Assembly: GCF_030499535.1 (NCBI RefSeq)
Contig: NZ_JASTLB010000001.1
Span: 4,650,001 to 4,714,000, forward strand
Origin: Streptomyces sp. TG1A-8
Lineage (GTDB): Bacteria; Actinomycetota; Actinomycetes; Streptomycetales; Streptomycetaceae
Length of the DNA: 64,000 nt
Direction of reading: 5' to 3'
The translations under genes and the position numbers were made by a program. This document shows positions 1 through 64,000 of this stretch, piece by piece. Positions within the stretch are counted from its first letter, which is position 1, and the number at the start of each line of letters is the position of its first letter. The notes under the pieces are model-generated. The model had not been told where the DNA came from. It did no database searches and saw only the letters and a list, made by a program, of their open reading frames with translations.

Positions 1-751
1 CGGTGCAGCCCGAGGCGGCCAGCGCCCGCAGCAGCGGACCCTGCTCGCCGCGCACGGCGGACCCGACGGTGAGCACGACCCGCACCCCGTTCTGGATGAG
101 CGCCCGCTCCACCTCCTGGCCGGTGGTGAGCACCGGCAGTCCGCCGGTCTCCTCGCGGCGGTCGGTGACCACGCCCACCGGCCGCACCCCGCAGCGCGGG
201 TGCCGCAGCAGCGCGGCCGCCACCTGCTGCGCGGTCGCGGCCGGCCCGACGACCAGCGCGGTGCGCGGACGGCGCAGCAGCGCCGCCCGCCGTCGCCAGT
301 GCACGGCCCCGCGCCCCGCGCAGGCCGCCGCCGCGTGCAGCGTCCCGCCGAGCAGCAGGGCGCGCACGGACAGCGCGCGGCCGGGGTCGTGGGCGGCGAG
401 CAGCGCGGCCAGGCCGAGCCAGGCGACCGCGATCCGGCCGCAGACGGCGGGCAGTTCGTCGAGCACGCCGGGCACCGGCCGCGTGGAGCGCGGGCGCAGC
501 AGCAGCGCCGCCGACACCAGCGCGGCGATCCACAGCGGGTGGCGCGCGGCCCCGTCCAGGGACACCGCGCCGGCCAGTGCGGCGGCCAGGTCGGCGGCGA
601 GCAGCGGCAGGCGTGAGGCCGGCCGGAGGGGCAGTCGGCGCAGCGGGAACCGGAGGCCGCCGGCGGGACGGGCCGGCAGGACCGAGACGGGCGGGTGTCC
701 GGCGTCCCAGGGCTGCGCGCCGGGGGAGGGGACGGTGCTTTCCGCGGTCAC
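1..751 (-). CDS. Sugar transferase, N-terminal part (polyprenyl glycosylphosphotransferase family)
   Basis: The gene runs off the left edge, so only about 250 N-terminal residues are visible and the catalytic bacterial sugar-transferase domain lies outside. It starts at GTG 751, giving MTAESTVPSPG. Hydrophobic helices are visible around residues 48-85 and 103-135, followed by a Rossmann-like segment around 160-245 (RTALVVGPAATAQQVA, then VRVVLTVGSA). This matches the membrane and CoA-binding-like N-terminal region of WbaP/ExoY-type enzymes, which load the first sugar phosphate onto undecaprenyl phosphate for exopolysaccharide synthesis. The GTG start overlaps the TGA stop of the upstream glycosyltransferase (GTGA), so the two genes are probably translationally coupled. 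The family call rests on the N-terminal half only. Confidence 0.72.
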   Translation of the reverse strand, partial: MTAESTVPSPGAQPWDAGHPPVSVLPARPAGGLRFPLRRLPLRPASRLPLLAADLAAALAGAVSLDGAARHPLWIAALVSAALLLRPRSTRPVPGVLDELPAVCGRIAVAWLGLAALLAAHDPGRALSVRALLLGGTLHAAAACAGRGAVHWRRRAALLRRPRTALVVGPAATAQQVAAALLRHPRCGVRPVGVVTDRREETGGLPVLTTGQEVERALIQNGVRVVLTVGSAVRGEQGPLLRALAASGCT

Positions 752-1914
752 GAGTGGATGGACTCCCTGCACTCGGAGGACATGGACGGGCGGGTGCCGA
801 GGAGTTCGCGGTAGAGGTCCGCGACCCTCGCGGCGGTGTGCCGCACGTCGTGCGTGGACAGGACGTACCGGCGCCCCTGCTCGCCGAGCGACGCGCGCAG
901 CGGTGCGTCGGGCAGCAGCGCGGCGACGGCTCCGGCCAGTGCGGCGGGATCCTCCGCAGGGACGAGGCAGCGCGCCGTGAGGGCGGGCGGCAGGCTCTCG
1001 CGGGCGCCGTCGACGTCGGTGAGCACCACGGGCCGCCCGCAGGCCAGCGCCTCCAGCGGGGCGAGGGCCATGCCCTCCCAGCGCGAGGGCAGCACCACCA
1101 GGTCGGCGGCCCGGTACCAGGGCACGGCGTCGGCGACGGCGCCGGTGAAGTGCACGCGGGGGTGGGCCCGCCGGCGCAGCGCGTCCCGGTCGGGGCCGTC
1201 GCCGACGAGCACCAGGCGGGCGTCCGGCAGCGCGCGCAGCACGTCGGGCCAGGCCCGCAGCAAGACGTCCTGGCCCTTCTGCCGGCACAGCCGCCCCACG
1301 CACACGACGAGCGGGGCCACCGGGTCCGTGTCCGGCAGCAGCGCGGCGCGGGACACGCCCGCGGGCACGGGGGTGAAGCGGTCGGGGTCGACCCCATTGG
1401 GGACGACGGCGTAGGAGGCGCGCACCCCGGCGCGTACACCGGTGGCACGCTCGGCCTCGCTGACGCACACCACCCGGTCCGCCCAGCGCGCGCCCCAGCG
1501 CTCCCAGTGCAGGGCCAGCACGGCGGTGATCCCGCCGACCGCCTCGAACGACCAGGCGTGCGGCTGGAACACGGTCGGGATGCGTCCGCGGACGGCGAGC
1601 CTGGCGGCCAGACCGGCCTTGGAGCTGTGCGCGTGCACCAGCTCGGGCCGCACCTCGTCGATGAGCCGGACAAGCCGCCGCACCTCGCCGGGCAGTGCCG
1701 GACCCGGTGACCGCCCGGCCCGCCACACCCGCACGTCGGCGCCCAGTTCCCGCAGGTCCGCGGCCAGTCCGCCGTCGGGGCAGCCGACCGAGACCCGCAG
1801 GCCGGCCGCGAGCTGGGCGCGTGCGAGGTCCCGCACGACGCGGGCCACACCGCCGTCCGCGGGCTGCGCGAGGTGCAGGACCCGTGGCAGGGGCTCGGGT
1901 GCTGGCTGGTGCAT
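748..1914 (-). CDS. Glycosyltransferase, GT4 family
   Basis: The protein has 388 residues and the GT-B layout of a retaining GT4 glycosyltransferase. The N-terminal half carries the acceptor-side Rossmann fold (PRVLHLAQPADGGVARVV, with the Gly-rich loop). The C-terminal half carries the nucleotide-sugar site, VVCVGRLCRQKGQD and SRWEGMALAPLEALACG, including the usual E-x7-E pair. ATG 1914 is chosen because GAGCGAGG lies a few bases upstream; the frame stays open further upstream but lacks a ribosome site and looks non-coding. It overlaps the following sugar-transferase gene by four bases, which suggests a small polysaccharide or glycan operon. The sugar and acceptor cannot be read from the sequence. 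Confidence 0.88.
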   Translation of the reverse strand: MHQPAPEPLPRVLHLAQPADGGVARVVRDLARAQLAAGLRVSVGCPDGGLAADLRELGADVRVWRAGRSPGPALPGEVRRLVRLIDEVRPELVHAHSSKAGLAARLAVRGRIPTVFQPHAWSFEAVGGITAVLALHWERWGARWADRVVCVSEAERATGVRAGVRASYAVVPNGVDPDRFTPVPAGVSRAALLPDTDPVAPLVVCVGRLCRQKGQDVLLRAWPDVLRALPDARLVLVGDGPDRDALRRRAHPRVHFTGAVADAVPWYRAADLVVLPSRWEGMALAPLEALACGRPVVLTDVDGARESLPPALTARCLVPAEDPAALAGAVAALLPDAPLRASLGEQGRRYVLSTHDVRHTAARVADLYRELLGTRPSMSSECRESIHS

Positions 1915-2234
1915 TCGCGGATTACCTCGCTCACGGGGCGCTCGGAACTGCGGGGTGGGTACGCGCCTCACACCGGCGCGCCCATGGCGACTTGGAGCGC
2001 GCCGGTCCACAACGCGTCCCGTGGGCAACGAGCCGGGCGCCCGGCTGGTCACCCCGTGGCGTGGAACCGCGCCGGGGCCGAACACATTCGGAGTCATGGC
2101 CCGACGGGTGGACGCGGACCGCACGTGCAGAAGAGAGCCGTAACGTTAGCGACTTTCCTTACTAATGCGGAGAAATGGGACGAGCGTGTCTGGAAGGTGA
2201 GGGCTTCTCGCCGGGTGCATCACCCCATTGGCGG

Positions 2235-2262
2235 CACAACTCGGCGAAGTGCCGGGCGTTGA
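2235..2262 (+). promoter_or_regulatory. Putative sigma-BldN promoter of chpF-like chaplin
   Basis: A CACAAC -35-like hexamer (2235-2240) and a CGTTGA -10 (2257-2262) are separated by 16 bp. Published sigma-BldN promoters of chaplin genes have CGTAAC and CGTTGA-like boxes with that spacer. The -10 ends 60 bases before the ATG, exactly as in the second chaplin of this window. The -35 matches only four of six bases. The rest of the 407-base divergent interval 1915-2321 shows no gene; it holds an AT-rich patch with a TAACGTTA palindrome at 2141-2148. Confidence 0.6.
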
Positions 2263-2321
2263 CACAGCGCCGGGCATCCCGCCCGGACGTTCGTGTCGAC
2301 CCCTCCAAGGAGCACTTCTCC

Positions 2322-2561
2322 ATGTCGCGTATCGCGAAGGGCCTGGTCCTGACCTCCGCCGCCGTCGCGGCCGCCGCCGGCGGTGCCGGCGCGGCCGCCG
2401 CCGACTCCGGCGCGCACGGCGCCGCCGCCCACTCCCCGGGCGTGCTGTCGGGCAACGTCGTCCAGGTCCCGGTCCACGTGCCGGTCAACGCCTGCGGCAA
2501 CACCGTCAACGTCATCGCCCTGCTGAACCCGGCTTTCGGCAACGTCTGCGTCAACGACTGA
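2322..2561 (+). CDS. chpF: Short chaplin (ChpF-like)
   Basis: This is a 79-residue secreted amyloid surfactant precursor. A signal peptide (MSRIAKGLVLTSAAV... ending near AAAADSG) precedes a single chaplin domain: GVLSGNVVQVPVHVPVN, then a cysteine, GNTVNVIALLNPAFGN, a second cysteine and VND. The two cysteines are typical of ChpD, F, G and H; there is no sorting signal, so it is a short, freely secreted chaplin. Chaplins assemble into the hydrophobic rodlet layer that lets aerial hyphae escape surface tension. AAGGAG lies eight bases before the ATG. The name chpF rests on position next to the glycosyltransferase and tyrosinase cluster and on recall of S. coelicolor gene order; membership in the family is certain. 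Confidence 0.93.
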   Translation: MSRIAKGLVLTSAAVAAAAGGAGAAAADSGAHGAAAHSPGVLSGNVVQVPVHVPVNACGNTVNVIALLNPAFGNVCVND

Positions 2562-2723
2562 CGCCGGGGCGCCGCCCCTTCGGCCGGCCACCGCCCGGAT
2601 CCCCCGGCCGGCGGCCGGTCCGCGCGTCCCCCGGATAGTTCACGCACGGTGCCGAGCGGTTGCGGACCGTGACGAGGGGTCCAACGGTGGGCTTGAGCCT
2701 CTGCCCGCCGAAAGGAATCTCCC

Positions 2724-3618
2724 ATGCGTGGTCAGCCGGTGCGGCGTCTCGCGTCCACCACCCTCTGCGCCGCCGTCCTGGTCGGCACCACCGGTCCGGC
2801 CGCCGTCGCCGCCCACTCCGACCGCGAGCGCGGCCGCACGGCGTCCGCCGCGTCCGCGCCCGGCACGGACGCGCTCCGCGACCGGGCCGGGGCCCTGTGC
2901 GACCCCGGGACCGGGCTCGCCCCGGTCGCCGGCCTGCTGGACCGGGCCCTGGCCGACGGCCGCCCCCCGGCCGACGGGGCCCGCGCGCTCGCGGACGCGG
3001 GCGGGGCCGCCACCGCCGGGGCCGCCACCGCCGGGGTCACCGCCGCGCGGCCGGCCGCCGCCCCCACGGCGGCACCGGGCACCGCCGGCACTCCGAGCGC
3101 GCCGTCGCTGCCCGTGACGCCGCCCACGATCTCGACGGCCGCGTCCCCCTCGATGACCGGGGTGCCGCCGTTCCCTGCCGCGCCGGCCGCGCCGGGGCTG
3201 CCCCCCGGCGCCGGCGACGCCAAGGAACCCGCCGCCGCGACCTCCTCTCGGACGCCCTCGACGCGCTCCGGGCGGCGATCGACGGGCTGCTCGACGTCAT
3301 CACCGGCCGGATCGACGCCGCGGCCGCCGGGGCCGACGTCACTGCCGACCAGGCGGACGGTGTGACCGACGCCGCCACCGGCGAGGCCGGCCGGTCCCGG
3401 AGGCCGACGACGTGCTGAACGACGTGGTCGGCCTGATCACCTCGACCCTGCTCGACAGCGGTCTGCCCGCCTCCTCGTCGAACCTGCCGTCCCGGCCGAC
3501 CTGCCGTCCCGGTCGACCGGGCGTCCCGCGGACCCGGGATCTCATATGTCTTCCGCCCACGGGGTTTCCGGCCCGGCCGGAACTCGTTGGACACGGCGTC
3601 GCACATTCCCCGGGGTGA
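2724..3618 (+). pseudogene. Frameshifted secreted-protein gene
   Basis: ATG 2724 follows GAAAGGAA and begins a signal peptide (MRGQPVRRLASTTLCAAV), then an Ala/Pro-rich region of about 170 residues. Coherent helical coding sequence then continues in two other frames. Near 3232-3245 the frame steps to one reading DLLSDALDALRAAIDGLL, and near 3390-3408 to one reading DDVLNDVVGLITSTLL. Each step is equivalent to loss of one base. The joined product would be about 260 residues, exported, with a repetitive amphipathic helical C-terminus. Its exact end is uncertain (anywhere in about 3480-3618), because a further slip may occur in the doubled CTGCCGTCCCGG segment. I do not recognise the family. It sits between two secreted-protein genes of the chaplin cluster. 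Confidence 0.7.
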
Positions 3619-3644
3619 CGCGAGTCGCCGAAGAAAGGAACACG

Positions 3645-3932
3645 ATGAAGCCACTGAAGGCCGTCGTCGTCGTCGCCGGTTCCCTGGCCCTGGCCGGTGC
3701 CGCCGCGCCCGCGTTCGCCCACGACGCCGCCGACATGACGGCCCCGCACCTGAACGGCACGTTCAGCACGTTCACCAAGGGGCCGCTCGACGTCGGCGGC
3801 GCCATGCCGCTGCAACACCAGTCGGACGCGCTCAACACCGAGAACAAGGGCTCCGTGCTCAGTACGGCCAAGGGCGCCACCACCGCCCTCAACCAGCAGA
3901 AGCTGCTGGGCGGCCTGCCCCTGCAGCACTGA
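3645..3932 (+). CDS. Small secreted protein of unknown function
   Basis: This 95-residue protein has a clear signal peptide (MKPLKAVVVVAGSLALAGA, cleavage near APAFAHD). The mature part of about 70 residues is hydrophilic, has no cysteine, and reads DMTAPHLNGTFSTFTKGPLD near its start and LLGGLPLQH at the end. The pentamer PLQHQ and the terminal PLQH form a short internal echo. AAGAAAGGAA is the ribosome site for ATG 3645. It lies among chaplin and tyrosinase genes, so a role at the aerial surface is possible, but no function is assigned. It is not a chaplin or rodlin by sequence. Confidence 0.78.
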   Translation: MKPLKAVVVVAGSLALAGAAAPAFAHDAADMTAPHLNGTFSTFTKGPLDVGGAMPLQHQSDALNTENKGSVLSTAKGATTALNQQKLLGGLPLQH

Positions 3933-4087
3933 ACGGCCACTGACCGCGGGGCCGGTGCCGCACCCGCGGAACCGGCCCCGCGGCGCGGCCCGGCCGCTCC
4001 CCCGATCGTGTGATGTGCCCCGGACACGGGGCCGGACGGGTGAGGAACGGCCGGGGCCCGCCACGGCCCGCCGATAGGGTCGCGCCG

Positions 4088-4222
4088 GTGACCCCGGCAC
4101 CAGGCGGAACCCGCCCCTCGCGCACCACCGATCCCGGCACGCCCGCCCCGCCCGCCCGGCTCGCCGGGGGCACCGGGGGCGGCGCGCACGTCTTCCCGCC
4201 CGCGCGCGGCCCGCGCCGCTGA
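4088..4222 (+). CDS. Possible leaderless leader peptide or displaced 5' end of the VKOR gene
   Basis: GTG 4088 stands seven bases after TAGGGT (4075-4080), the pattern of a leaderless Streptomyces promoter. It opens a 44-residue Pro/Gly/Arg-rich frame (MTPAPGGTRPSRTTDPG...). The frame ends in TGA at 4220-4222, which overlaps the ATG of the VKOR gene (TGATG). The VKOR ATG itself has no ribosome site. Either this is a coupled upstream peptide or it is the native disordered N-terminus of VKOR separated by a one-base slip. Confidence is low because the composition is only weakly coding. Confidence 0.35.
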   Translation: MTPAPGGTRPSRTTDPGTPAPPARLAGGTGGGAHVFPPARGPRR

Positions 4223-4806
4223 TGCGCCGGTACGCGGGCGCCGGGCGCGCCTTCGCCCTCCTGCTCGTCATCACCGGGACGGCCGGGGTGTGGGCCTCCT
4301 GGGTCATCACCCTCGACAAGTTCAAGCTGCTCGGCGACCCGAACTTCGTCCCCGGGTGCGGCCTGAACCCGGTGGTGTCCTGCGGCAGCGTGATGGAGAG
4401 CGACCAGGCGTCGGCCTTCGGGTTCCCCAACCCGATGCTCGGCCTGGTGGCCTACGGCATCGTCGTCTGCGTCGGCGTGGGCCTGCTCGCCGGGGCCCGG
4501 TTCCCCGGCTGGTACTGGTTGCTCCTCGACGCCGGGTGCCTGTTCGGCGTCGGGTTCGTCTCCTGGCTGCAGTTTGAGTCGCTGTACCGGATCGACGCGC
4601 TGTGCCTGTGGTGCTGCCTGGCCTGGGCCGCGACGATCCTCATGTTCTGGTACGTCACGTCCGCCTGCGTGCGCGAGGGCTTCCTGCCGGCCCCGGGAGG
4701 GCTGCGGACCCTGTTCGCCGACTTCACCTGGGTGTTCCCGCTGCTGCACATCGGCGTCGTCGGGATGCTCGTGCTGACGCGCTGGTGGGACTTCTGGACC
4801 GGCTGA
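4222..4806 (+). CDS. Vitamin K epoxide reductase (VKOR) family membrane protein
   Basis: The product is a 194-residue polytopic membrane protein with the VKOR core of four to five helices. Key features are the loop cysteine pair (VPGCGLNPVVSCGSVM), the FGFPNPMLGL segment, and the redox CxxC seen as CLWCC after ALYRIDAL-like sequence. Bacterial VKOR homologues reoxidise periplasmic/extracytoplasmic thiol oxidases (DsbA-like) using menaquinone, and so support disulfide formation in exported proteins. The neighbouring chaplins carry a conserved cysteine pair, which fits such a role, but the link is inferred. ATG 4222 lacks a Shine-Dalgarno and overlaps the stop of the preceding short frame; the true N-terminus may include that frame. 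Confidence 0.85.
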   Translation: MRRYAGAGRAFALLLVITGTAGVWASWVITLDKFKLLGDPNFVPGCGLNPVVSCGSVMESDQASAFGFPNPMLGLVAYGIVVCVGVGLLAGARFPGWYWLLLDAGCLFGVGFVSWLQFESLYRIDALCLWCCLAWAATILMFWYVTSACVREGFLPAPGGLRTLFADFTWVFPLLHIGVVGMLVLTRWWDFWTG

Positions 4807-5211
4807 GGGAGGAACGACGAGCCGGTTGCCGCCGCGCCCGGAGAACCGCGCACGGGGCGCGTTCCCCGGCCCGTCGCGCGTACGGACGCCGGACGCCGGA
4901 TCCCGCGTCCCGGAGGGCCCGTACCCGGCGTGAAGCCGCCCCGCACAGGAGCCCCCGCCGCTCCGGCGCGAACCCGGACCGGGCCCGTGCCAGTCCCCCG
5001 GCCCGCGCACCGCGGCCGGAACGCCCGCCGGCCTCCCCGGGCGGCTCTCCGCGTTCCCGGCCCCCGGCCCCGGCCCATCGGCCCGCCGGTCACCGGCCCC
5101 GGCCGCGGCCCTTGGCGGTCCGCGGCCCCCGTATGGCCCTGCGGGGGTGACCCCGCCCGCGCTCCGGCGGTTAGCCCGTGCGGACATCTGAACCGGGACG
5201 AGGAGCGAACG
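4807..5211 (+). other. Intergenic, no gene seen
   Basis: This 405-base GC-rich interval precedes the tyrosinase helper gene. The helper frame stays open upstream to 4930 but is Pro/Arg-rich and has no ribosome site, so I treat it as non-coding. No convincing promoter or hairpin was found. Confidence 0.5.
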
Positions 5212-5697
5212 ATGGTGGTCGGTGTCGGCGCAGTGGCGACGGGCGCGGAGCGGGGAGCCAGAGCGGGGGCGGCCGGACCGTCGCGCAGGGAGACGGCGCG
5301 GGGGCTGCTGGCCTCCGCCGCCGCCTTGGTGCTGGCCCCGCCCGTCACCGCCTCCCGGCCCGCGCCCCCGGCCGCCGGACCCGGCAGCGGCGTCTTCGAC
5401 GAGACCTACCGGGGCCGCCGCATCCGGGGCGTGCCGGTGCCCGCCGCCGGCCGCGGGAGCGGCGCCGGCTGGCAGGTCACCGTCGACGGCCGCCTCCTGC
5501 ACCTGATGCGCCGGGCCGACGGCACCTGGCTCAGCATGGTCGACCACTACGATGCGTACCGCACACCCCTGGAGGCGGCCCGCGCGGCCGTCGACGAGAT
5601 GGGCCCCGGCCGACGGCTGCGCGACCCCGCGCCCGGTCCGGCCGGCCACGCCCGCACGGCGCACCACCGGGGAGGACCGCATGGCGTACGTGCGTAA
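5212..5697 (+). CDS. melC1: Tyrosinase copper-transfer helper protein (MelC1/MelD1 family)
   Basis: This 161-residue protein is the caddie/helper that delivers copper to, and in MelC systems exports, the adjacent apo-tyrosinase. A twin-arginine-type N-terminus is visible (SRRETARGLL, then a hydrophobic stretch ending APPVTA). The conserved helper domain follows with FDETYRGRRIRG, VDGRLLHLMRRADGTWLS and VDHYDAYRTPLEAARAAV. ATG 5212 has GAGGAGCGA upstream. The end overlaps the tyrosinase gene by 17 bases, so translation is coupled. Streptomyces carry two paralogous operons: melC (secreted tyrosinase, melanin) and the ubiquitous melD (non-secreted enzyme). The position beside chaplins favours melD, yet the visible Tat-like signal would favour export. 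Confidence 0.88.
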   Translation: MVVGVGAVATGAERGARAGAAGPSRRETARGLLASAAALVLAPPVTASRPAPPAAGPGSGVFDETYRGRRIRGVPVPAAGRGSGAGWQVTVDGRLLHLMRRADGTWLSMVDHYDAYRTPLEAARAAVDEMGPGRRLRDPAPGPAGHARTAHHRGGPHGVRA

Positions 5698-6547
5698 GAA
5701 CGCCGGCGCGCTCACCCGCACCGAACGCCGGCGCTTCGTCGACGCGCTGCTGGAGCTGAAACGGCGCGGCGAGTACGACGAGTTCGTGCGCGTGCACATC
5801 GACTTCTACACCGCCGACGGCGAGAACGGCCTGCGCACGGCCCACATGGCGCCCTCCTTCCTGCCCTGGCACCGCCGGTTCCTGCTGGAACTGGAGCGGG
5901 CGCTGCGCCGGGTGGACGCGTCGGTGACGGTGCCCTACTGGGACTGGACCCGGGACCGCACGAAGACCTCCGTGCCCTGGACGAAGGACCTGCTCGGCGG
6001 CAACGGCCGGCGCTCGGACCGGCAGGTGACGACGGGACCGTTCGCCTACGCGGCGGGGCACTGGACCATCAAGGAGGGGGTCACCGACGGCGGGTTCCTC
6101 ACCCGGGACCTCGGCCGCTTCGCCGCCCCCGTCGAACTGCCCACCCGCGGCGAACTGCGGTCCGCCCTCGACGACCCCGTCTACGACGTCGCGCCCTGGG
6201 ACTCGACGGCCGGCCGGGGTTTCCGCAACGGGCTGGAGGGCTGGGGGAGGGGCAGCGGCAGCGCCTCCTGGCGCAACCACAACCGGGTGCACCGCTGGGT
6301 CGGCGGCGCCATGCTCGGTGGCGCCTCCGTCAACGACCCGGTGTTCTGGCTGCACCACGCCTTCCTGGACCTGCAGTGGCACCGCTGGCAGCGCGCCCAC
6401 CGCAACCACCGCTACCTGCCCGCGGACCCGCCCGGCCCCGGCGACGCGCAGCACGGGCGGGTCGTCGCCCGGCACGAGAAACTGCCGCCGTGGGACGAGA
6501 CCCCGGACGAACTGGAGGACGTGAGCCGGATCTACCGGTACGCGTGA
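5681..6547 (+). CDS. melC2: Tyrosinase (type 3 copper polyphenol oxidase, MelC2/MelD2)
   Basis: The enzyme has 288 residues, slightly longer than classical MelC2 (about 273), and hydroxylates or oxidises phenols to quinones at a dinuclear copper site. CuA ligands are His39, His55 and His64 (TAHMAPSFLPWHRRF). CuB ligands are His200, His204 (NHNRVHRWVGG) and His226 (NDPVFWLHHAFLD). All six are present. There is no signal peptide of its own; in this family any export depends on the helper. ATG 5681 follows GGGGAGGA and lies inside the end of the helper gene. A perfect hairpin follows the stop. It may be the melD-type paralogue linked in the literature to phenolic tolerance rather than to melanin; sequence alone does not settle this. 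Confidence 0.93.
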   Translation: MAYVRKNAGALTRTERRRFVDALLELKRRGEYDEFVRVHIDFYTADGENGLRTAHMAPSFLPWHRRFLLELERALRRVDASVTVPYWDWTRDRTKTSVPWTKDLLGGNGRRSDRQVTTGPFAYAAGHWTIKEGVTDGGFLTRDLGRFAAPVELPTRGELRSALDDPVYDVAPWDSTAGRGFRNGLEGWGRGSGSASWRNHNRVHRWVGGAMLGGASVNDPVFWLHHAFLDLQWHRWQRAHRNHRYLPADPPGPGDAQHGRVVARHEKLPPWDETPDELEDVSRIYRYA

Positions 6548-6587
6548 GGCGCCCCGGGAGCCGTGCCCGCGGGACACGGACACGGGG

Positions 6588-6620
6588 GAGAGCCCCGGCG
6601 CTCGAGGTGCCGGGGCTCTC
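6588..6620. terminator. Bidirectional terminator between tyrosinase and chaplin
   Basis: A perfect 12-bp stem, GAGAGCCCCGGC (6588-6599) and its complement (6609-6620), closes a nine-base loop between two convergent genes. It lacks a U-tract, as is common in Streptomyces. Confidence 0.8.
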
Positions 6621-6637
6621 CGCGCGTACGGGACCGG

Positions 6638-6925
6638 TCAGTCGCCGTAGCTGCCCGAAGCGGACTTGTCGGCCTTCCGGTGGCCGCCGTCGTTGACGCA
6701 GACGTTGCCGGCGGCCGGGTTCAGCAGGCCGACCACGTTGACGGTGTTGCCGCACACGTTGACCGGGATGTGCACCGGAACCTGTACCACGTTGCCGGAC
6801 AGCACGCCGGGCGAGCCGACGGCCGCTCCCTCGGCGCCCGCGTCGGCCAGGGCGAGCCCGGCCCCCCCGATCAGCACGGCGCCGGTGCCGAGGGCCACGG
6901 CGGCTGCCTTCGCGATGCGAGACAT
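6638..6925 (-). CDS. chpG: Short chaplin (ChpG-like)
   Basis: A 95-residue secreted chaplin precursor. The signal peptide (MSRIAKAAAVALGTGAVLIG, cleavage near LALADAG) is followed by one chaplin domain: GVLSGNVVQVPVHIPVN, cysteine, GNTVNVVGLLNPAAGN, cysteine, VND. Unlike the first chaplin it has a hydrophilic tail of about 18 residues (GGHRKADKSASGSYGD). AAAGGAGG, a near-perfect ribosome site, lies a few bases before ATG 6925. The role is rodlet and surfactant assembly on aerial hyphae. It is transcribed towards the tyrosinase and ends at a shared hairpin. The name rests on neighbourhood with tyrosinase, as recalled for S. coelicolor chpG. Confidence 0.92.
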   Translation of the reverse strand: MSRIAKAAAVALGTGAVLIGGAGLALADAGAEGAAVGSPGVLSGNVVQVPVHIPVNVCGNTVNVVGLLNPAAGNVCVNDGGHRKADKSASGSYGD

Positions 6926-6984
6926 CACGTCCTCCTTTGTTGCTCGACGAGCACGGCGGCAGGTGCGGCCACCGCACGCCCCGT

Positions 6985-7012
6985 TCAACGGCGCGGAGGG
7001 GTCCTGGTCACG
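6985..7012 (-). promoter_or_regulatory. Putative sigma-BldN promoter of chpG-like chaplin
   Basis: On the minus strand CGTGAC (7012-7007) and CGTTGA (6990-6985) are 16 bp apart. They match the sigma-BldN consensus CGTAAC/CGTTGA in five of six bases and fully, respectively. The -10 ends 60 bases before the start codon, as at the other chaplin. Confidence 0.72.
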
Positions 7013-7090
7013 CGGATCGTCCGGGCATCACTCCGGTGCCGCACGGGGAGGCGCGGGGAGCCGCGGGCGGCTGCCGGTGCCGGACGCGGC

Positions 7091-8050
7091 TCAGGGCAGC
7101 CGTCGTACCGGGGAACCGGCCAGGTAGGCCTGGATGTCCTCCACCGCCTGCCCGTAGTAGGTGGCGTAGTTGGCCCGGGAGACGTAGCCGAGGTGCGGGG
7201 TGGCCAGGAGGCGGGGCGCGGTGCGCATCGGGTGGTCGGCGGGCAGCGGTTCGACGTCGAAGACGTCGACGCCGGCACCCGCGATCCGGCCCTCGTGGAG
7301 CGCCGCCAGCAGGGCGTCCTGGTCCACGATCGCCGCGCGGGAGGTGTTGACGAGGTAGGCGGTCGGCTTCAGCAGGGCGAGTTCGGGGGCGCCGACGAGG
7401 CCGCGCGTGCGGTCGCCGAGGGCCAGGTGCACGGAGACGAAGTCGCTGCCGGCCAGCAACTCCTCCTTGGAGGCGGCGAGCTCCACGCCCACCTCCCCGG
7501 CGCGTTCCCCGGTCAGGTTCCGGCTCCAGGCGCTGACGCGCATGCCGAAGGCGAGGCCCACCCGTGCCACCCGGCTGCCGATCCTGCCGAGTCCGAGGAG
7601 GCCGAGCCGGCGGCCGTGCAGGTCGGCGCCCACCGTGGACTGCCAGGGCCCGCCGGAGCGCAGTGCGTTGCTCTCCTGGACGATCCCGCGCGCCAGACCC
7701 AGCAGCAGCGCCCAGGTCAGTTCCACCGGTGGCGTCGACGCACTCGCCGTACCGCACACGGTCACCCCGTGCGCCTCGGCGGCGGCGTAGTCGATGACGC
7801 CGTTGCGCATGCCGGAGGCGACGAGCAGTTTCAGCCGGGGCAGCCGGGCGATCAGCGTCCCGGGGAAGGGGACGCGTTCGCGCAGGGTCACCACGATGTC
7901 GAAGCCGCCGAGGGCCGCGGCGAGGGCGTCCTCCGACTCCGGGTGCTCGCGCAGCGCGACGACCTCCACCCGTTCCCCGATCACCGACCAGTCGGCCGAC
8001 CCGGCGGCCACCCCCTGGAAGTCGTCCAGCACCGCACAGCGAAGTCGCAC
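7091..8050 (-). CDS. D-2-hydroxyacid dehydrogenase family oxidoreductase
   Basis: This 319-residue NAD(P)-dependent enzyme has the split-domain fold of the D-2-hydroxyacid dehydrogenases. The catalytic domain comes first (LRCAVLDDFQGVA). The nucleotide-binding domain follows with LGLLGLGRIGSRVARVGLAF around residue 145. Catalytic positions typical of the family are present: Arg in LVNTSRAAIVDQDAL, Glu in DVFDVEPLP, and His in TPHLGYVS. The substrate is unknown; the family includes phosphoglycerate, glyoxylate and lactate dehydrogenases. ATG 8050 is preceded by GGAGAGGAGGG on the minus strand, a strong ribosome site. It is divergent from a broken membrane-protein gene, with a perfect inverted repeat between the two. 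Confidence 0.9.
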   Translation of the reverse strand: MRLRCAVLDDFQGVAAGSADWSVIGERVEVVALREHPESEDALAAALGGFDIVVTLRERVPFPGTLIARLPRLKLLVASGMRNGVIDYAAAEAHGVTVCGTASASTPPVELTWALLLGLARGIVQESNALRSGGPWQSTVGADLHGRRLGLLGLGRIGSRVARVGLAFGMRVSAWSRNLTGERAGEVGVELAASKEELLAGSDFVSVHLALGDRTRGLVGAPELALLKPTAYLVNTSRAAIVDQDALLAALHEGRIAGAGVDVFDVEPLPADHPMRTAPRLLATPHLGYVSRANYATYYGQAVEDIQAYLAGSPVRRLP

Positions 8051-8111
8051 GTCGACCCTCCTCTCCCGACGGCGACTGTAACGGTCGTCCGTACCCGGCC
8101 GCCCACGGCCG

Positions 8112-8137
8112 GCGTACTCGGACGATGCCGAGTACGC
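8112..8137. promoter_or_regulatory. Perfect 10-bp inverted repeat in a divergent promoter region
   Basis: GCGTACTCGG (8112-8121) and CCGAGTACGC (8128-8137) flank six bases between the dehydrogenase start (8050) and the pseudogene start (8194). The position suits an operator more than a terminator, because no gene ends here. No regulator is encoded next to it. Confidence 0.5.
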
Positions 8138-8193
8138 ACCCCCTGGTCACCGGGGCGGGGAGCCGAAACGCCGGGGGCACGGGCCAAGGGCTG

Positions 8194-8584
8194 GTGAAAC
8201 CCCTCGCCCGGCTGCCGTGGTTCCTCGTGCCGGCCCTGGTGCCGTCGGCGGCGTGGGCCGCCCGGCTGGGCTGGGACCAGCACCGCGACGTGCGGCCCGA
8301 CGGCACGGCGGCCGGCCCGTACGAGGCGTGGCAGGTGATCGGACCGGTGCTGACCCTGCTGGCACCGGTGCACTGGGCGGCGTCCCGGCGCCACGTCGCG
8401 GGCGCCGGGCTCGGCACCGCGCCCGGCCGCACCGCCGCCGCCTGCTGCGACTGGCCGGACGACTCCAGCGGCCTGTTCCTGGCCGGCGCGGGCCCGGTCA
8501 CGAGGGGGGAGCCTCGCCGCCACGACCCTCGTCTCCACCGTGATCGCCGCCCGGCACCGGCACGGACGACGGACCGAAACGTGA
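8194..8584 (+). pseudogene. Small membrane-protein gene with a frameshift in a G run
   Basis: GTG 8194 (AAGGG upstream) begins MKPLARLPWFLVPALVPS and runs through hydrophobic segments to about 8505. There the run GAGGGGGGAG holds one base too many. The continuation SLAATTLVSTVIAARHRHG, ending in TGA 8582-8584, is in the next frame. Read through, the original frame would run on into the tRNA-Arg gene, which is not plausible. The restored protein would be about 129 residues with several membrane helices. I do not recognise the family. A homopolymer run is also where sequencing errors are most likely, so raw reads would decide. Confidence 0.68.
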
Positions 8585-8599
8585 CGCTGCGGCGGATGG

Positions 8600-8672
8600 C
8601 GCCCCCGGCAGGACTCGAACCTGCGGCCAAGCGCTTAGAAGGCGCCTGCTCTATCCACTGAGCTACGGGGGC
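8600..8672 (-). tRNA. tRNA-Arg (anticodon TCT)
   Basis: On the minus strand a complete cloverleaf is readable. The acceptor arms are GCCCCCG and CGGGGGC, the D arm is GCTCAGTGGATAGAGC, the anticodon loop CTTCTAA sits between GGCGC and GCGCT, and the T arm is GCAGG TTCGAGT CCTGC. The anticodon TCT reads AGA, a rare codon in such GC-rich DNA. CCA is not encoded, as is usual in Streptomyces. Confidence 0.96.
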
Positions 8673-8947
8673 CTGGTGCGGGACAAGGATAGAGCTCCCC
8701 GTTCCTTGGCCCTGTCGCTTCGCCTCCGTGGCTCGATGTGGAGGTTCGGTGAAGCAGTCCTGATAATCGCAGGCAGGTACGAATCGTGCATCACTTTTGG
8801 CCACCCGACGGCCCGGGTGTTGTGCACTCGTTATGCCTGGCCCGCGCCCGTGTCCCGGTCATCCCTTCCGCCCGTTGTGTTCCGTCGGCGCGCAGACATG
8901 TCCATATGCTTCAGAATTCCCCTAAAATTGGGCATTCTTCGCATGTG

Positions 8948-10549
8948 GTGACCTTGGACGTACGGCCTCAGCTGCTCGACACACTCTCCGCTCTGCGCGA
9001 CCGTGTTGCCGCCGCACGCTTTCCGCTGCCCCTGGCCGGGGCCCCACGCGCGCGTGCCAACCGCGACGAACTCCTCGCACAGCTCGACGACTACCTGGTC
9101 CCGCGGCTGCGGGCCCCCGAGGCACCGCTGCTGGCGGTCGTGGGCGGCTCCACCGGCGCCGGGAAGTCGACCCTCGTCAACTCGCTGGTGGGACGGCGGG
9201 TCAGCGAGGCCGGCGTGCTCAGACCGACCACCCGCACACCGGTCCTGGTCTGCCATCCGGAGGACCATCACTGGTTCAGCGGCGTACGGGTGCTCCCCGA
9301 CCTCACGCGCGTGTGGGTGCCCCACCAGGAGCAGGGCGACGACTTCCTGGCCCCCGGCGAGGATCCCGGGCGCATGCTGCGCCTGGAGACCGCCGACAGC
9401 CTCCCGCCCGGGCTCGCCCTGCTCGACGCCCCCGACGTCGACTCCCTGATCGCCGACAACCGCGTCCTCGCCGCCGAGCTGATCTGCGCCGCCGACATCT
9501 GGATCATGGTCACCACGGCCGCCCGCTACGCCGACGCCGTTCCCTGGCACCTGCTGCGCACCGCCAAGGAGTACGACGCCACCTTGGTGACCGTCCTGGA
9601 CCGGGTGCCCCACACCGTCCTGTCGGAGGTGTCGCGGCAGTACGGCGCCCTGCTCACCAAGGCCGGCCTCGGCGACGTGCCCCGCTTCACCGTGCCCGAG
9701 CTGCCCGAGTCGGCCTGGGGCGGCGGCCTGCTGCCCGCGACCGCCGTGGCGGCCCTGCGGACCTGGCTGGTCCAGCACGCCCAGGACCCGGCCGCCCGGC
9801 AGCGCGTCATGGCCCGCACGGCGCACGGCGTCCTCGACTCGCTGAAGTCGCGCATGCCCGAACTGGCCGGCGCCGCCGCCGCCCAGTACGCGGCCGCCCT
9901 GCGGCTGACCTCCGCCGTCGAGAGCGCCTACGACGGCGAGCACGCGCGGGCGCGGGCCCGGCTGCGGTCCGGGGCCGTGCTCGCCGGCGACGCCCTCAAA
10001 CGCTGGCGGGCCTTCCCGCTGGACTGCACCGCCGGCGAACTGCTCGACGCGTTGGTGGAGAGCCTGGCCGCGCTGCTGCTGTGCGCCGTCACGGCCGCCG
10101 ACGAACGCGTGGACGAGTCCTGGCGGCGCGAGCCCGCCGCCGACGCCCCGGGACTGGCCCGGGACCCGTCCGTGGAGGGCGCCGAGCACCGCATCGGGCT
10201 CGCGGTCCGGCGCTGGCGGCGCGAGCTGGAGGAGTACGCCGAGGACGAGGTGCGCGAGCTGGAACGCGCGGTCGCGCCCGACGCCGAGGCCGTCGCCGCC
10301 CTGGTCGCCACCGCGCTGCTGGGCGGACGCCGGGGACGCGCCGCGGGCGAGGGGCTGGCCGGACGGATCGGCGCCCACGGCGCGCTGCGGCTGCGCGACC
10401 GGGCCGAACGGCTGCTCACCGAGCGCGTCGACCGGGTCATGCACCGCGAACGCGAGCGGCGCCTCGCCCCGCTCGACGCCCTGGACGTGCACCCCGAGCC
10501 CCAGGCCGAACTCATCGCCGCGCTGTCCGTACTGCAGAAGGAGAGGTGA
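8948..10549 (+). CDS. dynA: Dynamin-like GTPase DynA
   Basis: The 533-residue protein has a dynamin/YfjP-type GTPase head and a helical stalk. The P-loop GGSTGAGKS lies at residues 66-74, the switch segment [18 protein letters not shown] follows, G3 is LLDAPDVDS, and the G4 region is TVLDRVP. No membrane helix is evident, so it is probably peripheral. In Streptomyces the DynA and DynB pair joins the divisome and stabilises FtsZ rings during sporulation septation. GTG 8948 is chosen (GTG 8945 is equally possible) because it begins the conserved [10 protein letters not shown]; an AT-rich TAAAAT lies about 20 bases upstream and no ribosome site is seen. DynB follows after three bases. Confidence 0.85.
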
Positions 10550-10552
10550 CCG

Positions 10553-13132
10553 GTGACCGCCGTCACTGACCAGGACCACACGGACCACAGGACTCCCGCC
10601 GATCACATGAATCACGCCGATCAGTCCGATGCCCCCGGGGAGGCGCAGTCCGGCCGGGGCGAGGGGGTCAGCGGCCGCTCCCCGGGCACGGAGAGGGCCG
10701 CCGGCGGCCACCCCGCGGCGGACGGCGCCGACGGGGCAGGCGGTGCACGGGGTTCCGGGGACCCGGTAGGCGGTCCGTACGGCTCCGGGGACCCGGGAGA
10801 TGGTCCGCGCGGCTCCGGTGGCACGCCGGCCGGTCCTGCCGGCTCCACCGTCCAGGGCGGCGGCTCCCGCGCTGCCGCCGTCGCCTCCTCCCCCGGCTCC
10901 GGCGGCACGGACGGCACCCCCTCCTGCTCCGGTGGCCCCGGCACCTCCCTCGGCGCCCCCCGCGGCTCCGCCTCCTCCTCCGGGGGCTCCTGCGGTTCCG
11001 ACGTCCTCTCCGGCCCTCGCCGCTCCGACGCTCACTCCGGTTCCGGCGGCTCCGGCGGTTCCGCCGCCCCCGGTGGCCCCGGTGGCCCCGGTGGCCCCGG
11101 TGGCCCCGGCCAAGAGGCTCAAGAGGCTGTGGAGAAGGACCCCGCCCCGCAGCGCGGCCCCCGGACCGGCGCGGGCCCCGGGGGTGACGGCGCGGCGAGG
11201 GCCGGGGCCGGGCCGCGGGCCGCGTCCACGACCGAAGCCGAGGACCGGGCGGACGGGACGGACGCCGGGCGACGGCACGCGCGGGGGAAGGAACCCGAGG
11301 GCGACGGGGGCGCACGGACCCGCCCCGAGGACGGCAAGGCACCCGCCAACGGTCCCGGCCCCGGTCCCGCCCATGGCCCGGGCCCCGGCGCCGAACCGGA
11401 CCCCGACGCCGCCGGCGCCTGGGACGACGGTCTCATCGCCCGGCGCGTGACGGAGGCCAACGCCGCCGCCCTCGCCGCCGAGCGCGCCGCCGCCCCGCAG
11501 CGCCCGGCCCGTGGCAAGGGCAGCCGCAACCCCGCCCCGCTGGCCTACGACGGGCCCCTGCGCTCCCGCCTGGACGCCCTGCGCGAACTGGTCGGCCTCT
11601 CCCGCCCCCGCCTGGACGGCGCCACCCTCGCCGAGGCGAGCCGCGTCCTGGACGAGGCCGCCGCCCGCCGCAAGCTCTCCGGCCGCCACACCGTCGTCGC
11701 CATCGCGGGCGCCACCGGCAGCGGCAAGTCGCAGTTGTTCAACGCGCTCGCCGGTGTGCCGATCTCGGAGACCGGCGTGCGGCGCCCGACCACCTCGGCG
11801 CCCATCGCGTGCAGTTGGAGCGACGGCGCCGCCGGACTCATCGACCGGCTCGGCATCCCGGGCCGGCTGCGCCGGCGGCCGCTGCAGAGCCCCGAGGCCG
11901 AGGAGCAGCTGCGCGGGCTGGTCCTGGTCGACCTGCCCGACCACGACTCGGCGGCCGTGCAGCACCGGGAACAGGTGGACCGGGTGCTGAAGCTGGTCGA
12001 CGCGGTCATCTGGGTGGTCGACCCCGAGAAGTACGCCGACGCCGTCCTCCACGAGCGCTACCTGCGGCCCATGGCCGGCCACGCGGAGGTCATGTTCGTC
12101 GTCCTCAACCAGGTCGACCGGCTGCCCGGCGAGGCCGCCGACCAGGTCCTCGACGACCTGCGCCGGCTGCTGGACGAGGACGGCGTCGCGCTCGGCGAGT
12201 TCGGCGAACCGGGTGCCATCGTGCTCTCCCTGTCCGCGCTCACCGGCCAGGGCGTGGACGACCTGCGCGAATCGCTGAGCGAGTTCGTGGCCGAGCGCGG
12301 TGCGGCGGCCCGCCGGGTCGCGGCCGACGTGGACGCCGCCGCGGCCCGGCTGCGTCCCGTCTACGCCACGGGCCGGCGCGTCGGGCTCAGCGAGGAGGCG
12401 CGGGAGGAGTTCGCCGCCCGCCTCGCCGACGCGGTGGGAGCCACCGCCGCCGGGGAGGCCGCCGAACGCGCCTGGCTGCGCAACGCCAACCGTGCCTGCG
12501 GAACGCCCTGGCTGCGGCTGTTGCGCTGGTACCAGAAACGCGGCGGCTCCCCGACGGGCCGCGTCCCGGTGCGCACCCAGGTCGACGAGGAGGCCACGGC
12601 GCGCCAGCGCGTCGAACAGGCGGTCCGCACGGTCTCCGACCGGGCCTCGGCCGGACTGCCCGCGCCCTGGGCGCAGGCGGTGCGCGAGGCCGCGGTGCGC
12701 GGCTCGCAGGGACTGTCCGAGGCGCTGGACGAGCTGGCGTCGCGGACCGGACTGCCGCCGGGTCGGCCGCCGAGGCCCGGGTGGTGGCCGGCGGCCGTGC
12801 TGGTCCAGGCGTCGATGACGCTGCTGCAGATCGTGGGCGGTCTGTGGCTGGTGGGCCAGATCGCCGGTGTCATGGCGCCCAACCTGGGGGTGCCGGTCCT
12901 GCTGATGCTGTGCGGGATCGTGGGCGGGCCGCTGGTGGAGTGGGGTTGCCGGATGGCCGCGCGGGGGCCCGCGCGGCGGTACGGGCAGGAGGCGGAGCGC
13001 CGGCTGCGGGAGGCGGCCGCGAGCTGCGGGCGGGCCCGGGTGCTGGATCCGGTGGCGTCGGAGCTGCTGCGGTACCGGGAGGTGCGGGAGCGGTACGGGC
13101 GGGTCGCGCGGAGCGGGATCGGGGTGGGCTGA
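10553..13132 (+). CDS. dynB: Membrane-associated dynamin-like GTPase DynB
   Basis: The product has 859 residues. Residues 1 to about 290 are a low-complexity Gly/Pro/Ser/Asp region with GGP repeats and no predicted fold. The GTPase domain follows: P-loop GATGSGKS at 386-393, ETGVRRPTTSAPIACSW, G3 as DLPDHDSAAV, G4 as NQVDRL. Two hydrophobic helices near 746-769 and 780-800 probably anchor it. The GTG start has AAGGAGAGG upstream and lies three bases after dynA, so the two are one operon. DynB is known to interact with DynA and with divisome proteins such as SsgB and SepF paralogues during sporulation. The very long disordered N-terminus is the odd part. Gene naming follows order (dynA then dynB) and the membrane helices. 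Confidence 0.85.
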   Translation: MTAVTDQDHTDHRTPADHMNHADQSDAPGEAQSGRGEGVSGRSPGTERAAGGHPAADGADGAGGARGSGDPVGGPYGSGDPGDGPRGSGGTPAGPAGSTVQGGGSRAAAVASSPGSGGTDGTPSCSGGPGTSLGAPRGSASSSGGSCGSDVLSGPRRSDAHSGSGGSGGSAAPGGPGGPGGPGGPGQEAQEAVEKDPAPQRGPRTGAGPGGDGAARAGAGPRAASTTEAEDRADGTDAGRRHARGKEPEGDGGARTRPEDGKAPANGPGPGPAHGPGPGAEPDPDAAGAWDDGLIARRVTEANAAALAAERAAAPQRPARGKGSRNPAPLAYDGPLRSRLDALRELVGLSRPRLDGATLAEASRVLDEAAARRKLSGRHTVVAIAGATGSGKSQLFNALAGVPISETGVRRPTTSAPIACSWSDGAAGLIDRLGIPGRLRRRPLQSPEAEEQLRGLVLVDLPDHDSAAVQHREQVDRVLKLVDAVIWVVDPEKYADAVLHERYLRPMAGHAEVMFVVLNQVDRLPGEAADQVLDDLRRLLDEDGVALGEFGEPGAIVLSLSALTGQGVDDLRESLSEFVAERGAAARRVAADVDAAAARLRPVYATGRRVGLSEEAREEFAARLADAVGATAAGEAAERAWLRNANRACGTPWLRLLRWYQKRGGSPTGRVPVRTQVDEEATARQRVEQAVRTVSDRASAGLPAPWAQAVREAAVRGSQGLSEALDELASRTGLPPGRPPRPGWWPAAVLVQASMTLLQIVGGLWLVGQIAGVMAPNLGVPVLLMLCGIVGGPLVEWGCRMAARGPARRYGQEAERRLREAAASCGRARVLDPVASELLRYREVRERYGRVARSGIGVG
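11072..11107 (+). repeat. Four perfect 9-bp tandem repeats inside dynB
   Basis: GGTGGCCCC is repeated four times without mismatch, adding Gly-Gly-Pro units in frame. It lies in the disordered N-terminal region. Confidence 0.9.
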
Positions 13133-13549
13133 GGACCCGGCCGGTGACGGGCGCGCGGGCCGTGACGGACGCGCGGCCGTGACGGCGACACGGGTCATGA
13201 GGGGCACAGGCGGCGGGGCCCCGGATGGGCGGGGCACCGATGCCGGTGGGGCGACGGGCGCCGCCGGCGTCGGCGGCGGGCCGGACCATCCGCTGGGGTG
13301 ACGGGATTTTCCACAGGCGGGCGGTGGTCCACAGCGCTCGGCGGGCCCGGCCCGGCCGGTGCAGTCTGGTTCCACGGCGATCGCGTGCCGCGCCCGAACG
13401 AGCGTGAGGGCGGGCTGAGTCGGCGGTCGGTGGAGCGTGCGGGCGCGAACGGCAGTCGTGGGCGCCCGCACGGCAGGCGCAGCCGTACGGGAGGGGCCCG
13501 TACGCGTGTCCGCCCGGCCGGAGGCGGCCGGGTGAGGGAGGGGTTCGCG
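13133..13549 (+). other. Intergenic between dynB and ssbB
   Basis: This 417-base interval has no convincing gene. Two DnaA-box-like sequences (TTTTCCACA 13307-13315, TGGTCCACA 13325-13333) lie 18 bp apart, but both deviate from the consensus. The interval presumably holds the ssbB promoter. Confidence 0.5.
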
Positions 13550-14023
13550 ATGAACGAGACCGTGGTGTGCGTGGTGGGCAACGTGGCGACGTCACCGGTG
13601 TACCGGGAGCCGGCGTCGGGTCCGTCGGCGCGGTTCCGGCTGGCGGTGACCGCACGCTACTGGGACCGGGAGAAGGGCGCCTGGACGGACGGCCACACCA
13701 ACTTCTTCACGGTGTGGGCCAACCGCCAGCTCGCCCTCAACGTGGCGGCGTCGGTGGAGGTCGGGCAGCCCGTCGTCGTCCAGGGCCGGCTGAAGGTGCG
13801 CACGGAGCAGCGCGAGAACCAGCAGCAGTGGACGTCCGCCGACATCGACGCGGTGACGATCGGCCACGACCTGACACGCGGCACCGCCGCCTTCCGCCGC
13901 ACGGCCAAGCCCGAGGCACCCCCGCCGGCGCGCCCCGAACCCGCCTGGGAGGCGCCGCCGCCCGCGCACACGCCGGACGCCGGGCACGCCCGACAGCGTC
14001 CGCGACCGGTCGCCGTGACGTGA
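13550..14023 (+). CDS. ssbB: Single-stranded DNA-binding protein SsbB
   Basis: This 157-residue protein has one OB-fold SSB domain over about residues 1-115 (MNETVVCVVGNVATSP, ARFRLAVTARYWD, TNFFTVWANRQLALNVAAS, VVVQGRLKVR). A short Pro-rich tail follows. It lacks the acidic DDDLPF-type tip of the housekeeping SsbA that recruits partners, and ends RQRPRPVAVT. Streptomyces SsbB is the second SSB, needed for proper chromosome segregation in sporulation. The location directly after dynAB supports a sporulation role. GGGAGGGG is the ribosome site of ATG 13550. Confidence 0.92.
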   Translation: MNETVVCVVGNVATSPVYREPASGPSARFRLAVTARYWDREKGAWTDGHTNFFTVWANRQLALNVAASVEVGQPVVVQGRLKVRTEQRENQQQWTSADIDAVTIGHDLTRGTAAFRRTAKPEAPPPARPEPAWEAPPPAHTPDAGHARQRPRPVAVT

Positions 14024-14167
14024 CGCCGGCCGGTCGTCCGGTGCCGTGCGGGCGCCGCGGCCGACCCGCGGCACGCCGGACGATCCACCCGGGAACGCCC
14101 CGCACGAACCGGTGGATTTGTCGATAAGAACGGTCCACCCGCCGTGTCGGCGATAACGATTGCGGAT

Positions 14168-14190
14168 CGGATCGTTCGTCGGACGATCCG
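14168..14190. promoter_or_regulatory. Inverted repeat upstream of the surface-protein gene
   Basis: CGGATCGT (14168-14175) and ACGATCCG (14183-14190) form a perfect 8-bp inverted repeat with a seven-base centre, about 117 bases before the GTG. One more pair (T/A) extends it. It may be an operator or a weak ssbB terminator. TAGGAT at 14218-14223 is a possible -10. Confidence 0.4.
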
Positions 14191-14306
14191 ACCGTCCGAC
14201 GGGGTCCGCGTGATCCATAGGATGCCGGGCGTGCCCCTTGGGGCTGCCGATTCTGCTGGTGGGACCGTCCCCCACGTCCAACGGGTCCTGCTCGAAGGGG
14301 AATTCT

Positions 14307-15716
14307 GTGCTTGCTGCGTTCTCTGGGTTCACCCGGTCCGTCACAGCGGCCCGCCTCGGCACCGGGACGCTGGTGTCCGGTCTGGTGGCGGCGAGCATGC
14401 TGACGGGTGCCGGTACGGCCGTGGCCGACGGCGCGCCGCAGGCCCCGGGTGGGGCGACGGCCACGATCAACGGTCTGAAGACCTACGGCGAGGCCGTGAT
14501 CCACGAGGACGACGGGGACCTGAGAGTGTCCGCGGGCCTGTTCGAGATGTCCGTGGACGGCGGCGGCACCCTGCAGACGTACTGCGTCGACATCCACAAC
14601 CCCACCCAGCGCGACGCCCGTTACCAGGAGACGTCCTGGAGCGGTACCTCGCTGGGCACCAACAAGGACGCCGGCCGGATCCGGTGGATCCTGCAGCACT
14701 CCTATCCCCAGGTCAACGACCTCGCCGCGCTGGCCCGGCGGGCGGGCGTGCACGGCCTCACCGAGCAGGACGCGGCGGCGGGCACCCAGGTGGCCATCTG
14801 GCGCTACTCCGACGGGGCGGACGTCGACGCCGTCGACCCGCAGGCCGAGGAGCTCGCCGACTACCTGGAGGAGAGCGCCCGCGGTGGCGCGGAGCCGCAG
14901 GCCTCGCTGACCCTGGACCCGCCCGCGGTCTCCGGCCGGCCCGGCGGGCCGCTCGGCCCGGTGACCGTCCACACCAACGCCCGCAGCGTGACGGTCACCC
15001 CGCCAGCGGACGCGGCCACCAGCGGGGTGCGGATCGTCGACCGGACCGGCAAGGTGATCACGTCGGCGAAGGACGGCAGCCGGCTGTACGTCGACATCCC
15101 CGAGGACGCCGCGGACGGGACGGCCCAGCTGACCGTGCAGGCCTCCACCACCGTGCCGGTGGGCCGCGCCTTCGCCTCCGAGAGTCGCAGCCAGACCCAG
15201 GTCCTGGCGGGTTCCAGCGAGTCCACGGTCTCCGCGACCGCGGGCGCCACCTGGGCGGCCGAGGGAGCCGTACCGGCCGTGTCGGCCCGGAAGGACTGTG
15301 CCGGGGGCGGTGTCGACATCACCGCGGCCAACACCGGTGACCGGCCCTTCACCTTCGGGCTGATGGGCGCCGAGCACACCGTCCCGGCCGCAGCCTCCCG
15401 CACGGTCACCGTCCCGCTCCAGGAGGACCAGGCCTACGACTTCACGGTCACCGGCCCGAACGGTTTCGGCCAGCGCGTCACCGGCGTCCTGGACTGCCGG
15501 ACCCAGGGCGCGGTGACCACGGAGACCACCCAGGCCCTCGGCGGTCCCAGCCCCGCCGTGGTGGGCGGTACCGCCGTCCCCGAGGGCACCGACCTCGCCG
15601 CCACGGGCGGCTCCGCGCTCACCCCGCTGATCGCGGGCGTGGCGATAGGCCTGGTCGTGATCGGAGGCGCGGTGCTCGTGGTGCTCCGCAAGCGGGAGGC
15701 GCGACCCGGCGCGTGA
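14307..15716 (+). CDS. Sortase-anchored surface protein with thioester (TQXA) domain
   Basis: The protein has 469 residues. A signal peptide ends near GTAVADG. A thioester domain follows, with Cys93 in TYCVDIHNPTQ and Gln161 in AAGTQVAIWRYSDG, the Cys-Gln pair that forms an internal thioester in Gram-positive adhesins. Two immunoglobulin-like repeats come next. The C-terminus has LAATG (430-434), a hydrophobic helix and a RKREARPG tail. LAXTG is the class E sortase signal used in Streptomyces, for example by long chaplins. The thioester could attach covalently to a host, substrate or neighbour-cell surface. GAAGGGGAA precedes GTG 14307. The name TQXA comes from the TQVAIW motif. Confidence 0.88.
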   Translation: MLAAFSGFTRSVTAARLGTGTLVSGLVAASMLTGAGTAVADGAPQAPGGATATINGLKTYGEAVIHEDDGDLRVSAGLFEMSVDGGGTLQTYCVDIHNPTQRDARYQETSWSGTSLGTNKDAGRIRWILQHSYPQVNDLAALARRAGVHGLTEQDAAAGTQVAIWRYSDGADVDAVDPQAEELADYLEESARGGAEPQASLTLDPPAVSGRPGGPLGPVTVHTNARSVTVTPPADAATSGVRIVDRTGKVITSAKDGSRLYVDIPEDAADGTAQLTVQASTTVPVGRAFASESRSQTQVLAGSSESTVSATAGATWAAEGAVPAVSARKDCAGGGVDITAANTGDRPFTFGLMGAEHTVPAAASRTVTVPLQEDQAYDFTVTGPNGFGQRVTGVLDCRTQGAVTTETTQALGGPSPAVVGGTAVPEGTDLAATGGSALTPLIAGVAIGLVVIGGAVLVVLRKREARPGA

Positions 15717-15851
15717 CGGGGCGGCCGGCGGGTCGCCCCGGGGCCGCCCCGGCCGGTCGCCCGCCGTACGGGTGCGGGCGGCACGGCGGGCGATGCCGTC
15801 CGGCCGTCCGGCGAGCGTGGTGCGCCGGGGCTGGAGGACGGCCGGGGACGG

Positions 15852-16697
15852 TCAGGCGCCGGGATGTTCCACCGTCCGGTAGCGGGAGGCGAGCGAAGGC
15901 CCGGAGCCGTCGCGCAGACCGAGTTCCGCCGCGGCGAGGCGGTCCACCGCGGAGGCGTCCCGCAGACCGGGCACGCACACGACCTCCCCGGCCGACAGCG
16001 CCGCGAGGGAGGCGGTGACGACGTCGGCCGCGGGCATCCCGCCGTCGTCGTGGGTGCGCGGCGCGCCCGGCACCGGCGTCTCGCCCCGGCCGAGGTGGAA
16101 CTCGGTGGCGGTCAGGCCGGGGCAGACGACCTGCACCCGCACCGGCGTGCCGGCCAGTTCGGCGGCGAGGGTCCTGGTGAACGTCACCACGTACCCCTTG
16201 GTGCCGCCGTAGACGGCCCGGTGGGGGAGCGGCCCGGGCGGGAGGCCGCCGGCGAACGCCAGCAGCGAGGCCACGTTGATCACCGCGCCCCGTCCGCGGG
16301 CCAGCATGCCGGGCAGGGCGGCGCGGCTCAGCGCGGTGGGCGCCACGACGTTCACCTCGACCACCTTGGCCAGCAGCTCGGGTTCGGCCTCGGTGAAGGG
16401 CCCGTATCCGTTGATCCCGGCGTTGTTCACCAGCAGTGACACGTCCTGGGCGGCGACCCGCCGCGCGACCCGGGCGAGGTCGTCCGGCCGGGACAGGTCG
16501 GCCACCAGCGTCTCCACCTCCACCGTGTCCCGCGTCCGCCCGCGCACCTCGTCCCGCAGCGCGGTCAGGCGCTCGTCGCGGCGGGCGACGAGCACCAGGT
16601 CCCAGCCGCGCACGGCGAGCTGCCCGGCGTACTCGGCGCCGATCCCCGACGACGCCCCGGTCACCACGGCGGTTCCGGGCCCGCTGTCCCAGGTCAT
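15852..16697 (-). CDS. Short-chain dehydrogenase/reductase
   Basis: A 281-residue classical-type SDR. The cofactor loop TGASSGIG lies near residue 16, an Arg pair (VARRDERL) after beta-2 favours NADP, NNAG is present, and the catalytic Ser (NVASLLAF), Tyr and Lys (YGGTKG) are in place. The substrate is unknown. ATG 16697 follows GGAGGG; the frame remains open upstream but without coding character. It appears monocistronic and convergent with the surface-protein gene, which ends in GC-rich inverted repeats near 15719-15752. Confidence 0.9.
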   Translation of the reverse strand: MTWDSGPGTAVVTGASSGIGAEYAGQLAVRGWDLVLVARRDERLTALRDEVRGRTRDTVEVETLVADLSRPDDLARVARRVAAQDVSLLVNNAGINGYGPFTEAEPELLAKVVEVNVVAPTALSRAALPGMLARGRGAVINVASLLAFAGGLPPGPLPHRAVYGGTKGYVVTFTRTLAAELAGTPVRVQVVCPGLTATEFHLGRGETPVPGAPRTHDDGGMPAADVVTASLAALSAGEVVCVPGLRDASAVDRLAAAELGLRDGSGPSLASRYRTVEHPGA

Positions 16698-16923
16698 GAT
16701 CTGCGTCCCTCCGCTCGACGACCCCGTCGCGGCGCAGGCCGTGTCCGAGAACCGGTTCCACCATGCTCGCCGCGTGCCGGGGTTCCTTCCACCGGACGAG
16801 CCCGGTGTACCCACCCGGAGGGGGGTCATGGCCGGCGGCGCGTCCCGGTGGGGACCGGCTCACCGGGACCGCCCCGCCCGCAGCACCGGGTGGGGCGGCC
16901 GCGGGGCGGCCGGGGCGGGACGG

Positions 16924-18102
16924 TCAGCAGCCGATGGGGGAGGAGCCGACGGCCACGTCGTCGAACCACAGGGTGTCGTCGCCGGTGCCGTAGCTCTCCC
17001 AGCCCAGCCGCAGGGCGGTCGGCCTGGGCGGGGTGGTCCGGGACAGCCACTGCTGGTCGACGTCCTGCGTCGGCACGCCGTCGGCGTGCAGTCCCGGCAC
17101 CTGCGCGTCGTTGAGCCAGGTGTCGAGCTTGGGCGCGGAGGTGTCGACCGCGAACCGCAGGCACTGCCAGCTCCCCGTCGGCAGCGGCCTGCTCAGCGCC
17201 ACCCCGGCCGGGCTCTGCGCGGGGAGCGTGGCGTCGTCGCTCTCCCGGTTCCACTGCAGGGCACCGTTCTGGCCGCCGACCCGAAGCGACCGGCCGGCCT
17301 GGGAGGTGTCCGGCATCGACACGAAGGTGACGTGCGAGGCCGGGAGCGCGGTGGTGTGCCGCATCCACATGCGGACGTACAGCACCGGGCCGACGGAGGA
17401 CAGGTCGGCGGAGGCGGCGACGAAGGCGTGGTTGCAGTAGCCGGCCCGCCCGTCGATCCGCAGCGATTTCGCGCCGCTGTGCGCGACGGCCGTGTCGACG
17501 GCGGCCGTGCCCGTGCCCTGGCAGTCGGGCGCGGTGAACCGCCAGTTGCCGGACGGTGCCGGACCGCTCTGGTCCTCGAAGTCCGTGCAGACGGCGGCGT
17601 TGCCGCAGCTCGCGGGGGGCTGCGTCGGGGGAGGGGTGCCCGGCGTCGTGGGAGGTGTGGTCGGCGGTGTGGTGCCGTCGCCGCCGCAGGACACGCCGTT
17701 GAGGCTGAAGTCGGTGGGTGCGGGGTCGGCCGACTGCCAGGTGCCCTGCAGGCCGAAGTCGGCGCTGCCGCCGTCGGCGAGCGATCCGTTCCAGTCCGTA
17801 CTGGCGGCGGTCACGGCGCGGCCGGTCTGGGTGACGGTCGCGTTCCAGGCGGAGGTGACGTGCTGGTCGCCGCCGTACGTCCAGGTCAGCCGCCAGCCGC
17901 TGAGCGCGGCACCGAGGTTGGTGACGCGCACCTGGGCGGTGTAGCCGCCGCTCCACTCGTTGACGGTGTAGTCGACCCGGCAGCCGGACGCCGCGCCGGC
18001 GCCGCTGGCGGGCACCGCGACGAGGAGCGACACGGCCAGTGCGACGACGGCCGCGGCCACCGTCCAGGGTCTGCGCAGTGATCGCGGGACGAGAGTGGGC
18101 AT
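16924..18102 (-). CDS. Secreted CBM2 protein with Cip1-like domain
   Basis: A 392-residue exported protein. After a signal peptide (to about residue 38) a family 2 carbohydrate-binding module spans about 39-138 (CRVDYTVNEWSGGYTAQV, conserved surface Trp residues, closing cysteine). A Pro/Thr linker follows (TTPPTTPPTTPGTPPP). The C-terminal domain of about 225 residues (CTDFEDQSGPAPSGNWRF, LYVRMWMRHT, LRLGWESYG) resembles the cellulose-induced protein Cip1 of Trichoderma and its bacterial relatives, a beta-jelly-roll fold with lyase-like features and unclear activity. It lies downstream of and co-directional with an LPMO gene behind a CebR-type operator, so it is probably part of a cellulose regulon. 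The Cip1 assignment is from pattern memory. Confidence 0.75.
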   Translation of the reverse strand: MPTLVPRSLRRPWTVAAAVVALAVSLLVAVPASGAGAASGCRVDYTVNEWSGGYTAQVRVTNLGAALSGWRLTWTYGGDQHVTSAWNATVTQTGRAVTAASTDWNGSLADGGSADFGLQGTWQSADPAPTDFSLNGVSCGGDGTTPPTTPPTTPGTPPPTQPPASCGNAAVCTDFEDQSGPAPSGNWRFTAPDCQGTGTAAVDTAVAHSGAKSLRIDGRAGYCNHAFVAASADLSSVGPVLYVRMWMRHTTALPASHVTFVSMPDTSQAGRSLRVGGQNGALQWNRESDDATLPAQSPAGVALSRPLPTGSWQCLRFAVDTSAPKLDTWLNDAQVPGLHADGVPTQDVDQQWLSRTTPPRPTALRLGWESYGTGDDTLWFDDVAVGSSPIGC

Positions 18103-18211
18103 GTGCGCCTCCTACTGGCAGGCCGTGGATGGGACGGGGGCGGACGCGGCCCGGCCGGAGGGCGGGCCGCGTCCGGGACGTGACCGGTGACCGGTGACCG
18201 GTCAGGTCGGG

Positions 18212-18883
18212 TCAGCGGAAGTTCACGTCACTGCACAGGAAGTAGGTCTGGTCCATGTGCGACGCCTGCCAGATCGTGTAGACGACGTGGCGACCGCTGT
18301 AACCGGACGTGGTCACGGGGATCGAGTAGGTCTGGCTGGGCGCGTACCTGCCGGTCCGGGTGACCAGTTGCAGGTCGTTCCAGGTCAACGGCTGGGCGGT
18401 GGGGTCGAAACCCTGCCGGGTGACGTAGACCAGGAAGTAGTCCGCGCCGTGGCTGGCCTGGTCGTTCAGCTTGACCGTGAAGTTGGCGCCGATGTCCGTG
18501 GTCTTCCACGGCCCCACGGTGTCCAGCGAGTTGTAACGTCCGCCCTCGGTCCGGCCGCCGCTGCACAGCTGGCCGTTCGGGACGACGGCCTGGAAGTTGC
18601 CGGCGGAGCCGTTGCGGTACAGGCCGTTCCAGTTCCACATGGCGTTGGGGTTGTCCTGCCATGCCTGCCAGCACATGGGGTCCTGCTGGGCCATCGCCGG
18701 ATTCTGGAAGTCGCCGCCCCAGCGCAGCCAGCAGCCGTAGTTGCGCGAGGCCGGGTCCACGACCGAGCCGTGGGCGGAGGCCGTCCCACTCCAGGTGATC
18801 AGGCCGGCCAGCACCGCGGCGAGAGTGCCCAGGACGAGTGTCAGGCGGCTCCGCATGCGATATACATGCTCATGACAATGCAT
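18212..18883 (-). CDS. Lytic polysaccharide monooxygenase, AA10 family
   Basis: A 223-residue secreted copper enzyme that cleaves crystalline cellulose or chitin oxidatively. Signal peptidase cleavage after TASA exposes His38 as the N-terminal copper ligand (HGSVVDPASRNYG). The second His of the brace is His145 (DQASHGADYFLVYVT). The conserved cysteines and CWQAWQDNPNAMWNWNG match the Streptomyces cellulose-active type more than CBP21. There is no carbohydrate-binding module; the co-transcribed CBM2-Cip1 protein may supply binding. ATG 18883 is chosen over 18856 because GGAGAGAGA lies upstream of it. A CebR-type site 57 bases upstream suggests induction by cello-oligosaccharides. Confidence 0.9.
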   Translation of the reverse strand: MHCHEHVYRMRSRLTLVLGTLAAVLAGLITWSGTASAHGSVVDPASRNYGCWLRWGGDFQNPAMAQQDPMCWQAWQDNPNAMWNWNGLYRNGSAGNFQAVVPNGQLCSGGRTEGGRYNSLDTVGPWKTTDIGANFTVKLNDQASHGADYFLVYVTRQGFDPTAQPLTWNDLQLVTRTGRYAPSQTYSIPVTTSGYSGRHVVYTIWQASHMDQTYFLCSDVNFR

Positions 18884-18939
18884 GATCTGTCTCTCTCCGT
18901 GGGGGAAGGGCGGGGTTGTCCATGGGGGTGCCGAAGGCG

Positions 18940-18953
18940 TGGGAGCGCTCCCG
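18940..18953. promoter_or_regulatory. CebR-type operator
   Basis: TGGGAGCGCTCCCG matches the published CebR palindrome TGGGAGCGCTCCCA in 13 of 14 bases. It lies 57 bases before the LPMO start codon. CebR is the LacI-family repressor of cellulase and cellobiose-uptake genes, released by cello-oligosaccharides. The remainder of the interval 18884-19213 (330 bases) shows no gene. Confidence 0.82.
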
Positions 18954-19213
18954 CAGACCCAGGCTGCTGGCCCCTCAACGGAGAGGCAACGCCTGATTGC
19001 GCCAAAGAGTGGACGGTGTCCGTGACCGCCCCGGCACCCACCCGCACCCAGCCGCACCCACCCGCCCCCGCCCGTCGGAAGGCCGTCACGCGCCCTCCCG
19101 ACGGCCGCCGGCGGGCTCCGGTGGCCCCGGTCAGGGAGGTGTCAGCCCCCCGTCAGGGAACCCTGTCACCGTGGTGCACGTGAACGGCACGGGACACCGG
19201 AGGCCGGACACGG

Positions 19214-19311
<98 letters not shown>

Positions 19312-19636
19312 TCCACGCCCGCCTGCGCGCGGTCGGGCGGCCTGCCGTGACCGTCCGGTTCGCCGTCCCATCGGGTCGCCGCGCCGCGCCGCGCCACTGC
19401 CGGAGCCGGGCCCACCGCGGCCCCGACCGCGCCTTCGGTCGGCGCCCCGGCGGACGGCCGCTCCCGGCCGTTCGAGTGGCCGGTGAACCCGCCGGACCTG
19501 GACCGGTGCGCCGACGCGCCGGCGAAACCCCAGCTCACAGCCCCCCGTTCCGGCGAGTTACCACCCAAGGCTGGCCGTCAGGCAAGATGGGGTGTATCTG
19601 CCCACTGCCAGATTTCAAACTGCCGGACGGTTTCTC

Positions 19637-21301
<1,665 letters not shown>

Positions 21302-21307
21302 TCGATC

Positions 21308-21754
21308 TTGCGGCACATCTACCGCTGCCCGCTGCGCTGGGCGGACATGGACGCGTACGGCCACGTCAACAACGTGGTCTTCCTCCGCTACCTGGAGGAA
21401 GCCCGTATCGACTTCCTGTTCCGCCCGGACAAGGACTTCCGGCAGGGGTCTGTGGTGGCGCGCCACGAGATCGACTACAAGCGGCAGCTCGTCCACCGGC
21501 ACGAGCCGGTGGACATCGAGCTGTGGGTCACGCAGATCCGGGCCGCGTCCTTCACCATCGCCTACGAGGTGAAGGACGGCGACCTCGTCTACGTACGGGC
21601 CTCGACGGTCATCGTGCCGTTCGACTTCGAGACCCAGCGGCCGCGCCGGATCACCGACGAGGAGCGTGAGTTCCTCGGCGAGTACATGGACGCGCCCGGC
21701 GAGACCGCCGCGACCGGCGCCTCCGGCGGCGAGGAGGAGGCCGTCGCCGCATGA
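21308..21754 (+). CDS. Acyl-CoA thioesterase, hotdog fold
   Basis: A 148-residue protein of the 4-hydroxybenzoyl-CoA thioesterase type. The signature DMDAYGHVNNVVFLRYLEEAR includes the catalytic-type Asp and the His-Val-Asn-Asn turn; VARHEIDYKRQL follows. The C-terminus is an acidic Ala/Gly/Glu tail. The start is TTG 21308; an internal ATG would remove the conserved N-terminal strand. No strong ribosome site is seen, and the gene begins six bases after ettA, so coupling is likely. Its stop overlaps the next start (ATGA). The natural acyl-CoA is unknown. Confidence 0.87.
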   Translation: MRHIYRCPLRWADMDAYGHVNNVVFLRYLEEARIDFLFRPDKDFRQGSVVARHEIDYKRQLVHRHEPVDIELWVTQIRAASFTIAYEVKDGDLVYVRASTVIVPFDFETQRPRRITDEEREFLGEYMDAPGETAATGASGGEEEAVAA

Positions 21755-22428
21755 CGGCCCTCTCCCTGGCCGACGGGACGGAGACGGCCGACCTCGCCGC
21801 CTTCCTCTCCCGGCTGCTCCACTACGACCGGTCCGCCGCGGTGCGCCTGCAGGCGGCCGGGACGGCCCTCGCCGTGTTCGGGCGGCCCGCGTCCTTCGAG
21901 GTGCTGGCCATCCGCGCGGTGCGGCTGGCCAAGCCGTACGAGGACGGGTTGGAGACCGCGCTCGACGTGACCGTCTCCGCGGGCGAGTTCCTGGAGTCGG
22001 TGGACGAGCGGACGGCCACCGCCGGCGTGCCGGCCGCGGTCACCGGTCCGCCCTGGGCCGGCGTGCTGCCGCCGCGCGGCGGCTGGCGGCCCGAGCCGGG
22101 GCTGCCCGCCCCGGACGCGCTGCGCGCGACCGTCGCCGCGGCGGTCACCGAATTCCGCTCCCGCACCGCGGAGTTGGCGCCCGAGCGGCGGACCCGGGCG
22201 GAACTGGACCGGATCGGGCGGGACATCTGGTCCCGCGAGATCGCGCGGACCCGGCTGCCGGTACGGGCCGTGCACGCGGCCCAGGCCCTCGGCTTCCTGC
22301 GCCCGGGAGCGGACCCGGCCGACACCGGGCTGTTCTCCTCGGGCGCGTGGCTCAGGCTGCGCACCGCCTACGGCTCCGTCGCCGTCCGCCGCTCGGGTCT
22401 CGGCACCCTCGGCGTCAGCGTGCGCTGA
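21751..22428 (+). CDS. Conserved hypothetical protein
   Basis: A 225-residue soluble protein I do not recognise. It has no signal peptide, cysteine motif or nucleotide-binding loop. The N-terminal half is mixed alpha/beta (RAVRLAKPYEDGLETALDVTVSAGEFL). The C-terminal half is Arg-rich and helical (ELDRIGRDIWSREIARTR, FSSGAWLRLRTAYGSVAVRR). ATG 21751 overlaps the stop of the thioesterase gene, making it the third gene of an ettA operon. A role tied to translation or acyl-CoA metabolism would be guesswork. Confidence 0.75.
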   Translation: MTALSLADGTETADLAAFLSRLLHYDRSAAVRLQAAGTALAVFGRPASFEVLAIRAVRLAKPYEDGLETALDVTVSAGEFLESVDERTATAGVPAAVTGPPWAGVLPPRGGWRPEPGLPAPDALRATVAAAVTEFRSRTAELAPERRTRAELDRIGRDIWSREIARTRLPVRAVHAAQALGFLRPGADPADTGLFSSGAWLRLRTAYGSVAVRRSGLGTLGVSVR

Positions 22429-22623
22429 GCCCGGCAGCGGGCGGGGCGACGGGGCGACGGGTGCGAGCCGGTTTTTCCCCCGCGCGGACGGTCCGCCCCG
22501 TCCCGCCCCCTCCCCTCCGATCCGCCCGCCCGTCCGCTCCGGGCAGTGTGGCGGTCGGTGAGAGCCGTGCGGTCGGTGAGGGCGGTGCGGGGGGACGCAG
22601 GCGGTGCGCCCGGTCCGGTCCGG

Positions 22624-23028
22624 TCAGTCCGGGGTGTTCACCATCGACCGGGCCGCGTACGTGAGGTAGTTCCACAGCGTCCGCTCGTGCTCCTCGGACA
22701 GCCCCAGCTCGTCCACGGCCGCCCGCATGTGCCGCAGCCACGCGTCGTGCGCCGCCCGGTCCACCGTGAACGGGGCGTGCCGCATGCGCAGGCGGGGGTG
22801 GCCGCGGTTGTCGCTGTAGGTGGTGGGGCCGCCCCAGTACTGGATGAGGAACAGGACCAGCCGCTCCTCGGCCGGGCCCAGGTCCTCCTCGGGGTACATC
22901 GGCCGCAGGACCGGGTCCTCGGCGACTCCCTCGTAGAAACGGTGGACGAGCCGGCGGAAGGTGTCCTCCCCGCCGACCTGCTCGTAGAAGGTCTGCTCCT
23001 GAAGCGTGCCGCGCCGGATCTCATTCAC
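22624..23028 (-). CDS. glbO: Truncated hemoglobin, group II (GlbO)
   Basis: A 134-residue 2-on-2 globin. Conserved marks are FYEQVGG at the N-terminus, B10 Tyr32 ([17 protein letters not shown]), proximal F8 His84 (LRMRHAPF) and G8 Trp97 (HDAWLRHM), which identifies the trHbO class. Such proteins bind oxygen with high affinity and are linked to oxygen delivery to respiratory oxidases, lipid interaction or redox defence. ATG 23028 is at an interval divergent from a methyltransferase gene. It is convergent with the ettA operon; the 195-base gap between them has GC-rich direct repeats but no gene. Confidence 0.93.
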
Positions 23029-23105
23029 CCCCCCATGGTCTCAGACCCGCGGTCCGGCGCTCCGGCCCCGGGCCACCCGGCGCGACTCACCCCTACTGTG
23101 GACCC

Positions 23106-24083
23106 ATGGGCGCCTACGACACGGAGATCGAGGGCCTCGCCGCCGAGGCGCGGGCCGCGCTGGTGCGCGAGATCGACGCCGACGGCGCCTGGGCCGCGGA
23201 CCCGGTGTGGCGGGAGGCGTTCGCCCGGGTGCCCCGGCACCTGTTCGTGCCCTACTACTACGTCGGGATCAGGGGCGGCTACGAGCGACGCTGGGGCGAG
23301 AGCCCGGACCCGGAGGCGCGCCGGCGCTGGGTGCGCGGCGCCTACGCCGACGTCCCGCTGGCCACCCGGCTGCGCGACGGCGAACTGCTCTCCTCCAGCA
23401 GCCAGCCCTCACTGATGGCGCGCATGCTGACCGCCCTGCGCGTCGCGGACGGCGACCGGGTCCTGGAGGTAGGCGCGGGCACCGGTTACAACGCGGCCCT
23501 GCTGGCCCACCGGCTCGGCGACGACGGCCTGGTCACCACGATCGACCTGGAGCCGGAGATCACCGAGTCGGCCCGGCAGCACCTGGCCGCCGCCGGCCAC
23601 CACCCGGCCGTCGTCACCGGCGACGGAGCGCGCGGGGTGCCCGAACGCGCCCCCTTCGACCGGATCATCGCCACCTGCGCGCTGCCCACGGTGCCGCGGG
23701 CCTGGCTCGCCCAGTGCCGTCCCGGCGCCCGCGTCCTGACCCCGCTCGCCACCGGCCTGCTCGCCCTCACCGTCCGGGACGCCGGGCACGCCGAGGGCCG
23801 CTTCCTGTCCACGGCCGCCTTCTTCGTGCCGCTGCGCGGCGAGGGCCGGGCGCGGCCGGACACCGTGTCCGTGGCCGGGCTGCCGGGCCGGGCCCGGGGG
23901 CAGGAGCCGTTCCACTTCCTGCTGGAGCTGACCCGGGGCACCCTGCCGGCCGAGGAGGCGTACGCGCTGTGGGAGCGCGAGGGGATGCCGGACCGCGAAC
24001 GGTACGGCGTCACGGTCGCCGGCGGGCGGGCGTGGGCCTGGCTGGACGACCCGGAGGGGCCGTGCACCTGGCCCCTGTCGTGA
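23106..24083 (+). CDS. PCMT-like methyltransferase (protein-L-isoaspartate O-methyltransferase family)
   Basis: A 325-residue SAM-dependent methyltransferase. The AdoMet loop VLEVGAGTGYNAALLAHRLG lies near residues 119-138, and SSSSQPSLMARML upstream matches the PCMT substrate-side motif. VVTGDGARGVPERAPFDRII follows. The C-terminal extension of about 100 residues is longer than in canonical PCMT and matches the actinobacterial 'methyltransferase, FxLD-type/PCMT-like' group, some members of which modify peptides. There is no precursor peptide gene beside it. TACTGT (23094-23099) stands six bases before ATG 23106, the leaderless pattern. Substrate not determinable here. Confidence 0.83.
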   Translation: MGAYDTEIEGLAAEARAALVREIDADGAWAADPVWREAFARVPRHLFVPYYYVGIRGGYERRWGESPDPEARRRWVRGAYADVPLATRLRDGELLSSSSQPSLMARMLTALRVADGDRVLEVGAGTGYNAALLAHRLGDDGLVTTIDLEPEITESARQHLAAAGHHPAVVTGDGARGVPERAPFDRIIATCALPTVPRAWLAQCRPGARVLTPLATGLLALTVRDAGHAEGRFLSTAAFFVPLRGEGRARPDTVSVAGLPGRARGQEPFHFLLELTRGTLPAEEAYALWEREGMPDRERYGVTVAGGRAWAWLDDPEGPCTWPLS

Positions 24084-24122
24084 TCTCCCGCGCCCCTCCG
24101 CGGACCCCCGCGACCCGCCGGC

Positions 24123-25679
24123 TCAGCCCCGGCGGATCGTGATCGTCGTCCAGGCGCCGACGTGCACCCGGTCGCCGTCCTGCAGCGGCACCGGCACGAA
24201 CGGCTGGATCGGCTCGTCCGAGCCGTTGACCGTGGTGCCGTTCGTCGAGTTCTGGTCGACGACCGCCCAACTGCCGTCGGACTGCTGCACCAGCACCGCG
24301 TGCTGGTGCGAGACGCCCGGGTCCTCCGGCGGCACCGACAGGTCGATGTCGGGGGTGTCGCCGGTGGAGTGCCGGCGGCGGCCGATGGTGACCTGGGTGC
24401 CGGTGAGCGTGCGCTGCTGCTCGGGCGAGTAGGCGGGCAGGTTCAGACCCGCGGCCTCCGGACCCGAGCGCTGCATCATCGCCATGAAGTAGTCGCGGTC
24501 CGGGCCGATGGTCGCCGTCCAGGTGACCGGGCCCTGCCGGGCCCGCGGGAAGCCGGAGCCGGGCGGGGCCTGGGTCGCGCCGGGCTGCGGGTAGCCGTAG
24601 CCGCCCTGGGCGCCGGGACCGCCTTGCCCACCGGAACCGCCGTGCCCGCCGCGCCCGCCGTGCCCGGCGGACGACGGCGGGGGGAGCACCCAGTCGTCGT
24701 CACCGCCGCCGAAGGACGGACCGTCGGCCGGGGGCCGGCCGGTCTCCCGCGGGAAGGCGGGCGGTGCGGGCGGGCCGGACTGCCGGAACGCCTGCGGGGC
24801 GCCGTCGGCCGCACCGCCGGGACCGCCCGGCCCGGGCGGCGGGACGGTCCGGGAGGGGTCCGCCCCGAAGCCCGAGGGCTCACGCCCGAAGGGCGGCGGA
24901 GCGGAGTGCCCGCCGGGTCCCCCGGGTCCGCCGTAACGGCCGGAGTTCTGTCCCTGGCCGCCGCCGTAGCCGGGGGGTCCGCCGGGGCCACCCGGGCCGC
25001 CGGGGTTCCGTTCCTGACCGCCGCCGTAGCCGGGAGGGCCGCCGGGTCCCCCGGAGCCGCCGTGGCCGCCGAAGCCGTCGGGTCCCTGTTCCCGGCCCCG
25101 GCCGAAGTCCGGCGCGGGGCCGGAGGGCCGCTGCCCGCCGAAGCCGGACGGACCGTCCGGACCGCCCCGGCCCGGGGCGGTTTGCGGGGCCGACGGGCCG
25201 CGTTCCCCGGCGAACGGGGTGGGGCCGGACGGCTCGCCGCCGAAGGACGGGATCGGCTCGGCGGGCCGGTTCACCCGCGAGGGCCGCGAATCCTGGTAGT
25301 CGTACCCGTCACCGCCGCCGTAGGTCGTGCTCGGCGGCTGGAAGCGGGGCTGCGGCGAGCGCGGGGCCGCCGGGGTGTACGAGGTGGCCGTGTTGGTCAG
25401 GAAGTTCCACCGGCACTCCTCGCAGAAGGGCGCGCCGCCCTCGCGGGGCGTGCGGCACTGCGGGCACAGCTCCGGCTCCGCGCCGGGCACCGCCGACGGG
25501 TGCGGGCGCCCGCCGGGCCGGCCGCCGCCCGGGACGCCGGGGCCCGCGGGCGGCGGGAAGCCGTAGCCACCACCGGGCGGGGGCGGCGGGGGCGGAGGTA
25601 CGGCACCGGCCATGCGGTGACCGCAGACCTCGCACCAGTCGTCGGAACCCGACTGGTGTCCGTTCGGGCAGGTCGGCAT
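24123..25679 (-). CDS. FHA-domain protein with N-terminal zinc ribbons
   Basis: A 518-residue cytosolic protein in three parts. The first 100 residues hold two zinc ribbons (CPNGHQSGSDDWCEVCGH and CPQCRTPREGGAPFCEEC). Residues about 100-385 are a disordered Gly/Pro-rich linker with repeated GGPGGPPGYGGGQ-type units. The last 110 residues are a forkhead-associated domain: VTIGRRRHSTG, GVSHQHAVLVQ, QNSTNGTTVNG, the Arg/Ser/Asn set that binds phosphothreonine. As the last gene of the pknG cluster it is the obvious reader or substrate of that kinase, comparable in role to GarA/OdhI, but much larger and lacking an obvious N-terminal ETTS-like phosphosite. Confidence 0.88.
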   Translation of the reverse strand: MPTCPNGHQSGSDDWCEVCGHRMAGAVPPPPPPPPGGGYGFPPPAGPGVPGGGRPGGRPHPSAVPGAEPELCPQCRTPREGGAPFCEECRWNFLTNTATSYTPAAPRSPQPRFQPPSTTYGGGDGYDYQDSRPSRVNRPAEPIPSFGGEPSGPTPFAGERGPSAPQTAPGRGGPDGPSGFGGQRPSGPAPDFGRGREQGPDGFGGHGGSGGPGGPPGYGGGQERNPGGPGGPGGPPGYGGGQGQNSGRYGGPGGPGGHSAPPPFGREPSGFGADPSRTVPPPGPGGPGGAADGAPQAFRQSGPPAPPAFPRETGRPPADGPSFGGGDDDWVLPPPSSAGHGGRGGHGGSGGQGGPGAQGGYGYPQPGATQAPPGSGFPRARQGPVTWTATIGPDRDYFMAMMQRSGPEAAGLNLPAYSPEQQRTLTGTQVTIGRRRHSTGDTPDIDLSVPPEDPGVSHQHAVLVQQSDGSWAVVDQNSTNGTTVNGSDEPIQPFVPVPLQDGDRVHVGAWTTITIRRG

Positions 25680-25726
25680 GTCGGCGCTTCCCCCTCTCCT
25701 TCAGGGCCCTGCTTGGTCCAGCGATG

Positions 25727-27070
25727 TCATTTCTTCACACGGACGGTCTTCGTGGACCGGGTCTCCAGGGTCATCTCGTCGGCCTCGGCGACCTCGGCCT
25801 TCAACCGCACAGTACCCGTCGCGGCATCGACCACGTCCACCACCTTCGCAAGCAGTTTCGCAGTATCCGCGTTCCCCGAGGCGCCGGCGAGCTGGACCGC
25901 CCGCCCCAATTTGGCCGTCGCGCCATCGAAATCGCCCGCTTTGCGGAGGTCGATCCCCTGTTGGATGACCCGTGCCAGTTCGGCCTGCCCGGTGTAGTGG
26001 GCGACCTGGGGGTTCATGGAGGTCGAGGCCGCCACGTCGTCGGTCCACACGGCCCGTACGAGCCCCTGGGCGCCCAGGTCCTGCGCCGTTCCGCCCGGTT
26101 GCGGGACGACCAGCGAGACGCGCGCGGCGAGCATCTCCCGGCCGAGGCCGGCCGGCGGTACCTCGACGCACAGGTGGTAGTCGCGGGACTCGTCGCCCCA
26201 GGACCCGGTCGGGTAGTCCCCGGCGCGCGGTCCGGCCTCGGTGCGCCGGGTGGTCAACTCCTCCACGGAGGGCGCCACTTGTTTCACGAACCGGATGGTC
26301 GTGCCGACGGGCGTCCACACCCGCAGGGCGACGTCGGCGACCTCCTTGCCCATCGCCGCCTCCATCATCCGCGTGAAGTCGGCGGCCAGTCCCGCCGGGT
26401 CGGCGACGATGTCGGCGGTGCCGAGCAGCGCGGAGGCGATCGCTGTGACTTCTTTCACTTCCCAGTCGGTGCCCACGCCGCGGGCGTCGCAGGTGAACCG
26501 TCCGGCGCAGTCGTCCAGCGCGGCCCGCAGCGCCTGCGGCGACTCGTGCTCGTTGCGGCCGTCGGTGAGCAGGACGCCGTGCCGGATGGCGACGTCCGCC
26601 GTGGACAGCAGCCGGTCGGCCAGCCGCAGCCAGGTGCCGATGGCCGTGCCGCCGCCCGCGGTCAGCCGGTGCAGCGCCTGTTTGGCCTGCGCGCGGGTGG
26701 TGCCGTCGGCGACCGCGAGCCGCCCGCCGCCCGGATAGACCTCCCGGGCGGCGTGCGTGCCGCCGATCACCGCGAAGCGGACGTCGTCGCGCAGCGTGTC
26801 GATCGCGGCGGCGGTGGCGTCGCGGGCGTTGCGCATCTTCGCCGGCGGATGGTCCATGGACCCCGAACAGTCGACCATGAGGGCCACGGCGGCGGAGGGG
26901 CCGCGGCCCGCCGCGCGGCCGGGCGCGGGGGCGGCGGCGCCCAGGGTGCCGCCCCCGGCCGCCGTCACGGTGACGACGGCGTTGACCTCGTGGCCGCCTT
27001 CCGGCAGGTACTCGTTCTGGTAGACGTCGACCGAGAACCGCGGCGCGCTCGGCTTGGCGAAATTGGCCAT
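25727..27070 (-). CDS. VWA-domain protein (TerY-like)
   Basis: A 447-residue protein with a von Willebrand A domain at about residues 45-215. The metal-ion-dependent adhesion site is complete: DCSGSMD, the Thr in GGGTAIGTWL, and Asp in LLTDGRNEHES. The C-terminal half has a beta-rich segment and a helical end (AELARVIQQGIDLRKAGDF). There is no signal peptide. Cytosolic VWA proteins paired with a protein kinase and PP2C phosphatase form the TerY-P triad described in comparative genomics; the order here fits. ATG 27070 is preferred over ATG 27082 because GGGA lies six bases before it and nothing suitable lies before the other. Confidence 0.88.
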   Translation of the reverse strand: MANFAKPSAPRFSVDVYQNEYLPEGGHEVNAVVTVTAAGGGTLGAAAPAPGRAAGRGPSAAVALMVDCSGSMDHPPAKMRNARDATAAAIDTLRDDVRFAVIGGTHAAREVYPGGGRLAVADGTTRAQAKQALHRLTAGGGTAIGTWLRLADRLLSTADVAIRHGVLLTDGRNEHESPQALRAALDDCAGRFTCDARGVGTDWEVKEVTAIASALLGTADIVADPAGLAADFTRMMEAAMGKEVADVALRVWTPVGTTIRFVKQVAPSVEELTTRRTEAGPRAGDYPTGSWGDESRDYHLCVEVPPAGLGREMLAARVSLVVPQPGGTAQDLGAQGLVRAVWTDDVAASTSMNPQVAHYTGQAELARVIQQGIDLRKAGDFDGATAKLGRAVQLAGASGNADTAKLLAKVVDVVDAATGTVRLKAEVAEADEMTLETRSTKTVRVKK

Positions 27071-27214
27071 GCTCGTTCCCATCCCCCTCGGACACCCCGC
27101 CGGCGCGGGGCGGCGTGTGCGGGCGGACCGGTCCCCTCCGGTCCGCCGTGACTCCCCGTTCGTACGGCCCGTTCGTGCGCCTGCGCGTGCGGCCCGCGGC
27201 CGTCCGCCGCGGGC

Positions 27215-28516
27215 TCAGGCCGATCCTGCCCCCTGCGGCGGCGCCGGGAACGGCACGACCGCCACTGTTACGTTGTCGTGGCCCCCGCCGTCCAGGGCGT
27301 GCCCGACCAGCACCTGGGCGCAGTACAGCGGTCGCACGGCCGCGTCCACGGGGACGACCTCGGCCATCTCCTCGGCCGCCTCGGCGTAGTTCCACAGGCC
27401 GTCGGTGCAGACCACCACCACGCCGGGCCCGTCCGGCTTGAACGAGGCGGTGTGCGGCTCCAGTTCGTAGGCGTCCGCGCCGAGCCAGCCGGTGATCGCG
27501 TGGGCGCGCTCGTCGGCGTACGCCTCCGCCTCGCTCATCAGCCCGGCCGCCACCATCTGCGCGGCCCAGGAGTCGTCCTCGGTCAGCCGGGCCGCGGGCG
27601 CCGTGCGGTCGTCCGGCACCCAGTAGGCGCGGCTGTCGCCGACCCAGCCGACGACCAGCAGTCCCGGGGTGACGATCGCGCCGACGATGGTGCAGGCCGG
27701 CGCGTTCTGGTGCGGGGCCTGCTCCCGGGCCGTGGCGGGCTCCCCGGCCAGCGCGTCGACGGCGCGGGCGGCGGCGACGATCGCCTCGTGCATGGCCTGT
27801 TGCGGGTGGGTGCCGCGCGGCAGGGCGGCGAGCAGCAGGTCGCCGGCCGCCTGGGCGGCCGCCAGGGAGGCCGCGTCGGGGCGGGTCGCCGAGGACACGC
27901 CGTCGCAGACGATCGCGAGGTCGGCCGGGGCGCCGTCGGGCAGCACGGCGTGGCCGACGCTGAAGGCGTCCTCGTTGCGGTGGTGGCGCAGGCCTCGGTC
28001 GCTGACGGCGGCGACCGGCCCCGACTGCCGTTCCACGTGGTCGCGCTCACGGGGCTGGGCGTGCCCGCAGTTCTCGCAGTAGCCGTCGCCGTCCACCCGG
28101 CCCGACCGGCAGGCCACGCACAGCGTGCCGGCACCGGCCGGTTCGGCGGGACCGGCGGCGGCGCGCAGGTCGGGCGCCGGGAGCGGGTAGTCGTCGGGCT
28201 CCGGGGCCCGGTCGAAGCGCACGCCGGGGGCGGGCTCGGCCGTGGGCAGCGGGGAGCCGCCCGAGTCGGTGCCGGGCAGGTCGGTCGGCAGGTGCGCGGG
28301 CGGTGCGGGGGAGCCGGCCGGCTCGGCGGCGGGCCAGTCCCCGCCGTCCCCGGGGGCGGGGGAGCCGGTCATGGTGAGCGTCGGGTGGTCCCGCGGCGCG
28401 GCGGGCACGACGGAGAGGTCGTGTCCGCACGCTCCGCAGAACCGGTCACCCGGCTCGAACGGCTCCGCGCAGTTCGGGCACTGCGGCCGTGCGGCCTGCT
28501 GGGGCATCTGCGACAT
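27215..28516 (-). CDS. PP2C-family serine/threonine phosphatase with zinc ribbons
   Basis: A 433-residue protein. Two zinc ribbons lie N-terminally (CPNCAEPFEPGDRFCGACGH near 14-32 and CVACRSGRVDGDGYCENCGH near 133-152), separated by a Pro-rich linker. The PP2C catalytic domain follows from about 165: SDRGLRHHRNEDAFSV, VCDGVSSATRPDAAS, GWVGDSRAYW, CTDGLWNY and GGHDNVTVAVV, so the metal-binding aspartates are present. It should dephosphorylate Ser/Thr substrates of the neighbouring PknG-like kinase. ATG 28516 begins three bases after the kinase stop. The VWA gene follows after 144 bases. Confidence 0.92.
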   Translation of the reverse strand: MSQMPQQAARPQCPNCAEPFEPGDRFCGACGHDLSVVPAAPRDHPTLTMTGSPAPGDGGDWPAAEPAGSPAPPAHLPTDLPGTDSGGSPLPTAEPAPGVRFDRAPEPDDYPLPAPDLRAAAGPAEPAGAGTLCVACRSGRVDGDGYCENCGHAQPRERDHVERQSGPVAAVSDRGLRHHRNEDAFSVGHAVLPDGAPADLAIVCDGVSSATRPDAASLAAAQAAGDLLLAALPRGTHPQQAMHEAIVAAARAVDALAGEPATAREQAPHQNAPACTIVGAIVTPGLLVVGWVGDSRAYWVPDDRTAPAARLTEDDSWAAQMVAAGLMSEAEAYADERAHAITGWLGADAYELEPHTASFKPDGPGVVVVCTDGLWNYAEAAEEMAEVVPVDAAVRPLYCAQVLVGHALDGGGHDNVTVAVVPFPAPPQGAGSA

Positions 28517-28519
28517 CAA

Positions 28520-31000
28520 CTACACCCACGTCCGGGGGCGGTAACGGTTGGCCCGTTCCACCAGCTCGATCCTCTCCACACCGCCGGGCGCCAGCCGGGC
28601 CAGCGTGCGGTACGCGCGCTCCAGGCCGAAACGCAGACCGCGCTCGTCCAGACCGCTGCCCAGCAGCACCCGTCCGCCCACGGCGGGCCGGGAGGCGTCC
28701 CGGCCTGTGGAGAGTATCCAGTCCAGCGCGCAACCGAGCACTTCGACGGACAACTGCTCGCGGCGCGCCGGGTCCAGACCGTACGCGTCCAGCGCCTCCA
28801 CCTGGCCGGCGGCGGCGGTCACGTCGTCCAGGAACGGTACGTCGCCGGCGCCCGCCGTGCGCTGCCGCAGCCGGGCCCGGACGGCCGCGACCCGGGCGGC
28901 CGTGTAGTGGATGGAGGACTCCGGCACCGACTCCAGCGTGCGGACGGCGCCCGCCCGGTCCCCGGCGGCCAGCCGCACCCGGGCGAGCCCGAACGCGGCG
29001 CTGACGAAGCCCGGGTCGGTCGCCCACACCAGGTGGTAGTAGCCGGCCGCGTCGTCGAGCCGGCCGAGCACCTCCGCGCACAGGCCGAGCGCCAGCTTGG
29101 GCGCGGTCTCGCCGGGGAAGGCGTCGTGGACCGCGTCGAAGGCGGGGGCGGCGCCCGCGAAGTCGCCGGTGGCCAGGGCGGCCACGCCCCGGTGCCACAC
29201 CACCCGCCAGTCGTCGGGCCGCTCCTCCTCCAGGGTGCCCAGGGACATCAGCGCGACCCCGTGGTCACCGGCCTCCAGCCGGGCGCGGACCTGCCGCAGC
29301 CGGGTCTCGACGGTGGGCGCGGGCACCGCGTCCAGCGCGCTGACCAGTTCGGCCGGCGCGGAGGCCGGCAGGCCCGCGAGGAAACCGGCGTCGGGGTCGT
29401 CGGGGTCGACCAGCGGGGCCGGCAGGGCGAGGGCGGCGGCGGCCGTGTCGACGGGCCTGACGAGGGCCGGCGGGAGCGGGGCGGGGGCGGCCGTGCCGGT
29501 GCGGGGCCGCCGCGCCCCCAGCCGGGACACGTCCCCGTCCAGAGGGGGGAACAGCTCCGTGTCGGTGGCCTTGACCTCGGGCCCGAACAGCGTCGACAGC
29601 GCGGGCCGCGGCCGGCCGGTCTGCAGGGCGACGACCTCGCGCAGCACCCCGGTCAGCTGCTCGGCCATCTCCTGCGCGGAGGCGAACCGGCGGGCCGGAT
29701 CGGGGTCGGTGGCGCGCACGAGGAGGCGGTGGAAGGACTCGTAGCGGCGGAGGACGTCGACGGTGTCCGGGTCGGGCAGGCGGTCCGCGAAGACGTTCGT
29801 GTAGCCCTGGAAGTCGAAGGTGAGCACGGCGAGGGTGCGGCCCACCGTGTACAGGTCGCTGGCCACCGACGGGCCGGCCCCGGCGACCTCGGGCGCCTGG
29901 TAGCCGACCGTGCCGTAGATCGCCGACTCGTCGTCGTCCATGCGGCGCACGGCGCCCATGTCGATCAGCTTGAGCTGGTCCCCGGTCTGGATGGCGTTGT
30001 CGACCTTGAAGTCGCAGTACAGCAGGTTCCGGCTGTGCAGGTGGCCGAGCGCCTCCAGGGCCTCGATGCCGTACGCGCACGCCTGTTCCACCGGCAGCGG
30101 GTCGCGGCGGCCTTCGGGGGTGCGGCGGGCGTTGGCGATCTCCCTCAGCGACCTGCCGCCGACGTACTCCATCACGATGTAGCCGTCGAGGGAGCCGGTG
30201 CGCTGGTCGAGGTGCTCCACGAAGTTGTAGATCCGCACGATGTTGGCGTGCTCGATCTCCGCCAGGAACCGCCGCTCGGAGATCGCGGCGTCCATGGCGT
30301 CCTGGTCGCCGGTGTCCAGCAGGCCCTTGAGCACCACCCACCGGTCGGACACGGCGCGGTCCACGGCGAGGTAGATCCAGCCGAGGCCGCCGTGCGCGAG
30401 GCAGCCCGCGACCTCGTACTGGCCGTGCACGACGTCCCCGGCCCGCAGCTTCGGCACGAAGGAGTACGGGTGGCCGCACTCGGTGCAGAAGCCTTCGGTG
30501 CGCCCGGGGCGGTCCCCGCGCGCCCGGCCGACCGGCGCCCCGCAGTCCGACCGCGAACAGAAGCGCTTGCGCTCCGGCACCTCCGGGTTCTCCAGCACCA
30601 TCGCGCGCGGGTCGGGCCGCGGCACCTGCGGCACCGTGACCAGCCCGGCGCCCAGCCGTCCGCGCGCCGGGGCACCGGAGCCGGAGCTGCGCACCGACAC
30701 CGAGCGGCCGGTGGACTTCCCCGACTGCGCGCGCGACAGCCGCCCGGGGAGCGAGCGCCGGGACTGTGACTGCTGTGACCGCTGTGTCGGCTGCGACTGC
30801 TGTGTCGGCTGCGACGAGGTGCGCGCGCCGCCGGGGCGCGCCGATTCCCTGGTGATCCGGGTGGGCGGTGAGCCGACCGTCCCGTTCGCCGAGACGACCG
30901 GTGCGAGCCCGCAGGTGTCGCAGTACAGCTCACCGCCGCCGACGTCCTCGTACGTCCCCCCGCACTCCGGCCGCTGGCAGGGCTGCCGTGCCTGGCTCAC
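28520..31000 (-). CDS. pknG: Serine/threonine protein kinase PknG
   Basis: An 826-residue multidomain kinase. A zinc ribbon (Cys8, Cys13, Cys27, Cys30) and a rubredoxin-like site (Cys148, Cys153, Cys172, Cys175) precede the kinase domain. That domain has the Gly loop at 200-210, Lys225, catalytic Asp330 and Asn335 in YCDFKVDN (non-RD, no HRD Arg), and Asp347 in DMG replacing DFG, as in mycobacterial PknG. The C-terminal 350 residues are TPR-like helices. In mycobacteria PknG phosphorylates GarA and controls glutamate/2-oxoglutarate flux. GTG 31000 overlaps the upstream stop (GTGA). The frame continues upstream to 31348 but that part is a shadow of the upstream gene. Confidence 0.93.
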   Translation of the reverse strand: MSQARQPCQRPECGGTYEDVGGGELYCDTCGLAPVVSANGTVGSPPTRITRESARPGGARTSSQPTQQSQPTQRSQQSQSRRSLPGRLSRAQSGKSTGRSVSVRSSGSGAPARGRLGAGLVTVPQVPRPDPRAMVLENPEVPERKRFCSRSDCGAPVGRARGDRPGRTEGFCTECGHPYSFVPKLRAGDVVHGQYEVAGCLAHGGLGWIYLAVDRAVSDRWVVLKGLLDTGDQDAMDAAISERRFLAEIEHANIVRIYNFVEHLDQRTGSLDGYIVMEYVGGRSLREIANARRTPEGRRDPLPVEQACAYGIEALEALGHLHSRNLLYCDFKVDNAIQTGDQLKLIDMGAVRRMDDDESAIYGTVGYQAPEVAGAGPSVASDLYTVGRTLAVLTFDFQGYTNVFADRLPDPDTVDVLRRYESFHRLLVRATDPDPARRFASAQEMAEQLTGVLREVVALQTGRPRPALSTLFGPEVKATDTELFPPLDGDVSRLGARRPRTGTAAPAPLPPALVRPVDTAAAALALPAPLVDPDDPDAGFLAGLPASAPAELVSALDAVPAPTVETRLRQVRARLEAGDHGVALMSLGTLEEERPDDWRVVWHRGVAALATGDFAGAAPAFDAVHDAFPGETAPKLALGLCAEVLGRLDDAAGYYHLVWATDPGFVSAAFGLARVRLAAGDRAGAVRTLESVPESSIHYTAARVAAVRARLRQRTAGAGDVPFLDDVTAAAGQVEALDAYGLDPARREQLSVEVLGCALDWILSTGRDASRPAVGGRVLLGSGLDERGLRFGLERAYRTLARLAPGGVERIELVERANRYRPRTWV

Positions 31001-32286
31001 GCGTGCTCCCCCCTCCGGTCCTCCGGCCCCCGTTCCTGCGGCGGCCGCGGGGGGCCGAGCGCCTCGGCCACCGCCTGCTGGTAACGCAGCACGGCCTGTT
31101 CGGCCACCCGCAGGTCGCACGGCGCGCTCCACAGCATGCGCCGGGCCGCGTCGTACCGCTCGGCCAGCAGCGGGTCCTCGGCCAGCCCGTGCCGGGCGAC
31201 CTTCGCCCGGTAGGCGTCCAGCCGGCCGCGCAGCTCGGCGCGGACCGCGAGCGGCGCGGTGACCGCGGTCAGCGACTCGCGGGCGCGCACCAGTTCGTCC
31301 TCGGCCTTCCGCTCCAGGGACTCCAGGAGCGGGGACAGACGGTGCCACTGCCCCTGCCGCCGGTACTCGGCGGCCGTCGTCAGCTGCTCCTGCAGCACGG
31401 TCGGCGGTCCGCCGACCACCGGCACCCTGGTCGCCGCGATCTTCGCCAGCACCTCCCCGCGCGCGGCGCGCGCCTCGGCGAGGGTGCGGTCCGCGCGGGA
31501 GAGCACGTCCCGCAGCCGGATCAGCCGCGCCTCGGCGTCCTGGCGCACGGTCAGCACGGCGTCGATCTCGCGCCGCACGTCCTCCAGGGCGCGTGCCTCG
31601 CGGTCGTACACCGTGGTGTCCGGACGGCCGCCGCCGGGCGCCGAACTGCCCTCGGCCGGCACCCAGTGGGCCAGCGGGTCGGAGACGACCTCCTCGCGCA
31701 GCCGGGTCAGCGTGCGGGTGATGCGCTCCAGGTCGTCACCGGCCGGATGCTCGCCGGGGCGCACGCCGACGGAGTGCGCGAGCCTGCGGGTGCGCTGCAG
31801 TTCCGCGGCGAGCAGATCGATCCGGGCGGGCAGCGCCGACCAGACGGCGTCGGCGGCGACGACCGTGTCGAGGCTCGTCGCGTACAGCTCGTTCATCCGG
31901 TCCACCAAGGCGGCCAGCGAGAAGCTCTCGCTGAGGACGCCGTCGCCCGGGAGCGTCACCGACTCGCCGCGCAGCAGCCCGGTCAGCTCCGCCAGGTCCT
32001 CGCGACTGGACCAGCGGCGCCGGGCGCGGATCCCCCGGGCGGTGCGCAGCGCGGCCGTGTACGCGTCGAAGCAGGTCCACAGCAGGGTGATCGACGCCTC
32101 CGTGGCCGCCCAGCGGTCCTTGGTGACGCCGGTCAGTTCGGCCCCTTCGAGGAGCCTGCGGCCCGCGTGGTCCTGGAGGGCCAGCAACGAGGTCTCGATG
32201 GCCTCGTGCTCCTGGCCGAGCCGTGCCAGCGCCCGGTCCACCTCGTCCCGGTCCATCACCGGCCCGGCGGGGTCCGTGACGCCCAT
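30997..32286 (-). CDS. Unknown helical protein between glnH and pknG
   Basis: A 429-residue, strongly helical, charged protein with no membrane segment, cysteine motif or recognisable enzyme domain. Long amphipathic stretches (DREARALEDVRREIDAVL, LIRLRDVLSRADRTLAEARA, LERKAEDELVRARESL) suggest a coiled coil or helical bundle. ATG 32286 follows GAGAGGTGATCG. Its stop overlaps the pknG start (GTGA), so it should be made in step with the kinase. It is absent, as far as I recall, from the mycobacterial glnX-glnH-pknG locus. An adaptor between the membrane sensor and kinase is a reasonable inference, not a demonstrated function. Confidence 0.85.
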   Translation of the reverse strand: MGVTDPAGPVMDRDEVDRALARLGQEHEAIETSLLALQDHAGRRLLEGAELTGVTKDRWAATEASITLLWTCFDAYTAALRTARGIRARRRWSSREDLAELTGLLRGESVTLPGDGVLSESFSLAALVDRMNELYATSLDTVVAADAVWSALPARIDLLAAELQRTRRLAHSVGVRPGEHPAGDDLERITRTLTRLREEVVSDPLAHWVPAEGSSAPGGGRPDTTVYDREARALEDVRREIDAVLTVRQDAEARLIRLRDVLSRADRTLAEARAARGEVLAKIAATRVPVVGGPPTVLQEQLTTAAEYRRQGQWHRLSPLLESLERKAEDELVRARESLTAVTAPLAVRAELRGRLDAYRAKVARHGLAEDPLLAERYDAARRMLWSAPCDLRVAEQAVLRYQQAVAEALGPPRPPQERGPEDRRGEHA

Positions 32287-32387
32287 CGATCACCTCTCGC
32301 TGCTGTGTGGTTGGCCTGGGTCGTGGTCGGGCTCGGGGTTCCGGTCGGGGGCGGGGTCGGGGTCGGCGGCGGGTGCGCGCGGCCGGG

Positions 32388-33437
32388 TCAGCTCGTGCGC
32401 ACGTACTGCGGCGCGGGCGGCTCGGAGGGTCCCGAGTCCTTCCCCAGTGTCGCCGACAGCCACTTGTCGTACGACGCCTGCCAGCCGTCCGCGCGGTAGT
32501 CCACCAGGATGCGGTTGACCCGGCGTACCAGATCGGACGCCTTCTTCTCCATCGCCACGCCGTAGTACTCGGTCGTGAACGCCGCGCCCTTCAGCTCGAC
32601 GGTCGGGTCCTGGGCCGCCTGGCTCGCCGCGAGCGCGCCGTCGGTGACCACGGCGTCGGCCTCGCCGAGCTGCAGCCGCACCAGGCAGTCGAGCTGGCTG
32701 GGGACGGTGACGGAGATGTCGGCGGAGGCGGGCAGGACGCCCGCCTTCCGGTCGGCGGCCAGCTTGGCGTGCGCGGTCGAACCGGCCGCCGTGCAGATCC
32801 GCTTGTCCGCCAGGGAGCCGTCGTAGCCCGTGACGGACGACGACTTGGGTGCGAGGACCTGCTGTCCGGTCTTGAAGTACGGCGCGGAGAACGCCACTTC
32901 CCGCAGCCGGTCGCAGGTGATGGTCATCGTGCGCACCACCATGTCGACCTGGCCGCTCCGGATCGCGAGGATGCGCCGGTTGGTCGGGATCGCCCTGAAC
33001 TGCACCGCGTCCGGGTCCCCGAGGATGTCCTCGGCGATCCTGTGCACCAGGTCGATGTCGAAGCCCTCCAGCCGCGCGCCCGGGTTGTTGGGGTCGCGGT
33101 ACCCCCAGCGGTAGCTGTTCTGGTCGACGCCCACGACCAGCTTGCGCCTGTCGCCCGTACGGGCCTTGATGGCGTCGATCGTCCTCCCGTCCGCGCCGGA
33201 CGGGGGCGGCGTCCGCCGCTGCGCGTCCGCGTCCTCGCAGGCGCCGGCCCGTGCCTGGCTGCCGTCGGCCGCTCCCGGGACGCCCGTGCGGACGCCCTCG
33301 TGCCGGGCCTGGGTGTACGGCAGCAGCAGGACGAACGCCAGTGCCAGCGCACACAGGACCGCCATCGCGCCGACCCCGCCCCAGCCCCGCAGGGAGGCCC
33401 GCGCACGTGCCGCGTACATCGTCATGTCCCCACTCAC
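32388..33437 (-). CDS. glnH: Amino-acid-binding protein GlnH, membrane-anchored
   Basis: A 349-residue periplasmic-type binding protein of family 3. An N-terminal helix at about residues 22-41 (VGAMAVLCALALAFVLLL) lacks a lipobox cysteine, so it is a membrane anchor rather than a lipoprotein signal. The solute-binding domain covers about 95-335 (KLVVGVDQNSYRWGYRD, LEGFDIDLVHRIAEDILG, SGQVDMVVRTMTIT, EADAVVTDG). In mycobacteria GlnH binds Asp/Glu and reports through GlnX to PknG. No ABC permease or ATPase is nearby, which supports sensing instead of transport. GTG 33437 overlaps the glnX stop (GTGA). Confidence 0.87.
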   Translation of the reverse strand: MSGDMTMYAARARASLRGWGGVGAMAVLCALALAFVLLLPYTQARHEGVRTGVPGAADGSQARAGACEDADAQRRTPPPSGADGRTIDAIKARTGDRRKLVVGVDQNSYRWGYRDPNNPGARLEGFDIDLVHRIAEDILGDPDAVQFRAIPTNRRILAIRSGQVDMVVRTMTITCDRLREVAFSAPYFKTGQQVLAPKSSSVTGYDGSLADKRICTAAGSTAHAKLAADRKAGVLPASADISVTVPSQLDCLVRLQLGEADAVVTDGALAASQAAQDPTVELKGAAFTTEYYGVAMEKKASDLVRRVNRILVDYRADGWQASYDKWLSATLGKDSGPSEPPAPQYVRTS

Positions 33438-34858
33438 CGGTACTCCGAAAGCCTGCGGCCGATGCCGGCCACCGCGCCCGCCGCGCCGAGCACGGCGAGG
33501 ACCACGGCACCCGCGGCCAGGCCGGTCATCGCGCCCCGCCCGTCACCGGCGGCCCGCTCGAACTCGGCCTGCTCGTGGTCGATGGCCCGGGCGAGACGGC
33601 CGTCGACGCCGTCGAAGCACGCACCGGTGGCGCCCTCGGCACCGATGACCTTGTCCAGCGCCTGCTGGTAGTTGCCTTTCTCGTCCTCGGCGCGGGCCGC
33701 GGCGTGGCGCCGCTTCCACACCGCCATGTCGCCCTCGGCCGCCTCCACCGGCCGCGCGCCCGCCCGGTCGTCGGCGAGCCGGTCCGCCTCGCGCAGCCTC
33801 TCGCCCAGCACGGCCATGTACTTGTCGAAGTCGTAGTAGTAGGCGTCGTGCGCCGTGCCGTCGACCGTCACGGTCTCCGCGCCGCGCGCCACCAGGCTGA
33901 GGTTCTCGTTGCCGCGCGCCTTCAGGGAGGCGATCCGGGCGTCGTGCAGGACGTTCAGCGACCGGATGCCGTGGTCGTAGGAGCCGTCGAGGCCGGACCT
34001 CGCGACCGTGTGCCCGACGACCAGCCACAGCAGGGCCGCCGCGGTGGCGGCCGAGGCGGCGACCAGGCCGTGGTTCAGGACGCGGTTGGTGCGCCGGTAC
34101 TCGCGGCGCTGGGCCCAGCCCAGCGCGGCCAGGGCGAGCACGCCGAGCGCGATGGCCGCCCACGGGTACGGCGTCGCGCCCCCGTAGTCGGCGCCCAGCC
34201 GCCGGTTCTCCTTCTGGTACAGGTCCTCCGCCGCCGGGAGCATGTCCCGCTGCATCTTCTCGTTGGCGTACCGCAGGTACGCGCCGCCCACCGGATAGCC
34301 CTGCCGGTTGTAGGTGAGGGCGCGCTCGACGAGCCCCTTGTACTCCGGCAGCAGCCGGTTCAGCCTGGTGATCGTCGCCTCGGAGGCGGAACCGGGCTCG
34401 GCGTTCGCGGCGGCCTTGACCAGCCCCGCGGCGGCCGTGCGGATGTCCTCCTCGTAGCGGTCGCGGGACGCGGCGGTCTCCTGGCCCCCCGCCAGGAACC
34501 CGCTGGAGGCCGCCGTGTTGGCGTCCGCCAGGGAGCGGTAGATCCCGGCCGCGCCGGAACTGAGCGGCCCGCTGCTGTGCAGCACGTCGTCGGCGGCGGC
34601 CGACCGCTGCGCCGTCTGCCAGGCGGTGACCGCGCCGAACGCGACGACCAGCAGGGCCAGTACGGCCCCGATGGTCCGCAGCCGCCCCGGCTCGGTGACC
34701 GCGGCGGCCCGCAGCCGCTCGGCGCCCTCGGCGAAGGCGGTGCGCCGGGGAGCCACGGGTACGCCCCCGCGCGCGGGCGGCCCGGCCTGTGCGGGCACCA
34801 CGGCCGGTGCACCACCCGCCACCGGTGGCGCGGCGCTGCTCTTCGGCGGGTGTGTCAC
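33434..34858 (-). CDS. glnX: Membrane sensor protein GlnX
   Basis: A 474-residue protein with four membrane helices (about 58-78, 226-246, 255-277 and near the C-terminus, GLAAGAVVLAVLGAAGAVAG) and two extracytoplasmic helical loops, the layout of mycobacterial GlnX (Rv0412c type). Loop one carries SGPLSSGAAGIYRSLADAN, reminiscent of four-helix sensor domains. It lacks a HAMP, kinase or methyl-accepting domain, so a signal must pass through partner proteins. GTG 34858 follows GGGGGAGGTCGA. It heads the minus-strand cluster glnX-glnH-unknown-pknG-PP2C-VWA-FHA. Confidence 0.83.
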   Translation of the reverse strand: MTHPPKSSAAPPVAGGAPAVVPAQAGPPARGGVPVAPRRTAFAEGAERLRAAAVTEPGRLRTIGAVLALLVVAFGAVTAWQTAQRSAAADDVLHSSGPLSSGAAGIYRSLADANTAASSGFLAGGQETAASRDRYEEDIRTAAAGLVKAAANAEPGSASEATITRLNRLLPEYKGLVERALTYNRQGYPVGGAYLRYANEKMQRDMLPAAEDLYQKENRRLGADYGGATPYPWAAIALGVLALAALGWAQRREYRRTNRVLNHGLVAASAATAAALLWLVVGHTVARSGLDGSYDHGIRSLNVLHDARIASLKARGNENLSLVARGAETVTVDGTAHDAYYYDFDKYMAVLGERLREADRLADDRAGARPVEAAEGDMAVWKRRHAAARAEDEKGNYQQALDKVIGAEGATGACFDGVDGRLARAIDHEQAEFERAAGDGRGAMTGLAAGAVVLAVLGAAGAVAGIGRRLSEYR

Positions 34859-34930
34859 TCGACCTCCCCCAGGGTCATCCGGTCGCCGCCAAGTATCGCC
34901 GCACCGGCCGGTCCTGCGCACCGGCCTTCA

Positions 34931-35025
34931 CCCGATCTTGAACCGATCGGGGCGTGCCCGGCCGGCCCCGACGCGCGGGGCGCACCATCCCCTGCGCATG
35001 AATACGCCGGGGGCGACCGATCGGT
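34931..35025. promoter_or_regulatory. Two CCGATCGG palindromes upstream of glnX
   Basis: CCCGATC (34931-34937) and GATCGGG (34945-34951) form an inverted repeat 73 bases before glnX. The octamer CCGATCGG occurs at 34943-34950 and again within ACCGATCGGT at 35016-35025. The positions suit operator sites for the seven-gene cluster, though no known regulator is matched. Confidence 0.35.
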
Positions 35026-35063
35026 TCCCCGCCCCGGCGTGGTTCGCGCGGCCCCGCGCGGGG

Positions 35064-36086
35064 TCAGCCGCCCGGACGGCGGCCGGTTCCGCCGGGCCCG
35101 GGCGGCGCGGGCCGGGCGGGCTCCCAGTGCGCGCGCGCCCGCCGCCGGGCCCCGGCGCCCGCGCCCAGCCGGTCCAGGCCGAGCAGGGCCGCGCCCAGCA
35201 CCGGGCTCGCCGTGACCACCCGGACGTGCGCCCGGGGGGCCCGGGAGGACATCAGCGCGCGGATGCCGCCGTCCAGCCGGGGATGGCCGGCGGCCAGGAC
35301 GCTGCCGCCCAGGAGGACCGGGGTGTCCTCGGCGAGGAGGTCCAGGCGGGTCAGGGCCACCGTGGCCATCGTGGCCACCTCCTCGGCCAGCCGGTCGACG
35401 AGCGAGCGGGCGACCGGGTCGCCGCCGGCGGCCGTGGCGAACAGCACCGGGGTCAGCTCGTACCGGCGGGCGTGCCCGATGCGGCGCAGGTGCAGGGCCT
35501 CGATCAGGGCGTACATGGACGGCAGGCCGAAGTGCGCCGGGAGCGCGCGGGCCAGTGCCGTGGGCGCGCCCCTGCCGTCCTCGGCGCGGGCGGCGTGCCA
35601 CAGCGCCTCCTCGGCCAGGGCCCAGCCGCCGCCCCAGTCGCCGGAGACGCGGCCGATGGCGGGGAAGCGGGCGGTGCGGCCGTCGGGGCGCATGCCGACG
35701 CAGTTGATGCCGGCGCCGCACACCACGGCGACGCCCCGGGGTTCGGCCACGCCCGCGCGCAGGACGGCGAAGGTGTCGTTGCGGACCTCCACCGACGCGC
35801 CCCAGGCGCGCGCGTCGAGGGCGGCCGCCAGCCCCTCCTCCTCCACCGGCAGGTTGGCGTTGGCCAGGCAGGCCGAGACGTGCGCGGCACGGGCCACGCC
35901 GGCCTCGGCGAAGGCCCGCGCGACCGGGCCGGCCAGGGCGTCCACCGCCTGCTCCACGCCCACCGCGGGCGGGCGGAAGCCGCCGCCGCGGGCCGTGGCC
36001 AGGACCTCCCCGCCGGCGGTGACCACGGCCACGTCGGTCTTGCTGTTGCCCGCGTCGATGGCGAGGACGGTCGGGGTCAGGCCCAC
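35064..36086 (-). CDS. csnK: Sugar kinase CsnK (BadF/BadG/BcrA ATPase family)
   Basis: A 340-residue kinase of the ASKHA fold. The phosphate-1 loop AIDAGNSKTDVAVVT is at the N-terminus, phosphate-2 is VAVVCGAGINCVG, and the adenosine loop is VLLGGSVLAAG. GRVSGDWGGGWALAEEALW is typical of N-acetylglucosamine-kinase-like members. In the csn operon it is expected to phosphorylate glucosamine released from imported chitosan oligomers. The last 40 residues are a Pro/Arg/Gly-rich tail. GTG 36086 lies inside the end of csnH (10-base overlap). Assignment of the sugar is by operon context. Confidence 0.85.
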   Translation of the reverse strand: MGLTPTVLAIDAGNSKTDVAVVTAGGEVLATARGGGFRPPAVGVEQAVDALAGPVARAFAEAGVARAAHVSACLANANLPVEEEGLAAALDARAWGASVEVRNDTFAVLRAGVAEPRGVAVVCGAGINCVGMRPDGRTARFPAIGRVSGDWGGGWALAEEALWHAARAEDGRGAPTALARALPAHFGLPSMYALIEALHLRRIGHARRYELTPVLFATAAGGDPVARSLVDRLAEEVATMATVALTRLDLLAEDTPVLLGGSVLAAGHPRLDGGIRALMSSRAPRAHVRVVTASPVLGAALLGLDRLGAGAGARRRARAHWEPARPAPPGPGGTGRRPGG

Positions 36087-37342
36087 GCGAGGTGCTCCCG
36101 GTTGTGCGCGACCAGCCGGTCGGCGAGGGCGTCGGCGTACGCGTACTGGCCGATCAGGGGGTGGGCGAGCAGGGCGCGGAAGACCCGGTCCCGGCCGCCG
36201 CGCAGCGCCGCCTCCAGGGCCAGGTCCTCGTAGGCGGTCACGTTCGCCATCAGGCCCGCGAACAGCGGGTCGACCCCGGGCACCGGCAGCGGCACGGGTC
36301 CCTCCGGGCCCACCGACGCCTGGACCTCGATCACCGCGTCGTCGGGCAGGAACGGCAGCGTTCCCCGGTTGCGCGCGTTCACCACCTGGTACGGGCTTCC
36401 GGCACCGCCCAGCAGGGCCGCCGCCAGGTCCACCGCCGCCTCCGAGTAGAAGGCGCCGCCCCGCTCGGCCAGCAGTGCCGGCTTCTCGTCCAGGGCCGGG
36501 TTGCCGTACATCCGGAGCAGCCGCCGCTCCATCTCGGCCACTTCCGCCGCCCTCGACGGCTTGGTGCGCAGTTCGCGGACGACCTCGTCGTGCGCGTAGT
36601 AGTAGCGCAGGTAGTAGGACGGGACCGCGCCCAGGCGGTCCAGGAGGGGGCGGGGCAGGCGCAGGTCGCCGGCGACGGCGTCGCCGTGCTCGGCCAGCAG
36701 TGCGGGCAGGACGTCGGCGCCCCCGGGGCCGCCCAGGCGGACGCCGGTCTCCCAGGTGAGGTGGTTCAGGCCCACGTGGTCCAGGTGCACCTCGCGCGGG
36801 CCGGTGCCGAGCAGGGCCGCGAACTTGCGCTGCAGGCCGATCGCCACGTTGCACAGGCCGACCGCCCGGTGCCCGGCCCGGAGCAGGGCGCGGGTGACGA
36901 TGCCGACCGGGTTGGTGAAGTCGATGATCCAGGCGCGGGGGCTGGCCCGGCGGACCCGTTCGGCGATGTCCAGGACCACCGGGACCGTGCGCAGCGCCTT
37001 GGCCAGGCCGCCCGCGCCGGTCGTCTCCTGGCCGACGCAGCCGCACTCCAGGGGCCAGGTCTCGTCCTGCTGCCGGGCCGCCTGGCCGCCCACCCGGAGC
37101 TGGAGCAGCACCGCGTCGGCGCCGTCGGCTCCGGCGTCCAGGTCGGCGGTGGTGACGATCCGGCCGCCGTGGCCCTGCCTGGCGAAGATGCGGCGGGCCA
37201 GCCCGCCCACCAGCTCCAGGCGTTCGGCGTCCGGGTCGACCAGCACCAGTTCCTCGACGGGCAGGATGTCCCCGAGGCGGGCGAAGCCGTCGACGAGTTC
37301 GGGGGTGTAGGTCGAGCCTCCGCCGACCACGGTGAGTTTCAC
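36077..37342 (-). CDS. csnH: Family 4 glycoside hydrolase CsnH
   Basis: A 421-residue NAD- and metal-dependent glycosidase of family GH4. The N-terminal dinucleotide loop is VVGGGSTYTPELVDG, the 3-oxidation site area is CGCVGQETTGAGGLAKALR, and the metal ligands are Cys in VGLCNVAIG and His in HVGLNHLTWE. Arg and Tyr of YYLRYYYAHDEVV are also typical. GH4 enzymes cut 6-phospho- or free alpha/beta-glycosides by a redox-elimination route. In the csn operon the likely substrate is chitosan-derived glucosamine oligomers or their phosphates. ATG 37342, seven bases after csnG. Confidence 0.9.
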   Translation of the reverse strand: MKLTVVGGGSTYTPELVDGFARLGDILPVEELVLVDPDAERLELVGGLARRIFARQGHGGRIVTTADLDAGADGADAVLLQLRVGGQAARQQDETWPLECGCVGQETTGAGGLAKALRTVPVVLDIAERVRRASPRAWIIDFTNPVGIVTRALLRAGHRAVGLCNVAIGLQRKFAALLGTGPREVHLDHVGLNHLTWETGVRLGGPGGADVLPALLAEHGDAVAGDLRLPRPLLDRLGAVPSYYLRYYYAHDEVVRELRTKPSRAAEVAEMERRLLRMYGNPALDEKPALLAERGGAFYSEAAVDLAAALLGGAGSPYQVVNARNRGTLPFLPDDAVIEVQASVGPEGPVPLPVPGVDPLFAGLMANVTAYEDLALEAALRGGRDRVFRALLAHPLIGQYAYADALADRLVAHNREHLAWA

Positions 37343-37349
37343 AGGTGGT

Positions 37350-38243
37350 TCAACCCTTCACTCCGGTGAGTGTCACGCCCTCGACGAACGCCTTCTGGGC
37401 GAAGAAGAACACGAGGATCACGGGGGCCATGACCAGCACGGTGGCGGCCATGGTGAGGTTCCAGTCGGTGTGGTGCGCGCCCTTGAAGGACTCCAGGCCG
37501 TAGGAGAGGGTCCAGGCGCCCGGGTTCTCGGAGGTGTAGATCTGCGGGCCGAAGTAGTCGTTCCAGGCGTAGAAGAACTGGAAGAGGGCCACGGCCGCGA
37601 TGCCGGGCTTCGCCATCGGCAGCACGACCCGCAGCAGCGTCCGCAGGTCGCCGCAGCCGTCCACCCGGGCCGCGTCGACGTACTCGTCGGGGACGGTCAT
37701 CAGGAACTGGCGCAGCAGGAAGACGGAGAACGCGTCGCCGAACGCCATCGGCACGAGCAGCGGCCACAGGGTGCCCGACAGGTCCAGCTGCTTGGCCCAG
37801 AACAGGTACATCGGGATGACGACCACCTGCGGGGGCAGCATCATCATCGAGATCACCAGCATGAGCGACAGGTCGCGGCCCCGGAAGCGGAACTTGGCGA
37901 GCGCGTACGCCACCGGCACGGAGGACACCACGGTGAGGACGGTGCCCAGGCCGGCGTAGACCAGGGTGTTCCTCCACCAGGTCAGGAAGCCGGGAGTGGC
38001 GAGCACGGTCCTGTAGTTCCCCCACTCCCAGGGGTGCGGGACCAGGTCGCGGCTCAGGGCCTGCGAGTCGCTCATCAGCGAGGTCAGGAACACGAACACG
38101 AAGGGCAGGGTGAAGAAGAGGGCGGCGGCGACACCGAGGCAGTGGACCGCGATCCACTCCAGCAGCGTCCTGCGGCGTGCCGCCCGCTCGGCGTCCGGCA
38201 CCGCCCGTGCCGCCCCCACCGGCCCGTCCACCGCTCGGGTCAC
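37350..38243 (-). CDS. csnG: ABC sugar transporter permease CsnG
   Basis: A 297-residue permease of the MalG type with six membrane helices and the EAA loop EYVDAARVDGCGDLRTLLRV near residue 200. It pairs with CsnF. GTG 38243 overlaps the csnF stop (GTGA). The ATPase is not in the operon; Streptomyces sugar importers commonly share MsiK, encoded elsewhere. Confidence 0.92.
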   Translation of the reverse strand: MTRAVDGPVGAARAVPDAERAARRRTLLEWIAVHCLGVAAALFFTLPFVFVFLTSLMSDSQALSRDLVPHPWEWGNYRTVLATPGFLTWWRNTLVYAGLGTVLTVVSSVPVAYALAKFRFRGRDLSLMLVISMMMLPPQVVVIPMYLFWAKQLDLSGTLWPLLVPMAFGDAFSVFLLRQFLMTVPDEYVDAARVDGCGDLRTLLRVVLPMAKPGIAAVALFQFFYAWNDYFGPQIYTSENPGAWTLSYGLESFKGAHHTDWNLTMAATVLVMAPVILVFFFAQKAFVEGVTLTGVKG

Positions 38244-39187
38244 GGCCGGTCACCTGCCTGCAGGAGGCCGCCCCGGCGCCGCATCAGGAACGCGGTGGAC
38301 ACCATCGACAGGGCGAAGAGGACGAGCGCGACGACGCACGCGGAGCCGTAGTCGAAGCGCTGGAAGCCGAGGTTGTAGACGAGCTGGGGGAGGGTGAGCG
38401 TGGACTTGTCCGGGTAGCCCGGCTCGAACTGGGTGCCCGCGCCCTGGATCACGCCCGAGGCGACCTTCCCCGCGACCAGCGGCTGCGTGTAGTACTGCAT
38501 GGTCTGGATCACGCCGGTGACGACGGCGAACAGCACGATCGGCGAGATGCTCGGCAGGGTGACGTACCGGAACCGCTGCCACGCCGACGCGCCGTCCAGC
38601 TCGGCCGCCTCGTACTGCTCGGCCGGCACGTCGAGCAGCGCGGCCATGAAGACGACCATCAGGTCGCCGATGCCCCACAGCGCCAGCAGGGTCAGGGCGG
38701 GCTTGGACCACGCCGGGTCGCCGAACCAGCCCGGCGCCGGGAGCCCGGCCCCCTCCAGGACCGAGTCGACCGGACCCGTACCGGGGTTGAGCAGGAAGGC
38801 GAAGGCCATGGTGGCCGCCACGGGCGGGGCGAGGTACGGCAGGTAGAAGAGGGTGCGGAAGACGCCCGCGCCCGTCTTGATCCTCGTGATGAGCAGGCCG
38901 GTGCCGAGTCCGAAGACCACCCGCAGCGAGACCATGACCAGCACCAGCCACAGGGTGTTGCGCAGGGCGGGCCAGAACAGGGGGTAGTGCGCGAGGACGT
39001 ACGTCCAGTTCTTCCCGCCGCTCCACGCCGGCGGCGCGAAGCCGTCGTAGTGCATGAACGAGAAGTAGACCGTGGAGATCAGCGGGTAGGCGAAGAAGAC
39101 CGCGAAGCCGATCAGCCAGGGCGACAGGAAGGCGACCGTGCGAAGCGCCGCCCGGCGGCGCTTCGACGCGAGGGTGACGGTGCCCAT
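38240..39187 (-). CDS. csnF: ABC sugar transporter permease CsnF
   Basis: A 315-residue permease of the MalF type (MGTVTLASKRRRAALRTV, then six membrane helices) with the EAA loop EQYEAAELDGASAWQRFRYV. It forms the membrane channel with CsnG for oligosaccharides delivered by CsnE. The start ATG 39187 shares one base with the csnE stop (TGATG). The frame is open further upstream, but that sequence only shadows csnE. Confidence 0.92.
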   Translation of the reverse strand: MGTVTLASKRRRAALRTVAFLSPWLIGFAVFFAYPLISTVYFSFMHYDGFAPPAWSGGKNWTYVLAHYPLFWPALRNTLWLVLVMVSLRVVFGLGTGLLITRIKTGAGVFRTLFYLPYLAPPVAATMAFAFLLNPGTGPVDSVLEGAGLPAPGWFGDPAWSKPALTLLALWGIGDLMVVFMAALLDVPAEQYEAAELDGASAWQRFRYVTLPSISPIVLFAVVTGVIQTMQYYTQPLVAGKVASGVIQGAGTQFEPGYPDKSTLTLPQLVYNLGFQRFDYGSACVVALVLFALSMVSTAFLMRRRGGLLQAGDRP

Positions 39188-40530
39188 CACTTCGCCTGGG
39201 CGATGTCCGTGTCGATCTGCGCGGCCGTCCTCTTCAGGCCGGCCTTCAGATCGGTGACCCTGCCGCTTTCGTAGTCGTAGCCGAACTGCTGGACCGTCAC
39301 CAGGTACGCGCCGCCGTCGACCGAGGCGGGGGCCGTGGTGGAGTGCGGGTCGGCGGCGATGTCCAGGAAGGTCTTGAAGCGCGGGTCGTACCTCAGCTTC
39401 GGCGACTTCAGCGCGGCCAGCGTGGAGGGCACGTTGTGGATGGCGTTGGCGAAGCCGACCACCGCGTCCGTGTCCGTGGTCATGTACTTCACCAGTTCCC
39501 AGGCCGCGTTCTGCTTGTGGCTGGTGGCGGCGATGCCGGCGATGGTGCCGGTGAGGTAGCCCATGCCGTACCGGTCCGCCCGGTCGTCGGGGACGGGCAG
39601 CGGGGCGACCCCGATCTCGAAGTCCGGCTCCGTCTCCTCGGCCATGCCCAGCCGCCACTCGCCGTCGAGCTGCATGGCCACCTGGCCGGTGTGGAAGGGG
39701 TGCCTGGCGCCCCACTCGTCGCCGAGGGTGGCCCGGTACTTCTCCAGCCTGCGGAATCCGCCCAGTTCGTCCACGAGCCTCTTCTGGAGGGCGAAGCCCT
39801 CCTCGAAGGCGGGGTCCTCGGCGAGGGCGGACCTGCCGTCCTTGCCGAAGTACGTCGGCGAGAACTGCGCGAGGTAGTGCTCGGTGGTGGTCTCCCAGCC
39901 GTGGTAGTCCGGCATGAAGCCCAACTGCCGGTAGCCGTCCCCCCGGCGGACGGTCAGCTTCCCGGCGTCGGCCTCGAACTCGGACCAGGTCCTCGGCGGG
40001 CGGGCGATGCCCGCCTTCGCGAAGGCCGTCTTGTTGTAGTAGAGGCCGTAGGCGTCGCCGAGCAGCGGCACCGTGCAGCGTTCGCCGTCGAACCGGGTGT
40101 ACTCGTTCATCGGCTTCGGGAAGGTCGCCGAGGGGTCGATGCCCGACTTCCCGAAGAAGGGGTCGAGGTCGACCAGGGCGCCCGAGGAGCAGAACCTGCC
40201 CACGTTGTTCGTGGTGAACGACGAGATCACGTCGGGTGCCTTGGTGCCGCCGGACCGCAGCGCCTGGTTGATCTTGTCGTCCGTCATGTTGCCGACGACG
40301 TTCACGTGGATGTTGGGGTGCGCCCTCTCGAACCCGGCGACCAGGGACCCGACCGCCCGCACCTCGTTCGGCGCGCTCCAGGCGTGCCAGAAGGTGATCG
40401 TCGTCTCCTTGGTGGCGTCGTCCGTGGCGCCGGGGCCGGACCGCCCGGTGCAGGCGGTGGCGAGCAGGGCCAGCGACGCGGCCAGGGCGAAAGCCGCTTT
40501 TCGGGCGGCCGGGGGTATGGCTTCGGGCAT
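39187..40530 (-). CDS. csnE: ABC sugar-binding lipoprotein CsnE
   Basis: A 447-residue family 1 solute-binding protein. The lipobox LLATAC places the lipidated cysteine at residue 27. Binding-protein features follow: ITFWHAWSAPNEVRAVG, PNIHVNVVGNMTDDKI, and LVDLDPFFGKSG. In S. coelicolor the csn importer takes up glucosamine oligosaccharides from chitosan. ATG 40530; csnR ends 61 bases upstream, so both probably share the csnR promoter. Confidence 0.92.
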   Translation of the reverse strand: MPEAIPPAARKAAFALAASLALLATACTGRSGPGATDDATKETTITFWHAWSAPNEVRAVGSLVAGFERAHPNIHVNVVGNMTDDKINQALRSGGTKAPDVISSFTTNNVGRFCSSGALVDLDPFFGKSGIDPSATFPKPMNEYTRFDGERCTVPLLGDAYGLYYNKTAFAKAGIARPPRTWSEFEADAGKLTVRRGDGYRQLGFMPDYHGWETTTEHYLAQFSPTYFGKDGRSALAEDPAFEEGFALQKRLVDELGGFRRLEKYRATLGDEWGARHPFHTGQVAMQLDGEWRLGMAEETEPDFEIGVAPLPVPDDRADRYGMGYLTGTIAGIAATSHKQNAAWELVKYMTTDTDAVVGFANAIHNVPSTLAALKSPKLRYDPRFKTFLDIAADPHSTTAPASVDGGAYLVTVQQFGYDYESGRVTDLKAGLKRTAAQIDTDIAQAK

Positions 40531-40591
40531 GGCGGGGTCTCCCGGGGAGGGGGCGGTCGGGGAAGGGGCGGTCGGGAAGGGGGCCGCGGGA

Positions 40592-41830
40592 CTAGCGCGA
40601 GGTGTCGAAGACCTCGTCGCGGGTGGCCGCGAGCGCGGACTCCAGCGCGCCGCGCAGCACGGGGTGTTCCCGCACGTCGCCGACGACCAGCCGGGGGCGG
40701 GCCGCGGCCAGCTCCGCCAGCTCGGCCTCGACCAGGGCGCGCAGCACCTCCCCGCCGGCGGTCAGGGCGGACCCGCTCAGGACGACGAGTTCGGGGTCGA
40801 GGACGGAGACCAGCGAGGCGAGACCGGTGGCCAGCCGGGTCGCATAGGTCCGCAGCAGCTCCCGGTGGGGTCCGTCCGCGTGGTCGGCGGCCCGCGCCAC
40901 CAGCTGTGCGGCGGCCCGCGCGTACGGCCCCGGGGGCACGTCCTCGATGCCGAGTTCGCGGGCGAGCGCGGGCAGGGCCTGCGAGCCGGCCAGTTCCTGG
41001 TAGCCGCCGCTGTTGGCCCGGGCGACCTGCCGCACCAGCGGGGCGCCCGGCACCGGCAGGAAGCCGACCTCGCCGGCGCCTCCGGTCCAGCCGCGGTGCA
41101 GTCGGCCGCCGAGGACCAGGGCGGCGCCCAGGCCCTCCTGGTTCCACAGCAGCACGAAGTCCCCGTGGCCGCGGGCCGCGCCGAGCCGCTGCTCGGCCAG
41201 GGCGACGAGGTTGACGTCGTTCTCGTACTCGACCGGCATCGGCAGCGCGGCGGCGAGTTCGCCGAGCAGGCTGGGGGAGTGCCAGCCGGGCAGGTGGGAG
41301 GCGTAGCGCAGGCGACCGGTGGTGGGGTCGAAGGCGCCCGGGGTGCCGATGACCACCCGGTGGACGTCGGCACGGGTCAGTCCGGCGTCCTTCACCGCGC
41401 CGTCGAGGGCGCCGGTGACCTGCTGGACGACAAACCGCGCCGGGCGGCGGCCGGGCGTGGGCAGCTCGAACTCGCCGACCGTGCGGCCGGTGAGGTCGGC
41501 GACGGCGGCCCGGATGCGGTCCGGGGTGACGTCGAGCCCGGCGGCGTGCGCGGCGCCCGCGTGCACCGCGTACAACTGGGCGTTGGGGCCCGGCCGGCCC
41601 TCGCTGGTGCCGGTGACCCGGACCAGTCCGGCGGCCTCCAGGCGGGCCAGCAGCTGGGAGGCGGTCGGCTTGGACAGGCCGGTGAGCTTGCCGATCCGGG
41701 TGCGGGACAGCGGCCCGTGCTCCAGGAGGAGGTCCAGCGCGGCACGGTCGTTCATGGCGCGCAGGACGCGCGGGGTGCCCGGCGTACCGGCGGTTCCTGC
41801 CACGGGGGCGACACCTGCCTTTCCAGCCAC
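40592..41830 (-). CDS. csnR: ROK-family repressor CsnR
   Basis: A 412-residue repressor. The winged helix-turn-helix covers about residues 25-85 (GPLSRTRIGKLTGLSKPTAS). The ROK sugar-kinase-like domain follows (GLDVTPDRIRAAVADLTG, VIGTPGAFDPTTGR, ENDVNLVALAEQ, LGAALVLGGRLHRGWTGGAG). CsnR is the described repressor of chitosanase and of its own csn operon in S. lividans/coelicolor. Gene order R-E-F-G-H-K here matches that operon. GTG 41830 is used; the ribosome site is weak. A perfect palindrome lies 66 bases upstream and should be its operator. Confidence 0.9.
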   Translation of the reverse strand: MAGKAGVAPVAGTAGTPGTPRVLRAMNDRAALDLLLEHGPLSRTRIGKLTGLSKPTASQLLARLEAAGLVRVTGTSEGRPGPNAQLYAVHAGAAHAAGLDVTPDRIRAAVADLTGRTVGEFELPTPGRRPARFVVQQVTGALDGAVKDAGLTRADVHRVVIGTPGAFDPTTGRLRYASHLPGWHSPSLLGELAAALPMPVEYENDVNLVALAEQRLGAARGHGDFVLLWNQEGLGAALVLGGRLHRGWTGGAGEVGFLPVPGAPLVRQVARANSGGYQELAGSQALPALARELGIEDVPPGPYARAAAQLVARAADHADGPHRELLRTYATRLATGLASLVSVLDPELVVLSGSALTAGGEVLRALVEAELAELAAARPRLVVGDVREHPVLRGALESALAATRDEVFDTSR

Positions 41831-41895
41831 TCAGCTTTTCAGCGACCGGGTCACGGCGTCCAGCCGGGATCACCGCACGCCCCGGGACCACTGTT

Positions 41896-41908
41896 AGGAA
41901 AGTTTCCT
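41896..41908. promoter_or_regulatory. CsnR operator
   Basis: AGGAAAGTTTCCT is a 6+1+6 perfect palindrome upstream of csnR. It resembles the AGGAAA-x-TTTCCT boxes described for CsnR at chitosanase and csn promoters. Confidence 0.78.
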
Positions 41909-42050
41909 TTCGGGCTGGGAGGAACGTAAGCCCCCGCGAACGGGGCGTCAAGGGAGGCCGCCCGCCGGGCGGCGGGGCGGAAGGGCTCGCCTCACCCCCT
42001 CCCGGAGGGGGTGTCCGGCCGGGTCGGCGGATGTCCGCGCGGCTCCCGCT

Positions 42051-42776
42051 TCACGCGAGGGCGACACCGAGCATGCGGGCGAAGACCTCGACCATGGTGA
42101 CGTCCTCCTGCTTGAGGTCGCCCGGCCGGGGACAGTCCACGCTCAGCAACCCGAAGGACCTGTTGCCGACCTTCACCGCGCAGGTGATGTACGTCCTGTA
42201 GTGGTCGCTGTCCGGCTGGAGCGCCGGCGGCAGGTGGGTGACGTCCGGCACGAACCGGCTGGAGCCGTCGTCCAGGAGTTTGAGCAGTTCCGTGCCCCGC
42301 TGGTCGGACTCCCGGAAGGTGGTCACGGGGGCCACGCCGCGGCCGGACCACAAGTTGTTCAGGCATCTGACCTCGCGCGCGCCCGGTGTGGAATCCGGTG
42401 TCTCCTCGAGGAAGCAGGCGCGCGCGTCGGAGGGGCCGATGAGGTTGGCGGTCAGGGCCACGATGGCCAGTTTCGTCTGTTGCTTCAGTGCCCTGCGCTC
42501 GGCGCTGCTGGTGGTGGAGGCGATCTGCACCAGGTTGAGCGCCAGCGGGACCAGGACGTCCTCGAACGCCTTCCGCTGGTTGCGGGTCGCGGCCTCGGCG
42601 GCCTGGTGCGCCGTCACGACGCGCTGATTGGCCAATGTGACGGTCAGCAGTGTCGCCACCGCTCCGGTGATCGTGATCGTCCAGAACAGCCATCCGGCCA
42701 TGTCCAGGCCTATGACCATCTGCGCCACGTACGCCAGGACTGCCAGTCCGGCTAATGAAGCCACGCCTTTGCCCAC
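42051..42776 (-). CDS. Membrane-anchored GAF-like protein
   Basis: A 241-residue protein with two membrane helices at the N-terminus (ASLAGLAVLAYVAQMV and GWLFWTITITGAVATLL) followed by a short helical linker. A GAF-like sensor domain makes up the remainder, with conserved cysteines (ARACFLEE, VRCLNNLW, YITCAVKV, LLSVDCPRPGD). There is no output domain, so it may act through a partner. GTG 42776 is preferred because GGGGGG lies eight bases upstream; GTG 42828-42830 would add 18 residues. Function unknown. Confidence 0.72.
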   Translation of the reverse strand: MGKGVASLAGLAVLAYVAQMVIGLDMAGWLFWTITITGAVATLLTVTLANQRVVTAHQAAEAATRNQRKAFEDVLVPLALNLVQIASTTSSAERRALKQQTKLAIVALTANLIGPSDARACFLEETPDSTPGAREVRCLNNLWSGRGVAPVTTFRESDQRGTELLKLLDDGSSRFVPDVTHLPPALQPDSDHYRTYITCAVKVGNRSFGLLSVDCPRPGDLKQEDVTMVEVFARMLGVALA

Positions 42777-42979
42777 CTGCAACCCCCCACACGGGCCCGA
42801 CACTCGCCACCACGGTAACCAAGGATGCACGGAGCGTAGCCCAAGTGGGCGAAAGTCGTTTGCATCACAGGCTGTTCGGGCATCACTACGTTAAGGTGTC
42901 GCACCGATGGGTGTTGACGCCGTCATGGGAGTTGTGAAGCTCCGGAGATCGCTCACCTCGGGGTCAGGGACGGAGCCCT

Positions 42980-43243
42980 ATGGCCGGCAGCGGTGACGAG
43001 ACGGCGTACGCGACGGAGTCCTGGGGGGATTCGAACATGGCAACCGTATGGAGCGGCAGCGCGTTAGAGGCGGACCCGCGCATGAGGGAATTCCGAGCCG
43101 ACCCCGCCGCGTACATGGAGCAGCGCGCCCACACCCTCCGCTCCGGCGACCTCGACGAGGAGGAAGCGCGCCTCCTCAAGCAGAGGAACCGTCGCATCCA
43201 TTCGGTGGTCGACATCTTGCTGAGGGTGTTCCGCAACGACTGA
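42980..43243 (+). CDS. Small acidic hypothetical protein
   Basis: An 87-residue cytosolic protein. The C-terminal 60 residues are helical and charged (MREFRADPAAYMEQRAHTL, DLDEEEARLLKQRNRR, VVDILLRVFRND). Two starts are possible: ATG 42980 with GGAG upstream, or ATG 43037 with GGGGGGA upstream, giving 68 residues. No family recognised. It is monocistronic, divergent from the GAF gene. The amphipathic end may support protein interaction. Confidence 0.68.
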   Translation: MAGSGDETAYATESWGDSNMATVWSGSALEADPRMREFRADPAAYMEQRAHTLRSGDLDEEEARLLKQRNRRIHSVVDILLRVFRND

Positions 43244-43425
43244 AGCGCTCGCCCGGGAGCGGTCGGCAGGACGACGCGAGTGCCGGCGGTGTTCCCGCAC
43301 GGCGCGTCACCGCTTCCCCTGCCCGCCCTCCCCCGCCCCCTCGCACGGCACCGGCGTCCGGGCGGCGGCGGCCTGGTCCGTCGGGACGGAGCACCGCCCG
43401 CCGTCCCCGGCGCCGTGAGGGGCGG

Positions 43426-44526
43426 TCACTTCCCCGCCTGCCGCTGCGGGGTGAGGGGCGCCGCCGCCGCGGCCTGGGGGGAGTCCGCGTTGGCGTAGGC
43501 CGAGGGCGCCGCCACCGCCGCCGTCGGGTCCGGTGCGGCCGCCTGGTCCTCGACGGCCGTCGCGCCGCCGACGATGCGGATGCTCGCCGCGTCGAAGGCC
43601 CGCTTGATGCGCCAGCGCAGCTCCCGCTCCACCGTCACCGACTTGCCCGGCATCGTCCTGGCCGAGACCCGGACCACCATGGAGTCGATCAGCACGCTGT
43701 CCAGGCCCAGCACCTCGACCGGGCCCCACAGCAGCTCGTTCCAGGGCTCTTCCTTGCTCATCTTCTCGGCGACCCCGTCCAGCGTCGCCTTCACCCGGTC
43801 CAGGTCCTCGGCGGCCCGCACGGTCACGTCGACCCCGGCCGTCGCCCAGCCCTGAGAGAGGTTGCCGACCCGCTTGACCTCGCCGTTGCGGACGTACCAG
43901 ATCTCCCCGTCCGCGCCGCGCAGCTTGGTCACCCGCAGCCCGACCTCGATCACCTCGCCCGAGGCCACCCCCGCGTCGATCGTGTCACCGACCCCGTACT
44001 GGTCCTCCAGGATCATGAACACCCCGGACAGGAAGTCCGTGACCAGGTTCCGGGCGCCGAAACCGATCGCCACGCCCGCCACGCCGGCGGAGGCCAGCAA
44101 CGGGGCCAGGTTGATCCTGAACGTGGACAGCACCATCAGCGCGGCCGTGCCGAGGATCACGAAGCTGGCCACCGACCGCAGCACCGAACCGATCGCCGCC
44201 GCCCGCTGCCGGCGCCGCTCGGCGTTGACCAGCAGCCCGCCCAGCGCGGTGCCGTCCACGGCCTGCACGGTCCGGTTCATCCGGTCGATCAGCTTCGTGA
44301 TCGCCCGCCGCACCACCGCCCTGAGCGCGACCGCGACCACCACGACCAGCAGGATCTGCAGCCCCATCGCGAGCCAGGTCGACCAGTTCTGCTCCACCCA
44401 GCTCGCCGCGTTCGTCGCGCCCTCCTGGGCGTCCTGGAGGGAGGGGACGGCCGGTGCCGTGCTCGGCCCCGAGGGGGACGGCGACGGTGGCGCACCGGCG
44501 GCCGAGAGGACGACGGGCAAGGACAC
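43426..44526 (-). CDS. Small-conductance mechanosensitive channel (MscS family)
   Basis: A 366-residue membrane protein. Three helices (about 50-75, 115-135 and the pore helix) precede the MscS pore motif SAGVAGVAIGFGARNLVTD. The beta domain follows (YGVGDTIDAGVASGEVIEVG, WYVRNGEVKRVGNLS), then the alpha/beta domain, then a 50-residue Ala/Pro tail. It should release solutes under osmotic downshock. GTG 44526 is chosen because GGAGGT lies seven bases upstream; ATG 44541 has no ribosome site. Confidence 0.9.
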   Translation of the reverse strand: MSLPVVLSAAGAPPSPSPSGPSTAPAVPSLQDAQEGATNAASWVEQNWSTWLAMGLQILLVVVVAVALRAVVRRAITKLIDRMNRTVQAVDGTALGGLLVNAERRRQRAAAIGSVLRSVASFVILGTAALMVLSTFRINLAPLLASAGVAGVAIGFGARNLVTDFLSGVFMILEDQYGVGDTIDAGVASGEVIEVGLRVTKLRGADGEIWYVRNGEVKRVGNLSQGWATAGVDVTVRAAEDLDRVKATLDGVAEKMSKEEPWNELLWGPVEVLGLDSVLIDSMVVRVSARTMPGKSVTVERELRWRIKRAFDAASIRIVGGATAVEDQAAAPDPTAAVAAPSAYANADSPQAAAAAPLTPQRQAGK

Positions 44527-44832
44527 GGCAGGTACCTCCATGGTGCTGCGCGGTCCGCACCGGCGGGGCGGTCAAGATCACGAAAAGGTCACCGGGCGGA
44601 CGGAACCAACACACTAACGGGGCATTGTGGGTGCTCCGCGCCGATCCGCACAGGAGAGACCGGACTCACTGGAGGGTGAACCGGCCATGATCCGGGGGAT
44701 GCATCCGGTGTGGTCGAAAACACTCTCAGCCCGTTACCGGGACATGGTGGCGCTTCCACCAGGCATGAGGGGACACTGACTGCAGATCGTCCCGGCGCGA
44801 GCCACGCGCCGCCGACGCCCAAGGAGGCACCC
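44527..44832. other. Divergent intergenic region, no gene seen
   Basis: 306 bases between the MscS and HNH start codons. The HNH frame stays open upstream to 44710, but the strong ribosome site at 44821-44827 fixes the start downstream. Presumed to hold both promoters. Confidence 0.5.
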
Positions 44833-45369
44833 GTGCCGCATGTCCTGGTCCTCAACGCGTCGTACGAGCCGCTCGGCGTCGTACCGCTCCGCCGCGCGCT
44901 CGTCCTCGTCCTGGAGAACAAGGCCGTCTCCCTCGAGGAATCCGGCGCCCACGTGCACAGCGCGACCGTCACAGTCCCCGCACCCAGCGTGGTCCGGCTC
45001 AAGCGATTCGTGCGGGTCCCCTACCGGGGGCCCGTTCCTCTCACCCGGCGCGCCCTGTTCGCCCGGGACGGGGGCCGGTGCATGTACTGCGGTGGTGTCG
45101 CAACCAGCGTCGACCACGTCATCCCGCGCAGCCGCGGGGGCAAGCACGTCTGGGACAACGTGGTGGCGTCCTGCCGCCGCTGCAACCACGTCAAGGCCGA
45201 CCGCCACCTCGTCGAGCTCGGCTGGCGGCTGCGTCACAAACCCGCCCCGCCCACCGGTCTGGCCTGGCGCATCATCGGGACCGGCCACCGGGACCCGCGC
45301 TGGCTGCCCTACCTGCAGCCGTACGGCGCGGACGACGCCCTCGCCCGGATCGACGGCATCTCCGCCTGA
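44833..45369 (+). CDS. HNH endonuclease
   Basis: A 178-residue protein with a complete HNH nuclease core in the C-terminal half. CMYCGGVATSVDHVIPRSRG supplies the first zinc cysteines and the DH pair; HVWDNVVASCRRCNHVKADR supplies the central Asn and the second cysteines. The N-terminal half (HVLVLNASYEPLGVVPLRRA) is shared with a widespread actinobacterial single-gene family of unknown role. GTG 44833 follows AAGGAGGCACCC. No phage or restriction genes flank it, so it is probably a chromosomal housekeeping member. Confidence 0.9.
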   Translation: MPHVLVLNASYEPLGVVPLRRALVLVLENKAVSLEESGAHVHSATVTVPAPSVVRLKRFVRVPYRGPVPLTRRALFARDGGRCMYCGGVATSVDHVIPRSRGGKHVWDNVVASCRRCNHVKADRHLVELGWRLRHKPAPPTGLAWRIIGTGHRDPRWLPYLQPYGADDALARIDGISA

Positions 45370-45425
45370 CGGTCCGGGCTTTCGCGCACCCCGCGGCCGC
45401 GCCGCGCCCGCCCGGCGGCGCCCGT

Positions 45426-45828
45426 TCAGCCGCGGGGTCCTTCGGGGCGCGCCCCGCGCACGGCGTACAGCGCGCTGCCCGCCGCGAAGGCGGCCAGCGC
45501 CACCGCCCAGGCTCCCGGCTGCGCACCGGCCTGCACGGGCCACGCCCACACCGTGCCCGCGCGCCCGCGCACCCCGGGGGACGCCAGGTACACGGCGGTC
45601 ACGCAGCCGAAGGCGGGCAGCCGACTCAGCCGGGCACCGAGCACCACGGCCGCGGCGGCGGTGGCCCCCGTGCAGCCGAGGGCGTTGCGGATCACGGCCG
45701 GCGGCCCGAAGGTCCCCGGGTGCCCCACACGGCCGGCGCCAGCAGCGCCGCCGCCACGCGGTCAGCAGGACCAGGTGCGCCAGCCGGCGCGGCCACCACG
45801 GGGCGGGACGGTCCCACACCCCCTCCAT
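45426..45828 (-). pseudogene. Decayed integral membrane protein gene
   Basis: On the minus strand ATG 45828 begins MEGVWDRPAPWWPRRLAH and reads to VLLTAWRR near 45750. Coding then moves to a second frame (VAAALLAPAVWG) and within 40 bases to a third frame. That third frame carries PPAVIRNALGCTGATAAAAV and membrane segments to the TGA at 45426. Three frames of one smooth hydrophobic protein imply two frameshifts near 45750 and 45720. The intact product would be about 133 residues with three to four helices. Family not recognised. Confidence 0.62.
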
Positions 45829-45970
45829 CGTCCGGCCGGGCGCCGGCGGTTCGCGGTGTCGTGTGATCCGCCGGGTGGAACGTGCGCCGGTCCGACACAC
45901 CCGTTTCGTGTCCGTACGTCTGGTCCCGCGCTCACGGGGTAGGGCTGCCATGACCACTTGAAGCCGCACC

Positions 45971-46166
45971 GACGCATCCGAAGCATCCGCCGCACCGGAC
46001 GCACGCATCCGACGCATCCGGTGTACGTGACCGTGACCGACGCACCCGGCCGCCGGCGCGTCCGGCCCACCCGCCCGGCGCGATCGGCGTTCCGGACACA
46101 CCCGCCGTACCCGCGGCATCCGCCGCACCCGACGCATCGACGCATCGACGTATCCGACGCAGCGAC
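45971..46166 (+). repeat. Degenerate GACGCATCCG repeats upstream of the malQ leader gene
   Basis: GACGCATCCG or a close variant recurs at 45971, 45981 (AAGCATCCG), 46005 (GCATCC) and 46011, and as a run GACGCATCGACGCATCGACG at 46131-46150 followed by TATCCGACGCA. The unit is 8-10 bp and clustered in about 200 bases of otherwise non-coding DNA (45829-46178). Confidence 0.6.
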
Positions 46167-46178
46167 AAGGAGGCCCCC

Positions 46179-46469
46179 GTGGCCGCACCGGCTCACCTGT
46201 TCGTCCCGGCCCAGTGGAAACCCGCGGCGGAGCCGCCCGCCGTGACCGACGAGGCGGGCACACGCGTCCTCGGCGCCGAGGGCACCCGCCCGCAGGCCCC
46301 GCTGACCAGCGAGCCGCCGCTGCCCGCCGCCGAGCCCCTGACCAGCGAGCCGCCCCTCGCCGACGCCACCGCGCCGGCCGGCGGCTCCGGCCCCCTCCCC
46401 GGCACCCCCGGCACCCCCGGCGCCCCGGCCCCCTCCGGCGCCCACGTCTCCTTCGGTGCGGGGCTGTAG
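46179..46469 (+). CDS. Small Pro/Ala-rich hypothetical protein upstream of malQ
   Basis: A 96-residue protein beginning MAAPAHLFVPAQWKPAAEPP, then a repeated PLTSEPPL motif and a Gly/Pro-rich tail ending SFGAGL. AAGGAGG stands six bases before GTG 46179, one of the best ribosome sites in the window, which is why I accept it as a gene. Its TAG is directly followed by the malQ ATG, so translation is coupled. No function known; probably disordered. Confidence 0.72.
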   Translation: MAAPAHLFVPAQWKPAAEPPAVTDEAGTRVLGAEGTRPQAPLTSEPPLPAAEPLTSEPPLADATAPAGGSGPLPGTPGTPGAPAPSGAHVSFGAGL

Positions 46470-48578
46470 ATGGCGACGGCGCACGACGACGAGGAACTGT
46501 CCCGGCTCGCCGCACTGCACGGAGTCGCCACCTCCTACAGCCCGTCCCCGGACCGCACGGTCGCGGTGTCCGCCGAAGCGGTGACCGCCGCCCTGGCCGC
46601 CCTCGGCGTCGACGCGGGCACCCCCGGCGCCGTCCGTACGGCCCTCGCCGAACGGGAGCGGGAGCTGCGCGAACGCCTGCTGCCGCCCACGCTCGTGCAC
46701 TGGTCCGGCGACCCGGAGGGCCCCGCCGCCCTCGCCGGGCTGCCCGCCGGGACCCGGCTGCGCATCGAGACCGAGCAGGGCGAGCAGCGCGAGGGCGCCG
46801 AGGGCGTGCCGCCGGGCCTGCCGGCCGACCTGCCGACCGGCGTCCACCGGATGACCGCCACCGCCCCCGACGGACACACCGGCCAGGCCCATCTGATCGT
46901 CGCCCCGGACCGGCTGCCCACTCCGGAGGGCCGCTCGTACGGCCTCCTGGTGCAGCTGTACTCCCTGCTGTCCCGCCGTTCCTGGGGCATGGGCGACCTC
47001 GGTGACCTCGCCGAGCTGGCCGGCTGGGCCGGACGCGCTGCCGGAGCCGGGTTCGTGCAGGTCAACCCGCTGCACGCGGCCGTGCCCGGCGCCCCTACCG
47101 ACCCCTCCCCCTACCGGCCGTCCTCCCGCCGCTTCCCGGACCCGGTGCACCTGCGGATCGAGGAGGTCCCCGAGTACGCGTACGCCGACCCGGACCGGAC
47201 CGGCCCCCTGCTGGAACGCGCCGAGCGGCTGCGCGCCGCCGTCCTCGACAAGGGCGCCCTCATCGACCGGGACGCCGTGTGGGAGCTGAAGCGGGAGACC
47301 CTGGAACTGGTGCTCCGGGTCCCGCTCGGCCCCGGCCGGCAGGCCGCCTACGACGCCTTCCGCGCCCAGCAGGGCCAGGCACTGGAGGACCACGCCACCT
47401 GGTACGCCCTCGCCGAGCGGCACGGCTCCGACTGGCACCGGTGGCCCGCGGGACTGCGCGACCCCCGCTCGGCGGAGACCGCCCGCGCCCGCACCGAACT
47501 CGCCGACCGCGTCGCCTTCCACTCCCGGCTCGCCTGGCTCACCGACGGCCAGCTGCGCGCCGCCCAGCGCGCCGCCCGGGAGGCCGGCATGCCGGTCGGG
47601 ATCGTGCACGACCTCGCCGTCGGCGTGCACCCCGGCGGCGCGGACGCCTGGGCGCAGCAGGACCACTTCGCCGCCGGCATGTCGGTCGGCGCGCCCCCCG
47701 ACGCCTTCAACGCCCGCGGCCAGGACTGGGGCCTGCCGCCCTGGCGCCCCGACCGGCTGGCCGCCTCCGGCCACGCGCCCTACCGCAACCTCCTGCGCGC
47801 CCTGTTCCGCTACGCCGGCGCCCTGCGCATCGACCACGTGATGGGCCTGTTCCGGCTGTGGTGGGTGCCCGAGGGCAGCCCGCCCACGGAGGGCACGTAC
47901 GTCCGCTACGACGCCGACGCCATGCTCGCCCTGCTCGCCCTGGAGGCATCCCGGGCCGGCGCGGTGGTGATCGGCGAGGACCTGGGCACCGTCGAGCCCG
48001 GCGTGCGCGAGGCGCTGCAGCGGCGCGGGGTGCTCGGCACCTCGGTGCTGTGGTTCGAACGGGACTGGGAGGGCGACGGCCGCCCCCTGCCCCCGGACCG
48101 CTGGCGCGCCGACTGCCTGGCCACCGCCACCACGCACGACCTGCCGCCCACCGCGGCCCGGCTCACCGGCGAGCACGTCGACCTGCGCGACCGCCTCGGC
48201 CTGCTCGCCCGCCCGGCCGCCGAGGAGCAGGCGGAGGCCACCGCCGACACCGCCGAGTGGCTCGCCCTGCTGGGCAGCCTGGGCCTGCTCGACAGCCCCG
48301 CCGCCGGCCCGCCCGGCTCCGACGAGGAGGCCGAGGTCCAGGGCGTGCACCGCTACCTGCTGCGCACCCCGGCCCGCCTGGTCGGCGTCTGGCTCCCGGA
48401 CGGCATCGGCGACCGGCGCCCGCAGAACCTGCCCGGCACCTGGGACCAGTACCCGAACTGGCGGCTGCCCATCGCCGACGCGCAGGGCAGGCCGGTGACG
48501 CTGGAGGAGCTGACCGGCTCGCCGCGGCTGGGGGCGCTGCTGGACGTCATGCGGGAGGCCGGCCCGTCCGGCGGCTGA
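46470..48578 (+). CDS. malQ: 4-alpha-glucanotransferase (amylomaltase) MalQ
   Basis: A 702-residue GH77 enzyme that transfers maltodextrin chains and releases glucose. An actinobacterial N-terminal extension (about residues 1-150) precedes the catalytic barrel. The nucleophile is Asp455 (ALRIDHVMGL), the acid/base Glu503 (VVIGEDLGTV) and the transition-state stabiliser Asp557 (TTHDLPPTAA). GIVHDLAVGVHPGGADAW and WGLPPW are also conserved. It follows a small gene without a gap and ends at a strong hairpin. Confidence 0.94.
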   Translation: MATAHDDEELSRLAALHGVATSYSPSPDRTVAVSAEAVTAALAALGVDAGTPGAVRTALAERERELRERLLPPTLVHWSGDPEGPAALAGLPAGTRLRIETEQGEQREGAEGVPPGLPADLPTGVHRMTATAPDGHTGQAHLIVAPDRLPTPEGRSYGLLVQLYSLLSRRSWGMGDLGDLAELAGWAGRAAGAGFVQVNPLHAAVPGAPTDPSPYRPSSRRFPDPVHLRIEEVPEYAYADPDRTGPLLERAERLRAAVLDKGALIDRDAVWELKRETLELVLRVPLGPGRQAAYDAFRAQQGQALEDHATWYALAERHGSDWHRWPAGLRDPRSAETARARTELADRVAFHSRLAWLTDGQLRAAQRAAREAGMPVGIVHDLAVGVHPGGADAWAQQDHFAAGMSVGAPPDAFNARGQDWGLPPWRPDRLAASGHAPYRNLLRALFRYAGALRIDHVMGLFRLWWVPEGSPPTEGTYVRYDADAMLALLALEASRAGAVVIGEDLGTVEPGVREALQRRGVLGTSVLWFERDWEGDGRPLPPDRWRADCLATATTHDLPPTAARLTGEHVDLRDRLGLLARPAAEEQAEATADTAEWLALLGSLGLLDSPAAGPPGSDEEAEVQGVHRYLLRTPARLVGVWLPDGIGDRRPQNLPGTWDQYPNWRLPIADAQGRPVTLEELTGSPRLGALLDVMREAGPSGG

Positions 48579-48583
48579 GGGGC

Positions 48584-48626
48584 GGGCCGCCCCGGGACCC
48601 CGCGCCCCGGGGTCCCGGGGCGGCCC
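48584..48626 (+). terminator. malQ terminator
   Basis: A perfect 18-bp stem (48584-48601 with 48609-48626) closes a seven-base loop, six bases after the malQ stop. No U-tract. Confidence 0.88.
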
Positions 48627-48688
48627 CCGCCGCTTCCCGGGGCACCCCGGGCGCGCAGCCCGCGCGGCGGTTCGCTAACTTGGGGAGC

Positions 48689-48970
48689 GTGGACAAGAAG
48701 AACGCCCTGCGCGCCGGCGCCCTGGCCTCCGGTACGACGCTGATGATGCTGCTCATGTCGTCCCCCGCGCTCGCGGTCGCCCGCGACGACGGCGACGACC
48801 CCGGCCCGGGGCTGAGCGCCGTCCAGACCGTGGGCCTCTACGTGCTGCTCCCGCTGGCGCTGTTCGCGGTCATCGCCGGCCTGGTCATGGCCCTGGACAA
48901 GTCCCACACCAAGAAGGACGACACGACGTCCAACATCACCACGAAGGGCGACGCGCAGGTCAAGGCCTGA
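48689..48970 (+). CDS. Small single-pass membrane protein
   Basis: A 93-residue protein. An N-terminal signal-like helix (GALASGTTLMMLLMSSPALA, possible cleavage after ALAVA) is followed by an acidic stretch (RDDGDDPGPG), a second strong helix (TVGLYVLLPLALFAVIAGLV) and a Lys/Thr-rich cytoplasmic tail (KSHTKKDDTTSNITTKG). TAACTT lies eight bases before GTG 48689, so the message is probably leaderless. It is conserved-looking in composition, but no function is known. The following interval to 49227 (257 bases) holds no gene. Confidence 0.78.
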   Translation: MDKKNALRAGALASGTTLMMLLMSSPALAVARDDGDDPGPGLSAVQTVGLYVLLPLALFAVIAGLVMALDKSHTKKDDTTSNITTKGDAQVKA

Positions 48971-49227
48971 CCGGCCCGCACCACTTCACGAGGGCGCCTG
49001 TCCCCGACCCGCACGCGCGCGGTGCCGTGCCGGGCGGCGGGGGACGGCGCCCTCGGTGCTCGCCGGCCGTACCCGGAGCGGGCGGCGGGTACGGGGCCGG
49101 GGCCGCCCCGCGTCCCGGTGCCGTCCACACCCGGGACTCCGGGGAGGGGGTCGCCCGCCCCCGCGTCGTCGCGCCGGCCGCCCGGGCGGCGCCCGCGGTG
49201 GGGCGCGGCGCTCGCGGTGGGCGGGGC

Positions 49228-49818
49228 CTAGTGCGGTTGCGCCGGGCCGGGCGCGGTCAGGTACCGCTGCACGGTCGGCCCCAGCCAGGCCGTCACCTCC
49301 TCGCGGGTCAGCGCCGCCGCCGGCGGCAGCCGGAGGACGTAGCGGGTGAGCGCGAGGCCGAGGAGCTGCGCGGCGCACAGCGCCGCCCGTGCCGGGACCT
49401 GCTCGGGGTCGGGGCACACCCGCCGGGCCGCCGGCAGCAACTGCTCCCGGAAGACGCCCTGCAGGCGCTCGGCCCCGGCCGTGTTGGTCACCCCGACCCG
49501 GAGGACGGCCGTCAGCTCCTCGTTCTCCTCCCACATGTCGAGGAAGTGCGCCACCAGGGCCCGGCCCACCTCCTCGCGCGGCAGCGGGCCCAGGTCGGGC
49601 AGGCGCAGGTCGAGGGCGACGGCCGCCGCGAACAGACCCTCCTTGCTGCCGTAGTAGCGCATCACCATCGACGGGTCGATGCGCGCGTCCCGGGCGATGG
49701 CGCGGATGGTCGCCCGCTCGTAGCCGTCGGCGGCGAAGCGCTCGCGGGCGGCGGCCAGGATGGCGGTGCGGGTCGCGTCGGAGCGGCGCGCCTGGGTCGT
49801 GCTCTTGCTGACGGTCAT
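49228..49818 (-). CDS. TetR-family regulator
   Basis: A 196-residue repressor. The helix-turn-helix is ERFAADGYERATIRAIARDA with the recognition helix ending DPSMVMRYYGSKEGLF. The ligand domain (MWEENEELTAVLRVGV onward) is of the TetR_C_17/'AcrR' type. ATG 49818 gives MTVSKSTTQARR. It is divergent from an FAD monooxygenase gene 128 bases away, and the interval carries a repeated operator-like array, so it very probably represses that gene and itself. Confidence 0.9.
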   Translation of the reverse strand: MTVSKSTTQARRSDATRTAILAAARERFAADGYERATIRAIARDARIDPSMVMRYYGSKEGLFAAAVALDLRLPDLGPLPREEVGRALVAHFLDMWEENEELTAVLRVGVTNTAGAERLQGVFREQLLPAARRVCPDPEQVPARAALCAAQLLGLALTRYVLRLPPAAALTREEVTAWLGPTVQRYLTAPGPAQPH

Positions 49819-49828
49819 GCCCACGAGC

Positions 49829-49921
49829 GTAGGCCAACGTATGTAGGCCAACAAGTGTTGACTTGGGTCGGTGCCGGTTCTAGTGTTGACAACGAGCGTT
49901 GGTCAACGAGTGTTGGCCAAC
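49829..49921. promoter_or_regulatory. 14-bp-phased operator array between TetR and monooxygenase genes
   Basis: Copies of a GTTGGCCAAC-like palindrome occur at 49829 (GTAGGCCAAC), 49843 (GTAGGCCAAC), 49857 (GTTGACTTGG, degenerate), 49885 (GTTGACAAC), 49898 (GTTGGTCAAC) and 49912 (GTTGGCCAAC, perfect). Spacing is 14, 14, 28, 13 and 14 bp, giving two groups of three. Each lies near one of the divergent start codons. Confidence 0.75.
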
Positions 49922-49946
49922 TGCTGTCGGCACCCAGGAGGCCCTC

Positions 49947-51428
49947 ATGAACGGCACCACTGGACCCACCGCCCCCCGCGTCATCGTCGTCGGCTCCGGA
50001 CCCACCGGTCTCCTCCTCGCCGGTGACCTCGCCACCGCCGGCGTCCCGGTCACCGTCCTGGAGAAGCGCCCCCACCGGATCAGCAACCTCTCGCGCGCCT
50101 TCGCCCTGCACGCCCGCACCCTGGAGCAGCTCGACGCGCGGGGCCTGGCCGGGGACCTGGAGGCCGCCGGGCAGCCCCTGACCCGGCTGCGCCTCTTCGA
50201 CCGGCTCACGATCGACCTCGGCACCCTCCCCTCCCGGTTCAACCACGTCCTCGTGCTCCCGCAGTACGAGGTCGAGGGGGTGCTGGAGCGGTGGGCGGTC
50301 GAGGCCGGGGCCGACTTCCGGTACGAGACCGAGGTGACCGGACTGACCCAGGACGCCGACGGGGTGAGCGTCCGGGTCCGGGGGCCCGGGGGGCGGACGG
50401 AGAGCCTGCGGGGCGCGTACGCCGTCGGCGCCGACGGGATGCGCAGTGCCGTGCGGGGCGCCGTCGGCCTGCCCTTCCCCGGCAGGTCGGTCCTCCGGTC
50501 CGTCGTCCTCGCCGACGTCCGGCTCGCCGAGGAGCCCCCCGGTCTCCTCACCGTCAACGCCGTCGGTGACGCCTTCGCCTTCCTCGCCCCCTTCGGCGAC
50601 GGCTACCACCGGGTGATCGGCTGGCGGCGGGGCCGCGACGTCCCCGACCACGCGCCGGTGGACCTGGCGGAGGTCAAGGAGATCACCCGGCTCGCGCTCG
50701 GGCGGGACTTCGGGATGCACGACGCCCGCTGGATGTCCCGCTTCCACAGCGACGAACGCCAGGTGCCCGCCTACCGGGCGGGCCGCGTCCTCCTCGCCGG
50801 GGACGCCGCGCACGTGCACACCCCGGCCGGAGGGCAGGGCATGAACACCGGACTGCAGGACGCGGCCAACCTGAGCTGGAAGCTCGCCGCCGTCGTCACC
50901 GGCCGCGCGCAGCCGGCGCTGCTCGACACCTACCAGGCCGAGCGGCACCCGGTCGGCAGGGCGGTCCTGCGCAGCAGCGGCGGGATCGTGCGCCTCGCCA
51001 CGGCCAGGCGCCCCTGGGCGCTGGCGGCCCGCGCCGGGCTCACCGCGGTGCTCGGCGCGGTCGGCCCCGCCCGCCGTGCGCTCGCCGCGCAGGTCACCGG
51101 CATCGGCTACCGCTACCCCGCGCCGAGGGGCGCCCACCGGCTGACCGGCACCCGGGTCCCGGACGTCGCCCTGGCCGGCGGCGGCCGCCTCCACGAGGCC
51201 CTGCGCGGCGGCCGGTTCGTCCTGATCATCCCGCGACGGGGACCGGGCCAGGAACCGGAGGCGCACGAGGCGGGCCGCGCGGACCGGCTGGCCGTGGCGC
51301 GCTGGGCGAGCGACCGTCGTACGGCGGTGCTGGTCCGCCCCGACGGATACGTGGCCTGGGCGTCCGACTCCGCCGGCCCGGCAACGCTCCGGGCGGCCCT
51401 CGTCCGGCACCTGGGCCCGGCGGACTGA
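49947..51428 (+). CDS. FAD-dependent aromatic monooxygenase
   Basis: A 493-residue class A flavoprotein hydroxylase. The FAD-binding GxGxxG is VVGSGPTGLLLAGDL near residue 15, the DG motif is YAVGADGMRSAV, and the second FAD motif is RVLLAGDAAHVHTPAGGQG. The C-terminal thioredoxin-like part is present (GTRVPDVALAGGGRLHEAL). Relatives hydroxylate phenols, polyketides or, in some cases, rifamycins. Control by the divergent TetR protein suggests induction by an aromatic xenobiotic or antibiotic. CCAGGAGG precedes ATG 49947. Confidence 0.9.
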   Translation: MNGTTGPTAPRVIVVGSGPTGLLLAGDLATAGVPVTVLEKRPHRISNLSRAFALHARTLEQLDARGLAGDLEAAGQPLTRLRLFDRLTIDLGTLPSRFNHVLVLPQYEVEGVLERWAVEAGADFRYETEVTGLTQDADGVSVRVRGPGGRTESLRGAYAVGADGMRSAVRGAVGLPFPGRSVLRSVVLADVRLAEEPPGLLTVNAVGDAFAFLAPFGDGYHRVIGWRRGRDVPDHAPVDLAEVKEITRLALGRDFGMHDARWMSRFHSDERQVPAYRAGRVLLAGDAAHVHTPAGGQGMNTGLQDAANLSWKLAAVVTGRAQPALLDTYQAERHPVGRAVLRSSGGIVRLATARRPWALAARAGLTAVLGAVGPARRALAAQVTGIGYRYPAPRGAHRLTGTRVPDVALAGGGRLHEALRGGRFVLIIPRRGPGQEPEAHEAGRADRLAVARWASDRRTAVLVRPDGYVAWASDSAGPATLRAALVRHLGPAD

Positions 51429-51487
51429 GGCCCCGCCGGGACGGCCGCCCGCGCCGGGCGGCCGGTGGGACCCGCCCCGCCGTGCCG

Positions 51488-51985
51488 TTACGCGGCGGTC
51501 GAGCGCAGCAGGTCCCGCAGCAGGCCGGCCAGCCGGGCGGCCTGCTCGCCGTCCAGGCCGGACAGGGCCTCGCGCTGTTCGGCCAGACCCGCGCCGACCG
51601 CCTCGTCGACGAGCCGCAGCCCCTCACCGGTGAGCGTCACGTGCAGGCCGCGCCGGTCGTGCGGATCGGGGGAGCGGCGGAGCAGGCCGGCCCGTTCGAG
51701 CTTGTCCAGGCGGCCGGTCATCCCGCCGGTGGTGAGCATGAGGGTCGCCGAGAGCGTGCGGGGCGAGAGGGTGTACGGCTCGCCGGAGCGGCGCAGGGTG
51801 GCCAGGACGTCGAACTCGCCGCGCGAGATGCCGAAGGGCTCGTACGCCCTCTCCACGCGGTCGCCCATCGCGCGCGCCAGTTCGAAGATCCGGCCGAAGA
51901 CCTCCATCGGCCCGGTGTCGAGGTCGGGCCGCACCCGGGCCCACTGCTCGACGGCCGCGTCGACCGGGTCCCTGCGCTCCTGCAT
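51488..51985 (-). CDS. MarR-family regulator
   Basis: A 165-residue winged-helix protein. The DNA-binding part reads ISRGEFDVLATLRRSG, LSATLMLTTGGMTGRLDKLE and the wing DPHDRRGLHVTLTGEG. Helical dimerisation ends flank it. It is convergent with the monooxygenase gene, so its target may be that locus or itself. Ligand unknown. ATG 51985. Confidence 0.9.
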   Translation of the reverse strand: MQERRDPVDAAVEQWARVRPDLDTGPMEVFGRIFELARAMGDRVERAYEPFGISRGEFDVLATLRRSGEPYTLSPRTLSATLMLTTGGMTGRLDKLERAGLLRRSPDPHDRRGLHVTLTGEGLRLVDEAVGAGLAEQREALSGLDGEQAARLAGLLRDLLRSTAA

Positions 51986-52091
51986 ACACCGAGTATCCGC
52001 CCGGCCCGGGTCGCCCGCAAGAATCTGGTCAGCGGCTAAGTGACCGGCGGCCGAACCAGGGGCCCCTGCCCGCCCGCGGTCGCCCGCCGGA

Positions 52092-52140
52092 GCGCACGCG
52101 GGAGGGCGCCCGGCACGGGCCGGGCGCCCTCCCGATGCGC
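52092..52140 (-). terminator. pepN terminator
   Basis: GGGAGGGCGCCCGGC (52100-52114) pairs perfectly with 52119-52133 around four bases, and an outer GCGCA/TGCGC pair extends the stem. It lies 22 bases beyond the pepN stop. Confidence 0.85.
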
Positions 52141-52162
52141 GGGGGACGGGCCCGCGCGGGGG

Positions 52163-54745
52163 CTACGCCTGCGCGGCGTCCGCGGCGTCCGCGGCCTGGG
52201 CCCGCAGCGCCCGCTCGACGCCCGCGCGGGACTCCGACACCAGCCGGCGCAGGGCCGCGCTCGGCTCCGCCGCCGCCAGCCAGGCGTCGGTCCTGGCCAG
52301 GGTCTCCTCGGACACCTGGACCGCCGGGTACAGGCCGGTCGCGATCTGCTGGGCCATCTCGTGCGAGCGGGAGCCCCAGACGTCCTTGAGGACCTCGAAG
52401 TACCGGTCCGCGTACGGGGCCAGCAGCTCCCGCTGGTCGGTCTGCACGAAGCCGCCGATCACGGCCTCCTGCACGGCGTTGGGCAGCTTGTCGGACTCGA
52501 CGACCGACGCCCACGCCTCCGCCTTGGCCTCGGCCGTCGGACGCGACGCGCGTGCGGTGGCCGCGTGCCGCTCGCCGGCGGCCGTCCTGTCCCGCTCGTA
52601 CTCGCCTGCGATCTCCGCCTCGCCGTACCGGCCGGTCGCCGCCAGCCGCTGCACGAACGCCCAGCGCAGGTCGGTGTCGACGGCCAGGCCGTCGACACCC
52701 TGCGTGCCGTCCAGCAGACCCGCCAGCAGGTCCAGCTGCTCGGGGGTGCGCGCGGTCGCCGCGAACGCCCTTGCCCAGGCCAGCTGGTGGTCGCTGCCCG
52801 GCTCGGCCGCGCGCAGGTGGGTCAGCGTGGCGTCCGTCCAGCGGGCCAGCAGGCCCTCCCGGGCGGCCGGGTCGGCGTACAGGTCGAGCGCCAGCTTCAC
52901 CTGGCGGTGCAGCGACTGCACCACGCCGATGTCGGACTCCTTGGCGATGCCGGACAGCACCAGCGCCAGGTAGTCGCGGGTGGCCAGCTCGCCGTCGCGC
53001 GTCATGTCCCAGGCCGACGCCCAGCACAGCGCGCGCGGCAGCGACGCCTCGAAGTCGCCGAGGTGGTCGGTGACGGTCCGCAGCGACGCCTCGTCCAGGC
53101 GGACCTTGGCGTACGACAGGTCGTCGTCGTTGAGCAGGACGACGGCGGGACGGCGGGTGCCGGCCAGCTGCGGCACGGCGGTCAGCTCGCCGTCGACGTC
53201 CAGCTCGATGCGGTCGGTGCGCACCAGCTTGCCGCTCGCCCCGTCCAGGTCGTACAGGCCGATCGCGATGCGGTGCGGGCGCAGCACCGGCTCGCCCTGG
53301 GCGCCGGCCGGCAGGGCCGGGGCCTCCTGGCGGACGGCGAAGGACGTGATGACCCCGTCCCCGTCCGTCTCCACCTCGGGCCGCAGGATGTTGATGCCGG
53401 CCGTCTCCAGCCACTTCCCCGACCAGGTCCTCAGGTCGCGCCCGGAGGTCTCCTCCAGGGCGCCCAGCAGGTCCGACAGCCGCGTGTTGCCGAAGGCGTG
53501 CCGCTTGAAGTAGGCCTGCACGCCCTGGAAGAACTCGTCCTCGCCGACGTAGGCGACGAGCTGCTTGAGCACGCTGGCGCCCTTGGCGTACGTGATGCCG
53601 TCGAAGTTGACCAGCACGTCGTCCAGGTCGCGGATGTCGGCCATGATCGGGTGCGTGGACGGCAGCTGGTCCTGGCGGTACGCCCACGTCTTCATCGAGT
53701 TCGCGAACGTGGTCCACGACTGCGGCCACTTCGAGCCGGGCGCGGCTGCCTGGCAGGCGATGGAGGTGTAGGTGGCGAACGACTCGTTCAGCCACAGGTC
53801 GTTCCACCACTCCATGGTGACCAGGTCGCCGAACCACATGTGGGCCAGCTCGTGCAGGATGGTCTCCGCGCGCACCTCGTACGCCGCGTCGGTCACCTTG
53901 GACCGGAAGACGTACTGGTCGCGGATGGTCACCGCGCCCGCGTTCTCCATCGCGCCCGCGTTGAACTCCGGCACGAACAGCTGGTCGTACTTCGTGAAGG
54001 GGTAGGCGTAGTCGAACTTCTCCTGGAACCAGTCGAAGCCCTGCCGGGTCACCTCGAAGATCGCGTCCGAGTCGAGGAACTCGGCGAGCGAGGGGCGGCA
54101 GTAGATGCCGAGCGGCACGCTCTGCCCGTCCTTCTCGTACACGCTGTGCACCGAGTGGTAGGGGCCGACGATCAGCGCCGTGATGTAGGACGAGATGCGC
54201 GGGGTCGGCTCGAAGGCCCAGACGTTGTCCTTCGGCTCCGGCGTCGGCGAGTTGGACACGACCGTCCAGCCCTCGGGGGCCTTCACCGTGAACCGGAACG
54301 TCGCCTTCAGGTCCGGCTGCTCGAACGAGGCGAAGACCCGGCGCGCGTCCGGGACCTCGAACTGGGTGTAGAGGTAGGCCTGCTCGTCGACGGGGTCCAC
54401 GAAGCGGTGCAGGCCCTCGCCGGTGTTGGTGTAGGCGCAGTCGGCGACGACCCGCAGGACGTTGCGCCCCTGCAACAGCCCGGGCAGCGCGATCCGCGAG
54501 TCGGCGAAGACCTCGGCGGGGTCGAGCGCGTCGCCGTTGAGCGTCACCTCGTGGACCACCGGCGCCACCAGGTCGATGAAGGACGTGGCGTCCTTCTCGG
54601 CGACGTCGAAGCGCACCGTGGTCACGGACCGGTAGGTACCGCCCTCCTGCGCGCCGGAGAGGTCGAGATCGATCTCGTACGAGTCAACGCTGAGCAGCTT
54701 CGCCCGCTGCTGTGCCTCTTCGCGAGTCAGGTTTGTGCCAGGCAC
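52163..54745 (-). CDS. pepN: Aminopeptidase N (M1 family)
   Basis: An 860-residue cytosolic zinc aminopeptidase of full family length. GAMEN (264-268) binds the substrate N-terminus. The zinc site is HELAH (298-302) with Glu321 in WLNESF. The ERAP1-like helical C-terminal domain is complete. ATG 54745 begins MPGTNLTREEAQQR and follows GAGGAGATGA. It is the short-form actinobacterial PepN and has a close paralogue about 7 kb to the right. A strong hairpin follows. Confidence 0.95.
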   Translation of the reverse strand: MPGTNLTREEAQQRAKLLSVDSYEIDLDLSGAQEGGTYRSVTTVRFDVAEKDATSFIDLVAPVVHEVTLNGDALDPAEVFADSRIALPGLLQGRNVLRVVADCAYTNTGEGLHRFVDPVDEQAYLYTQFEVPDARRVFASFEQPDLKATFRFTVKAPEGWTVVSNSPTPEPKDNVWAFEPTPRISSYITALIVGPYHSVHSVYEKDGQSVPLGIYCRPSLAEFLDSDAIFEVTRQGFDWFQEKFDYAYPFTKYDQLFVPEFNAGAMENAGAVTIRDQYVFRSKVTDAAYEVRAETILHELAHMWFGDLVTMEWWNDLWLNESFATYTSIACQAAAPGSKWPQSWTTFANSMKTWAYRQDQLPSTHPIMADIRDLDDVLVNFDGITYAKGASVLKQLVAYVGEDEFFQGVQAYFKRHAFGNTRLSDLLGALEETSGRDLRTWSGKWLETAGINILRPEVETDGDGVITSFAVRQEAPALPAGAQGEPVLRPHRIAIGLYDLDGASGKLVRTDRIELDVDGELTAVPQLAGTRRPAVVLLNDDDLSYAKVRLDEASLRTVTDHLGDFEASLPRALCWASAWDMTRDGELATRDYLALVLSGIAKESDIGVVQSLHRQVKLALDLYADPAAREGLLARWTDATLTHLRAAEPGSDHQLAWARAFAATARTPEQLDLLAGLLDGTQGVDGLAVDTDLRWAFVQRLAATGRYGEAEIAGEYERDRTAAGERHAATARASRPTAEAKAEAWASVVESDKLPNAVQEAVIGGFVQTDQRELLAPYADRYFEVLKDVWGSRSHEMAQQIATGLYPAVQVSEETLARTDAWLAAAEPSAALRRLVSESRAGVERALRAQAADAADAAQA

Positions 54746-54861
54746 GCGGTCATCTCCTCGTTATGTGTCGGTTGCGCCATCTTTCCACGGCGGCCGTGCG
54801 GAGCGCGATGACGTCCGCCGCGGCGCACGGCACACGGCAGGCACGGGGCAGGCACACGACA

Positions 54862-54909
54862 GGCACGGGAAGGGGCGGCCATCCGGGGATGACCGCCCCT
54901 TCCCGTGCC
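54862..54909 (-). terminator. asd terminator
   Basis: GGCACGGGAAGGGGCGG (54862-54878) pairs with 54893-54909, 11 bases after the asd stop on the minus strand. The stem is 17 bp without mismatch, with a partly paired 14-base centre. Confidence 0.85.
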
Positions 54910-54919
54910 CCGGGGTGCG

Positions 54920-57475
<2,556 letters not shown>

Positions 57476-57851
57476 GGAGCGGGCCCCCTTCGGACACCCG
57501 CTCCCATCCGGGCCGCTCCCTTGCAGTCCGTCCCCTTGTGGGTCGCCTCCGCGCGGGCCGCCCCCATCGGGGCCGCTCCTCACGGCCCGTCCCCATCCGG
57601 CCCGCCCCCTCACGACCCGCCCCCATCCGGCCCGCCCCCTCACAGGGCGCCCGCCGGGAAACGGCCCGGCCGCGCGGAGGGCGGCCACCACGCCCACGGC
57701 CGCCGCCGTGCGGGCCGGGCGTCCCCGACCGGGTGCGGGAACACGCCCGGGCGCGGAGGGGGCACCGGCGCTTCCCGAAGCGGGGCAACGGGCGGACGGG
57801 CGCCCGGCTCCGTCCTCCCACCCGCACCGCGGGGCGCGCTAACGTCCGGTC
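57476..57851 (+). repeat. Intergenic with degenerate 27-30-bp C-rich repeats
   Basis: The interval holds no gene. Between about 57540 and 57650 a unit containing CCCCATCCGGCCCGCCCCC and TCACGACCCGC recurs three to four times with decreasing fidelity towards the left; the last two copies are nearly identical. Confidence 0.55.
57840..57845 (+). promoter_or_regulatory. -10 box of a leaderless NUDIX transcript
   Basis: TAACGT ends six bases before ATG 57852, and no ribosome site is present. This spacing is typical of leaderless Streptomyces messages. Confidence 0.55.
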
Positions 57852-58373
57852 ATGCGAAGGAAGTTGAGGGTGGCGGCCTACGCCGTGTGCGTCCGCGACG
57901 GGCAGATCCTGCTGGCCCGCTCACCGTGCCCCGACGGCACCCACGAGTGGGTCCTGCCGGGCGGCGGCGCCGAGCACGGCGAGGACCCCTGCGACACCGT
58001 CCGCCGCGAGGTGACCGAGGAGACCGGCTACCGCATCGAGGTGACCGGCCTGCTCGGCGTGGACTCCGCCCGGCACACCGTCCGCGGCGGGCGTCTGCGC
58101 CGGCTCACCGACCACCACGGCGTGCGGATCGTCTACGAGGGCGAGGTCGTCGGCGGAGCCCTGCGCAACGAGGTCGGGGGCTCCACCGACCTGGCCGCGT
58201 GGCAGGACCTGGACGCCGTGCCCGGCCTGACCCGGGTGCCCCTCGTCGACGTGGCGCTGCGGCTGTGGCGCGAGCGCCCGGCGACGGGCCGGCCGGCCCC
58301 CGCGCAAGGCCCCCTGCCCCGGCAGGTGAACGGGGAGCGACCGCACCCGGGCCACCCGCGATCGACTCCGTGA
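57852..58373 (+). CDS. NUDIX hydrolase
   Basis: A 173-residue pyrophosphohydrolase with an intact NUDIX box: GGGAEHGEDPCDTVRREV and TEETGYRI (G-x5-E-x7-RE-x2-EE-x-G). The fold start is RVAAYAVCVRDGQILLARS. The last 30 residues are a Pro/Gly-rich tail. Substrate not predictable; small members clean up oxidised nucleotides or nucleotide sugars. ATG 57852 appears leaderless. Confidence 0.9.
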   Translation: MRRKLRVAAYAVCVRDGQILLARSPCPDGTHEWVLPGGGAEHGEDPCDTVRREVTEETGYRIEVTGLLGVDSARHTVRGGRLRRLTDHHGVRIVYEGEVVGGALRNEVGGSTDLAAWQDLDAVPGLTRVPLVDVALRLWRERPATGRPAPAQGPLPRQVNGERPHPGHPRSTP

Positions 58374-58540
58374 CCGCACCGCGTACCCCGTGATCCACGT
58401 ACGGTGATCGGTGCTGCGCGTTGCGGCCCAGTTCACGCACAGGTCATCCCCGGTGCCAAACATCCAGAGCGAGCGGGGCGTTCGCGCCGGCGGCGGCCCG
58501 CGACCACAGCCGACGCGTTCGCACCCGGGGAGACCGCGCC

Positions 58541-60310
58541 ATGCCGCGCACACGCTCTGTCGCCACCTCCGCTTCGGGGGTCCACCGCCGTACCGTCCTC
58601 GCCGCCGCCGCGGCGGTCCCGCTCTCCGCGGGCGTCGGATACGCCCTGCGCCCCACCGACAGCCGGGCCGCCGCCGACAGCGGGGCCGCCACCGCCGCCG
58701 AGGCACCCGTCGCCGCCTCCCGCAAGGTCTCCGCCGCGGCCTCGTTCGCCCCCTACACCAAGGGCACCACCGTCGACTCCGTCGCCACCCCCGAAGCCGG
58801 CTCCGGCTACCGGCGGCTCGGCGCCGGCCCCGGCTGGAAGCGGGTCGTGCGCAGCGAACTGGCCACCCCCAAGTCCGGCCGCTGGACCCGCCGCACCCCC
58901 CTCGCCGCGTTCGTGCAGTTCACCGACCTGCACCTGATGGACGTCCAGCACCCGCTGCGCCTGGAGTTCCTGCGCTCCCACGACCCGCACGCCTGGCGCC
59001 CGCACGAGGCGCTGACCGTGCCCGGCGCCATCGCGCTCGTCGAACGGGTCAACGCGCTGCGCGGCGCCCCCGTCACCGGCGCCCCGCTGCACTTCGTCAT
59101 GACCACCGGCGACAACACCGACAACAACGCCCACAGCGAGCTGGAGTGGTTCATGCGGGTGATGAGCGGCGGCCGCATCACCCCCGACTCCGGTGACCCG
59201 CGGCACTACGAGGGCGTCCAGAACAGCGGCCTGAAGCAGTACTGGCACCCCGACTCCCCCCTGCGCGACCGGGACAAGGCGCTCGGCTTCCCGGAGCTGA
59301 AGGGCTTCCTGGCCGCCGCGGTGCGCGAGGTGCGCAGCCCCGGCCTCAACCTGCCCTGGTACTCCACCGTCGGCAACCACGACACCCTCCCGCTGGGCTG
59401 CTACGGCTCCCACGGCGACCCCTACCTGACCGAGGCGGCCATCGGCGGCAGGAAGCTGATGAGCGTCCCCGCCGACGACGCCCGGAAACTCCAGGACGCC
59501 ATCAAGAGGGCCACCGACCCCGGGGGCGTCGGCTACCGCGACTTCCTCAAGGCCCACGCCCGCTCGGCACGGCCGGTCACCCCGGACGAGAAGCGGGCCC
59601 CCTACACCTCGGCCGACTACCTGAAGGCACATCTGGACCCCGCCCACCAGGGACTCGGCCCGGTCGGCCACGGCTACTCCCCGGCGAACCTGGACGCGGG
59701 CACCCAGTACTACGCCTTCCGGATCTCCGAGGACGTCATCGGCATCAGCCTGGACACCACCGACGCCGGCGGCCACTACGAGGGCTCCCTCGGCACCGCC
59801 CAGCTCAGGTGGCTCGACAGGACGCTCAAGGACAACGAGGACTCCTACGCCGTCGTCTTCAGCCACCACACCAGCAAGACGATGACCAACACCCGCCCCG
59901 ACCCGGCCCGCCCGGGCGAACGGCGCCACGACGGCGCCGAGGTGGTGTCCGTCCTGTCCTCCCACGCCAACGTGCTGGCCTGGGTGAACGGCCACATCCA
60001 CCGGAACGTCGTCACCCCGCACCGCGCCCCCGGCGGCCGCTCCTTCTGGGAGATCTCCACCGCCTCGCACGTCGACTTCCCCCAACTCGCCCGCGTCGTC
60101 GAACTGGTCGACAACAAGGACGGCACGCTCTCCGTCTTCACCACCCTGATCGAGTCCGCCGCCCCGTACCGCGCCGACCGCACCGACCTCACCCAGACCG
60201 GCCTGGCCGCCCTCTACCGCGAGCTGTCCTACAACGCGCCCGGCGCGAGCCGGAGCCTCGCGGGCGACGCGGGCGACCGGAACACGGAACTGGTCCTGAA
60301 GAAGGGCTGA
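58541..60310 (+). CDS. Tat-exported metallophosphoesterase (TIGR03767 type)
   Basis: A 589-residue phosphoesterase. A twin-arginine signal (HRRTVLAAAAAVPLS) directs export in folded form. The dinuclear metal site is complete: TDLHLMD, TTGDNTDNN, VGNHDTLP, VFSHHTSK and NGHIHRN. The family occurs in actinobacteria as a large secreted calcineurin-like phosphoesterase and may release phosphate from organic esters. GGGGAGA precedes ATG 58541. No PHO box was recognised in the short upstream region. Confidence 0.9.
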   Translation: MPRTRSVATSASGVHRRTVLAAAAAVPLSAGVGYALRPTDSRAAADSGAATAAEAPVAASRKVSAAASFAPYTKGTTVDSVATPEAGSGYRRLGAGPGWKRVVRSELATPKSGRWTRRTPLAAFVQFTDLHLMDVQHPLRLEFLRSHDPHAWRPHEALTVPGAIALVERVNALRGAPVTGAPLHFVMTTGDNTDNNAHSELEWFMRVMSGGRITPDSGDPRHYEGVQNSGLKQYWHPDSPLRDRDKALGFPELKGFLAAAVREVRSPGLNLPWYSTVGNHDTLPLGCYGSHGDPYLTEAAIGGRKLMSVPADDARKLQDAIKRATDPGGVGYRDFLKAHARSARPVTPDEKRAPYTSADYLKAHLDPAHQGLGPVGHGYSPANLDAGTQYYAFRISEDVIGISLDTTDAGGHYEGSLGTAQLRWLDRTLKDNEDSYAVVFSHHTSKTMTNTRPDPARPGERRHDGAEVVSVLSSHANVLAWVNGHIHRNVVTPHRAPGGRSFWEISTASHVDFPQLARVVELVDNKDGTLSVFTTLIESAAPYRADRTDLTQTGLAALYRELSYNAPGASRSLAGDAGDRNTELVLKKG

Positions 60311-60360
60311 GACCCGCTCGGCCCCTCCCCGGACCCGCCCGCCGCCCTCCCGGTCCGCCG

Positions 60361-61302
60361 CTACCGGGGCAGCACCACCACGCGGGCGGCCGGGCCGCGG
60401 CCGGCCGAGGCCATCAGGGCCGTGCGGACCACCGTCGCCTGCTGCTCCATCGCGTTCCCGAGCCCCTCGGGGGCGAGGTGCACGACCGTGATGCCCAGGC
60501 GTTCCAGGCGCTCGCGCGTGCGGGCGCGCTCCGGCCACCGGGCGTCCCCGTCCCGGCGCGGCGCCCGGAAGTCCAGTGCGACCGCGACCGCGTGCTCGGG
60601 CCAGTAGGCGTCCAGGCCGCCCAGGCGCGGGCCGCCGGGCAGGCGCAGGTCCACGTTCCACACCGGGTCGGGCAGGCCGCAGGCGCGGACCATCCGGTAG
60701 AGGCGGTCCTCCGCGACCGCCCGGCCCTCGGCCAGCAGCGAGTCCACCGCGCCGGCCACGTGCGCCCGGCCCAGCAGCTTCGCCCCGGCCAGCTCCCGCA
60801 CCACGGCGGCCGGTTCGCAGTGCCCGCCGCGCACCGCCTCCGTCAGCAGCCGCCGCACCGCCTGCGCGTCGGCCAGCCGTGCCACCGCGTCCGCCAGCGC
60901 GCGCGGCACCGGCGCCACCGGCACGCCCGCCACCGCGTGCGCGGCGGGCAGGACCGGGACGCGGACGAGCCGGACGTACCCCGCCGGGCGCAGCCGGCGC
61001 AGTCGCGGGACCAGGACGTCCACGCGGTTCAGGGAGACGGGCGGCGGGGTGGCGCCGACGCCGTGCAGGGCGAGCGCGGCCAGGCCCGTGATCATCGCCT
61101 CCGCGTACACCGGGCCGTGCGCGTCCGGCGCCGCCGGCTGGGCCGGTACGCCCGGCGCGGCCCCGCGGGCGGCGTACAGCAGGGCGCCGTGCAGCCGCTC
61201 CTCGCCGGTCGGCGGGCCGGGGTGCAGCAGGACCACGCCGGGCAGCAGCAGCCGCCAGGGCCCGCCGGGCCGGCACCGGTCGGCCAGTTCGGCCGCCGTC
61301 AC
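60361..61302 (-). CDS. AbiEi-like hypothetical protein
   Basis: A 313-residue protein. The N-terminal 60 residues (MTAAELADRCRPGGPWRLLL, PGVVLLHPGPPTGEERLHGA) resemble the winged-helix start of AbiEi-type antitoxin-like proteins common in actinobacteria. The C-terminal 90 residues (LGGLDAYWPEHAVAVALDF, ERLERLGITVVHL) resemble the DUF559/Vsr-like restriction-endonuclease fold. No AbiEii toxin gene is adjacent. In-frame coding continues upstream of GTG 61302 (PLRHLCEAHHRVLSTARLRA). An ATG with MTHDTPLSP lies upstream in another frame, so the true N-terminus may be about 30 residues longer and lost to a one-base slip in a C run near 61370. Confidence 0.68.
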   Translation of the reverse strand: MTAAELADRCRPGGPWRLLLPGVVLLHPGPPTGEERLHGALLYAARGAAPGVPAQPAAPDAHGPVYAEAMITGLAALALHGVGATPPPVSLNRVDVLVPRLRRLRPAGYVRLVRVPVLPAAHAVAGVPVAPVPRALADAVARLADAQAVRRLLTEAVRGGHCEPAAVVRELAGAKLLGRAHVAGAVDSLLAEGRAVAEDRLYRMVRACGLPDPVWNVDLRLPGGPRLGGLDAYWPEHAVAVALDFRAPRRDGDARWPERARTRERLERLGITVVHLAPEGLGNAMEQQATVVRTALMASAGRGPAARVVVLPR

Positions 61303-61627
61303 GCCGTGCGCGCGCAGCCGGGCGGTGGACAGGACGCGGTGGTGGGCCTCGCAGAGGTGGCGCAGGGGGCGGGGGAGAGGGGGGTGTCGTGCGTCATGGC
61401 CCCGAAGTTCCCACGCCCGGACGCGCCCGTGACCGTTGTTGCACGGTCGTCGAGAAATGCGGACAAGCCGGTACGGGAGGACGGGCGCCCGGATGCCGAG
61501 CGGGCACCTGGAACCCCTGGTCCGACCGGAGGGGACCAGGGGTTACGGCCCGTGGGGAACGAATTCCGTAACGGTCACGCGTGCGGTGGCCCCGGGCCGG
61601 GGCCCAGCGCGGCCGCGCCCCGCGGCC
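61303..61627 (-). other. Intergenic, contains the pepN2 terminator
   Basis: 325 bases without a complete gene. The first 70 bases carry the displaced N-terminal coding sequence noted for the AbiEi-like gene. The hairpin at 61512-61544 is described separately. Confidence 0.5.
61512..61544 (-). terminator. Terminator of the second pepN gene
   Basis: AACCCCTGGTCC (61512-61523) pairs perfectly with 61533-61544 around nine bases, 84 bases past the stop. Confidence 0.72.
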
Positions 61628-64000
61628 TCAGGAGCCGGCCGCCGCGTCGCACGCCTGGCCGCGCAGCCCCCGTGCCAGGTCGTCCCGGGCCTCCAGGACC
61701 AGGCGGCGCAGGGCCGGCGCCGCGTCGGCGTGCGACCGCAGCCACGCGTCCGTCGCGTCCAGCGTCTCCTGCCGGTCCTGGAAGGACGGGAACAGGCCCT
61801 GCACGACGTCCATGCCGATCTGGATCGAACGCTCCCGCCAGACCCGCTCGATCACCGCGAAGTACTTCTCCGCGTACGGCGCCGTCAGCTCCCGCTGCGA
61901 GGGCCGGGCGAAGCCCGCGATCGTCGCCCCCACCAGCGCGTTCGACAGCGACTGGGACTCCACCACCTGCGCCCAGGCCTGCGCCTTGACCGCCGCCGAC
62001 GGGCGGGTCGCCAGGCAGCGGACCTGGTGGCGCCTGCCGGAGGCCGTGTCGTCCCGGGCCAGTTCGGCCGCGAGCACCGCCTCGTCGGCCACGCCGTGGG
62101 TGGCGAGCGTCTCCAGGAACGCCCAGCGCAGTTCCTGGTCCACGACGAGGCCCTCGACCGACCGCGTGCCGTCCAGCAGGTCCCGCAGCAGGGCGAGGTC
62201 CCCCTCACCGGAGGCGACCGCCGCGAAGAAGCGCGCCCAGGCCAGCTGCTGCTCGCTGCCCGGCTCGGCCGCCCGCAGCTCCCGCAGCGCGCCCTTCGCC
62301 AGCAGGCGTTCACCCACCGGGCGCCACTGCGGCGCCGCGTAGTGCGTCAGCGCCGAGTTCGCCCACGCGTGGAGCATCTGCAGCACGCCGATCTCCGACT
62401 CGCGGCCCGCGAACCGCAGCACCAGGGCGATGAAGTCCCGGGCCGGCAGCAGCGCGTCCCGGGTCATGTTCCACAGCGCCGACCAGCACAGCGCCCGCGC
62501 CAGCGGGTCGGACACGGCGCCCAGGTGCTCGCGCAGGGTCGCCAGGGACGTCTCCTCGAAGCGGATCTTGCAGTAGGTCAGGTCGTCGTCGTTGACCAGC
62601 ACCAGCTCGGGCGCCTCGGCGCCGGCCAGGTCCGCCACCACCGTGCGCGGGCCCTCGACGTCCGTCTCCACGCGCGCGTAGCGCTCCAGCGCGCCCGCGG
62701 CCGTACGCCGGTACAGACCCACCGCGATCCGGTGCGGGCGCAGCTCCGGGAGCGACTCGGGGGCCTCCTGCACCACCGCCAGCTCGGCCACCCGGCCCTC
62801 GCCGTCCAGCAGCACCTGCGGGGTCAGCGAGTTCACGCCGGCCGTCTGCAGCCAGGAGCGCGCCCACGCCGTCATGTCCCGGCCGCTCGTCTCGGCCAGC
62901 ACCGACAGCAGGTCGCCGAGGCGCGTGTTGCCGTACGCGTTGCGCTTGAAGTAGCGGCGGGCGCCCTCCAGGAACGCGTCCCGGCCGACGTACGCCACCA
63001 GCTGCTTCAGCACGGAGGCGCCCTTGGCGTAGGTGATGCCGTCGAAGTTGAGCTTGGCGTCCTGCAGGTCGCGGATGTCGGCCGTGACCGGGTGCGTGGA
63101 GGGCAGTTGGTCCGCGCGGTAGGCCCAGGCCTTGCGGCGGTTGGCGAAGGTGATCCAGGCGTTGGTGAAGCGGGTCGCGCCGACGTTCGCGAACGTGCCC
63201 ATGAAGTCCGCGAAGGACTCCTTCAGCCACAGGTCGTCCCACCACTGCATGGTGACCAGGTCGCCGAACCACATGTGCGCCATCTCGTGCAGGACGACGT
63301 TGGCCCGGCCCTCGTAGGACGCCTGCGTGACCTTCCCGCGGAAGATGTACTCCTCGCGGAACGTCACCAGGCCCGGGTTCTCCATCGCCCCCAGGTTGTA
63401 CTCGGGGACGAACGCCTGGTCGTACTTCCCGAACGGGTACGGGTAGTCGAAGTGGTCGTGGAAGAAGTCCAGGCCCTGCTTGGTGACCAGGAAGACGTCG
63501 GCGGCGTCGAAGTGCGGCGCGAGGCCCCTGCGGCACAGGGCGCCGAGCGGGATCTCCAGGCGGGTGCCGTCCTCGAAGGTGCGCTCGTAGGAATCGGTCA
63601 CGTAGTGGTACGGGCCCGCGACCACGCACGTGATGTACGTCGAGATCGGCTTCGTCTCCGCGAACCGCCAGACGCCGTCCGCCCGTTCGCCGGTGCCGTT
63701 GCTCCACACCGTCCAGCCCTCGGGCGCCCGCACCTCGAAGCGGTAGGGCGCCTTGAGGTCGGGCTGCTCGAAGTTCGCGAAGACCCGGCGGGCGTCGGCC
63801 GGTTCGTACTGGGTGTAGAGGTAGACCTCGCCGTCCTCGGGGTCGACGAAGCGGTGCATGCCCTCACCGGTGCGGGAGTAGGCGCACTGGGCGTCGACCG
63901 TCAGCTCGTTCTCGGCGGCCAGGTCGTCCAGGGCGATCCGCGCGCCGTCGAAGACCTCGCCCGGGTCCAGGTCCTTGCCGTTCAGCGAGACCGACGTGAC
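61628..64000 (-). CDS. pepN: Second aminopeptidase N (M1 family), 5' end beyond the window
   Basis: 790 residues are visible; the frame enters from the right edge in VTSVSLNGKDLDPGEVFDGA, so roughly 60 residues and the start are missing. GAMEN lies in YNLGAMENPGLV, and the zinc site is HEMAHMWFG with the third ligand in WLKESFADF. The ERAP1-like C-terminal domain is complete and ends QACDAAAGS. It is clearly paralogous to the PepN 7 kb away (same GAMEN and HExxH context, similar indels), so the two arose by duplication. Both are on the minus strand but in separate transcription units. Confidence 0.93.
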   Translation of the reverse strand, partial: VTSVSLNGKDLDPGEVFDGARIALDDLAAENELTVDAQCAYSRTGEGMHRFVDPEDGEVYLYTQYEPADARRVFANFEQPDLKAPYRFEVRAPEGWTVWSNGTGERADGVWRFAETKPISTYITCVVAGPYHYVTDSYERTFEDGTRLEIPLGALCRRGLAPHFDAADVFLVTKQGLDFFHDHFDYPYPFGKYDQAFVPEYNLGAMENPGLVTFREEYIFRGKVTQASYEGRANVVLHEMAHMWFGDLVTMQWWDDLWLKESFADFMGTFANVGATRFTNAWITFANRRKAWAYRADQLPSTHPVTADIRDLQDAKLNFDGITYAKGASVLKQLVAYVGRDAFLEGARRYFKRNAYGNTRLGDLLSVLAETSGRDMTAWARSWLQTAGVNSLTPQVLLDGEGRVAELAVVQEAPESLPELRPHRIAVGLYRRTAAGALERYARVETDVEGPRTVVADLAGAEAPELVLVNDDDLTYCKIRFEETSLATLREHLGAVSDPLARALCWSALWNMTRDALLPARDFIALVLRFAGRESEIGVLQMLHAWANSALTHYAAPQWRPVGERLLAKGALRELRAAEPGSEQQLAWARFFAAVASGEGDLALLRDLLDGTRSVEGLVVDQELRWAFLETLATHGVADEAVLAAELARDDTASGRRHQVRCLATRPSAAVKAQAWAQVVESQSLSNALVGATIAGFARPSQRELTAPYAEKYFAVIERVWRERSIQIGMDVVQGLFPSFQDRQETLDATDAWLRSHADAAPALRRLVLEARDDLARGLRGQACDAAAGS

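Follow-up and report, generated by a model that had tools for sequence, protein, structure and literature searches.

Genes for a GlnX transducer, a GlnH-like binding protein and the kinase PknG stand beside genes for a PP2C phosphatase, a VWA protein and an FHA protein in the window analysed here, a 64,000-nucleotide stretch of the Streptomyces sp. TG1A-8 genome, which raises the question of whether they form one signalling system or merely adjoin each other. Seven consecutive ORFs were called at positions 24123-34858, all on the minus strand and closely packed (Table 1), and the row of seven minus-strand genes described in an earlier sequence-only reading was thus borne out. That reading also described four-base overlaps or very short gaps through pknG and the PP2C gene, which holds for three of the four junctions: glnX and glnH overlap by 4 bases, as do cc and pknG, and pknG nearly touches the PP2C gene (3-base gap), but glnH and cc are 101 bases apart. 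The gaps further on are 132 bases (PP2C to VWA) and 47 bases (VWA to FHA). A promoter and terminator scan returned no sites, a result that is uninformative in a GC-rich host.

Table 1. Features of the seven-gene block, listed from glnX to the FHA gene (positions in the window)
Gene	Position	Strand	Product and profile matches
glnX	33434..34858	-	GlnX-family transmembrane signal transducer, 474 aa; NF058618 485 bits, cut-off 250
glnH-like	32388..33437	-	family 3 solute-binding protein, 349 aa; SBP_bac_3 6.6e-26
cc	30997..32286	-	unnamed helical/coiled-coil protein, 429 aa; AlphaFold2 model mostly helix
pknG	28520..31000	-	826 aa; PknG_TPR 2e-86, PknG_rubred 1.1e-30, Pkinase 1.5e-24
PP2C phosphatase	27215..28516	-	433 aa; PP2C_2 3.4e-13; NF033484 4.2e-29
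VWA protein	25727..27082	-	451 aa; VWA_3_C tail 2.7e-22, VWA_2 3.4e-9
FHA protein	24123..25679	-	518 aa; FHA 7.8e-17 at residues 430-508

The sensor genes glnX and glnH lie together with pknG in one operon-like block. Against the equivalog model NF041460, GlnX reached 170.6 bits, under the cut-off of 780. The best PDB match of the GlnH-like protein, which has a hydrophobic stretch at its N-terminus, was M. tuberculosis GlnH (6h1u, 3.2e-43). No lipobox was read in the window GlnH with a simple pattern, which is not a proper lipoprotein predictor; the same pattern occurred in 5 of 11 f1 rows, where it fell within the hydrophobic stretch, and in f4 (10/11), f16 (9/16), f22 (5/5), f11 (1/1) and f15 (0/6). 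According to excerpts of PMC6069109, Arg147, Thr162 and Trp232 of M. tuberculosis GlnH contact the side chain of Asp/Glu. The equivalents of Arg147 and Thr162 are kept, and the equivalent of Trp232 is Gln in 86/86 Streptomyces rows (M. tuberculosis numbering); because of this substitution, Asp/Glu is uncertain as the ligand of the Streptomyces protein. The cc protein had no Pfam or NCBIfam matches up to E 0.1, and its AlphaFold2 model (mean pLDDT 87.9) gave no PDB matches with E<=0.001 in a fold search, the best being 0.32.

PknG is composed of an N-terminal zinc ribbon (Cys motif), a rubredoxin domain, a Ser/Thr kinase domain and TPRs. Two N-terminal zinc ribbons were recognised by Cys motif in the PP2C protein, with the Pfam ribbon models just under cut-off (DZR 26.8 bits, cut-off 27.3), and two more in the FHA protein, where a long Gly/Pro-rich linker leads to the C-terminal FHA domain, so that ribbons of this kind are common to three products of the block. 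The PP2C protein also gave an Stp1-like match, under that model's cut-off, and the VWA protein matched general VWA models and, far under its cut-off, one NCBIfam model. At the positions assigned as active-site residues, the catalytic Asp and Asn and the metal Asp of PknG are present in 134/134 rows, the PP2C metal-site Asp in 112/113 (the remaining row is a gap) and the VWA MIDAS residues in 115/115; among the FHA phosphopeptide-contact residues, Ser and His are kept in 43/43 rows and Arg in 41/43. No common phospho-docking motif was seen in the N-terminal stretches of PknG that were inspected.

The sequence-only reading proposed a search for linkage of these genes in other genera; this was run, and the block holds together across several families. 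All seven genes are present, as far as the contig reaches, in 80/80 named loci (78 from Streptomyces), which were picked by their VWA gene. In a class sample of 148 genomes, GlnX and PknG were each found in 46, and 45 have both. Among the 35 genomes with PknG outside the mycobacterial-like family f4, counted with the window, six or more of the block's genes are kept in 29 and all seven in 23, one of which (L196) matched the VWA profile partly. VWA_3_C lies within 5 kb of a pknG at 30 of its 41 places in the class sample, with about 0.1 expected by a rough estimate, and away from pknG at the other 11, so that their nearness exceeds chance. The sensor, kinase, phosphatase and FHA genes do form a genuine group. 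In f15, where four loci have all seven genes, the gene order is different and the genes are still together, and in a genome of another class the block is split and convergent, yet together. Two genomes (G104 and G075) have no VWA or FHA gene beside PknG and one (G049) has no PP2C gene there. The genes stay linked through several rearrangements, and their active-site residues are intact.

We favour, with a probability of about 0.55, the reading that the block is one dedicated extracellular-nutrient phospho-switch that comprises a sensor, a kinase, an eraser and a reader, of which we infer the protein-protein steps, the ligand and the output. GlnH, on the extracellular side of the membrane, would bind an amino acid, and GlnX would relay the signal through the membrane to PknG in the cytoplasm, at its TPR part, with the helical cc protein as the probable adaptor between the two. 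PknG may then phosphorylate threonines of its partners; the FHA protein would bind these phosphothreonines and gather the complex, the PP2C enzyme would reset it, and the VWA protein might be a metal-dependent scaffold or a substrate. The likely metabolic output would be GarA, encoded elsewhere with its ETTS site kept. In the parts of PMC6554272 and PMC9769921 that bear on this, phospho-GarA is described as resistant to phosphatase in cells, and PstP and Ppp as acting on GarA/OdhI in other organisms. This resistance counts against the switch, as do the genomes that have a GarA-like protein and no PknG, the loci lacking VWA, FHA or PP2C genes, the VWA_3_C places away from pknG and the lack of a common docking motif in the PknG stretches inspected.

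The FHA protein of the cluster does not itself stand in for GarA, since it reaches 24.3 bits against the OdhI/GarA model NF041660, compared with 188.5 for a GarA-like protein of the same genome at 5.91 Mb, 1.2 Mb from the block, which falls under the curated cut-off of 200; the identification was dropped. The two share an FHA domain and N-terminal zinc ribbons, but the cluster protein is longer and has a low-complexity linker, and by eye no ETTS-type phospho-site was seen N-terminal to the FHA domain in its translation. The GarA-like protein carries the ETTS site, which is kept in 12/12 f1 genomes sampled. GarA-like proteins were found in 142/148 genomes, with the curated cut-off of the OdhI model passed in only 15, and therefore GarA does not depend on PknG, given how few genomes have the kinase. 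The GarA zinc ribbon was rejected as a marker of the seven-gene form, as it is also found on GarA of families that are without PknG in the sample, among them f14, f19 and f24.

That GlnX/GlnH act on PknG has been established for Corynebacterium and for mycobacteria, as set out in portions of PMC9769921 and PMC6069109, and the conservation of sensor, kinase and GarA in Streptomyces is already in print in the latter. The locus shares with this system the GlnX family, a GlnH-like family 3 binding protein, a PknG with rubredoxin and TPR parts, and a GarA-like protein, encoded elsewhere in the genome, that carries ETTS; it differs in the added cc, PP2C, VWA and FHA genes, in the N-terminal ribbon of PknG and in the Gln for Trp232 of the binding pocket. 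The block thus extends a known kind of system by four genes; it is widespread, and not a local fusion of two themes as the sequence-only reading had it. In f4 only glnX-glnH-pknG is found, with PP2C, VWA and FHA genes beside pknG in 0/11 genomes, and the N-terminal ribbon was not found in 13/13 f4 PknG rows. As the same genes are together in distant actinobacterial families, the mycobacterial version looks cut-down, and trees rooted at the midpoint, with PknG2 paralogues included, speak for loss in f4; the three-gene form is probably a reduced version of the seven-gene block. G320, a genome of another class, was discarded as a rooting outgroup, its PknG being placed inside the tree beside f16, f22 and f11.

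The competing view that this is a plain mycobacterial-style GlnX-GlnH-PknG-GarA pathway, with PP2C, VWA and FHA as a separate neighbouring unit on a common transcript, appears unlikely to us. It would agree with the sufficiency of three genes in f4, the presence of GarA with ETTS in the genome, and the separability of the glnX-glnH pair from the pknG-pp2c-vwa-fha part in f15 and L319, but wherever the full set of seven occurs, in any of the three layouts, pp2c-vwa-fha come after pknG and the sensor genes lie within 10 kb, and pknG and the PP2C gene are nearly in contact. Similarly improbable is a main output in development or secondary metabolism and not through GarA, in which the VWA protein would be the effector and PP2C and FHA would serve for tuning. 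This is suggested by the location of VWA_3_C mostly beside pknG and by the PknG2 loci of f1, which keep the VWA gene in 4/5 cases while PP2C and FHA were not found there, so that kinase and VWA may be the core; GarA also responds to PknB and not to PknG alone, according to excerpts of PMC12321487. The ETTS site kept in the sampled f1 genomes and in the own genome speaks against it.

The VWA, PP2C and Ser/Thr kinase genes are adjacent and zinc ribbons are present, as in the TerY-P triads with which the locus had been compared, which the available text of PMC11090510 defines as VWA, PP2C and a kinase with a C-terminal zinc ribbon. The kinase here has an N-terminal ribbon and ends in PknG_TPR (to residue 824 of 826), on which ground TerY-P membership was rejected; PP2C and FHA are also ribboned, and the locus includes genes for a dedicated membrane sensor. 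A kinase-PP2C-vWA set is linked to GAP1-N2 systems in actinobacteria in excerpts of PMC7159879, but the kinase of the present locus is PknG, which has a membrane sensor to itself. PADLOC gave no matches for the VWA, PP2C, FHA and cc proteins at E<=0.001, and among the matches listed the 25 to PknG fall without exception in the kinase part, between residues 168 and 514. Defence islands are patchy in distribution, unlike VWA_3_C and PknG_TPR, found in 13/13 f1 genomes. An anti-phage, TerY-P-like conflict module built on PknG is therefore very improbable and a defence system was discarded, even though VWA, PP2C and kinase sets are known in defence systems (PMC11090510 and PMC7159879, in part).

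Beyond the phospho-switch of this one locus, a wider reading, to which we give somewhat less than even chances, is that PknG signalling in most sampled actinobacterial families having it is a complete, self-contained, membrane-linked switch (sensor, transducer, adaptor, writer, eraser, VWA scaffold and reader) held by a zinc-ribbon code common to PknG, PP2C, FHA and GarA, and that the mycobacterial pathway would be a stripped remnant, lacking four genes and the ribbons of PknG and GarA. The chassis would accept different binding proteins, and therefore different nutrients could drive it.

Among bacterial kinases PknG has been studied heavily, but the organisms used for this work do not encode a phosphatase or a second FHA reader together with it. 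In the literature excerpts consulted, PstP and Ppp are general phosphatases, and the gene for PstP lies in a locus for cell wall and division. The mycobacterial Asp/Glu ligand should not be carried over to Streptomyces unchecked. The seven-gene form occurs in antibiotic producers that are harmless and genetically tractable and offers a partner list for direct testing of how GlnX connects to PknG, how the signal is shut off and what role the VWA protein may play.

The seven genes are encoded on the 7.66 Mb chromosome of a Streptomyces (G000) and are separated, in transcript order, by -4, 101, -4, 3, 132 and 47 bases (see table). GlnX scored 485 bits against the broad GlnX family model, above the cut-off of 250, and 170.6 bits against the equivalog 'protein kinase G-activating GlnX', under the cut-off of 780. 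The VWA protein as query yielded 570 confirmed loci, and in the best 80 of them (78 records titled Streptomyces and two only Actinobacteria bacterium) PP2C and VWA were each present in 80/80, FHA in 78/80, pknG in 76/80, glnH and the unnamed coiled-coil gene (cc) in 74/80 each, and glnX in 73/80. Judging from locus lengths, all absences among these 80 are cases in which the stored contig stops short of the gene. Since the choice of loci rested on VWA, it is the six other genes that provide independent evidence of linkage.

Features of the block, its surroundings and related loci
Sequence	Position	Strand	Feature
Window	24123-34858	-	seven genes, transcript order glnX, glnH-like, cc (429 aa), pknG, PP2C, VWA, FHA
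Window	23106-24083	+	isoaspartate-methyltransferase-like gene, downstream of the block
Window	35700-36830	-	weak BadF/BadG-type match, below cut-off, upstream of the block
L091 (G000:C1:1594000-1613000)	4154-12475		second PknG locus of the own genome: trypsin-cc fusion, pknG2, VWA ending in a zinc ribbon, GlnX-like membrane protein, family 1 binding protein
L233 (f16, G049)	12898-14304		family 1 solute-binding protein close to pknG and VWA
L233 (f16, G049)	3216-5939		908-aa protein with TIR, Ser/Thr kinase and NMT1-like binding domains, close to pknG
L238 (f1, G050)	12528-14021		family 1 solute-binding protein close to pknG and VWA
L240 (f1, G134)	G134:C25:40492-60292		Streptomyces locus with fragmentary genes
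L001	907-1737		GarA included in the ribbon sample

Across the class, 148 genomes were searched with profiles (E<=1e-10 for PknG_TPR, E<=1e-5 for GlnX, E<=0.001 for VWA_3_C); PknG_TPR was found in 46, GlnX in 46 and VWA_3_C in 35, with 45 genomes carrying both PknG_TPR and GlnX, and matches occurred in 1, 2 and 0 of the 14 control genomes, respectively. Iterated profiles of the seven proteins were also searched against 58 PknG-centred stretches and the own genome's second PknG, and summarised at E<=1e-5. One family, f4, which from its gene order and GarA score fits Mycobacteriaceae, accounts for 11 of the 46 PknG genomes and 13 PknG loci, 11 of which read glnX-glnH-pknG and two pknG alone; the profile search found PP2C, VWA and FHA within about 10 kb of PknG at 0/13 of these loci. 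A second pknG without nearby glnX or glnH was seen in two f4 genomes (L190, L191).

The co-occurrence of the seven genes across actinobacterial genomes, proposed as a check in the sequence-only reading, was seen in several families: all seven are present in 23 of the 35 other PknG genomes, namely 12 of the Streptomyces-containing family f1 (including the window), four of f15, six of f16 (Frankiaceae) and one of f22, counting the f15 locus L196, whose VWA match covers only profile positions 234-330. Six further genomes (four f22, one f11, one f15) have all except a detectable cc, and a diverged cc could lie in the approximately 1.1 kb between glnH and pknG of the f22 and f11 loci. The loci of f23 G023 and f15 G033 are cut by contig ends, G023 being also without a GlnX match; VWA and FHA are missing from the block of f15 G104, cc, VWA and FHA from that of f16 G075, and PP2C is absent beside PknG in f16 G049. 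At L240, pknG, VWA, glnX and glnH are only fragments, while PP2C, cc and FHA have almost complete profile matches, a pattern reflecting either decay or an assembly error. Overall, the linkage of the seven genes is strongly supported.

Gene order varies. The glnX-glnH pair lies downstream of fha in f15, and in the only genome labelled outside the class (G320, locus L319) among the 19 with PknG in 296 phylum genomes it is convergent with cc-pknG-pp2c-vwa-fha, on opposite strands. The genes thus remain together across three layouts, which argues for a shared function. Two Frankiaceae loci (L232, L234) have a glnX-glnH pair on each side of pknG, with the additional pair encoded on the other strand.

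Two midpoint-rooted PknG trees, of 57 and 30 rows, both place f4 as a single clade (100/100) among the seven-gene families, under a root splitting the PknG2 paralogues from the rest (support 92/98 and 100/99, respectively). VWA is kept at PknG2 loci in four of five f1 cases, and the trypsin proteins adjoining PknG2 in L091, L237 and L238 have a cc-type match at the C-terminal end. Such loci favour gene loss as the origin of the three-gene form of f4, on trees in which the PknG2 branches are long and the root is a midpoint. G320, tried as an outgroup, turned out not to be one. The own genome's L091 is the same chassis with a different sensor, a family 1 and not a family 3 binding protein.

Active-site residues, labelled by what we take to be their roles, were counted after fragments had been removed. 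The catalytic Asp, the Asn and the metal-binding Asp are invariant in 134 PknG rows, 133 of which also have the ATP-site Lys (one gap); the metal Asp residues of PP2C are kept in 112/113 rows (one gap), the VWA MIDAS in 115/115, and FHA Ser/His and Arg in 43/43 and 41/43, respectively.

Zinc ribbons were called by Cys motif alone with a regular-expression scan, Pfam ribbon matches being under cut-off. An N-terminal four-Cys ribbon was found on PknG at 15/17 f1 loci (both misses fragmentary), 7/7 of f15, 5/5 of f22, 1/1 of f11, 0/1 of f23 (cut) and, in the same scan, 0/13 of f4. It is clear in 4/15 f16 proteins, where the alignment has the first three Cys in 10/15 rows and Cys (4) or Thr (5) at the fourth position. 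In PP2C, both Cys examined in ribbon 2 occur in 113/113 rows; those of ribbon 1 are rarer because many rows begin later. Most FHA rows show a ribbon, as do the own-genome GarA-like protein and 56/70 sampled GarA (L001 and L249-L318), including families without PknG in the sample; the 14 exceptions comprise 11 of f4 (0/11 with ribbon) plus a single sequence from each of f22, f23 and f32. A shared docking role might be guessed from these motifs.

The cc protein has 2674 relatives at E<=0.001 among 7997 scored candidates, and those named among the 120 matches listed are 'hypothetical protein' or 'coiled-coil domain-containing protein'. Its AlphaFold2 model is confident and mostly helical (mean pLDDT 87.9, pTM 0.68), with no fold match in PDB at E<=0.001. 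As a guess, cc may be an adaptor linking GlnX to PknG.

In Mycobacterium tuberculosis GlnH, the ligand side-chain contacts include Arg147, Thr162 and Trp232, and Asp/Glu specificity was predicted within Actinomycetales (PMC6069109). Arg147 is kept in 125/125 aligned rows. The Trp232 position is Trp in 11/11 f4 rows, Tyr in 6/6 f15 rows, Gln in 86/86 Streptomyces rows (11 of f1 and 75 taken from the named loci and the window, two of these 75 bearing just the title Actinobacteria bacterium) and other residues elsewhere; the Thr162 position is Asn in 5/5 f22 rows, and the Asp250 contact position is Thr or Asn in 6/16 f16 rows. For Streptomyces GlnH, Asp/Glu is an uncertain ligand.

The own-genome GarA-like protein, encoded outside the block at 5.91 Mb, carries the ETTS site and scores 188.5 bits, below the curated 200; a gene that by eye resembles the MerR type adjoins it. 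GarA-like proteins at E<=1e-30 occur in 142/148 class genomes (15 over the curated cut-off), far above the spread of PknG. ETTS phosphorylation is reported in Saccharopolyspora (PMC12321487), phospho-GarA is said to resist phosphatase and recombinant PstP to act on GarA in vitro (PMC6554272), and in Corynebacterium glutamicum OdhI is reactivated by Ppp (PMC9769921). Conservation of GlnX, GlnH, PknG and GarA in Streptomyces is already stated in PMC6069109; the open-licence text searched held no description of PP2C/VWA/FHA linkage to pknG, and Fig. 2B of that paper (STRING operon view) may show some of these genes. The proposed mechanism, in which an extracellular amino-acid signal would be relayed through PknG, read by the FHA protein and reversed by PP2C, has about even odds. 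The block itself is a real, conserved and little-described extension of a known pathway, and a dedicated PP2C would be of interest whether or not phospho-GarA resists phosphatase.
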